Shown: piece after piece, positions 1 through 64,000 of the stretch
Layout: every line of letters starts with the position of its first letter
How positions within the stretch are numbered: position 1 is the stretch's first letter
Assembly (NCBI GenBank): GCA_947650365.1
Contig: OX393551.1
Coordinates: 62,551,173-62,615,172 of the forward strand
Reading direction: 5' to 3'
DNA length: 64,000 nt
Source: Chamaelirium japonicum
Lineage: Eukaryota > Streptophyta > Magnoliopsida > Liliales > Melanthiaceae
Notes under the pieces: generated by a model
The model's input: the letters and a program-made list of their open reading frames with translations, nothing else
Databases searched by the model: none
Told to the model about the DNA's origin: nothing
Made by a program: the position numbers and the translations under genes

Positions 1-1244
1 GGACTAGCTTGGACACACCATTATATATAGTGAGATACCAAAGAGCTACACAGGTTCCTCTATAAATAAAAGAGAGGAGAGAATGGACGTCCCCTATCCA
101 TGCACATAGTCGTCATGTGATCGGAAGGTCAACAAGTGCATCGCTCCACAGAGTGCTCAAAGGCGAAATCACAAAGTCCTTGCTATGGAGATTCCCGTAG
201 CGCGGAGGTAACAATACCACTTTAAAATTTTATGTGATTTACGAATCGGTATTCTTCAGCAAGACACACCAGAGTTGAAAACAACATCTGGTTTTAACTG
301 CAATACTCTGTCTTAGAAAGATTCGGCCTGTAAAGTAGGGTTAGAAATAGAAGCTTGAGCTCACACATCTCTTACGCCTAGAGATTGGAGCATGCAAGTG
401 GCTTTACAGGGACAAAACATACAAGGCCCTAAATATAGCAAATAAAGTGGGTTTCACTATTTTGCTCAAGCTAGTGTTTCTGAAACCCCCATTGCGCGTA
501 TCTAGAAAGGGATCTCAAAGCTTTTTATTTTTAGAATTTCATCCAATCATTGGGGAGGGGTTTGGCCTTGACCCCAAATTGTCTATTAAGTTTCAAAAAA
601 AGAAGTTACAAGCAATGGCTAATAAGCACCTTTAGAACCAAAAGCAACCCTAACAAACGAAGGCTAAACAAGATCAGCCCCAAAAATCCCTAAGCTAAGA
701 AAGGGAAGAAAAAGGCTCCTAAGTTTAAAGATTTTGAAGCTCTTGACTTTTCGAAGTCCGGATATAATTGAGTCACTTGGCAATGAGAAGACAAGAGAAT
801 AAGCTATATAGATGCAAATGGTGTTGTCCTCCAATATATTAAGCGGTGGAGTATTCTCTTCATCGTCAAGAGTTAACATTTGACCCCTGAACTTCTGAAG
901 ATATATATAATTAAGGATCCGATTCCTCAAAATTTCAAATCAATTGTCGTCCAGTACTCCTCCGGATTAGCTTTGGTAATACGGTCTACACGCTTCGGAG
1001 AGGAAAGTCAGATGCATGTACTCAATCCCCTTTTTTCTCTGAGCAAACCAACCCTCGTAGCTAGTGTTTGAGCGGCACCCGATCTATACAGTATCATCCA
1101 TAAGATTACCAATTGTCTCATCGGTGTCAACATTAGCAATCGTCCCAAAAATCTCAGAGGATGGAGTTGCAATCACATACATCCCTCGAAGAGTGCGTCT
1201 CCACCCCCTTCAGCTCCTCTCCAACTTGCTCACTTTGGCATGAG
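1..1244. other. Stretch without a recognisable gene
   Basis: AT-rich sequence with only short open frames. None shows a domain or motif I recognise. It is the left flank of the copia insertion and ends at the CCTTC target duplication (1245-1249). Confidence 0.6.
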
Positions 1245-1249
1245 CCTTC

Positions 1250-1731
1250 TGTTGTTCCTAAACATATGAACTAGGCAACTTGTTAAATTACAAAATAACT
1301 AAACAAATAAGAAACTTTACTCGATAGGTTAGAGGCGCGTAATCGCTGCCCTAAGAACGAAAGTCCTCCCCTCGTGCGGGTTTGAACGGATCCTTCGAAC
1401 CCAAGGTACAACGAACCCAATCCGAGCTCCTCCTCGATTGCCGGCACGACCCGATCGAGGATCAATTGACCCTTTGCCGATGACGATTGCCCGAAGAAAC
1501 AAACTTTGAAAACTCAAGAACTTTTGTGCAGAATTTTTCGAAAGAAGAAGAAGAAAACCTTGTTTGTAATAGGTGTTTGAGGGGCTTTAAATAGAGAAAA
1601 ATATGACCGTTGGACCAGCCTTCAAGGCTGAAAATAAAATCCCATAATGGCTGCCCATTATGACCGGTTTTGTAATCAAAGCTGTAACGTTTCTAACGTT
1701 ACAGCTTTTCAAATATTGAAACGTTACAACA
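1250..1731 (-). repeat. 3' LTR of the copia element
   Basis: 482-bp direct repeat of 7053-7534 with TG...CA ends, adjoining target duplication CCTTC on the left. Because the element is on the minus strand, this copy is the 3' LTR. Confidence 0.95.
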
Positions 1732-2300
1732 ATCCCCCACAAAGTTTAAATATTTGAAATGATTAAAATCAAAAAAAATATTGGGCAATCTTGTGCTATG
1801 AATTAGGTGAAGGTGTCTTCCGACTTGAACCAACACTTAGTGTTAAAAGTTTGGTCTGAGGAAAGCGAAGTGAACTAGGTCTTGAACCAAGCTTTCCTTG
1901 ATTCAGATTTCAACTATAACACATATAGCACATATCGACTCGGGTTAAGCGGGTTAGCACATTACGGCCATGCGCTGATACCTTGCTTCTTCATGAGAAT
2001 TTTTTAAGGAATAGCCCGATTCCCATAGTCGCGGCCCCACGACTTATTCTCACATAGGTGAGTCCTCCAAGGGTACCTGCGACGGATTGGTACCTCGCAG
2101 AATCCTGCCTTGGGCTCATTAAGAGAGTAAATCTCAACCTGAACCGTCACACATGAGAGCACCTCATCATAGGGACGGGAAGGAGTTATACTCCATAGGA
2201 TTGTGCTCTCCCACTAGACACCTACTCTGGCTTGTTTCTACCCTTTGAACCTCATTCAAGGGATCTCCAATCATAGAGGTAGGGTTTCCACCGGAGGTGC

Positions 2301-5300
2301 CTAATTTATGGGCTTCAATCCCATCCCCCTCGATGAATCTAGGACTGCGCTCCTAGATAGACCTTTGGTCAAATGATCAGCTAAATTCTTTGCTGATCTC
2401 ACAAATTCCACTGTTATTATGGACTTCTTTAGATGTTCTTTTATAGACTTGTGTCTAACTCGTATATGCCTGTTCATTTTCTCATTCGTGTTCTTTTGTT
2501 TACACAAATCTATAGCAGCTTTAGAATTACAGTGAATGGAAATGGCAGGTATTGGATTATTAACTACTGGTATATCGCTGAGTAGATTTTTTATCCATTC
2601 AGCCTCAGTGCAAGTGGAATCTAGTGCTATTAACTCAGCTTCCATAGTACTTCTAGCTGTTAATGTCTGTTTAGCAGATTTCCAAGTTATAGCTGCTCCT
2701 CCTAGTAGGAAGATGTAACCACTTGTGGATTTTATATCAAGAGTATCAGTGATCCAGTTGGCATCACTGTACCCTTCAACCACAGAAGGATCTCCTCCAT
2801 AGAATAAACCATAAGAGGTAGTGCCCTTTAGATACTTGAATACCCTTTCTAATGCAGTCCAATGGTTTGCACCAGGGTTACAAGTGTATCTACTAAGTCT
2901 CGAAACCGCATAAGTGATATCAGGTCTGGTGCGGTTTGCTAAGTATAGAAGTGAACCTATAATCTTGGCATATCTATCTTGGGAGACTGGTTCTCCTAGA
3001 TTCTTATTGAGTTGAACACTCTGATCATAAGGCGTAGATACTATCTTAGTGTTCGAGAAACCAAATTTCTCAATAAGCTTTTCTGTGAAATGGGATTGGG
3101 ATAAGGAAATTCCCTTAGGGGAATGAGATAGGGTCATCCCTAGGATTAAATCTGCTCGGCCAAGATCTTTCATGTCAAAGCTCTTTGATAATAAGGATTT
3201 GACATCCAAGACACAATCTAAATTTGATCCGAATATCAGGATATCGTCTACATATAGACAAAGAATCACATATCCATTTTCTAAGGTTTTACAATAAAGA
3301 CACTTGTCAAACTTGTTTATCGAAAAACCATACGATAATATTACCTTGTCAAATTTATCGTGCCATTGTTTAGGTGCTTGTTTAAGACCATATAGGGATT
3401 TTACTAACTTACAAACCTTATGTTCTTGTCCTGGGGCTATAAAACCTTCAGGTTGCCTTAGGTAGATCTCCTCTTCGAGATCACCATTGAGGAAGGCGGT
3501 TTTAACATCCATTTGATGAATTTCCATCTTATGGATTGAGGCTAGGGCTAATAAGGTTCGTATGGTAGTAATCCTAGCTACCGGCGAATATGTGTCGAAG
3601 TAATCTATCCCTTCTTTTTGGGTAAATCCTTTTACCACTAATCTAGCCTTATATTTATCTATGGATCCATCGGCTCTAAGTTTTTTCTTAAATATCCACT
3701 TAGATTCTAATGGCTTATTCCCAGGAGGCAAACTAGTCAAAATCCAAGTGTTATTACTCAAGATAGATTCTATTTCATCATGAATAGCTTCCTTCCAAAA
3801 GGGAGAATCTATGGAGTTTAGAGCTTCCTGATAGGATGTTGGGGTATCTTCTATTAGAAAACTAAAGAAACCTTCTCCAAAGTTCTTTTCCACTCTGGCT
3901 CTCTTGCTCCTTCTAGGTTCAGGGTTTGTCTCGGGATGTGGGTTAGTAGGAGGTATACTAGTAGAAGGTACACTAGTAGAAGGTACACTAGTAGAGGGTA
4001 TACTAACAGAACTTGGAATTGGGGTTCTAAAAGGAAAGACATCCTCGAAATAAGTTGCATCTCTACTCTCTATCATTGTGTTATTGGATATCTCACTAAT
4101 CTCTGAGTTTATAACTAGAAACCTATTTGTGTTGCTGTTTAGTGAGTAACCGACTAAAACAGCATCCACGGTCTTAGGTCCTATTTTTCTCTTCTTGGGA
4201 TCTGGAATTCCTACCTTAGCTAAACACCCCCACACTTTGAGGTAATGGAGGTTAGGATTTCTACCTTTCCAAAGTTCATAAGGAGATTTATCATTATGTC
4301 TATTTGGAACTCGATTTAGGATATGACATGCTGAAAGTATAGCTTCCCCCCATAGGCTTTCGGGAGCACCTGAACTTATTAGCATGGTGTTTACCATGTC
4401 CATAAGTGTTCGGTTTTTTCTTTCAGCGATACCATTCGACTGAGGTGAGTATGGGGCTGTTACTTCATGAATGATCCCATGATCTTGGCAGAACTGTGCC
4501 ATTTCATTTGAAGTATACTCCCCTCCCCTATCAGATCTAAGAATTTTGATCTTTCTTTCTATTTGGTTCTCGGCTTCGGCTTTATATACCTTAAATTTTT
4601 CTAAGGCTTCATCCTTAGTTTTAATAAGATAGATATAACAATATCTAGAGTAGTCATCTATGAAGGTTATGAAATACCTATTTCCTGCTCTAGTGGGTAT
4701 ACGATTTGAGTCACATATGTCACTATGAATTAGTTCTAAGATATCAGAATCCCTTGCAACTGAATGAAAAGGCTTCCTAGGCTGTTTGGCTTGAATGCAT
4801 ACCTCGCATTTCTGATCAAGTTTAATAGGAGATTTAGGTATTAAACTAGAATCCATCATCTTCTTAATGGTCTTCAAGTTTATGTGACCTAATCTACCAT
4901 GCCAGACATTACGCAATTCAGTATTTAGGATAATAGAAGAAGAATTTTTATTAAATCTAGGAACAATATTCATTTTGAATAATCCTTCTGATACATAACC
5001 TTTTCCAATAAAGTTACTGCCCTTAGATATTACAACTTTATTTGACTCCAATACATCTCTAAATCCTAATTGAACCAAGAGCGATCCGCTGATCAAGTTT
5101 CTACGAACATCTGGGACATGCTGGACATCTTGTAGGGTAAGGATCTTCCCTGAAGTCATCTCCAGATTCACTCGTCCTTTTCCTACTACTTGAGCAGCCG
5201 AGTTGTTACCCAACGTTACACTTCCTCCACTTGAGACCTGATAAGTGGAAAACCAGGAGCGATCAAAACATACATGTATGTTAGCTCCTGAGTCAAGCCA

Positions 5301-6341
5301 CCAATCATTGTTAAGTGAAGTAAGGTTGATGGAGAAAGATTCAAACCTCAATCCACAAGATGAAGGGTTGTTCTCCAGCATATTGACCTGAGGTTTAGGA
5401 ACAAATTGTCCTTTCCCTGAGGGTTTGGAGTTGGTTGTCTTCTTGTAGAAGCAATCCCTTGCTAGATGGTTGTCTCTTCCACATACATAGCATACCCTTT
5501 TCTCTCCTCCTGACTTGGAAGGGTTTTTTGGGTTAGGGTTTTGAAACCTATGGTGGTTTGACTTGTTGGGTTTGAAGTTCTTATACTTGGGTTTATAGTT
5601 ATGGTGGGTATAGTTGGGTTTAGAGACTTTCTCGGTAAGATATGCTTTGGCCTTGAACTCATTGGGTTTCTTCTCACTGACTTTGTGTTTCTCTTCTATT
5701 CTAAGGGAGTTGTAGACTTGGGAAAGAGTTAGGGTGCCTTGGGTGTGCCTAAGATGATTAGCAAACTCAACCCAAGATGGTGGTAGCTTGTCAATGAGAC
5801 AAGACACCATGTAGTTCTCATCTAGAATTGTACCCTGGATCCTAATCTCTCTCAAATGAAACTGGAACTCATGGATTTGTTCGTTAATAGGTTTGGAATC
5901 TACCATTTTGAAGCTATGAAAGTTTGAGATGGCAAATCGGTTAACACCGGCATCATCAATGCCATACTCGGCTTCTAATGCTTCCCAAAGTTCCTTGGCG
6001 GTATCAGTGGTCTTTAGGTATATGTCATAGAGCTTGTCGGATAAAGCACTAAGAATACGGTTGTGACAATGATAGTCTATCTCTTTCGGGGTTTTTCCGA
6101 CAAGAGACGTCTCGGGTGTAGAGGTAGAAGGTGTACCAGAGGCATCAGAAGTACCAACATTGGTAGGTGTGGGATTTTCGGACCCTGCCTCTAAGGCTTC
6201 TTCTAAAGGAGAGGTAAGACCTAAAGCTGACAGGAGGCCTAAAGTGGTTAACCAATACTTCATTTGGTTTTGCCACCTTCTAAATGAGGTTCTATCAAAT
6301 TTGTCAGGTTTGACTAATTTTGATTCGAGAAAAGATGCCAT
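2301..6341 (-). CDS. Copia gag-pol polyprotein
   Basis: Single frame of 1346 residues in copia domain order. The N-terminal gag region (about 1-240) opens with a conserved [12 protein letters not shown]-type segment. A CCHC zinc knuckle ([14 protein letters not shown]) lies near residue 283. An aspartic protease motif ([11 protein letters not shown]) is near 346. A GAG-pre-integrase segment ([14 protein letters not shown]) is near 480, and the integrase core with DDYSRY is near 562. Reverse transcriptase with YVDDILIFG lies near 1026, followed by a C-terminal RNase H with the copia-type LADHLTKGL ending. Integrase before reverse transcriptase defines Ty1/copia rather than gypsy. The protein would build the particle and replicate and insert the element; no host role is implied. 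Confidence 0.95.
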
Positions 6342-7052
6342 GGATTAAGATGAGAATTGAAAAGGATTTTTCCTTTTTCTGCAAGTTCAAAAGGACTTTA
6401 GTATTAGCTTATCTAGAACAAACAAGCCACTAAATTACAACTAGGTTAGACTTTAGGTGTCAAATAAGTATTTCAATATGTAACGGCCAGATCAGCTCCA
6501 GTTGGGTGGAGGAGCACTAGGCTCTCTTAAATACCATCCCTTCTTAGGCTTTTACGCCGGTTTGACAAGCTTTTCTAGACACCGTTAGATAAAGAAATAT
6601 TTAATGAAAACTAAAATCTTTTCTAGTAAGAAACTAAAAACAACTTGTGTTCTACACCCTTTTTTTTTTCCCTTTTTTTTTTTTTCTAAGCAAATAAGTA
6701 AATAATAATTAGAGAGCTTTAGCTAGAGAATATAATTGCAATCTATAATGTAGACAAAGAAATTATAGAACACATTAACTAGTCACAATTATTCTAATCA
6801 TGCAAGATAATATTCGCAAGAGAAAAGAAAACCAACAAAATTAGTTTGTTAATTCTATATACTACAAATTAAACCGTTGTAATATTTTGTTACAAGTATT
6901 GGGCATCAATCTATTATGACAATCTATGCAAATCCTTTAATATAACTTACAAGCAAACTATAATATATTATTTTTTTTTTTCCTTTTAGAATGGGCTAGA
7001 TAATATGATTAGAAACAAGTGATAAATCAAATAGAGAATTTCGTTCTTAGAT

Positions 7053-7534
7053 TGTTGTTCCTAAACATATGAACTAGGCAACTTGTTAAATTACAAAATA
7101 ACTAAACAAATAAGAAACTTTACTCGATGGGTTAGAGGCGCGTAATCGCTGCCCTAAGAACGAAAGTCCTCCCCTCGTGCGGGTTTGAACGGATCCTTCG
7201 AACCCAAGGTACAACGAACCCAATCCGAGCTCCTCCTCGATTGCCGGCACGACCCGATCGAGGATCAATTGACCCTTTGCCGATGACGATTGCCCGAAGA
7301 AACAAACTTTGAAAACTCAAGAACTTTTGTGCAGAATTTTTCCAAAGAAGAAGAAGAAAACCTTGTTTGTAATAGGTGTTTGAGGGGCTTTAAATAGAGA
7401 AAAATATGACCGTTGGACCAGCCTTCAAGGCTGAAAATAAAATCCCATAATGGCTGCCCATTATGACCGGTTTTGCAATCAAAGCTGTAACGTTTCTAAC
7501 GTTACAGCTTTTCAAATATTGAAACGTTACAACA
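7053..7534 (-). repeat. 5' LTR of the copia element
   Basis: 482-bp direct repeat of 1250-1731, nearly identical to it, followed by target duplication CCTTC at 7535-7539. As the 5' LTR it should carry the element's promoter, reading toward lower coordinates. Confidence 0.95.
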
Positions 7535-7539
7535 CCTTC

Positions 7540-8602
7540 GGCCAATCGGCCTCACCTAACTGTTGTGAATGTAGAATTGGATTGACACCCTGTACTGTCT
7601 CTTCATACACATACAAGAATGGCAGCATACCCTTTTGCTAGCTTCCTCCAACCAATCCAACACCGCCTTCCTCACCAAGGATACGAGGGTTTAGAGACTC
7701 CTTAGCTTACCTTTCCTTGATCCACAATTGAAATATATAATTCTCCATCAACCAGTCAGTTTCTTCTCCGACTCTACTTTAGCTTTCGTTTGGATCTCTT
7801 GGGTTGCCTGACAGAGACCTTCGGTATCCACGTGGTCTTAGACATGGCCAAAAACTACAATAATTAGGTCAAACTTTATTAAAGAAGTCATTCGATGTAT
7901 GTTTAAACAATTTTCAAGAGTCGTATTTCGACGGCTTCCATTGTTGATAGATCTCAAAGCATACCTAAGCCTAAGCAACACCTATAGGAAGACACGAGGG
8001 TGTGGTTGCGTTTGCGCTAGTTAACCCCTGCAGCCACCAATGGGAACATGTACGTGAATCATGAACTCTTCACTGTCGAAGGAAGCCACGTGGCTTGACG
8101 TCAAAGACTGATAAACTTGTGTCCCTCTTCCCCAAAGTAACTGGTCTTCTTGCTCGAACACCCCGCATTTTGCCTCGTATCCCCAATGGGTCCTGCCAAT
8201 ATTTATGTGGCTCAGCGTGCCACGTCGGAACTCGGAAGGATGGGTTTCCTTTGGTTCGAGTAATCGACTCCCTTCTCTCAATATTAACTTCAAAGAAAGT
8301 TGTTGGTCCCACCTTCAACCATGAAGCTTTTCTTAGGAGTGATGATTGCATGTATCACCGTAGTTTCTGGTTATATGCACAAGGAAAATTTATAAACAAA
8401 CCTCTAACTTTGTTCTATTCATGGTAAACCCCCATAAAACCAATATTTACCTATAAACCCCTTACAACATCCTGATCAACGGCCTCAGAAACAACTATCG
8501 TAAAAGTAGAAAAAAAAAAAGAAAGGAAACATTCTGGACAAATTAATTTTTGCTAAAGTAAGTAAGTACTTCGGATGCTCAGTGATGCATCTAAATCGTT
8601 CC
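7540..8602. other. Stretch without a recognisable gene
   Basis: Right flank of the copia insertion and left flank of the Harbinger element. Open frames of up to about 110 codons exist on both strands and overlap each other, but none matches a family I recognise. Confidence 0.5.
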
Positions 8603-8650
8603 TTAGAGCATCTCCAACCGTCTGCCGATCTTCCAACACCATTGCAAATG

Positions 8651-8696
8651 AGCCGGCATATATGCCGGGGGGCTATTTGGCCGGCATATATGCCGG
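8651..8696. repeat. Paired palindromes in the Harbinger subterminal region
   Basis: The palindrome GCCGGCATATATGCCGG occurs twice within about 46 bp, some 45 bp inside the left inverted repeat. Paired palindromes at this position could be transposase or ORF1-protein binding sites; that role is inferred. Confidence 0.7.
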
Positions 8697-9137
8697 ACTT
8701 CTCACCCAAATAGCAGCCCCCTCTATTTTATTGACTTTGGGATTAATACCCAAAAAACCCTTCAAAGCCTATGTATATAAAATCAAATGACATATATATC
8801 CTTTGTTAAATTTATAAATAAATATTTTAAACTAAGTATACGTATTAATTTATTAATCTGTTTTTAACAAATTTGGAACTGTTGGAAAGCTCTCATCGAC
8901 GCCTTCGAAAAGAGACCAATATCTAATATTTTTGGAGTTATTTTTAAATCATTAAATATTATATTAATTACATAAATAATATAATTTTATGACTAATAAA
9001 CATCTGGGGATCTATTTAATCCACCCCAAAGGAAACTTGACATAGAATTTATTATACACACCAATAATCGAAATACATCAAACTTGTAATACATTTTAAC
9101 CTAGAAATACATCAAAATTAGAAGAAAAAAAATTGTC

Positions 9138-10508
9138 TTAATTTTCTCCATTGCCGAGCCTTTGCCACAAGTGTTCAATGAGTGCATCCCGAAGTGCAAA
9201 ATGTGCCTCTCGATTTTGTATTTTCTTATGTCGAGTGATAAATCGTCGGAATCATTCGGCGTCGTCGACTTCCATCTGTTCACGAGGAATCATCGGAACT
9301 TCAGAAATCGTCGTTGTTGGGGTAAAATCATCAAAATCAGGATCGTCGATGCGCTCATCCTCCACGGTCATGTTGTGTAGTATCACACAAGCTATCATGA
9401 TCTTGTGTATAAATCGTTTATCCCAGATACATGCTGGTCCCTTGATGATCGCAAATCGTGCTTGAAGAACTCCAAATGACCGCTCTATATCTTTTCAAAA
9501 TCTTTCGTGCTCTGTTTTGAAGTAGTGTTTCTTTGGACCCTGGGGATGGGATATAGATTGTACAATGGTGGACCATTTGGGGTATATCCCATCGGCCAAA
9601 TAATAACCAGTATCATAAGTATTTTCTAGAATATTGTAATGAGCAGGAGGGGCGATACATTGTGATAGTTTATCAAACAAATTTGAGGAATTCGGCACAT
9701 TGACATCATTATTTGATCCTGGTAAACCAAAATATGCATGTCATATCCATAAGTCGTATGATGCTACTGCCTCGAGAATAATCGTCGGGCCTCCATGGCA
9801 TCCAGAGTATTGTCCCGCCCAAGCTGTTGGGTAATTTTTTCATGCCCAGTGCATACAGTCTAAACTACCCAACATTTCCGGAAACTCTCTCTTTTCAGAT
9901 TTCCACAAGATTCATGCATTATCATCTGCATTTGGGTACCTCAAATATTCTTCTCTGAAAACTTCTATGATAGCTCGACAAAAGTACTTCAAACATTCTT
10001 GCGCGGTTGACTCAGCTATCCTAATATATTCATCATTAATGTCTGCTGATGTTCCATACGCTAATATGCGATGGGCAGCGGTAATTTTTTATAAAGTAGA
10101 CAAACCTAATTTACCACATGCATCTCTCCTCTGCACGAAGTAGTCATCGTGCTTTTTTACCCCATTAACTATGCAAAGAAATAGACACTTACTACAACGA
10201 AACCTTCTACAGAATATATTTTCGGGATATGTGGGATTATCAGAAAAGTAATCCAGGTAAAGTCGAGCATTACCTTCTTCTCTTCCTAGATTGATCACCA
10301 CATGGTTAGGAATCGAGCCTCTACGTTTTTCCTTCTTCTTCTTCGTAATGCATTAAGCAATTATAACATTGTTGGTGGTATACACTTGAGCTAGTTGAGA
10401 TATGGTTTGATCCATCCTATCTAATTCTTCCTTCCAATCTTGGATGTAGCTCTCAAATTCGTCAGAAGAAGAAGAAGAGAAACGTGATGGTCCAGCTCCA
10501 AAGTTCAT
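9138..10508 (-). pseudogene. PIF/Harbinger transposase (HARBI1/ALP1-like), broken
   Basis: Read on the minus strand from ATG at 10508, one frame of 457 codons can be followed to TAA at 9138 without a shift, but it holds six internal stops. Family landmarks are clear. The first catalytic aspartate sits in GSLDCMHWAWKN, followed by a GLPGSNNDVNV segment. The second aspartate is in YYLADGIYPKW, and the glutamate is in KDIERSFGVLQARF. The C-terminal EAHFALRDALIEHLW is also typical. A DDE nuclease of this family cuts and joins transposon ends with the ORF1 protein as partner. The length fits the family. At least four of the stops sit where the family has Arg, Gln or Trp codons, so decay by cytosine-to-thymine change is likely. 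Confidence 0.9.
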
Positions 10509-10574
10509 TTTTGAAATAATAAAGTGGTATGAGTGTATAAGTTGTGGGATATTGAAGAGTTCGATGTATTGATA

Positions 10575-11745
10575 AGGGTTTTCTCAGTCTTTGAAAAATT
10601 TAACCCGACAAATCTTTATCATCTTTCCAAGACGATATGATTCGATTTTTCTCAGTCTTCAAGGAATTTGACCCGACATAGCTTTGTCCTTTTTCCAAAA
10701 CGATTGATATGATTCGATTTTACTCGGTCTTCTAGAAATTTAACTCGAAACAGCTTTATCCTCTTTCCAAGATGATATAATTCGATTTTACTCGGTCTTC
10801 GAGAAATTTGACCCGACACAGCTTTGTCCTCTTCCTAAGATAATAGGATTCAATTTTAGTCGGTCTTCAGGAAATTTGACCTGACATAGCTTTGTCCTCT
10901 TCCTAAGACGATATGATTCGATTTTACTCGCTCTTCGAGAAATTTGATCTGACACAGCTTTTTCCTCTTCCCAAGACGATATAATTCGATTTTACTCGGT
11001 CTTTGAGAAATTTGACCTGACATAACTTTGTACTCTTTCCAAGACGATATGATTTGATTTTACTAACTCTTTGAGAAAGTTGATGCAACCCAGTTTTATC
11101 CTCTTCCCAAGACGATATGCTTTGATTTTATTCGATCTTTGGAAAATTAGACCCGACACAACTTTATCCTCATCCCAAGACGATATGATTTGATTTTACT
11201 CGTTCTTTGATAAAGTTGATGCGACACAGCTTTATCCTCTTCCCAAGACGATATGATTCGATTTTATTTGGTCTTGGAGAAATTTGATCCGATACAACTT
11301 TGTCTTCTTCCTAAGACGATATAATTCGATTTTACTCGATCTTCGAGAAAGTTGATCCGACACAACTTTATTCTCTTCCCTAGATATGATTCGATTTTAC
11401 TCGATCTTCGAGAAATTTGACTCGACATAGCTTTATCCTCTTCCAAAGATGATAAGATTCGATTTTACTTGGTCTTTGGAAAATTTAACCAGACATAACT
11501 TTATCCTCTTTCCAATACGATATGATTCAATTTTACTCGGTCTTTGAGAATTTTGATCCGACACAACTTTGTTCTCTTCCTAAGATGATATGATTCGATT
11601 TTACTCGATCTTCGAAAAATTAGACCCAACACAACTTTATCCTCTTTCCAAGACGATCGATATGATTCGACTTTACTCGGTCTTCGAGAATTTTGACCCG
11701 ATACAGCTTTATCATCTTCCCAAGATATCTTGCTATCTCCCTCCT
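10575..11745. repeat. 68-bp minisatellite between the Harbinger genes
   Basis: About 17 diverged tandem units of roughly 68 bp, each containing a variant of GACGATATGATTCGATTTTA followed by CGGTCTTCGAGAAATTTGAC and a CTTTATCCTCTTCC block. The array fills the space between the divergent starts of transposase and ORF1, so it overlaps where a shared promoter would be expected. Units differ from one another at several positions, so the array is not recently homogenised. Confidence 0.9.
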
Positions 11746-11853
11746 CAAGAGCAATCTATTATATATAGTGACATCTTACTCTTTCCCTCCACAAATCTTA
11801 CAGCCTTGTCCTCATTCACCTTCACCCTTTTAAAAATATTTATTCATCTTCCT

Positions 11854-13071
11854 ATGTCTTTGAGCCGTGGAAGGGCATTCTCCAACGAAGAAGACCGAGT
11901 CTTATGCTTGGCTTGACTTGATGTTTCCCAAGATCCGATCTTGGGTACCAATCAAAAGAAAGATAGGCTATGGGAGAGAGTCCAAGTGGTATTCAATCAA
12001 AATGTCAACTGCGAAAAGAGGAGCTCCAAATCCTTAGAGAATCGATTCCACATAATTTCTAAGGCCGTAAGTCTATTCCAAACTTGTTATATAAAGATCG
12101 ATCGACTTAACATAAGCGGCGCGAATGAACTAGATATCGTAAGCATATTCCAATCTTTTTTTATTTATATATTATTCTAATATTTTTAATATATCTAGCT
12201 AGCTTGTGTTTTACTATTTGCTTATTATAGATTACGAAAGCTAAAGAACTTTATCTAAATTCCGGCGCAAAGAAAGTATTCCAGTTCGACCATGTTTAGT
12301 TGATCTTGAAAGATACAGAGAAGTGGGCCGACCCCACACCTCAAAAATCAACGATGTCTCAAGGATCGACATCAAACTCGTCTGCCTATATCGATATCAA
12401 TATAGATGGGGATGAAATTCATGTCATGGATGAAGATCGGTCCCCAATCGATAACTCATCGCGTCGCCCTACCGGAAGAAAACAAAAAAAAAGCGAAGAG
12501 GGCGAAATCGGGAGACTTCGATATAGAGGACTACGTTAAAGACATGTCACATAAGAATGATGAAGTTTTTTCCAAAATTAATCAAGTCTTTGATAAACAA
12601 TATAGTGGTAGGGAAAGCATGTCACAAATGATGATGCATAAATTAGAGAACGAAAGGAGAAAATTAGATCAAAGAGAAAAATAACTTCAGCTTAATCGTG
12701 AACGCGAGGATAGAGAGATCCTTATGATTGATTTGAATACCATTGCTGATCCGATTACACGTGCAATAATGCAAAATAAAAAAGATGAAATTGCAAGGAG
12801 GGCTGGATATTATCTAGGTTCATCGGGAGGATATGGGGGAAGAGGGTACGAGGGTGGCACTCAACAAGAAGGTGATGCCTTTAGAAGAGATGGCTATGGA
12901 GGAGGCGGGTACGGAAGAGGTCAGCATGGAGGAGGGGGATATCGAGGAGGTCAGCACGGAGGTGGTTAGCACGAAGGAGGGGGATACCGTGGAGGTCAGC
13001 ACGGAGGGAGTGGATACGGAGGAGAATACGGAGGAGTAAGTGAAATCGATGATGACCTACCAGAATATTAG
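11854..13071 (+). pseudogene. Harbinger ORF1 (Myb/SANT-like, NAM-associated), broken
   Basis: Starts with MSLSRGRAFSNEEDRVL, a trihelix/SANT-like opening. It continues through DRLWERVQVVFNQN, a probable intron with donor GTAAGC at about 12139 and acceptor near 12230, and the segment LILKDTEKWADPTP. After a lysine-rich linker come a helical stretch (about 12520-12690), RRAGYYLGSSGG, and a glycine-rich tail made of short GGYRGGQHGG-type repeats ending DDDLPEY. In intact relatives this protein binds the element's ends and helps the transposase. Here four internal stops and one shift in an A-run near 12480-12490 interrupt it. At least the readily inferred stops are one-step C-to-T or G-to-A changes from Trp or Gln codons. 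Confidence 0.85.
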
Positions 13072-14351
13072 TGGTTTTATCTACTTGTTTTTCTTATTAT
13101 ATCATTTACTTTCATGTACCGTAATATTAGTGTTTCTGTGTACTTGTTTTTATGTACTTTATAATTTTCTGTACCGTAATATTAGTGATTTTCTGTACCG
13201 TAATATTAATGTTGTGGTTTCCCCTGGGGCGGGTTAAATAGATCCCCATGTTAGTTTGCAAAAACAAATGTTATTCTGAATGGCCAATATATAATATATC
13301 TCATTATTTATTTAATAATATTACATATATACTATCATATATGATTATAATAATTATTTTATTTTTATAATTATAATTTAAAATTTTAAAGAATGAATTC
13401 TTAATAATTAAGTGTCTTTTAAAATTATTTAAAAAATAAGAAATTAAAATAGAGGTATATATTTAAAAGATTTATAAATTTTATCTTAATATTTGTTATT
13501 ATATTATTATTTAATTACTTATTTTATAATTATTTTTGTTAATGTTTATTCTTGTTAATGAATTTTTATTCTAATATTTAAAAGTAAAATAAAAAAAGAT
13601 ATATTCCTTGAAGATGCTAAATTATAGGGGCCATGGTCGGAGATGGAAGGCCTCCATTTAAGAATATTTGGGGAATATGCTTATTTGGCAATAGCAAAAT
13701 AGAGGCCATGGTTGGAGATGCTCTTAATGTGTAAAATGAAAGGGAGCAATCTGATGGCGTGTAAAAAGGATAGGGATGATATGCATGGGCCGTGCGTGGA
13801 TGTAAAGTTTAGATCGGACGGTTCCCTGCACTTCAGCGAACGGTCCAAATTCATCACTGAGCATCTAGAGCAATAGTCCGCTGGAGCAAAACAAAATCCA
13901 AATAGTCTTTCAGTTATATTGTATGTAGTTTTAAATAATTAATTTTTATTTTTATCCTTGCATATATCCTAAATACCCCTCAGAAGTGATAATAGTGCGG
14001 ATTAGGTCCAAGTTCGGTCAATGTTAGATCCAGCTTATGCCCATATTCACAAAATCGGCCAGTTTAACTAATTAAATTCGAGGGCAAATTAGTCGTTTTA
14101 AATTAGATTAACAGTTCGTTAGCTATGCAAGATTAGGATAATTCGAGGTGTCAATATGTAAATAATGGTTTAGCTTGGGTTTCTATGTGAATACGAAAGA
14201 CTTTCCGGGACAATTTGTAAAAATCCCAATACTTTAAACACGAGCTTACAAGCGCATTATCTTGCTTCGAAGCCACAAGCGTTCTCTTGCTTCCAAGCCA
14301 AGACCATAACCCTCTACCCTCATCCAAGTGCACAACCTTCACTCTTCTCCT

Positions 14352-14379
14352 CCCCCCCCCCCCCCCCCCCCCCCCCCCC
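14352..14379 (+). repeat. Poly-C run of 28 next to the mannanase TATA box
   Basis: Twenty-eight consecutive cytosines, immediately followed by the TATA element at 14380. The opposite strand is poly-G and could form G-quadruplexes. Confidence 0.95.
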
Positions 14380-14389
14380 TATATAAAAG
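14380..14389 (+). promoter_or_regulatory. TATA box of the mannanase gene
   Basis: TATATAAAAG lies 51 bp upstream of the chosen start codon at 14440, giving an expected start of transcription near 14412-14420 and a very short leader. An ATG at about 14401 would lie upstream of or at the transcription start and is not used in this model. No other core element was recognised. Confidence 0.75.
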
Positions 14390-14439
14390 CCTCGCACCCA
14401 TGATGAGATTTGTTGTGAAAACCCCGGCCCTTGAGGACT

Positions 14440-14562
14440 ATGGCCACCCTAGTGAGGAGTGCAGTCACCTCCTCCCTCCCTCACCCACTTCAAACCCTCC
14501 TTTTAGTCGCAACCCTTGTGGTTTCTATACAGAAATCATATGCTCATGTCCATGGTCATGGG

Positions 14563-14606
<44 letters not shown>

Positions 14607-17600
14607 GCTCTCTCTCTCTCTCTCTCATATAGTGTTTCTATGGAATTGGCAGGACCCATGAGTTGGATGAGATGGGGAATGAGGAGTGGGGTATGGTGGG
14701 GAAGAAAGAGAACCAGTTTGTGGTGGGAGGGCAACCATTCTACGTGAATGGGTTCAACACCTACTGGCTGATGGTCCTCGCCGCCGACCAGTCCACCAGG
14801 GGGAAGGTCACCGACGTGTTCCAGCAGGCCTCGTCCGTCGGCCTCACCGTCTGCAGGACTTGGGCTTTCAACGACGGCGGATGGCGGGCTCTGCAGAAAT
14901 CTCCGTCCGTCTACGACGAGGAGGTCTTCAAGGTAATACAACCCTCCCTCGGTCTCCGGGCATGCATGTCGATCCTCGCAGATGCGTTGCTCGCACATAC
15001 CAAAAACTAGCAGACGGTTGTGATACAGTCGTCACTGTAACGGACGGTTGTGATTCAATTGTGACTTTTACCTCTCTCTCTCTCCTCTCTCCAACTGAGG
15101 TGGTAGATCCTGTACCAATATTAAAAGCTTAAAGAACAAATTACAAAATCTTTTCTTGAACTATACACCTAATTTCATAGTCCCTCAACTATAATTTTTA
15201 ACAACTTGACCCTTGAATTATACTCCGTCTGCATGTTTATCTCCTCTGTCAAATATTCAATCGTCAAACTTAAAATTTAGGATTTGACTTTGCACCCCAA
15301 ACTTTGCCTTGTATTAGACTTCTTGACCTATACACCTTATTTCATAGTCCCTCAACTATATTTTTGAACAACTTGACCCTTGAATTATACTCCGTCTGCA
15401 TGTTTATCTTCTCTGTCAAATATTCAATCGTCAAACTTAAAATTTAGGATTATTTTGACTTTGCACCCTAAACTTTGCCTTGAATTAGACTTTACCCCCC
15501 ATATTTCAATAATTAGACTTTACCTCCCAAAACTTTATTTCTTTTCCGTAGGTCACCCTTTCTCTTAGATGGTGAGCTGACGGAACAGTTAGTTTTGGGG
15601 GGTAAAGTCTAATTAATGAAATAATGGGGGGTAAAGTCTAATTCAAGGCAAAATTTGGGAGGCAAAGTCAAAATAACCCTAAAATTTATCTCAAAAATAC
15701 CCTTTTTAATATGGATAAATTTATATATGTTTTCTAAATACTAATGCTGACTAGGACGAGGGTAGTGTAGTATAAAAATTAAATTTGATGACTGAAATTT
15801 GATAGAAGGGGGGTGAACATATGCAGACATGGCATAGTTTTGGGGGACAGGTACTTGAGGGACAATGTGAAATTAGGTGCATCGTTCAGGAGGTTTGCGT
15901 GTAATTTGCCCAAGATTATATTATTAAAAGTTGTCGTAAACTACGTACCTTATTGTTGTGTTTGTATTCGTTTATTGGTAGTAATAAAATTTGCAGTAGG
16001 TTGTTTTTTTGAGTTTGGCTAATACGTGTCTCAAAATCTTTCAAGCAATGGACCCACTTCAGGCTCGAACTAATCCCTCTGGGATGTACTCCGTCCCTCT
16101 GTTACCAAATTAAAGCTTCAATTTTTTGAATAAGTCATGATTAAAGCATAACTTACTCAATAAATATTTGATCGCGATTCTATTCCGATTTTATGAAAAA
16201 TGTCACAATTTTCATATTTTAATCCTGATTTACGTGTTTTAATCTCGATAATTAATTGTGTTTTAATCTTGTCATGTACCGCTCAAAAAACTTATTGTAA
16301 CATCTATATATAAATATGTTCTAAAATTCTATCGTTTGTTTCCCGACTCTTTTCTAACATTTTTTACTTTTTTTTATTCTTTCGACTTCTCCCTTATCCG
16401 TTTTTTGTCGATTTCCAACTTGATATAACTATGCACGGACCCACTTAAAAGTTTCCCGACGCACTTCAGGGGAGGGAGGCGAGGGTCAGTTAGTAAACTT
16501 AAAGCTCGGGGGGATGTTAGTGAGATCAGTGCAATATTTGAAAAGTAATTTGGATGGTCCTTGTATTTATGCCAAACCTTAGGGGGAGGTCACTACTATT
16601 TTTTCTTTAAAATATGAGAGGTTACAAGATGAGTATGGCCATCTAAATCAATAATCCATGAGGTCCTATGGTATTTTAAGGAGTTTTTTTATATACACCC
16701 CCTAACAAATATTGATATTAAAAATAGCCACGCCTCACTTTTTAAATTCTTTAATAAACTCCTCACTTGTCTGGATTGTTTGCAAAAAGACCCCTATTTT
16801 AAAAGTGTAGGCCTTGTGTCGACCTTAATTAACAAGAAAGGAAATTTTTGGAAGCAATTAGATTCTAATCAAGCCCTACAAATTTGGATTATGGGTCTCA
16901 TGTGATAAGATGTATGAGGTTTGTTTAATGAAATATTATGATTAGTTAATGAAAGGCATAATTAGAGCCGCTAAAGTGCACTTACAGTAAGAGTGTCTGA
17001 GATTTGCTTTGATTCAGGCACTAGATTTTGTAGTGAGCGAAGCAAGGAAGTACAGGATCAGGCTCATACTATCACTTACCAACAACTGGGAAGCATATGG
17101 AGGAAAAGCGCAGTACGTGAAATGGGGGAAAGCTGCCGGCTTGAACCTAACCTCCGACGATGACTTCTTCTCTGATCCGACGATCCAAGACTACTACAAA
17201 AATCATGTCAAGGTAAGCCTCAATGTCTACTATCGTAGATTCAGCTTGTGTAGCCCTAGCCATATCATACTGATTGCGGGGTATCTCTACAGTATTTGTA
17301 CTTTTTTGCTTTTGTATGAAGTACTTGGTAGGGTGTCGGCAGATTCCTTCGCAAGGGTATGACAAATAAATCATCGGTGATCACAAAACTAACACCGGGT
17401 CATCCCCTCTGGTCGGCCTTCGCAACTTTTTCGCGAAGGATTTTTCTCATAAATCTTGTGTCCATGTCTGATTGATTTCCGATGCGCTTTTCTTCTACAT
17501 TATCTATCGTCTCTCACGATTGAGGTTAGGATTTCCTGACAAAGAATTCAAGAAACGCACTGAATATAGAATTCTTTGTACTTTTATATTAATTCTAAGA

Positions 17601-18652
17601 CATTCAAAAATCAAACATGAATGCAAATTCATGATCTTCGATAGAGCGAGATCCGTGACCATGTCTGCTCGTTTGATCGGGCCAGACGGTTCTCACCAGA
17701 GTCAATACGTTCACGAACGTAACATACAAGGATGATCCAACGATTTTCGCATGGGAGCTAATGAACGAACCCCGATGCCTCTCGGATCCAACTGGCGATA
17801 AATTGCAGGTGTGATTCATTAATTTGGTAAAAGTTTGAGCCAAATGAGCGGCACTACTGAACTCATGGATGATTTGGCCTTACAGGCATGGATCCAAGAA
17901 ATGGCATTTCATGTGAAGTCCATCGATCCTTCGCACCTCCTCGAGATCGGCCTCGAAGGGTTCTACGGTCCCTCCACCCCGGACCACCTCCAGTTCAACC
18001 CCAACACCTTTGCAGGCCAGGTCGGAACTGATTTCATCAGGAACCATCGGGCTCTGGGTGTCGATTTCGCCTCCGCCCACATCTACCCAGATTCCTGGTG
18101 AGCTCACTGAACCCTAAAATCCTGCTTCTTTCCTACATGCAATGCAAGCTAAGAAGGAATTGAATCTCTCTCTGGGTGAGCTGATGTAGGCTGTCGAGCA
18201 AGATCTCCGTCGCGCACCTCCGGTTCGTGGAGTCGTGGATGCAGGCCCACATTGGCGACGCGGAGGGTGTGCTCGGGATGCCGCTGGTGTTCGGGGAGTT
18301 CGGGGTGTCGGCGAAGGACGGCGGGTTCAACCGGACGTATCGGGACACCTTCATTGGTACGGTGTACGGGGCCGTGCTGAACTCCACCAGGAGAGGGGGG
18401 AGCGGGGGTGGGTGCCTGCTGTGGCAGCTCTTCCCCGAGGGGATGGACTACATGGACGATGGGTACGCCGTGGTCCTCCCCAGGTCCCCCTCGACGTCGA
18501 CCATCATCTCCCTCCAGTCCAGGAGGATCCAGACCTTCAACTCCAGATGCTCATGGAGGTGCCATTGGGGATGCAGGAGGAGGAGTGCTGCTGTGGGTGG
18601 GGAGTACTCCACCCATGAGGAAGGAGCTCTAGAATGGATCAGAGATGAATAA
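14440..18652 (+). CDS. MAN: Mannan endo-1,4-beta-mannosidase (GH5_7), six exons
   Basis: Secreted enzyme cutting internal beta-1,4 links in cell-wall mannans. Exons: 14440-14561, 14653-14932, 17018-17212, 17686-17808, 17886-18097, 18190-18652. All introns are GT-AG and the phases add to 465 codons. Exon 1 encodes a signal peptide with core [11 protein letters not shown]5 landmarks follow: [21 protein letters not shown], the acid/base glutamate in [19 protein letters not shown], the nucleophile glutamate in PLVFGEFG, and [10 protein letters not shown]. All are present and 464 residues fits the family. The C-terminus has an arginine- and cysteine-rich extension of about 40 residues. Intron 1 holds a CT microsatellite and intron 2 (2085 bp) a fold-back element. 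No lesion is visible, so it is probably functional; which paralogue it is cannot be told. Confidence 0.93.
14568..14626 (+). repeat. CT microsatellite in mannanase intron 1
   Basis: About 59 bp of near-perfect CT dinucleotides starting only 6 bp after the splice donor of the 91-bp first intron. It could double as a pyrimidine tract. Confidence 0.95.
15137..15908. mobile_element. Fold-back MITE in mannanase intron 2
   Basis: The two ends are inverted copies: CAAATTACA near 15137 with its complement near 15900, then matching GCACCTAATTTCA-type and GTCCCTCAA-type blocks inward. The central part also folds on itself, with GACTTTACCCCCCA-type and GGGGGGTAAAGTC-type segments. The left arm holds a direct repeat of about 140 bp (about 15165-15290 and 15330-15440). 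There is no coding capacity. Family is unassigned and exact ends and target duplication were not resolved. Confidence 0.65.
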
Positions 18653-19201
18653 TCAATGGAGAATTGATCATACAAAACCTATAGTGGGATGGATATTTAT
18701 ATCTGTTGGATCTTACTTCAGTACTATCTACTTGTTAAGGACTGATGAGCATGACACACTATTTAGGTAGGGGCTTCAACATGAAAAAAAATTACTTGTT
18801 TGGTTAAGTTTATCCTGCCTTACACATATGTTTCTATTTTATTTTTTGTAATTAAACAGACCATCAAGTCCGCGTCTCTTAGCCACTCTCTATCCAGATA
18901 CTGGGTACCAATCCCAATGGGTTGCCCAGAGCCAGTAGATCCAGATAGAAAAGAGGGAGAGCAACGAATCAGGTGGAATCACTTCTCGTTAATGATCTTC
19001 AACATCCTTACAGAGAATCTCTTCAAAAAGAAATTAAGGAAATACACCCAAGGGATTTATCTGCAAAGCATATCGGATGTCCCCTGACATTGCGAACAAT
19101 TAGGCCACAAGCGGAATGGTCCTCCCCTACTGATGTATCAACGTTTAGTTTTAGAAAACCTTCGGGAGGGCGTTGCCCTGGAGGGGATGTGTTGTCCTCC
19201 G
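18653..19201. other. Mannanase 3' flank, no further gene seen
   Basis: Contains the expected 3' untranslated region of the mannanase gene and unremarkable sequence. Nothing else recognised. Confidence 0.5.
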
Positions 19202-19525
19202 CTATACTTCTATTGCCAGCATAGTAGCATATAGGAGCATGAGATTTTGTATCATAGATATGATCCTTCTTGAATTAGGTGTAACACCTTCAAAAATAGT
19301 ATTGTTCATTTCCTTCCAAATCGCCCAGAGGATATAAGCAGCTTGGAGAAATCGCTCGGGATCATGGGGTGCAGACTCCCAAATAAGGTTCAACCGAGAA
19401 ATAACAGATGTCGCATGGCTGTAAGGTGGGTAAGGGTAGCCTAGAGATGCTCAGGCACTACGTGCCAGGATGCAGTCAAAGAAGAGGTGGACCTCGTCCT
19501 CCGCATATTGGTTGCGCATCGCACA
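19202..19525 (-). mobile_element. LINE ORF2 C-terminal remnant (zf-RVT region)
   Basis: On the minus strand the frame reads a degenerate reverse-transcriptase zinc-binding segment (CAMRNQYAEDEVHLFFDC), one stop, then about 60 codons including LQAAYILWAIWKEMNNTIFE. This is the characteristic WxIWKxRNxxIF region after the zinc-binding domain of plant LINE ORF2. Only a few hundred bases survive. It is an old fragment and is not connected with the LINE at 36992. Confidence 0.65.
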
Positions 19526-21267
19526 AAGAGAAGAAATATGGTTAATATAGGATGAAAATCTTGTTAATTATAGGATCGATATCAAACGATTCCTTAGCGG
19601 AAGACTGAAGGCCATGAGTTTCCACAAAAACATCTGCACCCTTGGCATCATTCCTTTCAAATTTCAGATTTTCTTCCGATTGAATCGACTCCGGTGAACA
19701 TCCAATCTTGTTTTGAGAACTCCAAACCATTTTTTAATGATATGCATGTGACCCGAACCAATCGAATAACTCTCCGACGTGGTCCAAATCCAACCCAGTG
19801 TCACTGTCACCCATGGCCTCCATGCAAAGTATTAAACCATTTTGTTTTTATTTGAGTTGGGCTATATATGATATTTGTTTTAACTTGATTTCTCACTAGA
19901 ATGAGATCGATCAGTTTAACTGCAAAATAAAAATTAAAAAGTTAGTTCAATACATATATTTTCAAAACCCCACATCACTTTGTTGAGAGAGAGAGAGAGA
20001 GAGAGATAATGACTGGGTTTGGGGAGAACACGTACTCATTGTATTGGTTATCTGATTATACTAGCTAGCACTACCCCTTCTTGTATAGGGGGAGAAGGCA
20101 CACCAATACAATATGATAGTCAATATGGACTACAGTATGACTACATCTAACACCCCACTCCCACCCCCCTAAAATTGATGTAGGGTATAAACCAACATTA
20201 ATTTGCCTAACTTGAAAAAAAAAATTACAAAAGAAAAGAAAATTTACGTCCTGCCATTTTTTATAAATGAAGATAGTGCTATGTTGACATGTAAGCAACT
20301 TGTCCTGAAAACTCGATTGATCTACAAGCAGGACAACCGGGAGACCCGACCAACCTATAATTAAGGAGGCCAATTGGGAAATGGGTGAGGCTCATTGAGT
20401 CTCGATACCAAACAGGCGGAGTGATGATGAAGGTAGCCAACAATGATAAAAATCGACACATAGCTAACTAGCAGGATGAAGTGGGCAACGAAGGCGGGTG
20501 GATTGGCACAGTCCGATCACAGGGTACGTGAGAGGAGGAGAGTGGATTAGAATAGTCTGATCGAGGTGAGAAGAGTCGGGTGAATCGGTACAGTCCGAAC
20601 GGCAGGCACATTTGAGGACGAGGGCGGATCGGCACAGTCCAATCGGCAAAGTAAGAGAGACACCAATCGTAGCTGCTCAAGTGTTATTGCCCAGATTTGC
20701 CAAGTTCACAAAGTGGGTGGGGTGGGGGGCTTAATCAATTCCGGGAGGCCATGGATACGGTGAGTGTGACAGTGGTGTCTTTCATATACCTTCTGTGGAA
20801 CTCCCCTTTAAGACCCGGATTTTGGGATGAGAGAGTATCTAGCAGTTGTACCAGAACGAGTGACGTTCCGCCCAGCCGGATTTAAACGGGCCAAGTGTGG
20901 TCAAGTTGTGACCAGTTGTGCCTCTTCCCTTGATGTATCTGTCGGCCCCATAAAATCCATTGCCATCATCTCCTCCTCCACTCGGTCATTACAGGCTGAG
21001 TCCCTAAACTATATGCACTCGGCCATGCGACGCTAAGTACATCTATTTCTCATTCGGTCATAGGAGGCCAAGTGTTCATTGCTGGCCAAACGGATCGTAG
21101 ATGTACTCAGCCTCTAATGGTAATGGTCGAATGCACGGTAATGAGAGCGGGCTGAGACGGCCGAGTGAAGGAGGAGGAGGGGAGAAAGAGGAAGAAGGAA
21201 GAAGGGGAGGAGGAGGACGCACCGGTGGCGATGGGCTTGAAGGGAGCGACGGCAGAGGATGGACAAC
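19526..21267. other. Intergenic stretch with minor repeats
   Basis: No gene recognised. It holds a GA microsatellite at 19985-20006 and about three degenerate ~60-bp repeats of a GGCACAGTCCGAT-type unit near 20490-20650. It ends at the left target duplication of the CACTA element. Confidence 0.55.
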
Positions 21268-21284
21268 AATCACTACAAGAAAGA

Positions 21285-22060
21285 GGGTCTTTACCGACGG
21301 ACATTATTATCACCGTCGGTAATAATACACTTTTTACCGACGGTGACTATAATATTCGTCGGTATTATAACTTCAATTTTTTAAATTTTTTTTGCACATT
21401 TATTACCGACGGTCAAATATTATTCGTCGGTAAAAGTATTTATCCCGACAGTACATATATGTACCGTCGGTAAAATACTTTATACCGACGGCTACATAAA
21501 GTCCGTCGGTACAATGTCACGACGAAACTCAGGATAAAATCCAAGCCTCTGGAAAAAAATGGAACCCTGAGTTTCGTCGGCGGTTTTTACCGACGGAGGT
21601 TATATGTCCGTCGGTATAAATAATTATACCGACGGAAATTATATGGCCGTCGGTACGATACCGACGGTAAAAAAATGTCCGTCGGGAAAATTGTCCCGAC
21701 GAAACTCAGGGTAAAAACCGAGCCTCTGGAAAAAATGGAACCCTGAGTTTCGTCGGCGGTTTTTACCGACGGACGTTATATATCCGTCGGTATAAATAAT
21801 TATACCGACGGACATTATATGACCGTCGGTACCATACCGACGGTAATAAAATTTCCGTCGGGAAAATTGTCCCGACGAAACTCAGGGTAAAAACCGAGCC
21901 TCTGGAAAAAATGGAACCCTGAGTTTCGTCGTATAGGTTTACCGACGGATATGATGTTTTCGTCGGTATAACGATTATTTGTACCGACGGTTATTATGTG
22001 TCCGTCGGTATAAATATTATTTATACCGACGGACTTAAACGTTCCGTCGGTAAAAACCCT
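21285..22060. repeat. CACTA left subterminal repeats with hairpin modules
   Basis: Dense alternating CCGACGG and CCGTCGG motifs in both orientations. Three copies of a roughly 60-nt imperfect hairpin (21520-21580, 21697-21755, 21873-21931) are spaced about 177 bp apart. Each opens CGACGAAACTCAGG and closes with its complement CCTGAGTTTCGTCG. These hairpins are absent from the right end. Subterminal motifs are binding sites for the TNPA-like protein in related elements. Confidence 0.88.
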
Positions 22061-22621
22061 AACCTATTTAAACTCAGCGCGATCCCCTTCTCTGTTCGAT
22101 CTGTTTCGATCTTTCCTGCGCGCCCCGCCCCTCTCTCTCGCTCTCTCTAAATCCGTCCCCCACCCCGGTATTACTCGATCCTGCCCCGCCCCTCTCTCTC
22201 GCTCTCTCTCTAATTCCGTCCCCCACCCCGGTATTACTCGAATCGAGGGAAAGAGGAGGGGGTCCTGCTGGGTCGAGGGAGAAATCGAAAAGCTTCTGGG
22301 TGCCTCTTCCTTTCTGGTCTTGGCCGCTGACGAGGTATGGGAGACGACCCATTTCTCTCTCTCTCGCTCTCTCTCTCTCTATAATGGTTGGTAATGGGAT
22401 ATGCAGTGCTTGCTTAGATGATGATCAGACATATAATGTAGGGTTTGCTACTTTGCATATGTGGATGGATTTTCTTTTCACCCGATCGATATTTATTGGT
22501 AAATGCTCTCGTAAAATGTATTGTAGGGTTTGCTTGTTTGACAATGGTTTTTGCCCTTTAGGGTTTTCTATAATTTTTTTTTTATTTTAATGTTGGTGAG
22601 CCGGATTCTATTGGGGTCGTT

Positions 22622-23170
22622 GCAGTTTGTATAATTATGTTATTGCTACCATGAATAGATTATGTTTGGAGTTGAATTTAATGTATTGGGTGATGGTATG
22701 TTCTTCGAATGTGATATTCGGTGTTCTTCGTTCGCTGATCCACCCTCCGAGTCCACTCGAAACTCGGCCGAGTCGACTCGACTCGGCTGAGTTTCGATTC
22801 GACTCGGTCCAAAACTCGAGTTTCGATCCGACTCGGCTGATTGAGTTTCGATTCGACTCGAGTTTTGTCGGGTTTTAGACGAGTTGTTGTGTCAGTTTGT
22901 ATAATTATGTTATTGCTACCATGAATAGAATATGTTTGGAGTTGAATTTAATATATTGGGTGATGGTATGTTTTTCGAATGTGATATTCGGTGTTCTTCG
23001 TTCGCTGATCCACCCTCCGAGTCCACTCGAAACTCGGCCGAGTCGACTCGACTCGGCTGAGTTTCGATTCGACTCGGTCCAAAACTCGAGTTTCGATCCG
23101 ACTCGGCTGAGTTTCGATTCGACTCGAGTTTTGTCGGGTTTTAGCCGAGTTGTCGTGTCTACTCGACTCA
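22622..23170 (+). repeat. Tandem 270-bp duplication with GACTCG-rich palindromes
   Basis: A unit starting TTTGTATAATTATGTTATTG (22626) is repeated about 270 bp downstream (22896) with few differences. It lies upstream of the TNPD-like start and includes a run of ACTCGGCCGAGTCGACTCG-type palindromic motifs. A GACTCG-rich sequence of the same kind forms the hAT MITE at 45661-45845, so this part probably came from a related MITE before being duplicated. Confidence 0.75.
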
Positions 23171-23753
23171 TTAAGGTTTCGAGTCGAGTCGAGTTTTCGT
23201 GTTTTAATTAAAACATTGATTTTTTATATCCTATCAAAACTGAATTGAATGGGGGAATAGGGGGCAAAATGTAGTTTTTAGACTAGGGTGAGCGTCGGTT
23301 TTGTCGGTCGATTTCGGTGTCGGTTTTGTCGGTTATATTTTTTTCGGTTTACGAAAAATCAAAACCGAAACCGAAACCGAAATGGTCGGTTTTTGTCGGT
23401 TCGGTGTGATATGAGGTATGCTAAAGCCATAAATCTACTCGAGTGACAGAGAGAACCGTCAGACCCCAAGTGTTTACTTGATGAGGCTCCCTGACTTGTT
23501 GACTTACTATCGCATAACTTTGGTGCTATGCCTAGCATTCGAACTATCAGCAGTTCAAATGCTGGCCAGCAACCCTAGGTTTACTATGTGACTAGTCTAC
23601 TCATCATAATACACTCATCCATTAGGGATGTGGATGGCCTGTAGAAGTTTTGGTTCGGTGTTCCATACCCGGGAACCGAAACCGAAATTGTGCGGAGTCT
23701 TATAACATTGTTTGAAATTATATGTCAGGTGTTGTATAGCCAGATAGACGAAG

Positions 23754-26700
23754 ATGTCTTCGATCGATAAGAGTTGGATGCGTAATTCGAATCGCATGAG
23801 CCAAGAGTACAGAGAAGGAGTCAGGAATTTTCTGGATTTTACATTTGAGCGTCTTGCACCGCTTGATGGAAAAATTGTGTGTCCCTGTATAGACTGCGGA
23901 AGGGTGATTAGGAAGGTTCGAGAGGAATGTGAGGTTGATCTGGTAATGCGTGGCATTGACGTTACCTATACCCGTTGGTTCTCGCACGGTGAGGAGCTAG
24001 ATGCAGTCCCCATGGCAGCTCACGGTGAAACTTCAAACACAGTGATCGCTGATGATAATATTAATACAGACGATGACGATGACATGCAGGGTATGATACA
24101 TGATTTGCAAGGTGGAATAGGCACGGAAACACCGTCAGGTGATCAGCCCAATATCGAAGCGGACAAGTTCTACAGATTGCTTAAAGATGCCGAACAACCT
24201 CTATACCCGGGGTGTGAGAAGTTTTCAAAACTCTCTTTCACTGTAAAGCTTCTTCATTTGAAGTGCCTCAATGGTTGGAGTAATAAGTCATTTAATATGT
24301 TGGTAGAGTTGCTGAAAGAGGCTTTTCCTATGGGTGAGACAGTACCGAAATCATTCTACGAGGCGAAGAAGACAATTAAAGATCTCGGTCTGGGTTATGA
24401 GAAAATTGATGCATGCGTGAACGATTGTATGTTGTACCGGAAAGAGTACGAACATGCGCGGTCATGCCACATATGCGGAGCAACGAGATATAAAGAGACG
24501 GATGCCGAGTCTAGTACCAGTCGAAGGAAGAAAAATGTATCTGCAAAGGTTCTCCTATACTTCCCGCTCAGGGACAGGCTTCAGAGGTTGTTTATGTCAT
24601 CGAAGACTGCTGAGCACATGAGGTGGCATGCACGAGAACGTACAGATGACGGGATTATGAGACATCCGGCCGACTCTCTGACGTGGAAAGATTTTGATCA
24701 TACATATCCTGAATTCGCATGTGAAGTTCGCAACGTCAGGTTAGGGCTTGCTAGCGATGGCTTCAATCCCTTTGGGAATATGAGTGTGTCGTACAGCATT
24801 TGGCCAGTTGTCCTAGTTCCATACAATTTGCCTCCCTGGATGTGCTTAAAAAAGCCATACACAATGCTCTCCTTGCTCATTCCCGGACCCAGGTCGCCTG
24901 GTAATGATATTGACGTTTACTTGCAGCCGTTGATTGAGGAGTTGAACGAGTTATGGGAAGTTGGGGCCGATACGTATGATGCCTCGTTGCGCCAGAATTT
25001 TCGGATGCATGCGGCACTTCTATGGACCATCAACGATTTTCCTGCATATGCCAACTTATCCGGGTGGAGTACTAAAGAAAAATTGGCGTGCCCTACATGC
25101 AATAAGGAGACAGATTCATTACGATTGAAGAACGGAGGCAAGTTCTGTTATATGGGCCATCGAAGATTCCTTGTTGACGGCCATAAGTGGAGGCAGAACA
25201 AAAGAGCTTTCAACGGCAAGAAGGAACTTGCAAAGGCCCCGGAGCAGCTTTCGGGGGTAGAAGTCTTGTGCGAATTGGATCAGCTTGATGCCGTGGCACT
25301 TGGAAAAGGTAAAAAGAAGAGAACGCATGAAGATTCTACGCGTGAGCATAACTGGAAGAAGAAGAGTATTTTCTTTAAACTACCGTACTGGAGCAGCCTA
25401 CTCTTGCGGCATAACTTGGATGTCATGCATATTGAGAAAAATGTGTGTGACAATATTATAGGAACACTGCTGAATCTCGACGGTAAGACGAAGGATAATC
25501 TTAAATCTCGTCTCGATCTTAAGGAGTTGGGCATCCGAAAATCACTTCATCCCCAAGAGATTGGGGATAAGTATGTGTTGCCAGTTGCATGCTACACCAT
25601 GAGCTCACAGCAAAAGGCAGCCTTATGTGCATTCCTACGGTCTGTGAAAACGCCAGACGGTTATTCTTCGAATATCGCACGATGCGTGCAAGAGAACGGC
25701 CGGAAGTTGTCTGGATTAAAGAGCCACGATTGTCATGTTCTTATGCAGCGATTGTTATCTCTTGCTATACGTGGGAATTTAACCGAAGAGGTGTCCGGTC
25801 CGTTAATTGAGCTCAGCACTTTTTTCAGACAGTTGTGCTCGAAGGTACTTAGAGTGGACCAACTTGAACAGATGGAGAGGGATATTGCGCTCACATTGTG
25901 CAAGTTAGAGATGATATTTCCACCTTCATTCTTTGATGTCATGGTGCATTTGACCGTTCACTTGGCAAATGAGGCCAAACTCGGCGGCCCAGTTCATTAC
26001 CGGTGGATGTATTTTATCGAGAGGTAATCGTCTCGTCTCATTCGCACAATGTATTTGATCGTTCTTGATATATTCATACAAATATTTTTTTCTCAAATTA
26101 GGTACTTGCGAACATTGAAATCATATGTTCGTAATAAAAGTCGTCCGGAGGGATCAATTGCTGAAGGATACCTAGCAGAAGAATGTCTAACATTCTGCTC
26201 AAGATACCTACATGGTATAGACACGCGATTCAATCAACTTGAGCGGAACTATGACGGTGGTCCAATAGACTTCGATGGGGGTCTGTCTATATTTGCCGAA
26301 ATGGGTAGACCTGTAGGAGGAGGCAAAACCCGTCGATTGTCTGTAGATGAGATTCAACAGGCACATATGTATGTGTTGCGCCAATGTGATGAAGTGTGGC
26401 CATTCATTGAGTAAGCATTTTACGATCATTTACTCATTCTTTCAGTCCATTCATTAAGTATATGTGCTAATTATAATCTAATTCATAACCGGTAAAACAG
26501 GAAGCATAAAGCCATCATTAATAATCGGGGTATTCGAAATGCTCCCCAAATTCATGATCGTGAATTCCCATCGTGGTTCGAGAAACACGTAAGTATTCAC
26601 ATCATTACTGAATTTCATTGACATCCATTACCGAACAATAATTATGTGTTCATATCATGAATGTCGTGTGGTTATTATAGGCACAGGAGCTGCACGACAA

Positions 26701-27355
26701 CCACGATCCGCTGATGAATGAGGATCTCTGGCGCTTATCTTGTAGTCCTTTGCAAGACGCAATATCGTACGATGGTTATATCGTGAACGGTTATAGATTT
26801 CGGACGAAAGATAGTGAAAAATCACGAAGAACCCAAAATAGTGGGGTTGTCGTCAACGGTGAGCAAGAAGAATTAGAAAATATCGACTTCTACGGCGTCC
26901 TCAACGAGATTCTCGAGATTAAATTCCTTGGCCAAAATCGGATCGTATTATTCAAATGCGATTGGTATGATGTTAATAATCGCGGGACTGGTCATAATGT
27001 CGACAAATACGGTTTTATCAGCATCAACACTGCCAAGAGATTGAATACCCAATATGAAGATCCATTCATTCTTGCCTCTCAAGCGCAACAGATATTTTAT
27101 GCACCGGATAATACCTCTCCAGGTTGGCAAATTGTAGTCAGGTCACCACCCAGAGATTTTTACGACATGGGAGACAAGGATGCGGGGGTCGTCGATGATG
27201 ATTTGGATGCATACCAGAATGATGAGATAATCATTGTCGACGCAGTGCACGACGAAAATGAAGATGTCGACAATATAAACTGGACAGCGAATGCAGATCA
27301 AATAATAGAAGAGGGAAGCGATGAGAGTGACAGAGATGAGACAGAAAATGACTAG
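23754..27355 (+). CDS. CACTA TNPD-like transposase, four exons
   Basis: Exons 23754-26023, 26102-26410, 26501-26588 and 26681-27355 join in phase to 1114 codons (1113 aa) with no internal stop. Domains in order: transposase-associated N-terminus (about 5-80, with cysteines in IVCPCIDCGRV); TNP2/Transposase_21 core (about 240-580, with LACPTCNK and NLDVMHIEKNVCDNI); DUF4218 (about 610-790, with SYVRNKSRPEGSIAEGYLAEE after the first splice, of which the run is 21 residues so cited from SYVRNK only); and DUF4216 (about 950-1010, with VLFKCDWYD). The tail is acidic. The product should cut and join the element's ends together with the TNPA-like protein. Start chosen at the first in-frame ATG before the N-terminal domain. 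Confidence 0.92.
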
Positions 27356-27459
27356 ACCGTATGTAAATCAAATTGTTTCATATTTAAATCATACTGTTTC
27401 ACCGATTCATATGTAAATCATACCGTTTCATATGTAAATCATACCGTTTCACCGATTTA

Positions 27460-28580
27460 CGATCCGACCGATTCACCGATTTAGAGTCTAAGAGTTGGAA
27501 AATCATAAGTTAGCGTGTTTCGGATATGAAATAGGTTTCGATTCGATCGGATCGTCATCGGATCGGCATCCGATAATTCGAACTTGGAATTATTCCGTAT
27601 TTCGGACTTGCGAGCGGGTTCTAATTGGATATTTGACCAATTTACGCTCCGATTCACCGATTTAGAGTCTAAGTGTTGGAAAATCATAAGTTAGCGTGTT
27701 TCGGATATAAAATAGGTTTGGATTCGATCGGATCGTCATCGGCTCGGCATCCGATAATTCGAACTTAGAATTATTCCGTATTTCGGACTTACGAGCGGGT
27801 TCTAATTGGATATTTGACCAATTTACGCTCCGATTCACCGATTTAGAGTCTAAGTGTTGGAAAATCATAAGTTAGCGTGTTTCGGATGTGAAATAGGTTT
27901 GGATTCGATCCGATCGTCATCGGATCGGCATCCGGTAATTCGAAGTTGGATTTATTCCGTATTTCGGACTTGCGAGCGGGTTCTAATTGGATATTTGACC
28001 AATTTACGCTCCGATTCACCGGTTTAGAGTCTAAGTGTTGGAAAATCATAAGTTAGCGTGTTTCGGATATGAAATAGGTTTGGATTCGATCCGATCGTCA
28101 TCGGATCGGCATCCGGTAATTCGAAGTTGGAATTATTCCGTATTTCGGACTTGCGAGCGGGTTCTAATTGGATATTTGACCAATTTACGCTCCGATTCAC
28201 CGGTTTAGAGTCTAAGTGTTGGAAAATCATAAGTTAGCGTGTTTCGGATATGAAATAGGTTTGGATTCGATTCGATCGTCATCGGATCGACATCCGGTAA
28301 TTCGATGTTGGAATTATTCCGTATTTCGGACTTGCGAGCGGGTTCTAATTGGATATTTGACCAATTTACGCTCCGATTCACCGATTTAGAGTCTAAGTGT
28401 TGGAAAATCATAAGTTAGCGTGTTTCGGATATAAAATAGGTTTGGATTCGATCCGATCGTCATCGGATCGGCATCCGATAATTCGAACTTGGAATTATAT
28501 TCCGTATTTCGGACTTCCGAGCGGGTTCTAATTGGATATTTGACCACTTTACGATCCGATTAACCGATTTAGAGTCTAAC
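27460..28580 (-). repeat. 181-bp satellite array A (minus orientation)
   Basis: About six tandem 181-bp units between the TNPD-like stop and the TNPA-like start. Each unit is the reverse complement of the units at 30511-35185. Unit spacing is exactly 181 bp between successive copies (27687, 27868, 28049, 28230, 28411). The array is flanked on both sides by short CATATGTAAATCATAC-type repeats (27357-27460 and 28580-28735). Confidence 0.95.
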
Positions 28581-28736
28581 TGTTTCATATTGTTTCATAT
28601 TGCGAGCGGGTTCATATTGTTTTATATTGTTTCATATGTAAATCATACTGTTTCATATATAAATCAAACTGTTTCATATTGTTTCATATGTAAATCTTAA
28701 ATCTTACTGTTTCATATGTAAATTAAATTGTTTCAG

Positions 28737-30437
28737 ATGGCATCACGGTCATATGTTCGTAGAGGCAGAGGCAGAGGCAGGGGTGGGGTAGCTCAGAGCG
28801 CTCCGGCTGCCACCCCAGGGTCCGAGGCTGAGCCGTCCGGATCTGGTAGTGCTGTTCCTCTCTCCACACCAGCTCCTGCTGTGGTCACAGCCTCCGGAGC
28901 TTCGAGCAGTGCTCAGCACTCGGCTGCAGCGTCTACGCCCACAGGTAATGTTTAGATCTAAAGTTTTATACATGTTGTAAATACTTCTTCAGTACTGATG
29001 TATATTTTATTTGCAGGGTCGACCAGGTGTGTAGGCGACCGGGGCGTGACGACGGCCCGGCGCTTGTCGGCCTTACGCGAGCCGCTGTCCCTACAGTGGA
29101 GCGGCCATACCTTTGTGGGCGAGCACGCTTCTGACGCCGCCACGTGGGTCGGCATGATAGTACGGGAGGAGAGGAATGCCCCGATTGTGGGGTTAAGGGG
29201 GTGGAAGAACATTGATGCATCCTATAAGGAGAGGATGTATCAGCAGTTTTTGGTACGTTAGTTTCATTAAAGCATTTTAGAATAATATCGTACTTCTTTA
29301 TAATTTGATTTGATAAAATGACTTGTTTCTAAATTGATTTTACAGGAGAAATTTAAATGGGAGAACATGGAAACCGACACCCATCGGGAGGACTTGTGGA
29401 AGACGATGGGTGAGCGGTACAGGGATTACCGTCACGAGCTCTACAAGCTCTACGGTTACTTGGTCGGCCAGCCGGCAGAGGAGGTACAGGCTGCGGCCGG
29501 GACGAGAGACGCGCCACCGCTACACATTCTACAGTTTTTGGTCGCTCACTGGGCCACCCCTAGCTTTCAGGTATAATTTTAATTTTATTGATTCGTACTT
29601 GTTTTAATGTTATACTAAAAATTTGTATTGATGTTTCAAAATTTAATCGATTGACACAGGTGAAATCTGCTGTAGGCAAGCAGAATAGAAGTGCCTCGAC
29701 GACACCTGCTCCAGTGAAGGGGAGGACCTCCATGCCCCAGCTTGCCCAGCAGCTGGTAAATGATACAAACATTGTTATTATTTAAAGCTCTATACATGTT
29801 ATATTAACTCGTCTATTTATTTTATATGTCCAACAGACACAGTCCTTGGGCCACGAGCCTAATAGGATTGACCTTTTTGAGGCCTCTAGGAGGCGGCGTA
29901 TCGATGGGGCATTTCTGGACGACAGGGTTGCCTCGCAAGTGGTAAGTAATTAAATTACTGTTAATATATTCTTATACATATGCCATAAAATATCATTGAA
30001 TATCATTGGTTGTTTTTATATAGGAGAGGATGCGACTTATGGTGACCCCGTCGGGCGAGGCCGGCTCCTCCTCCAGCTCAGTATCTGTCGACTCAGCGAT
30101 GGATACTGTGCTGAGACCTGCCACGCACGGCCGTGTCCTCTGTACGGGCCTTGGAGTCACGCCCTCCTCCTACTTTGGACGAGAGGGTATGCGCTCGAGG
30201 GCACGGGACACCCAGACCGGTGCTATCACTCAGCTGCAGTCTGCGCTAGACGCGGAGCGAGAGCAGAGGCAGGCCCTCGAGCAGAGGATGGAGGCGGAGC
30301 GAGAGCAGAGGCAGGCCCTCGAGCAGAGGGTTGAGGCGGAGAAGAAGGCCCTCGATGAGGAAAGAGAAGCTCGCAGGGAACTGGAGCGTAAATTTAATGA
30401 ATTCATAAGCCGGTCTAGCGGTGGCTCATCCTCATGA
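28737..30437 (+). CDS. CACTA TNPA-like DNA-binding protein, six exons
   Basis: Exons 28737-28944, 29017-29252, 29346-29570, 29660-29755, 29837-29941 and 30024-30437 join in phase to 428 codons (427 aa) with GT-AG introns and no stop. The N-terminus is arginine/glycine-rich (RRGRGRGRGG) then Ala/Ser/Pro-rich. Residues about 90-190 match the plant En/Spm transposase family (Transposase_24/Ptta), with WKNIDASYKERMYQQF and REDLWKTMGERYRDYRHELY. The C-terminus contains a long charged coiled coil with two EREQRQALEQR repeats (about residues 355-415). By analogy with En/Spm TNPA it binds the subterminal CCGACGG motifs and dimerises. It lies exactly between the two inverted satellite arrays. Confidence 0.88.
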
Positions 30438-30510
30438 TCAGGTACTTACTAATCTTTATAATATTAGCAAAAAATATGAATCTTACTAATTTGAGTTTTG
30501 ATCATATTAT

Positions 30511-33500
30511 CACACTTATGATTTTCCAACACTTAGACTATAAATCGGTAAATCGAATCGTAAATGGTCACTCTCTCTCTCATGGTAATGATGTAGCCGG
30601 TAATGATGTAGCCTCTGTTTTTCTTTTAAATACGGAATAATTCCAAGTTCGAATTACCGGATGCCGATCCGATGACGATCGGATCGAATCCAAACCTATT
30701 TCATATCCGAAACACGCTAACTTACGATTTTCCAACACTTAGACTCTAAACCGGTGAATCGGAGCGTAAATTGGTCAAATATCCAATTAGAACCCGCTCG
30801 CAAGTCCGAAATACGGAATAAATCCAACTTCGAATTATCGGATGCCGATCCGATGACGATCGGATCGAATCCAAACCTATTTCATATCCGAAACACGCTA
30901 ACTTATGATTTTCCAACACTTAGACTCTAAATCGGTGAATCGGAGCGTAAATTGGTCAAATATCCAATTAGAACCCGCTCGCAAGTCCGAAATACGGAAT
31001 AATTCCAACTTCGAATTATCGGATGCCGAGCCGATGACGATCGGATCGAATCCAAACCTATTTTATATCCGAAACACGCTAACTTATGATTTTCCAACAC
31101 TTAGACTCTAAATCGGTGAATCGGAGCGTAAATTGGTCAAATATCCAATTAGAACCCGCTCGCAAGTCCGAAATACGGAATAATTCCAACTTCGAATTAC
31201 CGGATGCCGATCCGATGACGATCGGATCGAATCCAAACCTATTTCATATCCGAAACACGCTAACTTATGATTTTCCAACACTTAGACTCTAAATCGGTGA
31301 ATCGAAGCGTAAATTGGTCAAATATCCAATTAGAACCCGCTCGCAAGTCCGAAATACGGAATAATTCCAAGTTCGAATTATCGGATGCCGAGCCGATGAC
31401 GATCCGATCGAATCCAAACCTATTTTATATCCGAAAACTTATGATTTTCCAACACTTAGACTCTAAATCGGTGAATCGGAGCGTAAATTGGTCAAATATC
31501 CAATTAGAACCCACTCGCAAGTCCGAAATTCGGAATAATTCCAAGTTCGAATTATCGAATGCCGATCCGATGACGATCCGATCGAATCCAAACCTATTTT
31601 ATATCCGAAACACGCTAACTTATGATTTTCCGGAATAATTCCAAGTTCGAATTACCGGATGCCGATCCGATGACGATCGGATCGAATCCAAACCTATTTC
31701 ATATCCGAAACACGCTAACTTATGATTTTCCAACACTTAGACTCTAAACCGGTGAATCGGAGCGTAAATTGGTCAAATATCCAATTAGAACCCGCTCGCA
31801 AGTCCGAAATACGGAATAAATCCAACTTCGAATTATCGGATGCCGATCCGATGACGATCGGATCGAATCCAAACCTATTTCATATCCGAAACACGCTAAC
31901 TTATGATTTTCCAACACTTAGACTCTAAACCGGTGAATCGGAGCGTAAATTGGTCAAATATCCAATTAGAACCCGCTCGCAAGTCCGAAATACGGAATAA
32001 ATCCAACTTCGAATTATCGGATGCCGATCCGATGACGATCGGATCGAATCCAAACCTATTTCATATCCGAAACACGCTAACTTATGATTTTCCAACACTT
32101 AGACTCTAAATCGGTGAATCGGAGCGTAAATTGGTCAAATATCCAATTAGAACCCGCTCGCAAGTCCGAAATACGGAATAATTCCAACTTCGAATTATCG
32201 GATGCCGAGCCGATGACGATCCGATCGAATCCAAACCTATTTTATATCCGAAACACGCTAACTTATGATTTTCCAACACTTAGACTCTAAATCGGTGAAT
32301 CGGAGCGTAAATTGGTCAAATATCCAATTAGAACCCGCTCGCAAGTCCGAAATACGGAATAATTCCAACTTCGAATTACCGGATGCCGATCCGATGACGA
32401 TCGGATCGAATCCAAACCTATTTCATATCCGAAACACGCTAACTTATGATTTTCCAACACTTAGACTCTAAATCGGTGAATCGAAGCGTAAATTGGTCAA
32501 ATATCCAATTAGAACCCGCTCGCAAGTCCGAAATACGGAATAATTCCAAGTTCGAATTATCGGATGCCGAGCCGATGACGATCCGATCGAATCCAAACCT
32601 ATTTTATATCCGAAACACGCTAACTTATGATTTTCCAACACTTAGACTCTAAATCGGTGAATCGGAGCGTAAATTGGTCAAATATCCAATTAGAACCCGC
32701 TCGCAAGTCCGAAATACGGAATAATTCCAAGTTCGAATTACCGGATGCCGAGCCGATGACGATCGGATCGAATCCAAACCTATTTCATATCCGAAACACG
32801 CTAACTTATGATTTTCCAACACTTAGACTTTAAATCGGTGAATCAGAGCGTAAATTGGTCAAATATCCAATTAGAACCCGCTCGCAAGTCCGAAATACGG
32901 AATAATTCCAACTTCGAATTACCGGATGCCGATCCGATGACGATCGGATCGAATCCAAACCTATTTCATATCCGAAACACGCTAACTTATGATTTTCCAA
33001 CACTTAGACTCTAAATCGGTGAATCGGAGCGTAAATTGGTCAAATATCCAATTAGAACCCGCTCGCAAGTCCGAAATACGGAATAATTCCAAGTTCGAAT
33101 TACCGGATGCCGAGCCGATGACGATCGGATCGAATCCAAACCTATTTCATATCCGAAACACGCTAACTTATGATTTTCCAACACTTAGACTCTAAATCGG
33201 TGAATCGGAGCGTAAATTGGTCAAATATCCAATTAGAACCCGCTCGCAAGTCCGAAATACGGAATAATTCCAACTTCGAATTACCGGATGCCGAGCCGAT
33301 GACGATCGGATCGAATCCAAACCTATTTAATATCTGAAACACGCTAACTTATGATTTTCCAACACTTAGACTCTAAATCGGTGAATCGGAGCGTAAATTG
33401 GTCAAATATCCAATTAGAACCCGCTCGCAAGTCCGAAATACGGAATAATTCCAAGTTCGAATTACCGGATGCCGAGCCGATGACGATCGGATCGAATCCA

Positions 33501-35185
33501 AACCTATTTCATATCCGAAACACGCTAACTTATGATTTTCCAACACTTAGACTCTAAATCGGTGAATCGGAGCGTAAATTGGTCAAATATCCAATTAGAA
33601 CCCGCTCGCAAGTCCGAAATACGGAATAATTCCAAGTTCGAATTACCGGATGCCGAGCCGATGACGATCGGATCGAATCCAAACCTATTTCATATCCGAA
33701 ACACGCTAACTTATGATTTTCCAACACTTAGACTCTAAATCGGTGAATCGGAGCGTAAATTGGTCAAATATCCAATTAGAACCCGCTCGCAAGTCCGAAA
33801 TACGGAATAATTCCAAGTTCGAATTACCGGATGCCGAGCCGATGACGATCGGATCGAATCCAAACCTATTTCATATCCGAAACACGCTAACTTATGATTT
33901 TCCAACACTTAGACTCTAAATCGGTGAATCGGAGCGTAAATTGGTCAAATATCCAATTAGAACCCGCTCGCAAGTCCGAAATACGGAATAATTCCAAGTT
34001 CGAATTACCGGATGCCGAGCCGATGACGATCGGATCGAATCCAAACCTATTTCATATCCGAAACACGCTAACTTATGATTTTCCAACACTTAGACTCTAA
34101 ATCGGTGAATCGGAGCGTAAATTGGTCAAATATCCAATTAGAACCCGCTCGCAAGTCCGAAATACGGAATAATTCCAAGTTCGAATTACCGGATGCCGAG
34201 CCGATGACGATCGGATCGAATCCAAACCTATTTCATATCCGAAACACGCTAACTTATGATTTTCCAACACTTAGACTCTAAATCGGTGAATCGGAGCGTA
34301 AATTGGTCAAATATCCAATTAGAACCCGCTCGCAAGTCCGAAATACGGAATAATTCCAAGTTCGAATTACCGGATGCCGAGCCGATGACGATCGGATCGA
34401 ATCCAAACCTATTTCATATCCGAAACACGCTAACTTATGATTTTCCAACACTTAGACTCTAAATCGGTGAATCGGAGCGTAAATTGGTCAAATATCCAAT
34501 TAGAACCCGCTCGCAAGTCCGAAATACGGAATAATTCCAAGTTCGAATTACCGGATGCCGAGCCGATGACGATCGGATCGAATCCAAACCTATTTCATAT
34601 CCGAAACACGCTAACTTATGATTTTCCAACACTTAGACTCTAAATCGGTGAATCGGAGCGTAAATTGGTCAAATATCCAATTAGAACCCGCTCGCAAGTC
34701 CGAAATACGGAATAATTCCAACTTCGAATTACCGGATGCCGATCCGATGACGATCGGATCGAATCCAAACCTATTTCATATCCGAAACACGCTAACTTAT
34801 GATTTTCCAACACTTAGACTCTAAATCGGTGAATCGGAGCGTAAATTGGTCAAATATCCAATTAGAACCCGCTCGCAAGTCCGAAATACGAAATAATTCC
34901 AAGTTCGAATTATCGAATGCCGAGCCGATGACGATCGGATCGAATCCAAACCTATTTCATATCCGAAACACGCTAACTTATGATTTTCCAACACTTAGAC
35001 TCTAAATCGGTGAATCGGAGCGTAAATTGGTCAAATATCCAATTAGAACCCGCTCGCAAGTCCGAAATACGGAATAATTCCAAGTTCAAATTACCGGATG
35101 CCGAGCCGATGACGATCGGATCGAATCCAAACCTATTTCAAAATCGAAACACGCTAACTTATCATTTTTTAACGCTTAGACTCAG
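30511..35185 (+). repeat. 181-bp satellite array B (plus orientation)
   Basis: About 26 tandem units, mostly exactly 181 bp, starting right after the TNPA-like stop. Two units are shorter: the one from 31267 lacks about 10 bp and that from 31620 about 80 bp. The first unit (30520) is partial and interrupted. Each full unit contains arms CGATCCGAT and ATCGGATCG around a 4-nt spacer, or a one-base variant of it. Units from about 33351 to 34640 are nearly identical, pointing to recent expansion. Each unit also holds a 68-codon open frame by chance of sequence; these are not proposed as genes. Confidence 0.96.
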
Positions 35186-35229
35186 TTATAGATATAAACC
35201 ATTTTTTTAATAAATACATGTTAATTGCA

Positions 35230-35360
35230 GGAGCAGGGCGGCGTCAGGGGATCGATGAGAGCACCAGCGTTGGTGGTGGGCGGGCGTGGTTGAGATAGGG
35301 CGGCGTCAGGGGATCGATGAGAGCACCGGCGTTGGTGGCGGGCGGGGGTGGTTGAGATAG
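35230..35360 (+). repeat. Tandem duplication (about 66 bp) in CACTA 3' part
   Basis: Two near-identical copies of a GC-rich unit containing GGGCGGCGTCAGGGGATCGA. It follows array B; short AT-rich GGTAATATTTGATAAATT-type repeats come after it at about 35455-35570. Confidence 0.8.
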
Positions 35361-35636
35361 GACATGTATCATCTCTCAGTTCTGGATTGTGTAAATATTG
35401 TTTTGTAATATATGGTTATTTTTTCTTCTATCTATAATTGTCGGCCGGGAACTGTGGTAATATTTGATAATTTGCTGTAATTTTTTATCAATTTAGGTAA
35501 TATTTTATAAATTATGGTAATATTTGATAAATTGTGGTAATATTTGATAAATTGTGGTAATATATTGTGGTATTGAATCACAGGAATTAAATAACATTAT
35601 TTATGTAAATTTATTAAAAAAAAAAAGATACTTATT

Positions 35637-36165
35637 ACCGACGGAAATAAATTATTCCGTCGGTAATAATATTTTTATTTTTTTTAAATTATTAATGATT
35701 TGCCGACGGCATATAATATCCGTCGGTAATATATATAGTATTACCGACGGGTAATATATATATCCGTCGGTAATATATATAGTATTACCGACGGTGATAT
35801 TAATTTGGTCGGTAATATATATATTATTACCGACGGGTAATATATATATGTGTCGGTAATATATATAGTATTACCGACAGTATAAACTATACTCGTCGGT
35901 AAAATGTTTATATATTACCGACGGATTCTTATAGTTCGTCGGCAATACTATATTATATTAGTTTTAAATTGATTAAATATTACCGACGGCGTTCTAATTA
36001 CCGTCGGTATTAATTATTAATACCGACGGTAATATTTGGTCCGTCGTATTGTTTTCCCCGACGCCTTTTTTCCCGACAGCCAGCGACGGAAATATCTTCC
36101 GTCGCTATATAATATTACCGACGAAATTTTAATATTACCGACGGATATTGTCCGTCGGTAATAAC
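35637..36165. repeat. CACTA right subterminal repeats
   Basis: Many CCGACGG/CCGTCGG motifs in both orientations separated by AT-rich TATATATA-type spacers. They match the motif of the left end but lack its hairpin modules. Confidence 0.9.
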
Positions 36166-36184
36166 TGTTTTTTTTGTAGTGAAT

Positions 36185-36752
36185 CTGCACGAGTCAGGTC
36201 GGTGGCCGAACGTCGCCCTGCATGGCGGCAGCGATAAGCCATTGCGGCATCCGTGGTGGTTTGCACCACACATTAGTGACCGTAGCACAATTGCAAGTGT
36301 TACCCTTGATGGTATGCAATTGCATCGGCAATTGAGCCACCCCGGGTAATATGTGTGTTGTAAATAGCCAGACCCAAATGAGAAACCTTGGGGGTTAGTT
36401 ACATAATTGAGGGCTGTACAATTCTCTCAAAAGAAATCCTGTAGAATAGTCCCAACAATCACCAAACAAGAAGAAGAAAGAAAAAATCATGTAAAATAGT
36501 CCCAACAATCGCAAATGGAGGAGAGAGAGCTTCAACAATCACTCAAACCTCAAGATGGAAGAAAAACCAAACATCTATCAAAAAGAAATAAGTGGTATCA
36601 ATCAGGGCCAGCCTAAAACCTAAATTGCTTAGGTCAATAGTTGCTCATTGATACTACCTTATCCTATCCTGCGAAACAGAATTGGACTACAACCTCGCAA
36701 AATTGGGTCTCACTTCCCCTTCGCTTTCCGTAATCCCCCGGTTTCTTTCCCC
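36185..36752. other. Right flank of the CACTA element, nothing recognised
   Basis: Between the CACTA right duplication and a small MITE. No gene or clear repeat seen. Confidence 0.5.
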
Positions 36753-36908
36753 TAGGTCTGTCAAAGGACGGAGCCAAACCTGGCCCGACCCTCATCGAGG
36801 GCTTATGAAAAATGGGCTCGGTCCGTCCTCAGGCCCTTGGGAGGGCCGGGCTTTGGAGGGCCAGGCCGAGAAGGAGAACCTCTTCAAAGGGCCAGATTGA
36901 CAGACCTA
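36753..36908. mobile_element. Short MITE with TAGGTCTGTCAA ends
   Basis: 156-bp sequence with a perfect 12-bp inverted repeat, TAGGTCTGTCAA at the left and its complement at the right. The interior is GC-rich with internal complementarity of GGCCCGG type. The TAG start resembles hAT MITEs, but I find no clear 8-bp duplication, so the family is uncertain. Confidence 0.65.
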
Positions 36909-36991
36909 AAGCTAGTAGATGACCCTAGCACTAAGACTAACAATCTCAAATGATTGGAAGACACTCTAGATGTAACAATCAGCACCAAATA

Positions 36992-39159
36992 TCTAAAGCA
37001 AAGAAGGAATATGGACCCGGAGCCTCCTCCTTTCTCTCTCCCATCCCAACATCCGGCCTCGGTGGTGCACGGCTTGGATCGCGGTGGTGATCGCGAATTT
37101 CGACCCTCCTATTATTCGGCTGCGACTGCCCATAGACCCTCTTCCTGGGAGGGGAGGTTTGATGCCTCTCATGCGTCGCGGATGTCCTTGGTCGATGGCG
37201 TGGTGGTTTTGGACCCAGAGCGGCTGCAGGCGACGTAGGCGAAGTGGCGAATGGCCTTGATGGGCAAGTTCTTAGGGTCTAAGCTTCAGCTCGATACCTT
37301 GCGCACGCGGGTGGCGCAGAGGTGGCCGTGTGCGGGTAGAGTCCAGGTGATGGATCTCCCCAATGGTTTCTTTAGCTATCGGTTTGAACTCAAAGAAGAT
37401 CTGCTCGATGTGTGGGAAGGAAGCCCATGGATTTTTGAGGGTCGGGTGCTCGCTCTCAAGCGCTGGTCTTCGTTTTTTTAACCTCTCCATGAGAGCATAG
37501 ATCTGGCGCCGGTGTGGGTGCGCCAACTTGGTCTGTTGGTGGATTGTCATGATGAGCAATTGGTGAAGGAGATAGCGGCTGTTGCGGGGCGTCCAATTCG
37601 GGTCGATCTGAATTCTTTATTCGAAAACAAAGGGCTGTATGTTCGTGTGTGTTGAAGTTGATCTAACGAAGAGCCTCCGACCAGGGACCAACGTTGCAAT
37701 GTCCGATTTGAAGGTGCGTTTTTATCAACCTTTTGTCTACAAAAATCTTCCACGGATTTGTTTTGGGTGTGGGCGAGTAGGCCATCTACAGAACCAGTGT
37801 TCGTCACATCCACCTTTCAGTGGTGGCGGTGTTGAGGTGCCGCGGACGAGTGGCGAGAAGGCGGACTCTTCGGTGGAGTCTCCGGTTCAGGCACCATCGA
37901 CACCGGGGGTTGAGCCCGTGGCGCAGTCAACCTTTGGGCCTTGGATGGTTGTGCCGCGGAGACAGGGGAGACGATCAGCGGTGCATGATCGCCATGGCGG
38001 AGGAGGAGAAACGGCTCGGGTTCCTCAGGGTTTCAGCTTTGCAATGCGTCATACCCTAGCGTGGGATCCAGATCGAAGGGTGGAGGTTGATGCGAGGCGA
38101 CCGAGGTGGCGACGTAATGATGGCCCGTTGAAGGCACCGATGGAGTTGCACCAATCAGGTTCGAGGTTTCAGTCATTGGTGGGGCTGCCTGATGAGTTTG
38201 GGGGGGGGGGGAGTTCCAATGCATGATGACGTCGAGGACAAGACCCCACTTCGGGCGGCAGATGCATGCATGAAGGAATCCAGTGGGGTGGGTGTCATCT
38301 CTGGTGGAGGCCAGAGTGTGGTGGACCCCAGACTGACTCCTTCTCGGGGAGTGAGTGAGACCTCGAATCAGTCGATGGGAGGCTCGGCGGACCCGAGTCA
38401 TGGTAGGCCTGGTCCCCCTGGACTTTCAGCTAAATCGCTACCGTTCCATTCTCGTGGGCCTAGTGGGCCTAGTGGCGGTGCCCATGGTAGGGGACCGCGT
38501 GTTTTGCTTGGGGCGGACGATCCACCGACGTCACCGGTTCAACCACCCGGGTTTGAACAGGTGGAAGGTTTAGGGGCTGGCGGGTCAATGGGGCTTCACG
38601 AGGATGCCGTGGACCTAGTTAATCGACTGTTAGCCGCTATAGATAAGGTTCCGTCGGAGGAAGAGATGAGTGATGGCGAGTCTGCCGCCGGTGAGAGGCT
38701 TGAGGATGATGGCGAGGCGGGAGTATCGGACTTGGACCCGGGTGGGCGGTGCATCAGGCCTTGAAGGGTCATCTCCTGAAGAAACCGGGCAAAGGGGGTC
38801 GGCTCCCTGCCTCCTTGCTCTCTGCCCTTCCTCATTGAGGTTCTTTTGTGATTTTCTACGACCTAGGGAGGGCGGAGGTTGGGGGTCATACAGTGGGGAG
38901 GGTCTGCTATGGTCTGGCATTTTAGCTGGTCTGTTGGTTGTGCACCAGATATGCTTGGGTCAATTCCTCCTACATTGGTGATCTGCGATGGCCGATATGT
39001 TTTGGGATCACTGCTCGAGTAAGTTGGGAAGTTGGGTCCGCGTGCAGATTATGTGGCTTGCGCTATGAGTTGATGTGATCACCTATGTAATACCTGGTCT
39101 TATGTTTGGAGGCCTTTTGGTCATATGGTTATGACCACCTCTGATCTACCAAAAAAAAT
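36992..39159 (+). mobile_element. Internally deleted plant LINE (L1-type)
   Basis: Flanked by the 14-bp duplication ATCAGCACCAAATA (36978-36991 and 39160-39173), with a terminal A-run at 39151-39158. It retains an ORF1 region, a trace of the ORF2 start near 38830-38870 (a decayed WNCRGLG-type segment), and then runs straight into 3' sequence. The endonuclease and reverse transcriptase are gone. With its duplication and tail it inserted as a unit, so the deletion either preceded insertion or came later. It lies only about 60 bp beyond the S6 kinase stop codon, in the opposite direction. Confidence 0.85.
37012..38764 (+). pseudogene. LINE ORF1 (DUF4283 and CCHC zinc knuckle), broken
   Basis: Starts MDPEPPPFSLPSQH. 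A DUF4283-like RNA-binding region covers about 37240-37640 (VMDLPNGFFSYRFELKEDLL, PWIFEGRVLALKRW, APVWVRQLGLL). The zinc knuckle CFGCGRVGHLQNQC lies at about 37760-37800, followed by a low-complexity Pro/Gly/Ser tail. There is a TAG near 37236, shifts near 37480 and 37650, and another at the G-run around 38200. It therefore does not read through. In intact relatives the product packages the LINE RNA. Confidence 0.8.
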
Positions 39160-39233
39160 ATCAGCACCAAATAAAGAAAGCTTAGCAGCATTCAAATGAC
39201 ATAAAGGCAAGGGTTTGAACCCACAGCTCCCTT

Positions 39234-42065
39234 TCAGCCTAGGGGACTAGGCTTTTGAAGAATAGTATGAGGCCTCACATAAGAAAATCCTGTGAAGACG
39301 CAGTCACCGGCGACTGGGCTGGCAACCGGAGAATCCAACAGCGGCATGCTGGTCCAACGCTCCTCGAAGTTGGCGATGCAGTTCTTGCCCGAAACCTTGG
39401 GCCGGAAGCTTGGCTGGATCTCGCGAGCATCCAGTTTCCTCCAATTGATTGGTTTGAACCACTTGTGGTTCTTTATCTCGTCGTTGCCCCCAGGTCCACC
39501 GCCGAGGCGCTTGCTTGATTCTTTCTGCAACAACTGCAAGAAAAAGAGAATTTTTTTTTATCAATGAATCCATATACATTCGATTAAGTGGAAGGTTAAA
39601 AAAAAAAACAACAGCTTGAGGGTAAGGCAATAAGTGAAGTTGATTTACCCCTTTCAGCAGAGAATGAGCTTCACTGGATAGATATGCCGGAAGCTTTATC
39701 TTATCTTTTACTATTTTCTGCTGAATTTTCTGTCGATTACCACTAACAAACGGCGGCTGCATGCGTAATTAAACACAATTAGGTGAAAACATCTCACACG
39801 ATTCTGATTTCTTAAATAACGCTGATATGTTGCACACTTAGTACCACAAATCTCCAAGACTACTCTAATACACTGTAAAAAAAAAAAATGAAGTGATGGA
39901 CACCAATACTTCCCGAAGTCCGGGAGCATTTCCATCTACATAGACTATCCAAACCTAGAAATTTTTCAGCACGTCCTGCGTACCATACAAGTATACAACC
40001 GCGAGGCCCACTGCCCCCAGATCCTATCATCACGCTCTGAGTGCCGGGGGGCTACAACCCCCATCAATGCTGAGGCCCGCTACCCCATGTCTCTTGAATC
40101 GTAGTGGGCTCCACGGTTGTATGGTACGCAGGATGTGCTGAAAATTTTCCCCTCTGACAGGTGTCGTGCACAGAGAAGAAACAAACCTTCCCAGTGAGCA
40201 TTTCAAACATAAGGATTCCGACACTCCACCAATCAGCAGCCTTATCATGGCCTTTCCCAAGAACAATTTCTGGTGCCATGTACTCTAGCGTTCCGCACAT
40301 AGAGTTAGATCTAGCATTCTCTTCAAAATGCTTCGCCAGACCAAAATCAGTCAGCATGGCCTAGTCGAGAAATGAGAAATATGTCAGATTAGATGCTAGC
40401 AAATAAGTAAGGAGGGCACGGAATAAGAAAAGGCACGTGTCTCACGTGGCCGTCCGCATCCAGAAGGATGTTTTCAGGTTTAAGGTCCCTGTGCATTATT
40501 CCATTTGCATGAAGGTGAGAAACAGCTGACACTATTTCAGCAGTGTATAGGCGTGCCAGATCCTCTCTGATACAGATAAGAGTTAGCTTCTAAATAAAAC
40601 ATGGATTCGAAGGATAACTAGACAATAGCAAATCAAGACTAATCACCTGAATAAACCATGTCGATAAAGCTGAAAAAATAGGTGTCCCCCATTCACAAAA
40701 TCCAGTACAAGGTATAAGCGGTATTTTGTCTGCGTGATAAAATATAATTCAATATGTTAGGCCTAGAAAATCCAAATGAAATGATATCATAATAAAATAT
40801 CTGTTTGAGCATCCCAATATTTTCACAAGATGGGTTAAAATTTTATGAGTTCCAAAGTAACAACCATGATTGTATCATCAAGGATTCGTCATAGGATAAA
40901 CTTGATAGGTTTATAGAAAAGGTATGCACAAGGTTTTACATGAAACTTTGATATAGCTAGTAAGGGTGCCTTAAAAAATGCCACCCGATGGCATATGATT
41001 AAGGAATACAATGACGCCAGTAAAGTGACATACCCTGACATTTCATGGATGTTGGAGAAGAACAAAGACAAAAGAATTGGTAATATATCGATGCTTAAAT
41101 AAACAAAGTCGGCATCACGATAGGCGTTCAGATTATCTATGTGGTGAGGCATAAGATATAAGCTGCATGTAATAAAAAAAGGTATGTTTTGATGTTATCT
41201 AAACTAGCAACATGTAGAGTCGATTGATTAGCAAAAACAAGGAGCCAGGTCAGCAGTTATATTAGTCTTTGCATACAACGCTTTTGGTGAAAATATACAT
41301 ATGAAAAATATGGCTCTGCATTCAAAGATAAGCATAAAATTGCTCCACTGAACTACTTTTAAAGCAAATGTAGGAAGAAATGGTAAGATGAAGACCCCGT
41401 ACCTGAAAAGAGTATCTGAGCTGAACAATGAATGGGTGATCAACTTGGGTCAATATATCTCTCTCAGCTTTCATGTATTCAGCATGATTCTTTTCCATAA
41501 TCTTGTCCTTTCTCATGACTTTCATTGCATATATTTCAGAAGTGCTTTTCTTTTTCACTTGAAAGACTTTACCAAATGCCCCTTGCCCGACGACCTTCAT
41601 GACTTCAAAGTCATCAAGTCCCACACCCTCAGTCTTCGCAGATTTAGTGTCATGGTCTTCAGTACCACAGATCGGTTGCTCATCTTGCTCAACTTCTATT
41701 TCTCCAGAGGCACATTCTACGATTTCCAATGAGCTCTCAGTCTCATGTAACGTTAGCTTGCTGAGCTGAAAGGATGGACTAACACAAGTTGTAGGCCCCA
41801 CCAGGGAATGAGATCGATTGTGAACAACCACTGGGTCATCATAAACCTTCTCATTCGGACACAGCGCAGGTAGAAAATTCTCAGAAGTCAAGACATTTAC
41901 TTCAATTGAGGCTTGAACTGGGAAGGGACCAAATACATCAGAAAAATCAAACTCCATGTGCTCGGAGGGAACAACATCAGCGGGGCCCAAGGGAAGAAGT
42001 AACTGTCTGTTGAAGGACTTGTGACCATGTGTTTTGGTCATGGTATTACTCTCAGAGAAAACCAT
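39234..42065 (-). CDS. S6K: Ribosomal protein S6 kinase (AGC Ser/Thr kinase), six exons
   Basis: Cytosolic and nuclear kinase that acts below TOR and PDK1 to promote translation. Exons on the minus strand: 42065-41403, 40729-40647, 40566-40446, 40360-40187, 39756-39649, 39533-39234; all GT-AG and in phase, 482 aa. The N-terminus carries the plant S6K segment [13 protein letters not shown] (about 38-50), where RAPTOR interaction is expected. Kinase landmarks: [11 protein letters not shown] glycine loop, [10 protein letters not shown] lysine, [21 protein letters not shown], activation-loop [14 protein letters not shown] with the PDK1-site serine. The C-terminal AGC extension ends with hydrophobic motif FTGFSYVRP, where serine takes the place of the usual TOR-site threonine. 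Length fits Arabidopsis S6Ks (about 465-471). Start MVFSESN chosen by family similarity. Looks functional. Confidence 0.94.
39956..40150. mobile_element. Fold-back MITE in S6 kinase intron 4
   Basis: Inverted repeats of about 45-50 bp, beginning with TTTTTCAGCACGTCCTGCGT at the left (39962) and a near-exact complement at about 40110-40150. Both arms continue with ACCATACAA and CCACT blocks. It lies wholly within the intron between exons 4 and 5. No clear target duplication was found, so family and exact ends are open. Confidence 0.72.
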
Positions 42066-42095
42066 TTCGCAGAACCCAAAGCACAATGCAATCTA

Positions 42096-42308
42096 CTAAG
42101 GCTCGATCCCTCCACAAGTGTCCAAGAGAACAACTGATGAAGGACTCCTGACAATGGCCTTGAACAACTGGAAGTTCACGTAGACAACAGAAGCTCCCAG
42201 GAATCCTGGGAGTACGCAAAGCAAAACCCCGAAGTTGCCGTTGCTGTTGTTTCCCGATGCACAGGAAACAGTAGATGCCACAGAACTTTTTGAATTCATG
42301 AAGATCAA
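42096..42308 (-). promoter_or_regulatory. Candidate upstream ORF (70 codons) in the S6 kinase leader
   Basis: An open frame starting MIFMNSKSSVAS and ending DTCGGIEP stops 30 bp before the kinase start codon, in the same direction. Its middle is hydrophobic (FGVLLCVLPGFLGASVVYV). A plausible splice acceptor (CAACAG followed by CTTTAG) lies just upstream near 42315, which would place this segment in a leader exon. If transcribed, it could lower translation of the kinase. Expression and conservation are not shown by the sequence. Confidence 0.4.
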
Positions 42309-42319
42309 GTTGTCTAAAG

Positions 42320-43158
42320 CTGTTGGGAAATGTCAAAATAGCAGTAGATATGTTACATGAACAAATAAGGAGAGTCCAAGACTGTTCCAATATTAAGCAT
42401 AGATTGAAACGGAGAAAACAAGACACTAGTAGATCAAATGATCCCAAACCTCCTCAGCTTCCAAATCTTAACTGAATCAAGGTATATTAAAATAAATGGA
42501 AATAGATTAACTAAACTTTTCTTCTAATAGCGTGTTATACAATAACATGCATGAATAGCGAGCAATTCATTCTGCATTCATGCTGCACGTAAGCCATGTT
42601 TGTGGGTACAGTGTATCAAGAATCTGAAATAGGAGACATCTCCAAAGGCATCACATAGTCTTTGGAGATAAGAACGAAAATGGGAAAGCAAAAAAAAAAA
42701 AAAGGGCGAAATGCAACGACAAAAATCAAGTCTGAATATTGGGATACAAAAAACCAACAAGTTGGGTGAAAATGGAAATGTAAAAATAAATCATATAAAA
42801 TAATAAGCACGCATAGAACAATTAACCCTAAATTAAAACCAAATACATGTCCAAAAGCAAAAATAAATTCTTTTAGCGTATATGTGTGAGCTAGGTTATG
42901 CAAATACCACAGGCAACAATACCCAAGAATTCCAATCACTACTATTGGAGATGTGAAATTCTTTTACCATTTCTATGCTAACTAGGTTATGCAAACACCA
43001 CATGCAACAATAACCAAGAATTGCTCTCACATCTATTGGAGATGTGCAAAGAATATCTAGAAACCAAATTATAAGATATCCCTAGAAACATTCTAAGATT
43101 AATAAAATAATAGTTTTTCGCAATTGGATGAAGACTAACAACCAAAATATAGCCAAGT
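42320..43158. other. Upstream region of the S6 kinase, no gene seen
   Basis: AT-rich. May hold a 5' untranslated intron or promoter of the kinase. A diverged tandem duplication of about 90 bp (roughly 42890-42955 and 42975-43042) is the only repeat noticed. Confidence 0.45.
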
Positions 43159-43247
43159 ACCCTAACCATAATCATCAAGCCATGCCCCATCTATTTGGGG
43201 TCGGCTTTATGAATCCTTCTTCGACATTCATTTCTATTTAGGGCACC
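43159..43247 (+). mobile_element. Au-type SINE, 5'-truncated
   Basis: 89-bp insertion flanked by the 14-bp duplication AAATATAGCCAAGT (43145-43158 and 43248-43261). It contains the conserved 3' module of plant Au SINEs (ATTTGGGGTCGGCTTTATGA, then a TTCGACATTCA block and a GGGCACC end). The tRNA-derived 5' promoter part is missing. Confidence 0.75.
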
Positions 43248-43261
43248 AAATATAGCCAAGT

Positions 43262-45508
43262 GACAACATATTATGGCTAAGAAAAGTTTGCAAGTTTGAA
43301 GGTTCCAAGTTAGAGAAAGAAATTGACCATAGAAGTCAGTAAATGTTGGAGATATTCTTGTGGCTTCATGGTGTACATGTGTAAACGTATTCTTCAGTCC
43401 TTTTATCTTTGCACTCCTTTCTGCCTAATTTAGCCTCCACTAAGATGTAAATTCTAACTAAATATTCCACGGTAAAAATTGGCTTCATTACCAGCATTTC
43501 TCCATCTACCATTGTATCGAAAGCCCATTTCCGCCCACAACTTCCAACGGTCAGCTTGGGAGGCTTGTCGTTGACTCTTCGGAGATCTAACCAAAATCTA
43601 GAGTTTTCAATCATTTGCGTCACCAATAACCCTAGGGGGGAGAAAGAGAGAGGACTAGGGTTTTGGAGGAGAAAGAATGTTTTCTCATTAGGGCAAGAGC
43701 CCAATACACACACACACACACACACACAATAGGGTATGAGTCCCAGACATAGTAGAAGGATGTATAAACTAATACATATAAGTATCTCTAACAATTTAAG
43801 TCACCCACGCCATAAAACAGTCGGTTTGTATTCATCACACCATCATGTCAAGTTATCACCAGAAACCAGTAGCTTATTAAATGGCCAGATGTAGATATTT
43901 CATCATATTCTGGTTGAACCAAGTGTGGTTGGTTTGGCTCTTCATCAAGAGCTGAAGCCCTGGATCTTCTGGTAGAAGTAGACAAAGCCTAGTTTGAAAA
44001 GTATTTTAGTCGACAGCTCAACCATAAGGAGTCAAACTACCTCAATTATAGAAGATTCATTAAGCCTTCTTCCTACTATGTCTTCCATTCCTAAAAAATG
44101 GCCATTACATGCATTGAGCACAATTCGTTGACAAAAGGCTCTGAAATGAGTGTCAATCTCAGACAGACTGGATTCGATCCAAGCTACTTCTGGACAAGCA
44201 TACTCTCACTCTCTTCTTAGCCATTCATCCCTTTCTTTCTTTGGAAGACTTATCCTTCTTTTTTTTATCAGATTTCACATCTTTTAGAATTTGTTGACTC
44301 ATTCTTTTGCCATTTTATTAAATTTCAGACCAATTGCAGATTACTTCATATTTCTCGGAATCTTGGTTTGTTGTATTTTCCGAGCTTTTTGTTGTTCTCT
44401 CATGTTTTGTTTCAACTGCAAGATGCATTATAATTTTAGTATTTTTCATCGTCCTTTGCATACTATATATACTCATGTTATTTATCAATTGGTTGTAACA
44501 TTTTACACTCCCTTGTCATGGTTTTATGTACAAGACTTTGGGACCCTAGTAAATCCTTTGTTACTTGTACCTTGATTTTCCTCCTATAACAGCATATTGC
44601 TTTGCTTTCAAAATATTCCCCTACTTTTGACTGCTCACTTGATCGTTGTTCCACCTTTTTTATGCTAGTTTTTGGTTATGCGTACACTTACCAACATGCA
44701 TCGTTCACTCGTATTAAGTCTACTTCAACCATCATCTTGACAATCTAGAACCATGCTCAGATTCATGTATTTTGTGCATGGTGGAGAAGTAGAAGAGTGA
44801 TGAGATAGACGGGAGAAGAGAGAGAATGCAAGAGAAAGTGGAACATAATTTAGTTCAGATGCGTCAGATTTTATGTACATTTAACAATAAACATAAACCC
44901 ACTAAAACATCAAAATTGCTGGAGACCAATAGAATTACCCCCTTAAAGTGTACGCACGCGAGGTGGAAAAAGGCTCTAACGCCCAAGCCTTGGTTAGGCA
45001 TGGGACAGAGGAAGGGCTCACCAGGGACCTCCCTAAGTGTGAGTGCAAGTGAAGAAAAGGATTCAAATCTAATTTCTCATGTAAAATTAAATGTAAAAAA
45101 AAAGGAAAATCTTTTTTCCACACTCATAAGTCATAAATAACAAACATTTTTACACAAGTACATTTGTGAATTGTGACCAAACAAACTAACAGTGAATTAT
45201 CCTACCTGTATCCTCAACTTCAAAGGCCTCCTCGAAAACCTTGTTTCTCACCCCAACATGTTGGAATATACAAAATAACAAAATGAATCACAAAACTAAA
45301 AACGACATAAAGATTTAACGAGGTTCGGCAATTTACATCCTCCCTTCACGGGTGATTTCACTATACTCTGAGGCAAAAATAAAAAACGGTACAAGGGAGT
45401 ACATGGCCTGACGGCTAACCATCTATAAATACCCCCTGTAGTTAGGGATCACATAGAATAGCGGAAAATAGTACAAAAAATACCCCCAAAATCTGTCCGA
45501 CATTGTTC
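43262..45508. other. Long stretch without a recognisable gene
   Basis: Contains an AC microsatellite at 43705-43728. A minus-strand open frame near 43366-43794 has no recognised domain and partly translates the microsatellite. Nothing else is supported. Confidence 0.5.
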
Positions 45509-45516
45509 CCCACAAG

Positions 45517-46264
45517 TAGGGCTGTTAATGAGCTCGGGCCAGCCCAAGGCCTACTAGGCCGAGTCCGATTTGGGCCTAGTTTGGATAGAGTTTACTTGGG
45601 CTTTGGGCCGGGTTGGGCTCGAATATTCCAGCCCGATTGTGTTATGGGACAGGTATAGACCATTGTTCAAAAACTCGAAACTCGGACTCGACTCGAAAGT
45701 CAGCCGAGTCGAGTAAACTCGGTCCGACTCGGCCGAGTTTTCTCCAAACTCGTTCCGACTCGGTCAAATAACTCGACTCGAAATATGTCCGAGTCGAGTC
45801 GACTCGGTCCGACTCGGTCGAGTTTTTCCGAGTTTTAAAACAATGGTATAGACAATCACTAACCCGACCTAAAGCCCGAACTGAAGCCCGAAATATTTTA
45901 TTTTTATTTTTTATATACAATGAATATATAGTTTTAAAAGATCCCACATCACAAATATTTCAACTTTAGGAGCATTATTTCACATAAATCATTTTAATGT
46001 ATATCATAATCAATGTTATTTTCTTCTTTTATTGTGTGATTAAAAGAAGAAAAAAAAAGATTTAGGCATATACCGCGCTAGAAATATGGGCTTAATTTGG
46101 GCCGAGTTTGGGCTTGGGCTTCGTAAAAAAGTTTTGGGCCGGATTTAGGCCAAGCCCGAAAATTTTAATTTGGACCCGAGCCGGATATGGACACACACTC
46201 ATAAGTTTGGACCTGGCCTGGACATGGGGTGGCCTGACCAGAACCCGGCCCATTAACAGCCCTA
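45517..46264. mobile_element. hAT-type non-autonomous element (748 bp)
   Basis: Ends TAGGGCTGTTAATG and its complement (CATTAACAGCCCTA) at the right. Flanked by CCCACAAG (45509-45516) and CCCACAGG (46265-46272), an 8-bp duplication with one mismatch, as expected for hAT. Subterminal GGGCC/GGCCC-rich sequence and AT-rich middle, no transposase. A smaller MITE is inserted at 45661-45845. Confidence 0.82.
45661..45845. mobile_element. 185-bp hAT MITE nested in the larger hAT element
   Basis: Starts CATTGTTCAAAAACTCG and ends with the complement of CATTGTTTTAAAACTCG. Flanked by a perfect 8-bp duplication, GTATAGAC (45653-45660 and 45846-45853). The body is almost entirely ACTCGG/GACTCG-type motifs in both orientations, so the transcript would form a strong hairpin. 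Confidence 0.9.
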
Positions 46265-46272
46265 CCCACAGG

Positions 46273-47739
46273 GGACTCGCCCCCCTTATCCCCGAGGCCT
46301 TTGGCACGTCAAGGGATTCCATCCCAGCCATCTAACCAAACCATCAGGCTCCATCCAATATAACACACCACCACCCAGGAAATCACATGAAAAAGAACGA
46401 CTTCCGCCACCTAGGAAATTAATGATCAAGATGCACCCCCCAACCCCGTAATCCATATTCAATCAAAATAGCATCCCACGTACTAATCCACATTTAGCCA
46501 GCTTAGCATGTTTACTTGTATCTCCCAACTCCAAAACATCCACAACCACCTCCCAATCATAGTCATAGCTCTCCGAATTTTTGAAAAAAAAAAAACTCTG
46601 AATATTCACGCGTTAAGGGTCTACTGAATAAACCGCCGATTAATCTTCCGATCTGCCAGTTCTCCGAATAATCTAGGATATTGCCGAATAAGCTCGAAAA
46701 CTCACAAATATTTCTTCAAAAGTACATGAAAATTTATCAAACCTTCAAAAAGTCTCACAAAATAGTTTGAAAATTCTAAGTAAAACTGAAAAACTTCTGA
46801 ATTTTCCCTCGAATTTTTTCCGAATTTGTCCGAACCGAACCGAATTGGCCCACCACCGACTGAGTGCTGAATCTGAACTTGGTTACTATGCTCCCTATCA
46901 GTGCACTAACCCTAATTAACATGCCCCTGAGGCCCAGCTCCCTTTCTTGCTACTTTCACCCACAAACAATACCACATACCTAAGAATCAAAATTCCCTAA
47001 CTGAACATTTAGAAGTTCGATTCAATATGTTTTTGCGATCTCAGAGAGCGAATTTCTTCTGAAAACAGAGCAAATCTTCGAAGATGATTGACAAATATTT
47101 CATGGGAAATCAGATCGGACAAAGAATGCGAACAATCAAAATAAAATAAAGTTTTCCAGAAAATAGGGACCTGTGGAGGATGGGAGGGGCGACGATCTGA
47201 CTGATGATCCTGCGGACCGGGCGTTTACTCGGCGATCTCCGGCCGAACTCACCCCCGACTTAAATAGGAGAGGGGCTTCGGGTAGAGCTGAAAGAGACAC
47301 GTGTCCGTGTTTGGTTGGACGATGTGTAACTGCCCGGGAAGAGATTTGGGACTATGCGGCAAGCGGTGGGAAGGCAACGCGGCTCATCTAATGGGTGGGA
47401 AAAAAGTTAAAAAACTTGGGCTGCAACTTGCAGGTTGGACCCTACTTAAAAAACTTGGGCTGCAAACGCAGGCCCCCAGGGATTTCTCAAAAAAAAAAAG
47501 AATACTTGCAGGTTGGGCCCTACTCAGCCCAAGCCCAATCCGAATTTTGGACGGGTTTAGATTGATGTATTTGAAGATTGGATTGGGTTAAAGTTGAAAA
47601 AATATAACCCGAGTTAAATTTGGGAATGGCTCGGGTTGAGGGGTTGGACAACCCGACCAATCCGAACCCGAGTACTCATGTATGTTTTTGACACTTCGAT
47701 ATATATGTTGATGGTCCCAGAAAAATACCACCAGCTCGG
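46273..47739. other. Intergenic stretch without a recognised gene
   Basis: No gene seen. A short tandem repeat with ACTTGGGCTGCAA and GCAGGTTGG blocks lies near 47410-47520. Confidence 0.5.
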
Positions 47740-48028
47740 CGGCAGCCAGACCAAGTGTAGGCCGAAAGTGTGGAGTTGACACTGGGAACACTACCCTCAT
47801 GATCAAGAACCTCCCAAACAAATTGAGCAAGGGACAACTTCTGGAGCTGCTTGATGAGCACTGACGCATGGAGACACTGAAGCAACAAGGAAGCGAAGCC
47901 ACGTAATACAACTTCTTGTATCATCCCATGGATTTCAGGAGGGGAAGCAACTTAGGGTGCGCCTTTGTGAGCTTCACGAGTGCAAGAGGCGCGGGGGCGC
48001 TGTACCGTTCCCTGTAGCGCAAAAGGTT
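47740..48028 (+). pseudogene. Mei2-like RNA-binding protein fragment (C-terminal RRM), broken
   Basis: One plus-strand frame carries the hallmark of the Mei2-type C-terminal RNA recognition motif: TTLMIKNLPNKLSKGQLLEL, then YNFLYHPMDFRRGSNLG, then CAFVSFTSARGAGALYRSL. The spacing matches Mei2-like/TERMINAL EAR1-type proteins. Three stops fall in the frame: after LLDEH, after GSEAT and after LYRSL. No start codon, N-terminal region or intron is apparent within it. It is a dead partial copy, perhaps carried here by a mobile element or as a retrocopy; the origin is unclear. Intact relatives bind RNA in meiosis or shoot development. Confidence 0.72.
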
Positions 48029-48224
48029 GGGCCTCCTTCCGTCTCGCCAAAGTCTGCGACGTCACTTGCGCCCGGATCTAGGGGAAGAGCACCCCGGGAT
48101 GACCTTGGGTGATTGAAGCAGGAACCACCCCTCGGAAGAAGCTCCAGACATGAGATCAACCCCGATTTTGAGTAAGTAGCCTTGTGACCAAGACAGGTCT
48201 TGGAGTTTAAATAACATTATCAGG

Positions 48225-49290
48225 TAGTCCGGGTCGGTGCCCACGGCTCGCCCGAGGCTCGCCTTGACCTCCCCGGTCAGATCGCATGCGATAAAAGGTA
48301 GCCCGGACCGATGCCCACGGCTCGCCCGAGGCTCACCCTGACCATCGCGATCAGCTCACATGTGAAAGAGGTTGCCCGTGGCTGGTGCTCCCAGCCCGCC
48401 CGAAGTTATCCTTACCGCATACGATCAGCCCGCATGCAGAAGAAGTCGCTCGTTGCTGGTGCTCACAGCCCGCCTGGAGCTTACCCTGACCGTATGTGAT
48501 CAGCTCACATGCGGAATAGGTCACCCGCGGCTGGTGCTCACAGCCCGCTCGGAGCAGCATCTCCCTCGAGGCCTCATTCATGAGGTACTCTGAGTCTAAT
48601 CTCTCCCTGCAGCTCGCCGGCTGGAAAGAGTATCTCGATCGCCGCCCGTAGCCCGACGGAAGCCAGGCTCTAGCCCACACGTGGAGAAATCACCCATTTG
48701 CTAATAGAAAGTTTAAAATGATATCTACGAACACCCATAGTTCACCCTGACCACACGCGATCGGTTCACATGTGGAAGAGGTCGCCCCTGGCATAGTTCG
48801 CCGAAGAGGTCGCCCGTGGCCGGCGCTCACAGCTCGCCCGGAGTTACCCTGACCGCATGCGATCAGGTCGCACACGGAAGAGGTCGCCCGCAGCTGGTGC
48901 TTACAGTCTGCCCGGAGCAGCATCTCCCTCGATGCCTCATTCATGAGGTACTGCGAGTCAAGACTCTCTACATAACCCGCCAACTGGAAAGAATACCCCA
49001 GTCGCTGCTAGTATCCAATAGCTCGTCAGGGAGCTCGCTCTGTCCGCATGCGATTGGCTCGCCCACAGAAAGATCACTCCTGGCAGACTTCAAAGAACAC
49101 TTCAAAAGGCTCAACACCCATAGCTCACTCAGGAGCTCGCCCGATCGTGCAACGGCCAAAGAGTTCGCCTGTTGACAGAAGGAGAGTTTATGAAGGTCCC
49201 CCCTCCCATGGCCAGGAGCTCGCCTAATCGTGCAACGACCAAGGAGCCCACCCTCTTTCCCACAGAAGTCACCCACAGTAAGGCGGTATC
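48225..49290. repeat. Degenerate GC-rich repeats upstream of the Tat LTR
   Basis: Diverged units of about 72-75 bp containing CACAGCCCGCC, TACCCTGACCG and GATCAGCTCACATG-type blocks at about 48330-48560. A larger unit with GCAGCATCTCCCTCGA occurs at 48556 and again near 48918. Similar wording (GCTCGC, TCGCACAC) appears in the 3' sequence of the Tat element near the window end, so this may be the LTR or 3' part of a Tat-family element. No gene. Confidence 0.6.
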
Positions 49291-50484
49291 GAGCCGACAG
49301 ATGTCACCACCCCTGTAGAGCTATGTGGACGACTGCAGTCCACGGAAGCCGATCAAAGTCGATCTAGGACCTCCCAGACTGGAGCCTTCTAGAATTTCTG
49401 CCTGGCAAAGACAAGACCGGTGCATCCCCCCTTACCACCGCCTGGCAGGCTAAATGACAAAGGCCATTAGAGACCCATGTGGGCTGGCACATGGGGGCGT
49501 AGAAGGTGTGGGAAGAAACTGCCATGTGTCAACCTCTGGCGGCCTGCAGAAAGTCTATAAATGTATGACCCCAAGCTTCAAAGGACAAATTCGAAACTCA
49601 AAAACTAACACTTTCCGACTACTACAGCTCTCCCTTGTTCACACCTTACTGACTTGGGCGGGTCTGCGCTCCTAAGGGAGCCAGTCGTTCTTACGTTTTC
49701 TCTGTCTTGCAGGACGACCGCACGAGCCAGCGAAAATTATCCCCAAACATTTGGCACCGTCTGTGGGATCTTTCGACTAGTTATTGTGAGAACGCCCACA
49801 AACACAAGGTTAAAGGTCATGCTTCTAGAGAATACCCTGATGGCTCCGGCCACACGGGGATAGAGACGGGCAAAAGCCCGCACCGGGTCTACGTGAAGTG
49901 GGCCACATGCCCAAGCCTCCCAACGCCCTATCCCATTTGGTGACCAGCTCCTTTTGGAGATGTTAGCCACTCAGCGGGCCATGGTGGACGAACTGGTGTG
50001 TCTGCACCAGGTTCCAACAACGAACAGGAGGACTAATCTCTCCCCCGATCTCGGCCCGCGAAGGGAGGGATCAGGGGTTCCCCCCCAGCATCCAGGAGTA
50101 TTGGCGGGGACCGCTCCCCATGTGCGACCTCCTTCGGTAGCGTCGCCTCAACCTTCGTTGGTACCCACACGGCGGGCATCCCAGCAGGAGCCCCCTGTGG
50201 GAGACACAATGACACGCAGGGCGAGAGGGGCCGCTCTCGAGCGACTACAGCGAATCGTCACCTAATGCTCCAGCAATAAGTCGACTCCACCAACGGCCCC
50301 TCCTCGCCGACGAAGCCGAAGTGCAGACTCGAACAAGTCAGAGGCAATGTCTTGAGGGCGAGACCGTAACCCACGCCATCGGTGCGAGGAGGAGCCCATG
50401 GAAGAGCTTCCTCATACGAAAGTTCAAAAAATGATGGCCTCTCACAGACCTATCCCGGCGTCGAGGTAGCTGCCGGAGAGGCTA

Positions 50485-51088
50485 TGGATGCAAAAAATTA
50501 TATCGGACCGGATCAGAGCCGCATGGGCTAGTACAATGGCCCAAGTGAATAAGCTCGTCCAGGCTCATGGACCCACTCTGCAAGGCCTGCAATTCAAGCC
50601 CTCCCCCTTATTGGGCCCGCACAACGGCCCAATAAGGGCCCAGCAAGGAGGCCCAGGACCAATGCAACATCATCACCGCCACATAATCACTGCCATATTG
50701 GGCACTTGCCTATGCTATAAAAGGACCCCCAAGGCATTCAGAAAAAGGGTTGGTCATTCAATCAGAGGAAGAGAGGATCTCAAAGCCAGAGCTAGAGCTT
50801 ATTTCTCTCCTCCTTGTTCTTTTTTTGTTGCTCCGTGCAACCCCCACTGTAAGAAGCTTCTCTCGGCTTGTCGAGAGAACGCTCCCCCACCTTTATATTC
50901 ATAATAGTGGAAACCAGGTGGCACCTCTTGCCCGGAGACGTAGGTCGTAAGATCGAACTTTGACAACACTCCACTTGTCTTATTTCTCTTTATCTACTCT
51001 TTAATCTCTAACTCTACAAACCATCCACATTCAATCAAGGCTGTGGGGCGGGGTTCCCGATCAAGGTGGCATGGTAATTTTCCCCATA
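50485..51088 (+). repeat. 5' LTR of the gag-only element
   Basis: About 604 bp, matching 57866-58471. The left boundary is approximate because the first 15-20 bases differ between the copies. Confidence 0.8.
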
Positions 51089-51899
51089 ATCTTTGGTGTC
51101 GTCTGTGGGATATCGTTAGAGGTCTTACCCACACCTCTACCGACTCCTACTCAACGTGTGGTGATGAGCCACAAGTCCTAGTTCAAGTCTATTTTAACTT
51201 CTTCATCACGCCACGTCAACATGCTCGATGGTGAAGGCTGGCACCAACCCTCCGAAGATAGGTGCTGATCGAAGAAACGATGTGCTGACGAAAGATGAGC
51301 AAAAGTCTCTGCAGCCCCCAATCGCAGACATGTCCATAAGCGGCTAGGGCCGCAAAGTAGCCAACCAGAAGGCCGCAGCAATTGACAGGATTCACCGTCC
51401 CCGAGGCGTCAATCTGGCAAAGAGCACGATACACAAGGAGGCGAGATTCCAGCTACGTACCAAATCTCAGCTGTCGACTTCCAGCTGCTGAACCTTCTCA
51501 AGAAGAATACAGCCCTCAAGCAAGAAAGAGATTCCCTGAAGAAGGTGACTGAAAGAGTGGGGTTGTGGTCCATAACTCTTCAGCCACTGATGAAGACCAA
51601 CCAAGGACTCACCTAGTTGTGAGTCATCATCTTGAAGAACCACACGTGACGTGGATCGAGAGGCATCAGGTATCCACGCAAGTACCAATGCAAACGGTAT
51701 GGGATTGCCTCGACGTCGACGGTGCGCCATGCTATCACCGAGAAGGATTGCCTCAATCAACAGGGTCCACTGGACGTCCTATCCCTTCGCACACGAAAGC
51801 AACAGATGCCCATGAGCTGCTCAACCGACTAAGGCATACTACCGACGTGGGACGTCGCCATCAGGACCACAGGCAGCTAATCACCTCGGTGGGGCCACT

Positions 51900-52890
51900 G
51901 CATCCCAAGGTTCTTGTAGCCCCATTTCCTATAGGTTGGCGAACACCGAGTCTGCCAAAGTTCAACTGCATCAAGGGAGACCCTGCCCTCTATATCCTGG
52001 CTTTCAAACAAGCCATGACACCATATGAGTATAAGAATCGTATCCTTTGTCGTATGTTCGCAGGAAGCCTCGAGGGACTTGCCCTTGACTAGTACCACAC
52101 GCTGCCTACCAGTACGATGGTCACATTCAAAGAGTTGGCTGAACTCTTCATGGACCATTACCGGCTAAACTTAAAGTTGGAAAAGAAGCTGGATACACTC
52201 TACCAGCTGAAGATGAGCTCCGACGAGTCTCTAAGGAGCTTCATGATGAGGTTTCATAATGAGCACTCTGAGCTCACTGGTTGATCCCATAATGAGGAGG
52301 CCATCATGCTGGCATTCCAGAATGCTATCCGGCCAGAGCTCCACGTCTACACTGACTTCATCCGGTATCCTCCCAGTACCTTGGAGACAATGTTCAAGCG
52401 CGTACAGCGGGAGATAGAGGTGGAAGCCAATCGGCGGGCCAAAAGACTACACGAGCCCCGTGAGTCTTGTGACTCCCGACATAAGAAAGATGGTGAAGCT
52501 CCGAATGAAGCACACTACAAGAAGTCTGCCAATGCTGTGTCCGACCAAAAGGTACAGGCCAAAAGGTACAATGAAGATCCGAAGGTCCCTCCAGTAGGGA
52601 AGAGGCGAACTCCAAGGGAGCAAAGGGTGTTCACTGAGTTGAACACCTCCATTGAAGACATCTTCGCCTACTTGCAGAACGAGCCCTTTTGCAAGTGGCC
52701 ATAGCCTCTCCCTCCAAATTTCGACCAGGCGAGAGATACAACAGCCTACTGTGAGTTCCATCGCAGCTATGGCCACCCAACCTCTACATGTCGGAAGCTA
52801 AAGCATCATATCAAAGATCTGATCCAAGAAAAGTGGCTCGATGGCTACCTCGCTAACAAGAAACCAGGTCGAGAGAATAAAAGGCAGTAG
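51900..52890 (+). pseudogene. Gag region of the gag-only element, broken
   Basis: Resembles the Retrotrans_gag capsid domain of Tat elements (PKFNCIKGDPALYILAFKQA, then LFMDHYRLNLKLEKKLDTLY and MRFHNEHSEL). A basic stretch follows, and then a CEFHRSYGHPTSTCRKLKHH zinc-knuckle-like motif. It is distinct in sequence from the gag of the surrounding element. Broken in a few places. There is no pol after it, so mobility would have depended on proteins from another element. Confidence 0.78.
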
Positions 52891-53049
52891 CAGTGGAGAA
52901 AGAAAGACAACGTAATACGTGGATGCATAATTATAATGTCTGCTAGGCAGCCTCTGAAAAAGTGTAACCATAACTTTGTTTTATCAATAAAGTGTCTCTT
53001 TTTTCACAAAATCAAATCTCTCAAAGTTCGATTCCACCATGTTAAGGCA

Positions 53050-53730
53050 AAAAAAAAAGGCTCCTGGCAACCCAGGTTAACCAAAGACCTTCAATTCCTT
53101 CCATTCAAGTCGGAATCTCAACGGTAATTCGGCTATGCCCTCTCGAGGCTAAAGTCCGATAAAAAGGCTCCTGGCAACCCAAGTCAACCAAAGACCTTCG
53201 ATTTTGCCCATTCAAGTCGGAAGCTCGAAGGCAATTCGGCTACGCCCTCTCGAGGCTAAAGTCCGATAAAAAGGCTCCTGGCAACCCAGGTCAACCAAAG
53301 ACCTTCGATTCCACCCATTCAAGTCGGAAGCTCTAAGGCAATTCGGCTACGCCATCTCGAGGCTAAAGTCCGATAAAAAGGCTCCTGGCAACCCAGGTCA
53401 ACCAAAGAGCTTCGATTCTGCCTGTTCAAGTCGGAAGCTTGAAGGCAATTCGGCTACGCCCTCTTAAGACTAAAGTCCGATAAAAAGGCTTCTGGCAACC
53501 CAGGTCAACCAAAGACCTTCGATTCCGCCCATTTAAGTCAGAAGCTCGAAGGCAATTTGGCTACGCCCTCTCGAGACTAAAAAAAGCTCCTGATAACTCA
53601 GGTCAACCAAAGACCTTTGATTCCGCCCGTTCAAGTCGGAAGATCGAAGGCAATTCGGCTACGCCCTTATAAGGTGAAAGTTCGATAAAAATGCTCCTAG
53701 CAATCCAGGTCAAGCTAAGCTATGAACTAT
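53050..53730 (+). repeat. Tandem array 1 in gag-only element (about 107 bp x 6-7)
   Basis: Units start GGCTCCTGGCAACCCAGGTC and include AAGTCGGAAGCTCGAAGGCA and GGCTACGCCCTCTCGAGGCT. Starts at about 53060, 53165, 53273, 53380, 53487 and 53584. Confidence 0.92.
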
Positions 53731-53774
53731 ACTCATCCAAGGCGATGAGAATAAGTCCAAGACAGGCGTCGCCG

Positions 53775-54700
53775 CTTTGACATCCACCAAGTTCAAGGAG
53801 ACATCCTAGGCACTTGTAGACAAAGTCTGAGGCGACCAACGCCTCGGCGCTCTACAAGCCCAAGGCCCAGCCCTTGGCACTCAAAGACAAAGTCCGAGGT
53901 GACCAACACCTCGACACTCTATAAGCCCAAGGCCCTGCCCTTGGTACTTGAAGGCAAAGTCTGAGGCAACCAATACTTCGGCACTCTACAAGCCCAAGGC
54001 CTAGCCCTTAGCACTCAAAGGCAAAGTCTGAGACGACCAACACTTCGACACTCTACAAGCCCAAGGCCCAGCCCTTAGCACTCAAAGACAAAAGTCTGAG
54101 GCGACCAACGCCTCAGTACTCTACAAGCTCAAGGCCCAGCCCTTGGCATTTGAAGACAAAGTCCGAGGCGACCAATGCCTTGGCACTCTACAAGCCCAAG
54201 GCCCAGCCCTTGGCACTCGAAGACAAAGTCCAAGGCAACCAACACCTCGGCACTTTATAAGCCAAAGGCCCTACCCTTGGTACTTGAAGGCATAGTCCGA
54301 GGCGACCGATAGCTCGACACTCTACAAGCCCAAGGCCCAGCCCTTGGCACTCAAAGACAAAGTCCGAAACAACCAACACCATGGTACTCTACAAGGCCAA
54401 GGCCCTAGCCCATGGCACTCAAAGACAAAGTCCGAGGTGACCAACACCTTGGAACTCTACAAGCTCAAGGCCCAGCCCTTAGCATTCAAAGACAAAGTCC
54501 AAGGCGCCAACACCTTGGCACTCTACAAGCCCAAGGCCCAGCCTTTGGCACTCGAAGACAAAGTTCGAGGCGACCAACGCCTTGGCACTCTATAAGCCCA
54601 AGGCCCTGCTCTTGGTACTCGAAGACATAGACCGAGGCGATCGATACCTCTGCACTCTACAAACCCAAGGCCCTACCCTTGACACATAAAGACAAAGTCC
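53775..54700 (+). repeat. Tandem array 2 in gag-only element (about 68 bp x 13)
   Basis: Units contain CAAAGTCCGAGGCGACCAAC, CTCTACAAGCCCAAGGCCCA and GCCCTTGGCACTC blocks, diverged from each other by several changes. Unrelated to array 1. Confidence 0.92.
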
Positions 54701-55384
54701 GAGATGTCATCGTCGACGTATTGGCATTCGATCAAAAGTTCAAGCTTAGTCTTGTCACTCAGGTCCAAGCATCATATTGCCACTGGTCATCACCTTTTCT
54801 CGACGATTGATGGTTCCAAACAGGTTAAAGGGTGGTCGGTCTGACTCTGTCAGCGCGTGTCTCCACACTGGTGCAGTCGACGGTGGGTTCCTCATGATCT
54901 TCATTCACAAAGGGCCTTAACGGCCCGAGCTCGCCATCAAAGCCACTGTCCAAATTCTCAATATGTGGCAGAGGAGGAACATAAACAATCTTCTTCATTC
55001 CTCGATGGCATGTTCCCAATACAGCGGGTCCCCGGACGGTTTTCATCATAAAAAAAGTGGCCTACAATGGGTGAACAAACGATAAGTAAAAAGTAGGGTG
55101 GGTGAAAAATCCATCAAAACACCAGATAAAATGGCGCTTCCTTGATCCTGGCCAAGTCAACACCCTCACCTGACAGTAGTACCTGGCGAATACAGTAACC
55201 AGGTACGGTAGTACATTGGGTGAAGACTGGCTGGCCATCATACGATATCTTCCTAGATTATCTCTAAGAACCCCCCCTCAAATATAGCGTTGTCTCTCGC
55301 CGACAACCCTACGCACCAGTGTTTTGGGAATATGACCAAAAAAATGTCAGTTTCAGGTGGGGTTAAAATTTAGAAAATATATTA

Positions 55385-56580
55385 TTTTCAATACCGATAC
55401 TTTTTGGCCTCTCCTAGCAGCCCCAATAACGGGGTTAGTACCATCAGCAGCCCCATCAGCAGCCCACTCCTCGATTTCGATAGAAAATCAAAAGGGGGGG
55501 TGTTCGGCATCAACAAGCAGCCTCCCCTCTCGTTTTGTACAAAAACTGAGTGAGGAGGGGGTGACGGTACACCATCAGCAGCCCACCCCTCGGTTTCGTC
55601 AGAAAACCGAGAGGGGGTATGTGTCGGCATCAACAAGCAGCCATTCCTCGGTTTCGCACAAAAAACGAGTGGGGAGGGGGTGATGGCACACCATCAGCAG
55701 CCTACCTCTCGGTTTTGCAAAAAACCGAGATAAGACCGGGTGTCGGCACCATCAACTGCCCACCCCTCAGTTTCGACAGAAAACCGAGAGGGGGGTGTTC
55801 GACATCAACAACAACCCACCCCTCGGTTTCGTCAGAAAACCGAGAGGGGGGTGTTCAGCGTTATTAGTAGCCCACCCCTCGGTTTTGTCGGAAAACCAAG
55901 AGGGTAGGTATGTCGGCATCAACAAACAGCCCCCCCTCGGTTTCGCACAAAAAACCGAATAGAGAGAGGCTGACGGCACACCATCAGTAGCCCACCTCTC
56001 AGTTTCGACAGAAAACCGAGAGGGGGGTGTGTCGGCATCAACAAGCAACCTCCCCCCTCGTTTCATAGAAAAACCGAGTGGAGAGGGGGTGACGGTACAC
56101 CATCAGCAGCCCACCCCTCGGTTAGACAGAAAACCGAGAGGGGGGTGTGTCGACATCAACAAGCAGCCTCCCCCCTCATTTCATACAAAAACCAAGTGGG
56201 GAGGGGGTGACGGTACACCATCAGCAGCCCATCCCTCGATTTTGTTAGAAAATCGAGAGGGGGGGTGTCGGCATCAACAAGCAGCCCCTCCTCAGTTTTG
56301 CGTAAAAAACCGAGTGGGGAGGGGGTGATGGCACACCATCAGCTGCCTACCTCACGGTTTTGCAAAAAATCAAGAGGGGTGGGGGTGTCGGCATCAACAA
56401 TAGTCCATCTTTTGATTTTGTCCAAAAACCAAGATGGTCGAGGGTGTTCGGCATCAACAATAGTCCACCTCTCGGTTTCGTCAGAAAACCAAGAGGGTGG
56501 GGGTTCGGCATCAACAACAGCCCACCCTTGGTTTTGTCAAAAACCAAGATGGGAGGGGGTCTCGGTGTCTACAATAGCCG
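55385..56580 (+). repeat. Tandem array 3: hairpin-forming units (about 60 bp, in pairs)
   Basis: About 19 monomers. Most contain CCTCGGTTT, a short spacer, then AAAACCGAGAGG, so each can fold into a small hairpin. Monomers alternate between a CACCATCAGCAGCCCACC type and a GTCGGCATCAACAAGCAGCC type, giving a higher-order repeat of about 122 bp. Confidence 0.88.
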
Positions 56581-56586
56581 GGCGTG

Positions 56587-57150
56587 GATCTACTCAGAGA
56601 GGCTTCGGTACAACGGCCATAACTTTGGGTCACAAACTCTGATTGGGCTAAAATTTGGACTGTATATAGAGAACTCCGAGCCGAAACTTTTGTATCTAAT
56701 TTGAGATCATTTAGACTTCTATAGCTTTGGAAACAATAGAAACATCATTGATCTTTGGTGCAAAATCTGGACAGCGGATCTACTCGGAGAAACTTCGGTA
56801 CAATGGTCATAACTTTGGGTCACAAACTCTAATTGGGTTGAAATTTAGATTGTATATAGAGAACTCCGAGACGCAACTTTTGCATTAGTTTGAGGTCATT
56901 TAGACTTATATAGATCTTGAAACAATAGAAATATCATTGATCTTTGGTGCAAAATCTAGAAAGCGGATCTGCTCGGAGAAGCTTCGGTACAACGACCATA
57001 ACTTTTAGTCACGAACTCTGATTGGGTTGAAATTTGGACTGTATATAGAGCACTCTGAGACACACCTTTTATATTTAGTTTGAGGTCATTTGGAATTCTA
57101 TAGATCTTGCACCAATAAAAACACCGTGGATCTTCTGTGCAAAACCAGGA
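56587..57150 (+). repeat. Tandem array 4 in gag-only element (189 bp x 3)
   Basis: Units start GGATCTACTCGGAGAAGCTT at about 56776, with variants at 56587 and 56965. Each has CATAACTTTGGGTCACAAACT and TGTATATAGAGAACTCCGA-type blocks (cited in part). Nearly three copies. Confidence 0.9.
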
Positions 57151-57162
57151 TAGCAAGAAAAG

Positions 57163-57660
57163 GAGTCTCGGTCGAAAAACGCACTGATTTTTCAGAAACA
57201 CCTATTTACAAAACCGAGAATTTTTGGCTCGTACCAAGAGGGTCTCGGTGTCGGCAGAAGAAAAAGGGTCTCGGTCGAGAAACATACTAATTTTTCGAGA
57301 ACGCCCACTTACAAAACTGAGACTTTTTGGCTCGCACCAAGAGGGTCTCAATATCGGCAGAAGGAAAAGGGTCTCAGTCGGAAAACACCCTAGTTTTTTT
57401 AGAACGCTCACTTACAAAACCGAGACTTTTTGGCTCGCACCAAGAGGGTCTCGGCATCGGTAGAAGGAAAAGAGTCTCGGTCGAAAAACGCACTAGTTTT
57501 TTGAGAACGTCCACTTAAAAAGCCGAGACTTTCTTACTCGTACCAAGAGGGCCTCGATGTCGACAGCAGGAAAAAAAGCCTCGGTTGGAAAACATACTAT
57601 TTTGCAGGAAACACCCCTTTATAAAACCAAGACTTTTCAACCTGCACTAATAAATGCAGA
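57163..57660 (+). repeat. Tandem array 5 in gag-only element (about 104 bp x 5)
   Basis: Units contain GTCTCGGTCGAAAAACGCAC, CACTTACAAAACCGAGACTT and GGCTCGCACCAAGAGGGTCT. It ends about 200 bp before the 3' LTR. Confidence 0.9.
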
Positions 57661-57865
57661 ATCGTGACCATGGCAGTAGGAGGACTGCAAATATGGAAAG
57701 AAGATCAGCACAAGTATCCTATACAAACATATTGACTTGGATCGTGACACGAGTTGGGACTTTGCTAATACGAACCGCAACTCTAATGGCCCTAACCAAC
57801 CATGCAAGAATCCTAAGACATTTGCACAATGAAATCACAGCCAACCCAGAAGGTCCTGAACCGAC

Positions 57866-58471
57866 TGGGAGGGCGTAACTATTGTATCGGACCGGATCAG
57901 AGCCGCATGGGCTCGCCCGACGGCCCAAGTGAGTAAGCTCGCCGGGCTTATGGACCCACTCTGCAAGGCCTGCAATTCAAGCCCTCCCCCTTATTGGGCC
58001 CGTACAACGGCCCAATAAGAGCCCAGCAAGGAGGCCCAGGACCAATACAACGTCATCACTGTCACATCATCACTGCCATATTGGACACTTGCCTATGTTA
58101 TAAAAGGACCCCTAAGGCATTCAGAAAAAGGGTTGGTCATTCAATCAGAGGAAGATAGGATCTCAAAGCCAGAGCTAGAGCTTATTTCTCTCCTTCTTAT
58201 TCTTTTGTTGTTACTCCGTGCAATCCCCACTGTAAAAAACTTCTCTCGACCTGTCGAGAGAACGCTCTCCCACCTTTATATTCATTATAGTGGAAACCAG
58301 GTGGCACCTCTTGTTCGGAGATGTAGGTCGTAAGACCGAACTTCGATAATAACTCCACTTGTCATATTTTTCATTACCTACTCTTTAATTCTAACTCTAC
58401 AAACCATCCATATTCAATCAAGGCTATGGGGCGGGGTTCTCGATCAAGGTGGCACGGTAATTTTCCCCACA
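57866..58471 (+). repeat. 3' LTR of the gag-only element
   Basis: About 606 bp, matching 50485-51088 with about 8% difference by eye. Ends TTTTCCCCACA at 58471, after which Tat-element sequence resumes. Confidence 0.82.
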
Positions 58472-61400
58472 GAGGCGACACAGTAGTCGCCAGGAGGTCG
58501 CCCCCGAGCACCGTCGCAGCGTGCATAACCGCTTAGGGCCTGCACAACTGCCTGTGGGAAATTATCCCGGGCGATGGTAGCCTCCAAGCATGCCCGTTGA
58601 CCATTTGGAAGACCTCGCTACCTGCGGAGGTAGCTCGCCTTTCACGGATGAGATTCATCAAGGGGGTTTCCCTCAGCACTGGACCCCACCGAAGTTCGTG
58701 CTGTTCGACGGATTCCAAGATCCCGTGGATCACCTCCTGGCCTACCAGAAGTTGTTATTCTTCCAGGATCATGACCACATCTTGTGCCAAGCATTCCCTA
58801 GTAGTCTAGCCAGTTTAGTTTTGAACTGGTTCCATAAGCTGCCCTTCTGCTCCATTCCGAACTTTCTTGCTCTATCTGGGCTATTTTTAGAGCAGTACCG
58901 CTGTAATCGGCAACCCCCAAAATTAATTGAGTCACTATTCTCTTTGACCATGAGAACACGGGAGACCCTTCGGTGCTTCTCGACTTGGTTTTGGAATGCC
59001 TACCTCGCCCTGGAGGACTCAGTCGGACAAGATCGTACGGCGGTGAGTGCCTTCAAGAGCGTGCTCCCTGAAGGAGGTAAGCTCTATGATGTGCTTGTTA
59101 TCTCCGACCCCCATACCATGGTCGATGTTACAATCAAGCTCTTCGTCCTTGTCCAACAACACATCAAGCTCGAAGATGTGGTGCTCGATCGAAAGGGGAA
59201 GTCGATCGAGCAGCGACCTCCCCTCGTTTTATGATTTCTCGTTGTTAAAGCCGTGGAACGGCGCAAGGTTCCCCCTGCGGTGCCTGCAGCCAACCCATCA
59301 GTAACTCCTGTCGTGCAGCCCTTAGAGAAACCAATCGCGCTGACCGAAAGATCGGCAAAATGGCACCTATCTCTTGGTCCAAGAGAGCAGGACTTCACCA
59401 TGATGACCCTCTCTCCTAGGCAAATACTGCATCAAGTCCGGAGCGAGCCATTCGTCTAGTACCCCTATCCTCTTCAGTAGGGCGATCCTCGCTCCACCGA
59501 CAACACCCGGTAGTGTGCATTCCACAGAGGCGTTGGGCACCATACCAATCGGTGCCGAGCTCTGAAGAATTATTTGGAGGACCTTGTCGCCATGGGTCAT
59601 TTGGACCAATTCATCTCACCGCTGAGGTGATTCGAGGTCGTTCCTGCACGAGTCCCTCGAGAAAGAGATTGCCCGGGACCAAAGGAGCCCGCTCTACCGC
59701 TACCTCCCCCGGGCGGGCCCATGATCTGCCACACCATCACCGGATGCCTGAGCGAGCCAAGATCCAGCAATAAAGTCCGAAGGCAAGTAAGGGAGGTAGA
59801 ACAAACACAAAAGGTGCATTCTATCTCCCTGCTTCCTATTTTGCTTCAAACCCTGAGGCTGGAAGCCCACGACTTCTTGTGGTTCTCAGATGATGATATG
59901 GTCGGGGTCGCTACCCACATATCGATCCCCTCGTCATACACCTCATGATGGCCAATATAAAGGTACGACGCATCTTGGTAGATTCTGAGAGTGCCGTGGA
60001 CATTCTCTTCTTGTCGGCTTTCCGGCGAATGGGATTGCGACAAGTCGATTTATCTCCAGTAACAGGCTCCCTGAGCGGCTTCACCGGTGAGGTCGCTAAA
60101 GTAGTGAAGGAGATTACCCTGACTGTGACAGCGGGCCCTGAAGTTCGGCAAGCCCGCTTCGCCGTGGTCGAGGGGCAGTCCACTTTCAATGCCATCTTTG
60201 GGCAACCTTAGCTAAGGCAGATGAACGCGGTGTTCTCGCCCAACCACCAGGCCCTCAAATTCCCTACTCCCACAGGGGTTATGATCATCCAAGGTGATCA
60301 GGTCGCTGCTACCAAGTGCGAGCAGGATGTCCACCACCTCACTGCCTTGGAGCTTCGGAGGCCAAGAGGCCAGCACCCTCCTAGCAGTTAGCTGCCCCTT
60401 TTTGCGAGCTTCCTGACAATCCAATAACGGCTCCCCAGCCTTGTGAGATACCCACTTCACCCCCACGGATAGGCCGACCGGGTGGGAGCGATGTTAGTCG
60501 AGAGCATCATGAGGGAGCTCACCTAGTAGATGTCGCGAAGGGAAAATCCCCTATTGTCGAGCCTCTCCAAGAGATAGATATCAGAGATGATGGGATTCCG
60601 AGGGTTATCCACCTTGGGATGTCATTGACCGAAGCCGAAGTCTAAGCCATAACAAATCTTCTCAAAGATTACTGGGACGTGTTTGCATGGAGCTTTGCCG
60701 ACATGCCCGGGATTGATCCAGAAATCGATTGCCACCGTCTACACATCCTGCTCGACTTCCCTCCGGTCAAGAAGAAAGCCCGGCACATCTCAGCCGTGAA
60801 GGCCGCCGCAATAGCGGCAGAGGTTAAAAAGCTAGAGTGAGATGGCTTCATCAGGGAGGTGTATTTCTCCGAGTGGATCTCCAACATCGTGCGGTGCCGA
60901 AGAAGAGCAGAGCTATCCGGGTGTGCATAGACTTCTTATACCTCAACAAAGCATGCCCGAAAGATGGATTCCCACTCCTTAGAATCGGAGCTCTGGTAGA
61001 TACGGCAGTCGGGCTCTCTCATTCATGGACAGGTACTCTGGATATAACCAGATATCTCTCCACACAGACGACCAAGAAAATACCGCTTTCTACTCTGGAG
61101 CGGGGTACCAAAAGTTGTTTTGCTATCGGGTGATGCCTTTCAGACTCAAGAACACCGGGGCAACCTACCAAAGGTTAGCCACTCGTATATTCAAATAGCC
61201 GATCGGTAAAAATATCGAGGTATATGTGGATGACCTCTTAGTGAAGAGCCGGGAACAGGAGGGGCATGTCGCCGACCTCAAAGAAGTGTTTGGCATCTTG
61301 AGGAAATTCCCAATGAAGCTGAACCCGGTGAAGTGTGCATTCGGAGTCACCTATGGAAAGTTCTTGGGATACTTGGTCATCCATCATGGGATTGAGGCTG

Positions 61401-64000
61401 ACCACGAACAAATCCGAGCGCTCGTCAAGATGCCCTCGCCGAGGACGCGACATGAAGTCCATAAATTGAGCTAACGAATCGTGGTGCTAAAAAGGTCAAA
61501 TATTACATATCCAGTCCACCCATCTTGGCCGCGTCCAAGGTGGGGGATGAGCTCGGCGTCTATCTCTCTGTCATCCAAAGCGCAGTGAGAGAGGTCCTTG
61601 TTTTGGAAAATGCCAAGTTAGAAAGGCCCGTATATTTCGTGAGCCACACCATGCTCCCTGCCGAGCTCCGGTATCGACCTATTGAGAAGGCCGCTCTAGC
61701 TTTGGTCTTAACTGCGAGGAAGCTCCATCCTTATTTCTCGGCGCACTCCATCAAAGTCATCACAAAGTACCCCTTGAAGAGCGCGCTCTCGAAACCTTCG
61801 GTGGCCGGAAGGCTTTACAGTTGGTCGGCCAAGCTCGCCGCTTACAGGCTGGAGTACATTCCGCAAACTACGGTCAAAGGGCAGGCTCGTGCCAACTTTT
61901 TGGCAGATTTCCCACTTGAAGAGCCAATCCCGACCCAAGAGGATGAGCCAACTGAGGCACACCCTGGGAAGGCGAGGTTTCTGGGCGAGCCATGTGAATC
62001 CTGTCAGGCTGAGCTGGCATCTACCGAAAGTTGGGAGTTCTTCGTTGACGGTTCGTCCAACGCCTCTAGAGCAGGGATCGGGGTTATGCTGATCGCTAAA
62101 GAGATAGTCCTTGAAAAGTCCATTCAGCTTGATTTTGTAGCCACCAACAATGAAGCAGAATACGAGACACTCCTAGCTGGTTTGGAGCTCGCCGAAGAGG
62201 TTAGCGTTAAAAAGCTGAAGGTCTTCAGTGATTCCTAACTAATTATTTGCCAAGTCAATGGCGACTATGCCTCTCGGGACACGCGAATGACGAGCTACGT
62301 AAACTTGGTAAAGGGCAAGACAACGAAGTTCGAGAAGATCTTGTTCGAGCAAATCCCTCGATCTGACAACAAGCGTGTGGAAACCCTAACCAATACTGCC
62401 TCCTTGCTCGGAGGTCTTGAGGCCCGGTAAATAGTTATCGAAGTACAAGACCGGCCCCGGATCCAACTTGGTGAGAGCACAGTAAACCAAACCTCAGCTG
62501 AGGTATTGCCCACCGGTTGGACCGCACCAATTATTCGCTATCTCCAGAAAGACGAGCGACGATAGAGAAGAAGCCCAGCGAATAGAGAATCGTGCCAGTC
62601 GGTATCTCATTCGCTGGGACCGTCTCTTCAGAAAGTCCTTTGGCAGGCCCAATCTTAGGTGTGTAGAACCCCTAGATGCGGATGAAGTGCTAGATCGCAT
62701 TCACTCCGATGAGCTTGGCAATTACTCTAGCGAGTGGTCTCTAGCCGGGAAGGTAAGGAGGTAGGGATACTGGTGGCCCACGCTTGTACAAGACTCCCTG
62801 AAGATTGCCCAAAAGGTATGTGCAGTGCTAGATACACGCTACCGTCAACCACTTGCTCGCAGAAGAGCTGCACCCTTTGGTGAGCGCCTGGCCTTTCCAG
62901 CACTGGGGGTTCGACATAGTGGAACCTTTCCCCGTATCAATGCAGCAAAAAAAGTTTATCTTGGTAGCCACGGACTACTTCACCAAATGGGTGGAAGCAG
63001 TCCTGCTGGCCAAGATCGGCGAGAAGCAAGTGAAGGACTTCATTTGGAAGAATATTTTTTTTAGATTCGGTCTATCCCGAGTACTCATTACCGATAATGG
63101 ACACCAGTTCGATAATCATTTGATCAAGAGCTTCTGTGTCGAATATGGAGTCCACCTGAGATTCTCCTCTCCGAGGTACCCCCAGAGCAACGGGCAGGAT
63201 GAGGCTATGAACCAAGTAATCTTGGAAAGGAAGAAAGGGCTATGGAAGAAAGAGCTCGACGGGGTGCTGTGGGCCTATCGGACCACGCCACGTCGCTCGA
63301 CTAACGAGGCACCATTCAATATTACCTACGGGTATGAGGTCGTCTTGCCCATAGAAACCATGGTACCTACAGAGCGAAGGCTCGCCGCAGGCGAGGTCGC
63401 CAATGCCGATCTGCTCGTCGACTATCTTGACCAGCTCAAAGAAAGGAAGGAGCTCACCAACTTGCACCTCGCAAGGTATAGACAAGAGATGAAGCACGCC
63501 TATGATAAAAGAGTTTGCTATCGAGCATTCAAGCCTGACGACCTGGTGATGTGAAAGGTGTTCGCTAACACACAAGAACCTAATACCGGAAAGCTCACGG
63601 TGAACTGGGAAGGCCCCTATATAGTGCACGAGGCACGAGGATCTGGGGTCTACCGGTTGATGACCGCGGACGGTGACCTCCTGGAGCGACCTTGGAACGC
63701 CCTTTATCTTTGAAAGTATTATGCATAACGTGTAGGCACCCTCCTGTAGATAATGTTATAAGAATAAAAATGTTTTGAGTTTGAGATGAATCACTTCTTA
63801 GAATATGTGCTCGACAAGGGTTATTTGGGGGTCGCACACGGCCAAGCTCGCAGGCAGAAAAACCAAGGAATAGTTCGCACACAGTCAGCTCGCACGCAGC
63901 GCCCTCAAGGTATAGTCCACTGTCGTACGAACTTAAAGCAAGATCGGGGTTCTCAGTGGCCATCCCGAACGACCTTGAGATTGCCGAGATAGTGTTGTAG

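Follow-up and report, generated by a model that had tools for sequence, protein, structure and literature searches.

Two inverted arrays of a 181-bp satellite around the TNPA-like gene of an apparently complete CACTA element

Two tandem arrays of one 181-bp unit stand in opposite orientation on either side of the TNPA-like gene of a CACTA element, which raises the question whether the element carries a hairpin around its own regulator or whether a satellite has grown in two places where it does little harm. The element was analysed as a single copy within the window, i.e. the whole 64-kb stretch of DNA. We consider it probable that the satellite expanded in two non-coding spacers of the element, its capacity to form a hairpin being most likely a by-product.

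The element, its genes and its arrays

The element covers 14,911 bp on the forward strand (21271 to 36181). Its ends, CACTACAAGAAAG on the left and, read on the other strand, CACTACAAAAAAA on the right, are alike at 11 of 13 positions, and AAT lies directly outside both as a 3-bp target duplication. Subterminal repeats (ACCGACGG/CCGTCGGT) are present at both ends in direct and inverted form. The left region (21271 to 22060) carries the (T)ACCGACGG motif in both orientations, with 0 of 200 shuffles reaching the observed level of CCGACG and CCGTCG; the right region lies together with the terminal inverted repeat at 35611 to 36181. The TNPD transposase gene (23754 to 27355, forward strand) has a start, a stop and four coding exons that are open throughout and joined in a single frame at GT-AG borders, and its product contains Transposase_21 (E 1.5e-101), DUF4218, Transpos_assoc and DUF4216 domains. 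When one exon of 755 aa was used as the query for TNPD relatives in IMG/VR and GTDB, two pattern matches per collection were obtained and none was confirmed by tblastn, as expected for a plant element. The TNPA-like gene follows on the same strand (28737 to 30441), with six coding exons whose joins yield a product of 427 aa matching PF03004 Transposase_24 (E 3.2e-15). Terminal inverted repeats, 3-bp duplication, subterminal repeats and tnp2-type transposase establish the element as a member of the CACTA (En/Spm) superfamily, and with both ends, the target duplication and two open genes it is apparently complete. The initial annotation of a CACTA element with a TNPA-like gene in the loop is borne out by the ends, the AAT duplication and the Transposase_24 match.

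Array A (27468 to 28587, forward strand) comprises six units, placed by the unit profile at 27468 to 28553, and a weak degenerate piece of 32 nt at its edge (28556 to 28587, E 0.065); a possible further fragment in the same orientation lies in its right flank (28600 to 28619; blastn, 90% over 20 nt, E 0.065). The array is located past the TNPD stop and ahead of the TNPA-like start, embedded in a 21-bp minisatellite that forms tandem repeats of identical kind on its left (27360 to 27457, forward strand) and right (28630 to 28735, forward strand). Array B (30628 to 35184, reverse strand; element positions 9358 to 13914 of 14911) comprises 26 units, with B01, B06, B07 and B26 partial, and a detached degenerate piece of 43 nt precedes it in the same orientation (30513 to 30555, E 1.6e-5). 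The loop between the arrays is 1.93 kb long if it is counted up to this piece, or 2.04 kb if counted up to the first unit of B. TRF reported the period of 181 at 27468 to 28584 (6.2 copies, 96% matches), 30628 to 31631 (5.6 copies) and 31631 to 35183 (19.6 copies), and the unit profile detected no other 181-bp unit in the 64-kb window at E up to 10. The earlier counts of about 6 and about 26 inverted units, with their coordinates and orientation, are right within tens of bases.

Both arrays lie in non-coding sequence, with no open stretch longer than 69 codons in A or 124 codons in B; these short stretches and a unit length not divisible by three led to rejection of the unit as a coding repeat. 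Derivation from elsewhere in the window was likewise rejected, as besides 28600 to 28619 there were short matches only (E at least 2.8), and so was a known RNA (0 Rfam matches in the window at gathering scores). Six pieces of 20 to 23 nt, in both orientations, retrieved 0 matching open-access papers, and one 27-nt piece for each collection gave 0 exact matches in IMG/VR and GTDB genomes.

Array B lies within a putative 3' untranslated intron (30442 to 35230, forward strand) with a CAG/GTACTT donor and a TTGCAG/GAG acceptor. This intron would leave 71 bp ahead of the first unit piece and 46 bp past the last unit, and the remaining eight introns joined in the element measure 72 to 93 bp; array B thus looks added to an ordinary last intron.

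Given two arrays of one unit, the prior for opposite orientation is about one half, so that the inversion alone is not improbable; the presence of the unit on both sides of the TNPA-like gene is far beyond chance. That the true orientation of both arrays is the same and the inversion an assembly artefact seems highly improbable. Eight identical B units would be difficult to assemble, and the copy number of array B may for this reason be wrong, but array A is free of identical units, neither array contains a strand change, and the gene in the loop has the expected orientation. Moreover, the degenerate pieces at 28556 to 28587 and 28600 to 28619 (forward) and at 30513 to 30555 (reverse) keep the orientation of their own array where it joins unique flanks, although the first two match weakly (E 0.065 each), and the divergent end unit B26 (9 differences) joins its unique flank in array B orientation, while B01 is not divergent (3 differences). 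A simple flip is unlikely in view of these edge pieces.

Common origin and growth of the arrays

Comparison of the units revealed 0 fixed differences between A and B and 7 shared polymorphisms, besides 7 sites variable within A alone and 15 within B alone; the between-minus-within distance was -0.00001, and 2122 of 5000 permutations of the array labels attained this value. The two arrays are thus one variant pool, and one array was accordingly either seeded from the other or both have been kept alike by conversion. No block of B shares its unit order with array A, so that direct inverted copying of a block still present in B is not seen; with only 8 informative sites, 404 of the 720 possible orders of the A units match B as well in the inverted direction and 709 of 720 in the other. 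Array A contains no identical unit pair, the nearest pairs being 1.7% apart. Array B has eight identical units, namely B15 and the uninterrupted run B17 to B23, and within B01 to B12 units at a lag of seven differ by 0.7% (5 pairs) vs 1.8 to 4.4% at lags 1 to 6 and 8 to 11. Identical units and lag-7 similarity point to local amplification of array B; the variant patterns show this amplification, not whether it proceeded by unequal exchange or by slippage.

Under the explanation that we favour, the satellite would have settled and expanded twice: as array A in the spacer between the TNPD and TNPA-like genes, and as array B, amplified locally by a process such as unequal exchange or slippage, in what seems to be the last TNPA-like intron. 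Seeding of one array from the other, or conversion, would account for their likeness, and the second copy was most likely inverted through template switching during gap repair. With exons and splice signals intact, removal by splicing or a position away from coding sequence would explain why the element tolerates the arrays, and a predicted double strand of 1 kb in the pre-mRNA may be a source of small RNAs whose action is confined to the arrays. Against this explanation counts that drift gives no reason for the placement of the two arrays precisely on either side of the TNPA-like exons.

Predicted pairing and its possible functions

A search for inverted pairs returned 88, and among the 25 longest 14 had arms of 1,029 to 1,031 nt at 97%. 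In an ungapped scan the 1,031-nt arm found 15 placements, 14 of them at 96.8 to 97.5% and one at 95.5%. For the RNA from 27468 to 31744, which takes in array A, the loop and the closest 1,117 nt of B, a fold of -2575 kcal/mol was predicted, containing 999 A-B pairs, compared with -1483 kcal/mol and 69 A-B pairs when the B part was reversed. The earlier proposal that a transcript spanning both arrays could fold into a stem of up to about 1.1 kb agrees with this predicted pairing, in which a 1,031-nt arm matches at about 97%.

Such a stem could be diced from read-through RNA into small RNAs that silence the family, as had been suggested from the likeness to Mu killer. The long arm and the strong preference for A-B pairing in the predicted fold are consistent with this, as are the exact antisense matches in B of 312 of the 617 distinct 21-mers from the array A stretch 27441 to 28620, and the order of TNPD and TNPA on one strand would permit a single pre-mRNA, as described for En/Spm in the available part of PMC2613891. 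However, array 24-mers match neither the ends nor the exons, unlike in Mu killer: elsewhere in the 64-kb window there are 0 of them and 3 array 21-mers, so that small RNAs from the stem would miss both targets. The arrays are also CpG-rich (observed/expected 2.1, compared with 0.55 in a copia stretch, 0.73 in a gypsy-side stretch and 0.50 to 1.48 in eight other tandem arrays), and CpG transitions between units show no clear excess, the ratio being 0.9 when counted by pairs and 1.6 when counted by columns. Among the controls, a 92%-identical repeat pair gave 3.1 (8 events) and the 22623/22893 duplication 2.3 (1 event), with 0 events for a copia LTR pair and the 15153/15320 duplication; no trace of long-standing methylation emerges from CpG decay, at event numbers too small for a verdict. 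Silencing in the manner of Mu killer is weakened by arms that match neither ends nor genes, and we regard it as unlikely.

Pairing might instead act on splicing. If the arrays lie in introns flanking the TNPA-like exons, the block between them could be skipped or back-spliced into circular RNA, which would set the ratio of TNPD to TNPA. An acceptor-like TTGTTTCAG immediately precedes the ATG at 28737, and the donor at 30441/30442 begins 4 nt past the stop codon. In C. elegans, complementary matches between flanking introns make exons more prone to both back-splicing and skipping (PMC8330042, available part), and tnpA and tnpD of En/Spm are products of alternative splicing (PMC2613891, available part). 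Yet the leader exon upstream and the 3' untranslated intron are proposed from signals alone, and En/Spm is described in that same text as splicing alternatively with no mention of such arrays; a splicing switch appears distinctly unlikely. The broader view of the complementary arrays as a selected self-regulating RNA device, whose pairing loops out the TNPA-like block and either lowers TNPA by skipping or circularising or yields small RNAs, the element limiting its own activity, is nearly as doubtful. Still less probable is that the arrays serve an element protein as binding platforms, comparable to TNPA sites or to the anti-silencing targets of VANC. In VANDAL elements the targets of VANC are non-coding tandem repeats, and TnpA has been linked with Spm demethylation (PMC10398659, available part); high CpG is common to the arrays and the subterminal repeats (2.2 and 3.3), and the unit contains a palindrome with a 9-bp arm and a 4-nt gap. 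Against such platforms, the subterminal motif CCGACGG is missing from the unit. CCGA is raised in the unit (4 of 200 shuffles) and in each subterminal region (0 of 200), a weak signal from one 4-mer among all tested, and beyond it 0 5-mers or 6-mers are raised jointly in the unit and both subterminal regions.

Function would be favoured over a by-product if the arrays proved to be old traits of the family. Were the arrangement kept across family members, the element would be a natural DNA transposon with a kilobase hairpin around its own regulator, and as such a direct system for testing whether elements limit themselves through RNA structure. Even as a by-product, the arrays indicate that an apparently complete transposon can have satellites growing within its introns and could spread them genome-wide.

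Comparison with known systems

A second, opposite array around a CACTA TNPA-like gene was not found in the open-access literature among the matches listed. To this extent the layout is, as first supposed, without described precedent, but CACTA elements with one satellite array have been published before: Jozin of Chenopodium quinoa has captured satDNA, with a 32.5-copy array of 171 bp at positions 10098 to 15648 of 16523 (PMC8978399, available part). Both are CACTA elements with Transposase_21 and a satellite array between the coding part and the 3' end, here array B. They differ in that Jozin is described, in the same part of the source, with one array and no inverted second array around ORF2, and in that the monomers lack sequence similarity (local scores 15 and 13 vs 22 at the 95% point of 200 shuffles, for a Jozin query of 169 of 171 letters). 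With Mu killer of maize the element shares inverted DNA-transposon sequence and a long transcript hairpin, demonstrated there and predicted here; Mu killer is a rearranged derivative with a hairpin that corresponds to the terminal repeat and mudrA, whereas here the element is apparently complete and the arms are non-coding satellite (PMC8224964, available part). CACTA ends, 3-bp duplication, subterminal repeats, tnp2 transposase and a second product are common to maize En/Spm and soybean Tgmt*, both described in the available part of PMC2613891 without such arrays and with alternative splicing that is demonstrated there and proposed here. VANDAL elements with VANC targets are likewise DNA transposons with non-coding tandem repeats that expand and contract, but theirs are short motifs with demonstrated binding (PMC10398659, available part), in contrast to the 181-bp unit described here.

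Features of the CACTA element and its surroundings

Judged from its elements, the window appears to be plant DNA populated by several transposons. The CACTA element (21271-36181) is delimited by its left end CACTACAAGAAAG and, on the other strand, its right end CACTACAAAAAAA, by AAT bordering it outside both ends, and by ACCGACGG subterminal repeats present left and right. Its first gene, TNPD (23754-27355), has four exons that form a single open frame once joined and carries Transposase_21, DUF4218, Transpos_assoc and DUF4216. The second gene (28737-30441; six coding exons, 427 aa) matched Transposase_24 (E 3.2e-15), the plant Ptta/En/Spm family of Pfam, and the label TNPA-like given in the initial annotation therefore stands at Pfam family level. 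The 5' non-coding part also contains a 270-bp direct duplication (22616-23159; 96.7%) with GAGTCGACTC palindromes, and the left subterminal region holds about three copies of a directly repeated 176-bp segment (21482-22010).

A young copia element on the minus strand (1250-7534) has two 482-bp LTRs, 99.4% identical, and an open polyprotein of 1,346 aa. At 10579-11725, a 68-bp unit is tandemly repeated about 17 times, with raised CpG (1.48). The G+C-rich stretch adjoining the CACTA element (37639-38764) contains a zinc-knuckle ORF (zf-CCHC_4) and is probably a piece of another retroelement; a minus-strand ORF (41322-42086) encodes the beginning of a protein kinase domain and is perhaps a host-gene exon. 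Two 590-bp repeats, 92% identical (50497-51086 and 57881-58469), flank dense tandem arrays with periods of 107, 67, 118, 189 and 103; no TG...CA ends were present at their aligned borders, and past the second copy lie RNase H and integrase domains and a weak gag match below the Pfam cut-off. Possibly, 50497-58469 is a non-autonomous LTR element adjoining a gypsy element.

Inverted satellite arrays around the TNPA-like gene

A profile search with the 181-bp satellite unit confirmed that the TNPA-like gene lies between inverted arrays, as first noted by the initial reader. Array A (27468-28553, plus strand) comprises six full units, with a weak piece extending to 28587; array B (30628-35184, minus strand) comprises 26 units (B01-B26), four of them partial, with a detached unit piece beside it (30513-30555). 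The profile matched nothing in the window beyond the arrays and their edge pieces; blastn with the unit added one 20-nt piece (28600-28619). Against an assembly artefact, the edge pieces share the orientation of their own array (taken alone, two are weak matches at E 0.065, and the third, at E 1.6e-5, is good), no strand change occurs within either array, and a mis-turned array would require two false joins, one per side. Array A holds no identical unit pairs, and the last unit of array B, B26, is divergent. Eight units of array B are identical, which makes its copy number less secure.

A 1,031-nt arm of array A pairs with array B at 96.8-97.5% in 14 registers and at 95.5% in one more, with a longest perfect run of 193 nt. 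The predicted RNA fold of 27468-31744 reached -2575 kcal/mol with 999 A-B pairs, versus -1483 kcal/mol and 69 A-B pairs when the array B part was reversed. Given these values, the double-strand capacity of the arrays is real in prediction.

Array A follows the TNPD stop and precedes a putative acceptor immediately 5' of the TNPA-like ATG. Array B is flanked by a putative donor, 4 nt past the stop codon of the TNPA-like gene, and by a putative acceptor at 35230/35231. With only 71 bp ahead of the first unit piece and 46 bp behind the last unit, this putative intron would be near ordinary size without array B; the eight other joined introns of the element measure 72-93 bp. In En/Spm, one account describes a single pre-mRNA for both genes (PMC2613891). 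If the same applies here, both arrays would be intronic in the TNPA-like message, and both arms would be present in every full pre-mRNA.

The 32 units contain eight informative sites. Arrays A and B show no fixed differences and seven shared polymorphisms (variable sites private to one array: 7 in A, 15 in B), and the difference of between- and within-array distances is nil, a value that 2122 of 5000 label shuffles attain; they thus form a single variant pool. Either one array seeded the other at a time that is recent on the scale of unit divergence, or conversion keeps both alike. The variant order of A is not colinear with any block of B, whether read inverted (404 of 720 orders do equally well) or in the other direction (709 of 720). 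In B01-B12, units at lag 7 are 0.7% apart (5 pairs) as against 1.8-4.4% at the remaining lags, and B17-B23 are identical to one another, indicating that array B was shaped by local amplification. A 21-bp minisatellite, TTTCATATGTAAATCATAC, flanks array A on the left (27360-27457) and right (28630-28735); all seven matches at ≤3 mismatches in the window lie there, and none elsewhere. Its right-hand end merges into the acceptor-like TTTCAG preceding the TNPA-like ATG.

Functional readings and known systems

The initial annotation had proposed self-silencing of the Mu killer type. This proposal loses weight in that no array 24-mer, and just three array 21-mers, recur elsewhere in the window, whereas the Mu killer hairpin is described as matching the terminal repeat and mudrA (PMC8224964). 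Small RNAs from the putative stem could target the arrays, and hence introns, but not directly the ends or exons. The CpG observed/expected ratio was raised to 2.1 in the arrays and to 2.2 and 3.3 in the subterminal repeats, close to 1 in both genes (1.02 in TNPD, 0.86 in the TNPA-like gene) and low (0.55-0.83) in other stretches; across eight further tandem arrays in the window it spans 0.50-1.48. CpG transitions among units showed no clear excess (ratio 0.9 by pairs; 6 of 39 CpG-capable columns against 14 of the remaining 143). In the control pairs, CpG transitions numbered 8 at 48 sites for the 92%-identical repeats (ratio 3.1), 1 at 48 sites for the 22623/22893 duplication (2.3) and none for the copia LTRs and the 15153/15320 duplication (50 sites in one of these two pairs, 4 in the other). 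These counts do not suggest long-standing methylation and are compatible with silencing all the same. There is little to suggest that the arrays serve as a binding platform for an element protein: no motif of 5 or 6 bases was enriched jointly in the unit and the two subterminal regions. A possible role in splicing, in which the TNPA-like block would be skipped or back-spliced, would fit the location of the arrays around that block and, by analogy, the effect reported in C. elegans for complementary matches in flanking introns (PMC8330042). Opposite orientation of two arrays is an even chance, and orientation alone is therefore no ground for inferring function. We consider it most probable that the satellite expanded within two non-coding spacers and that the hairpin capacity is a by-product.

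Among the matches listed from the open-access literature, a second, opposite array around the second gene of a CACTA element was not found. Array B is of an expected kind: the quinoa CACTA element Jozin is described as harbouring a 171-bp satellite, in 32.5 copies, towards its 3' end (PMC8978399), a 3'-proximal placement like that of array B, and tnp2 fragments are reported as seeds of Chenopodium satellites (PMC7320549).
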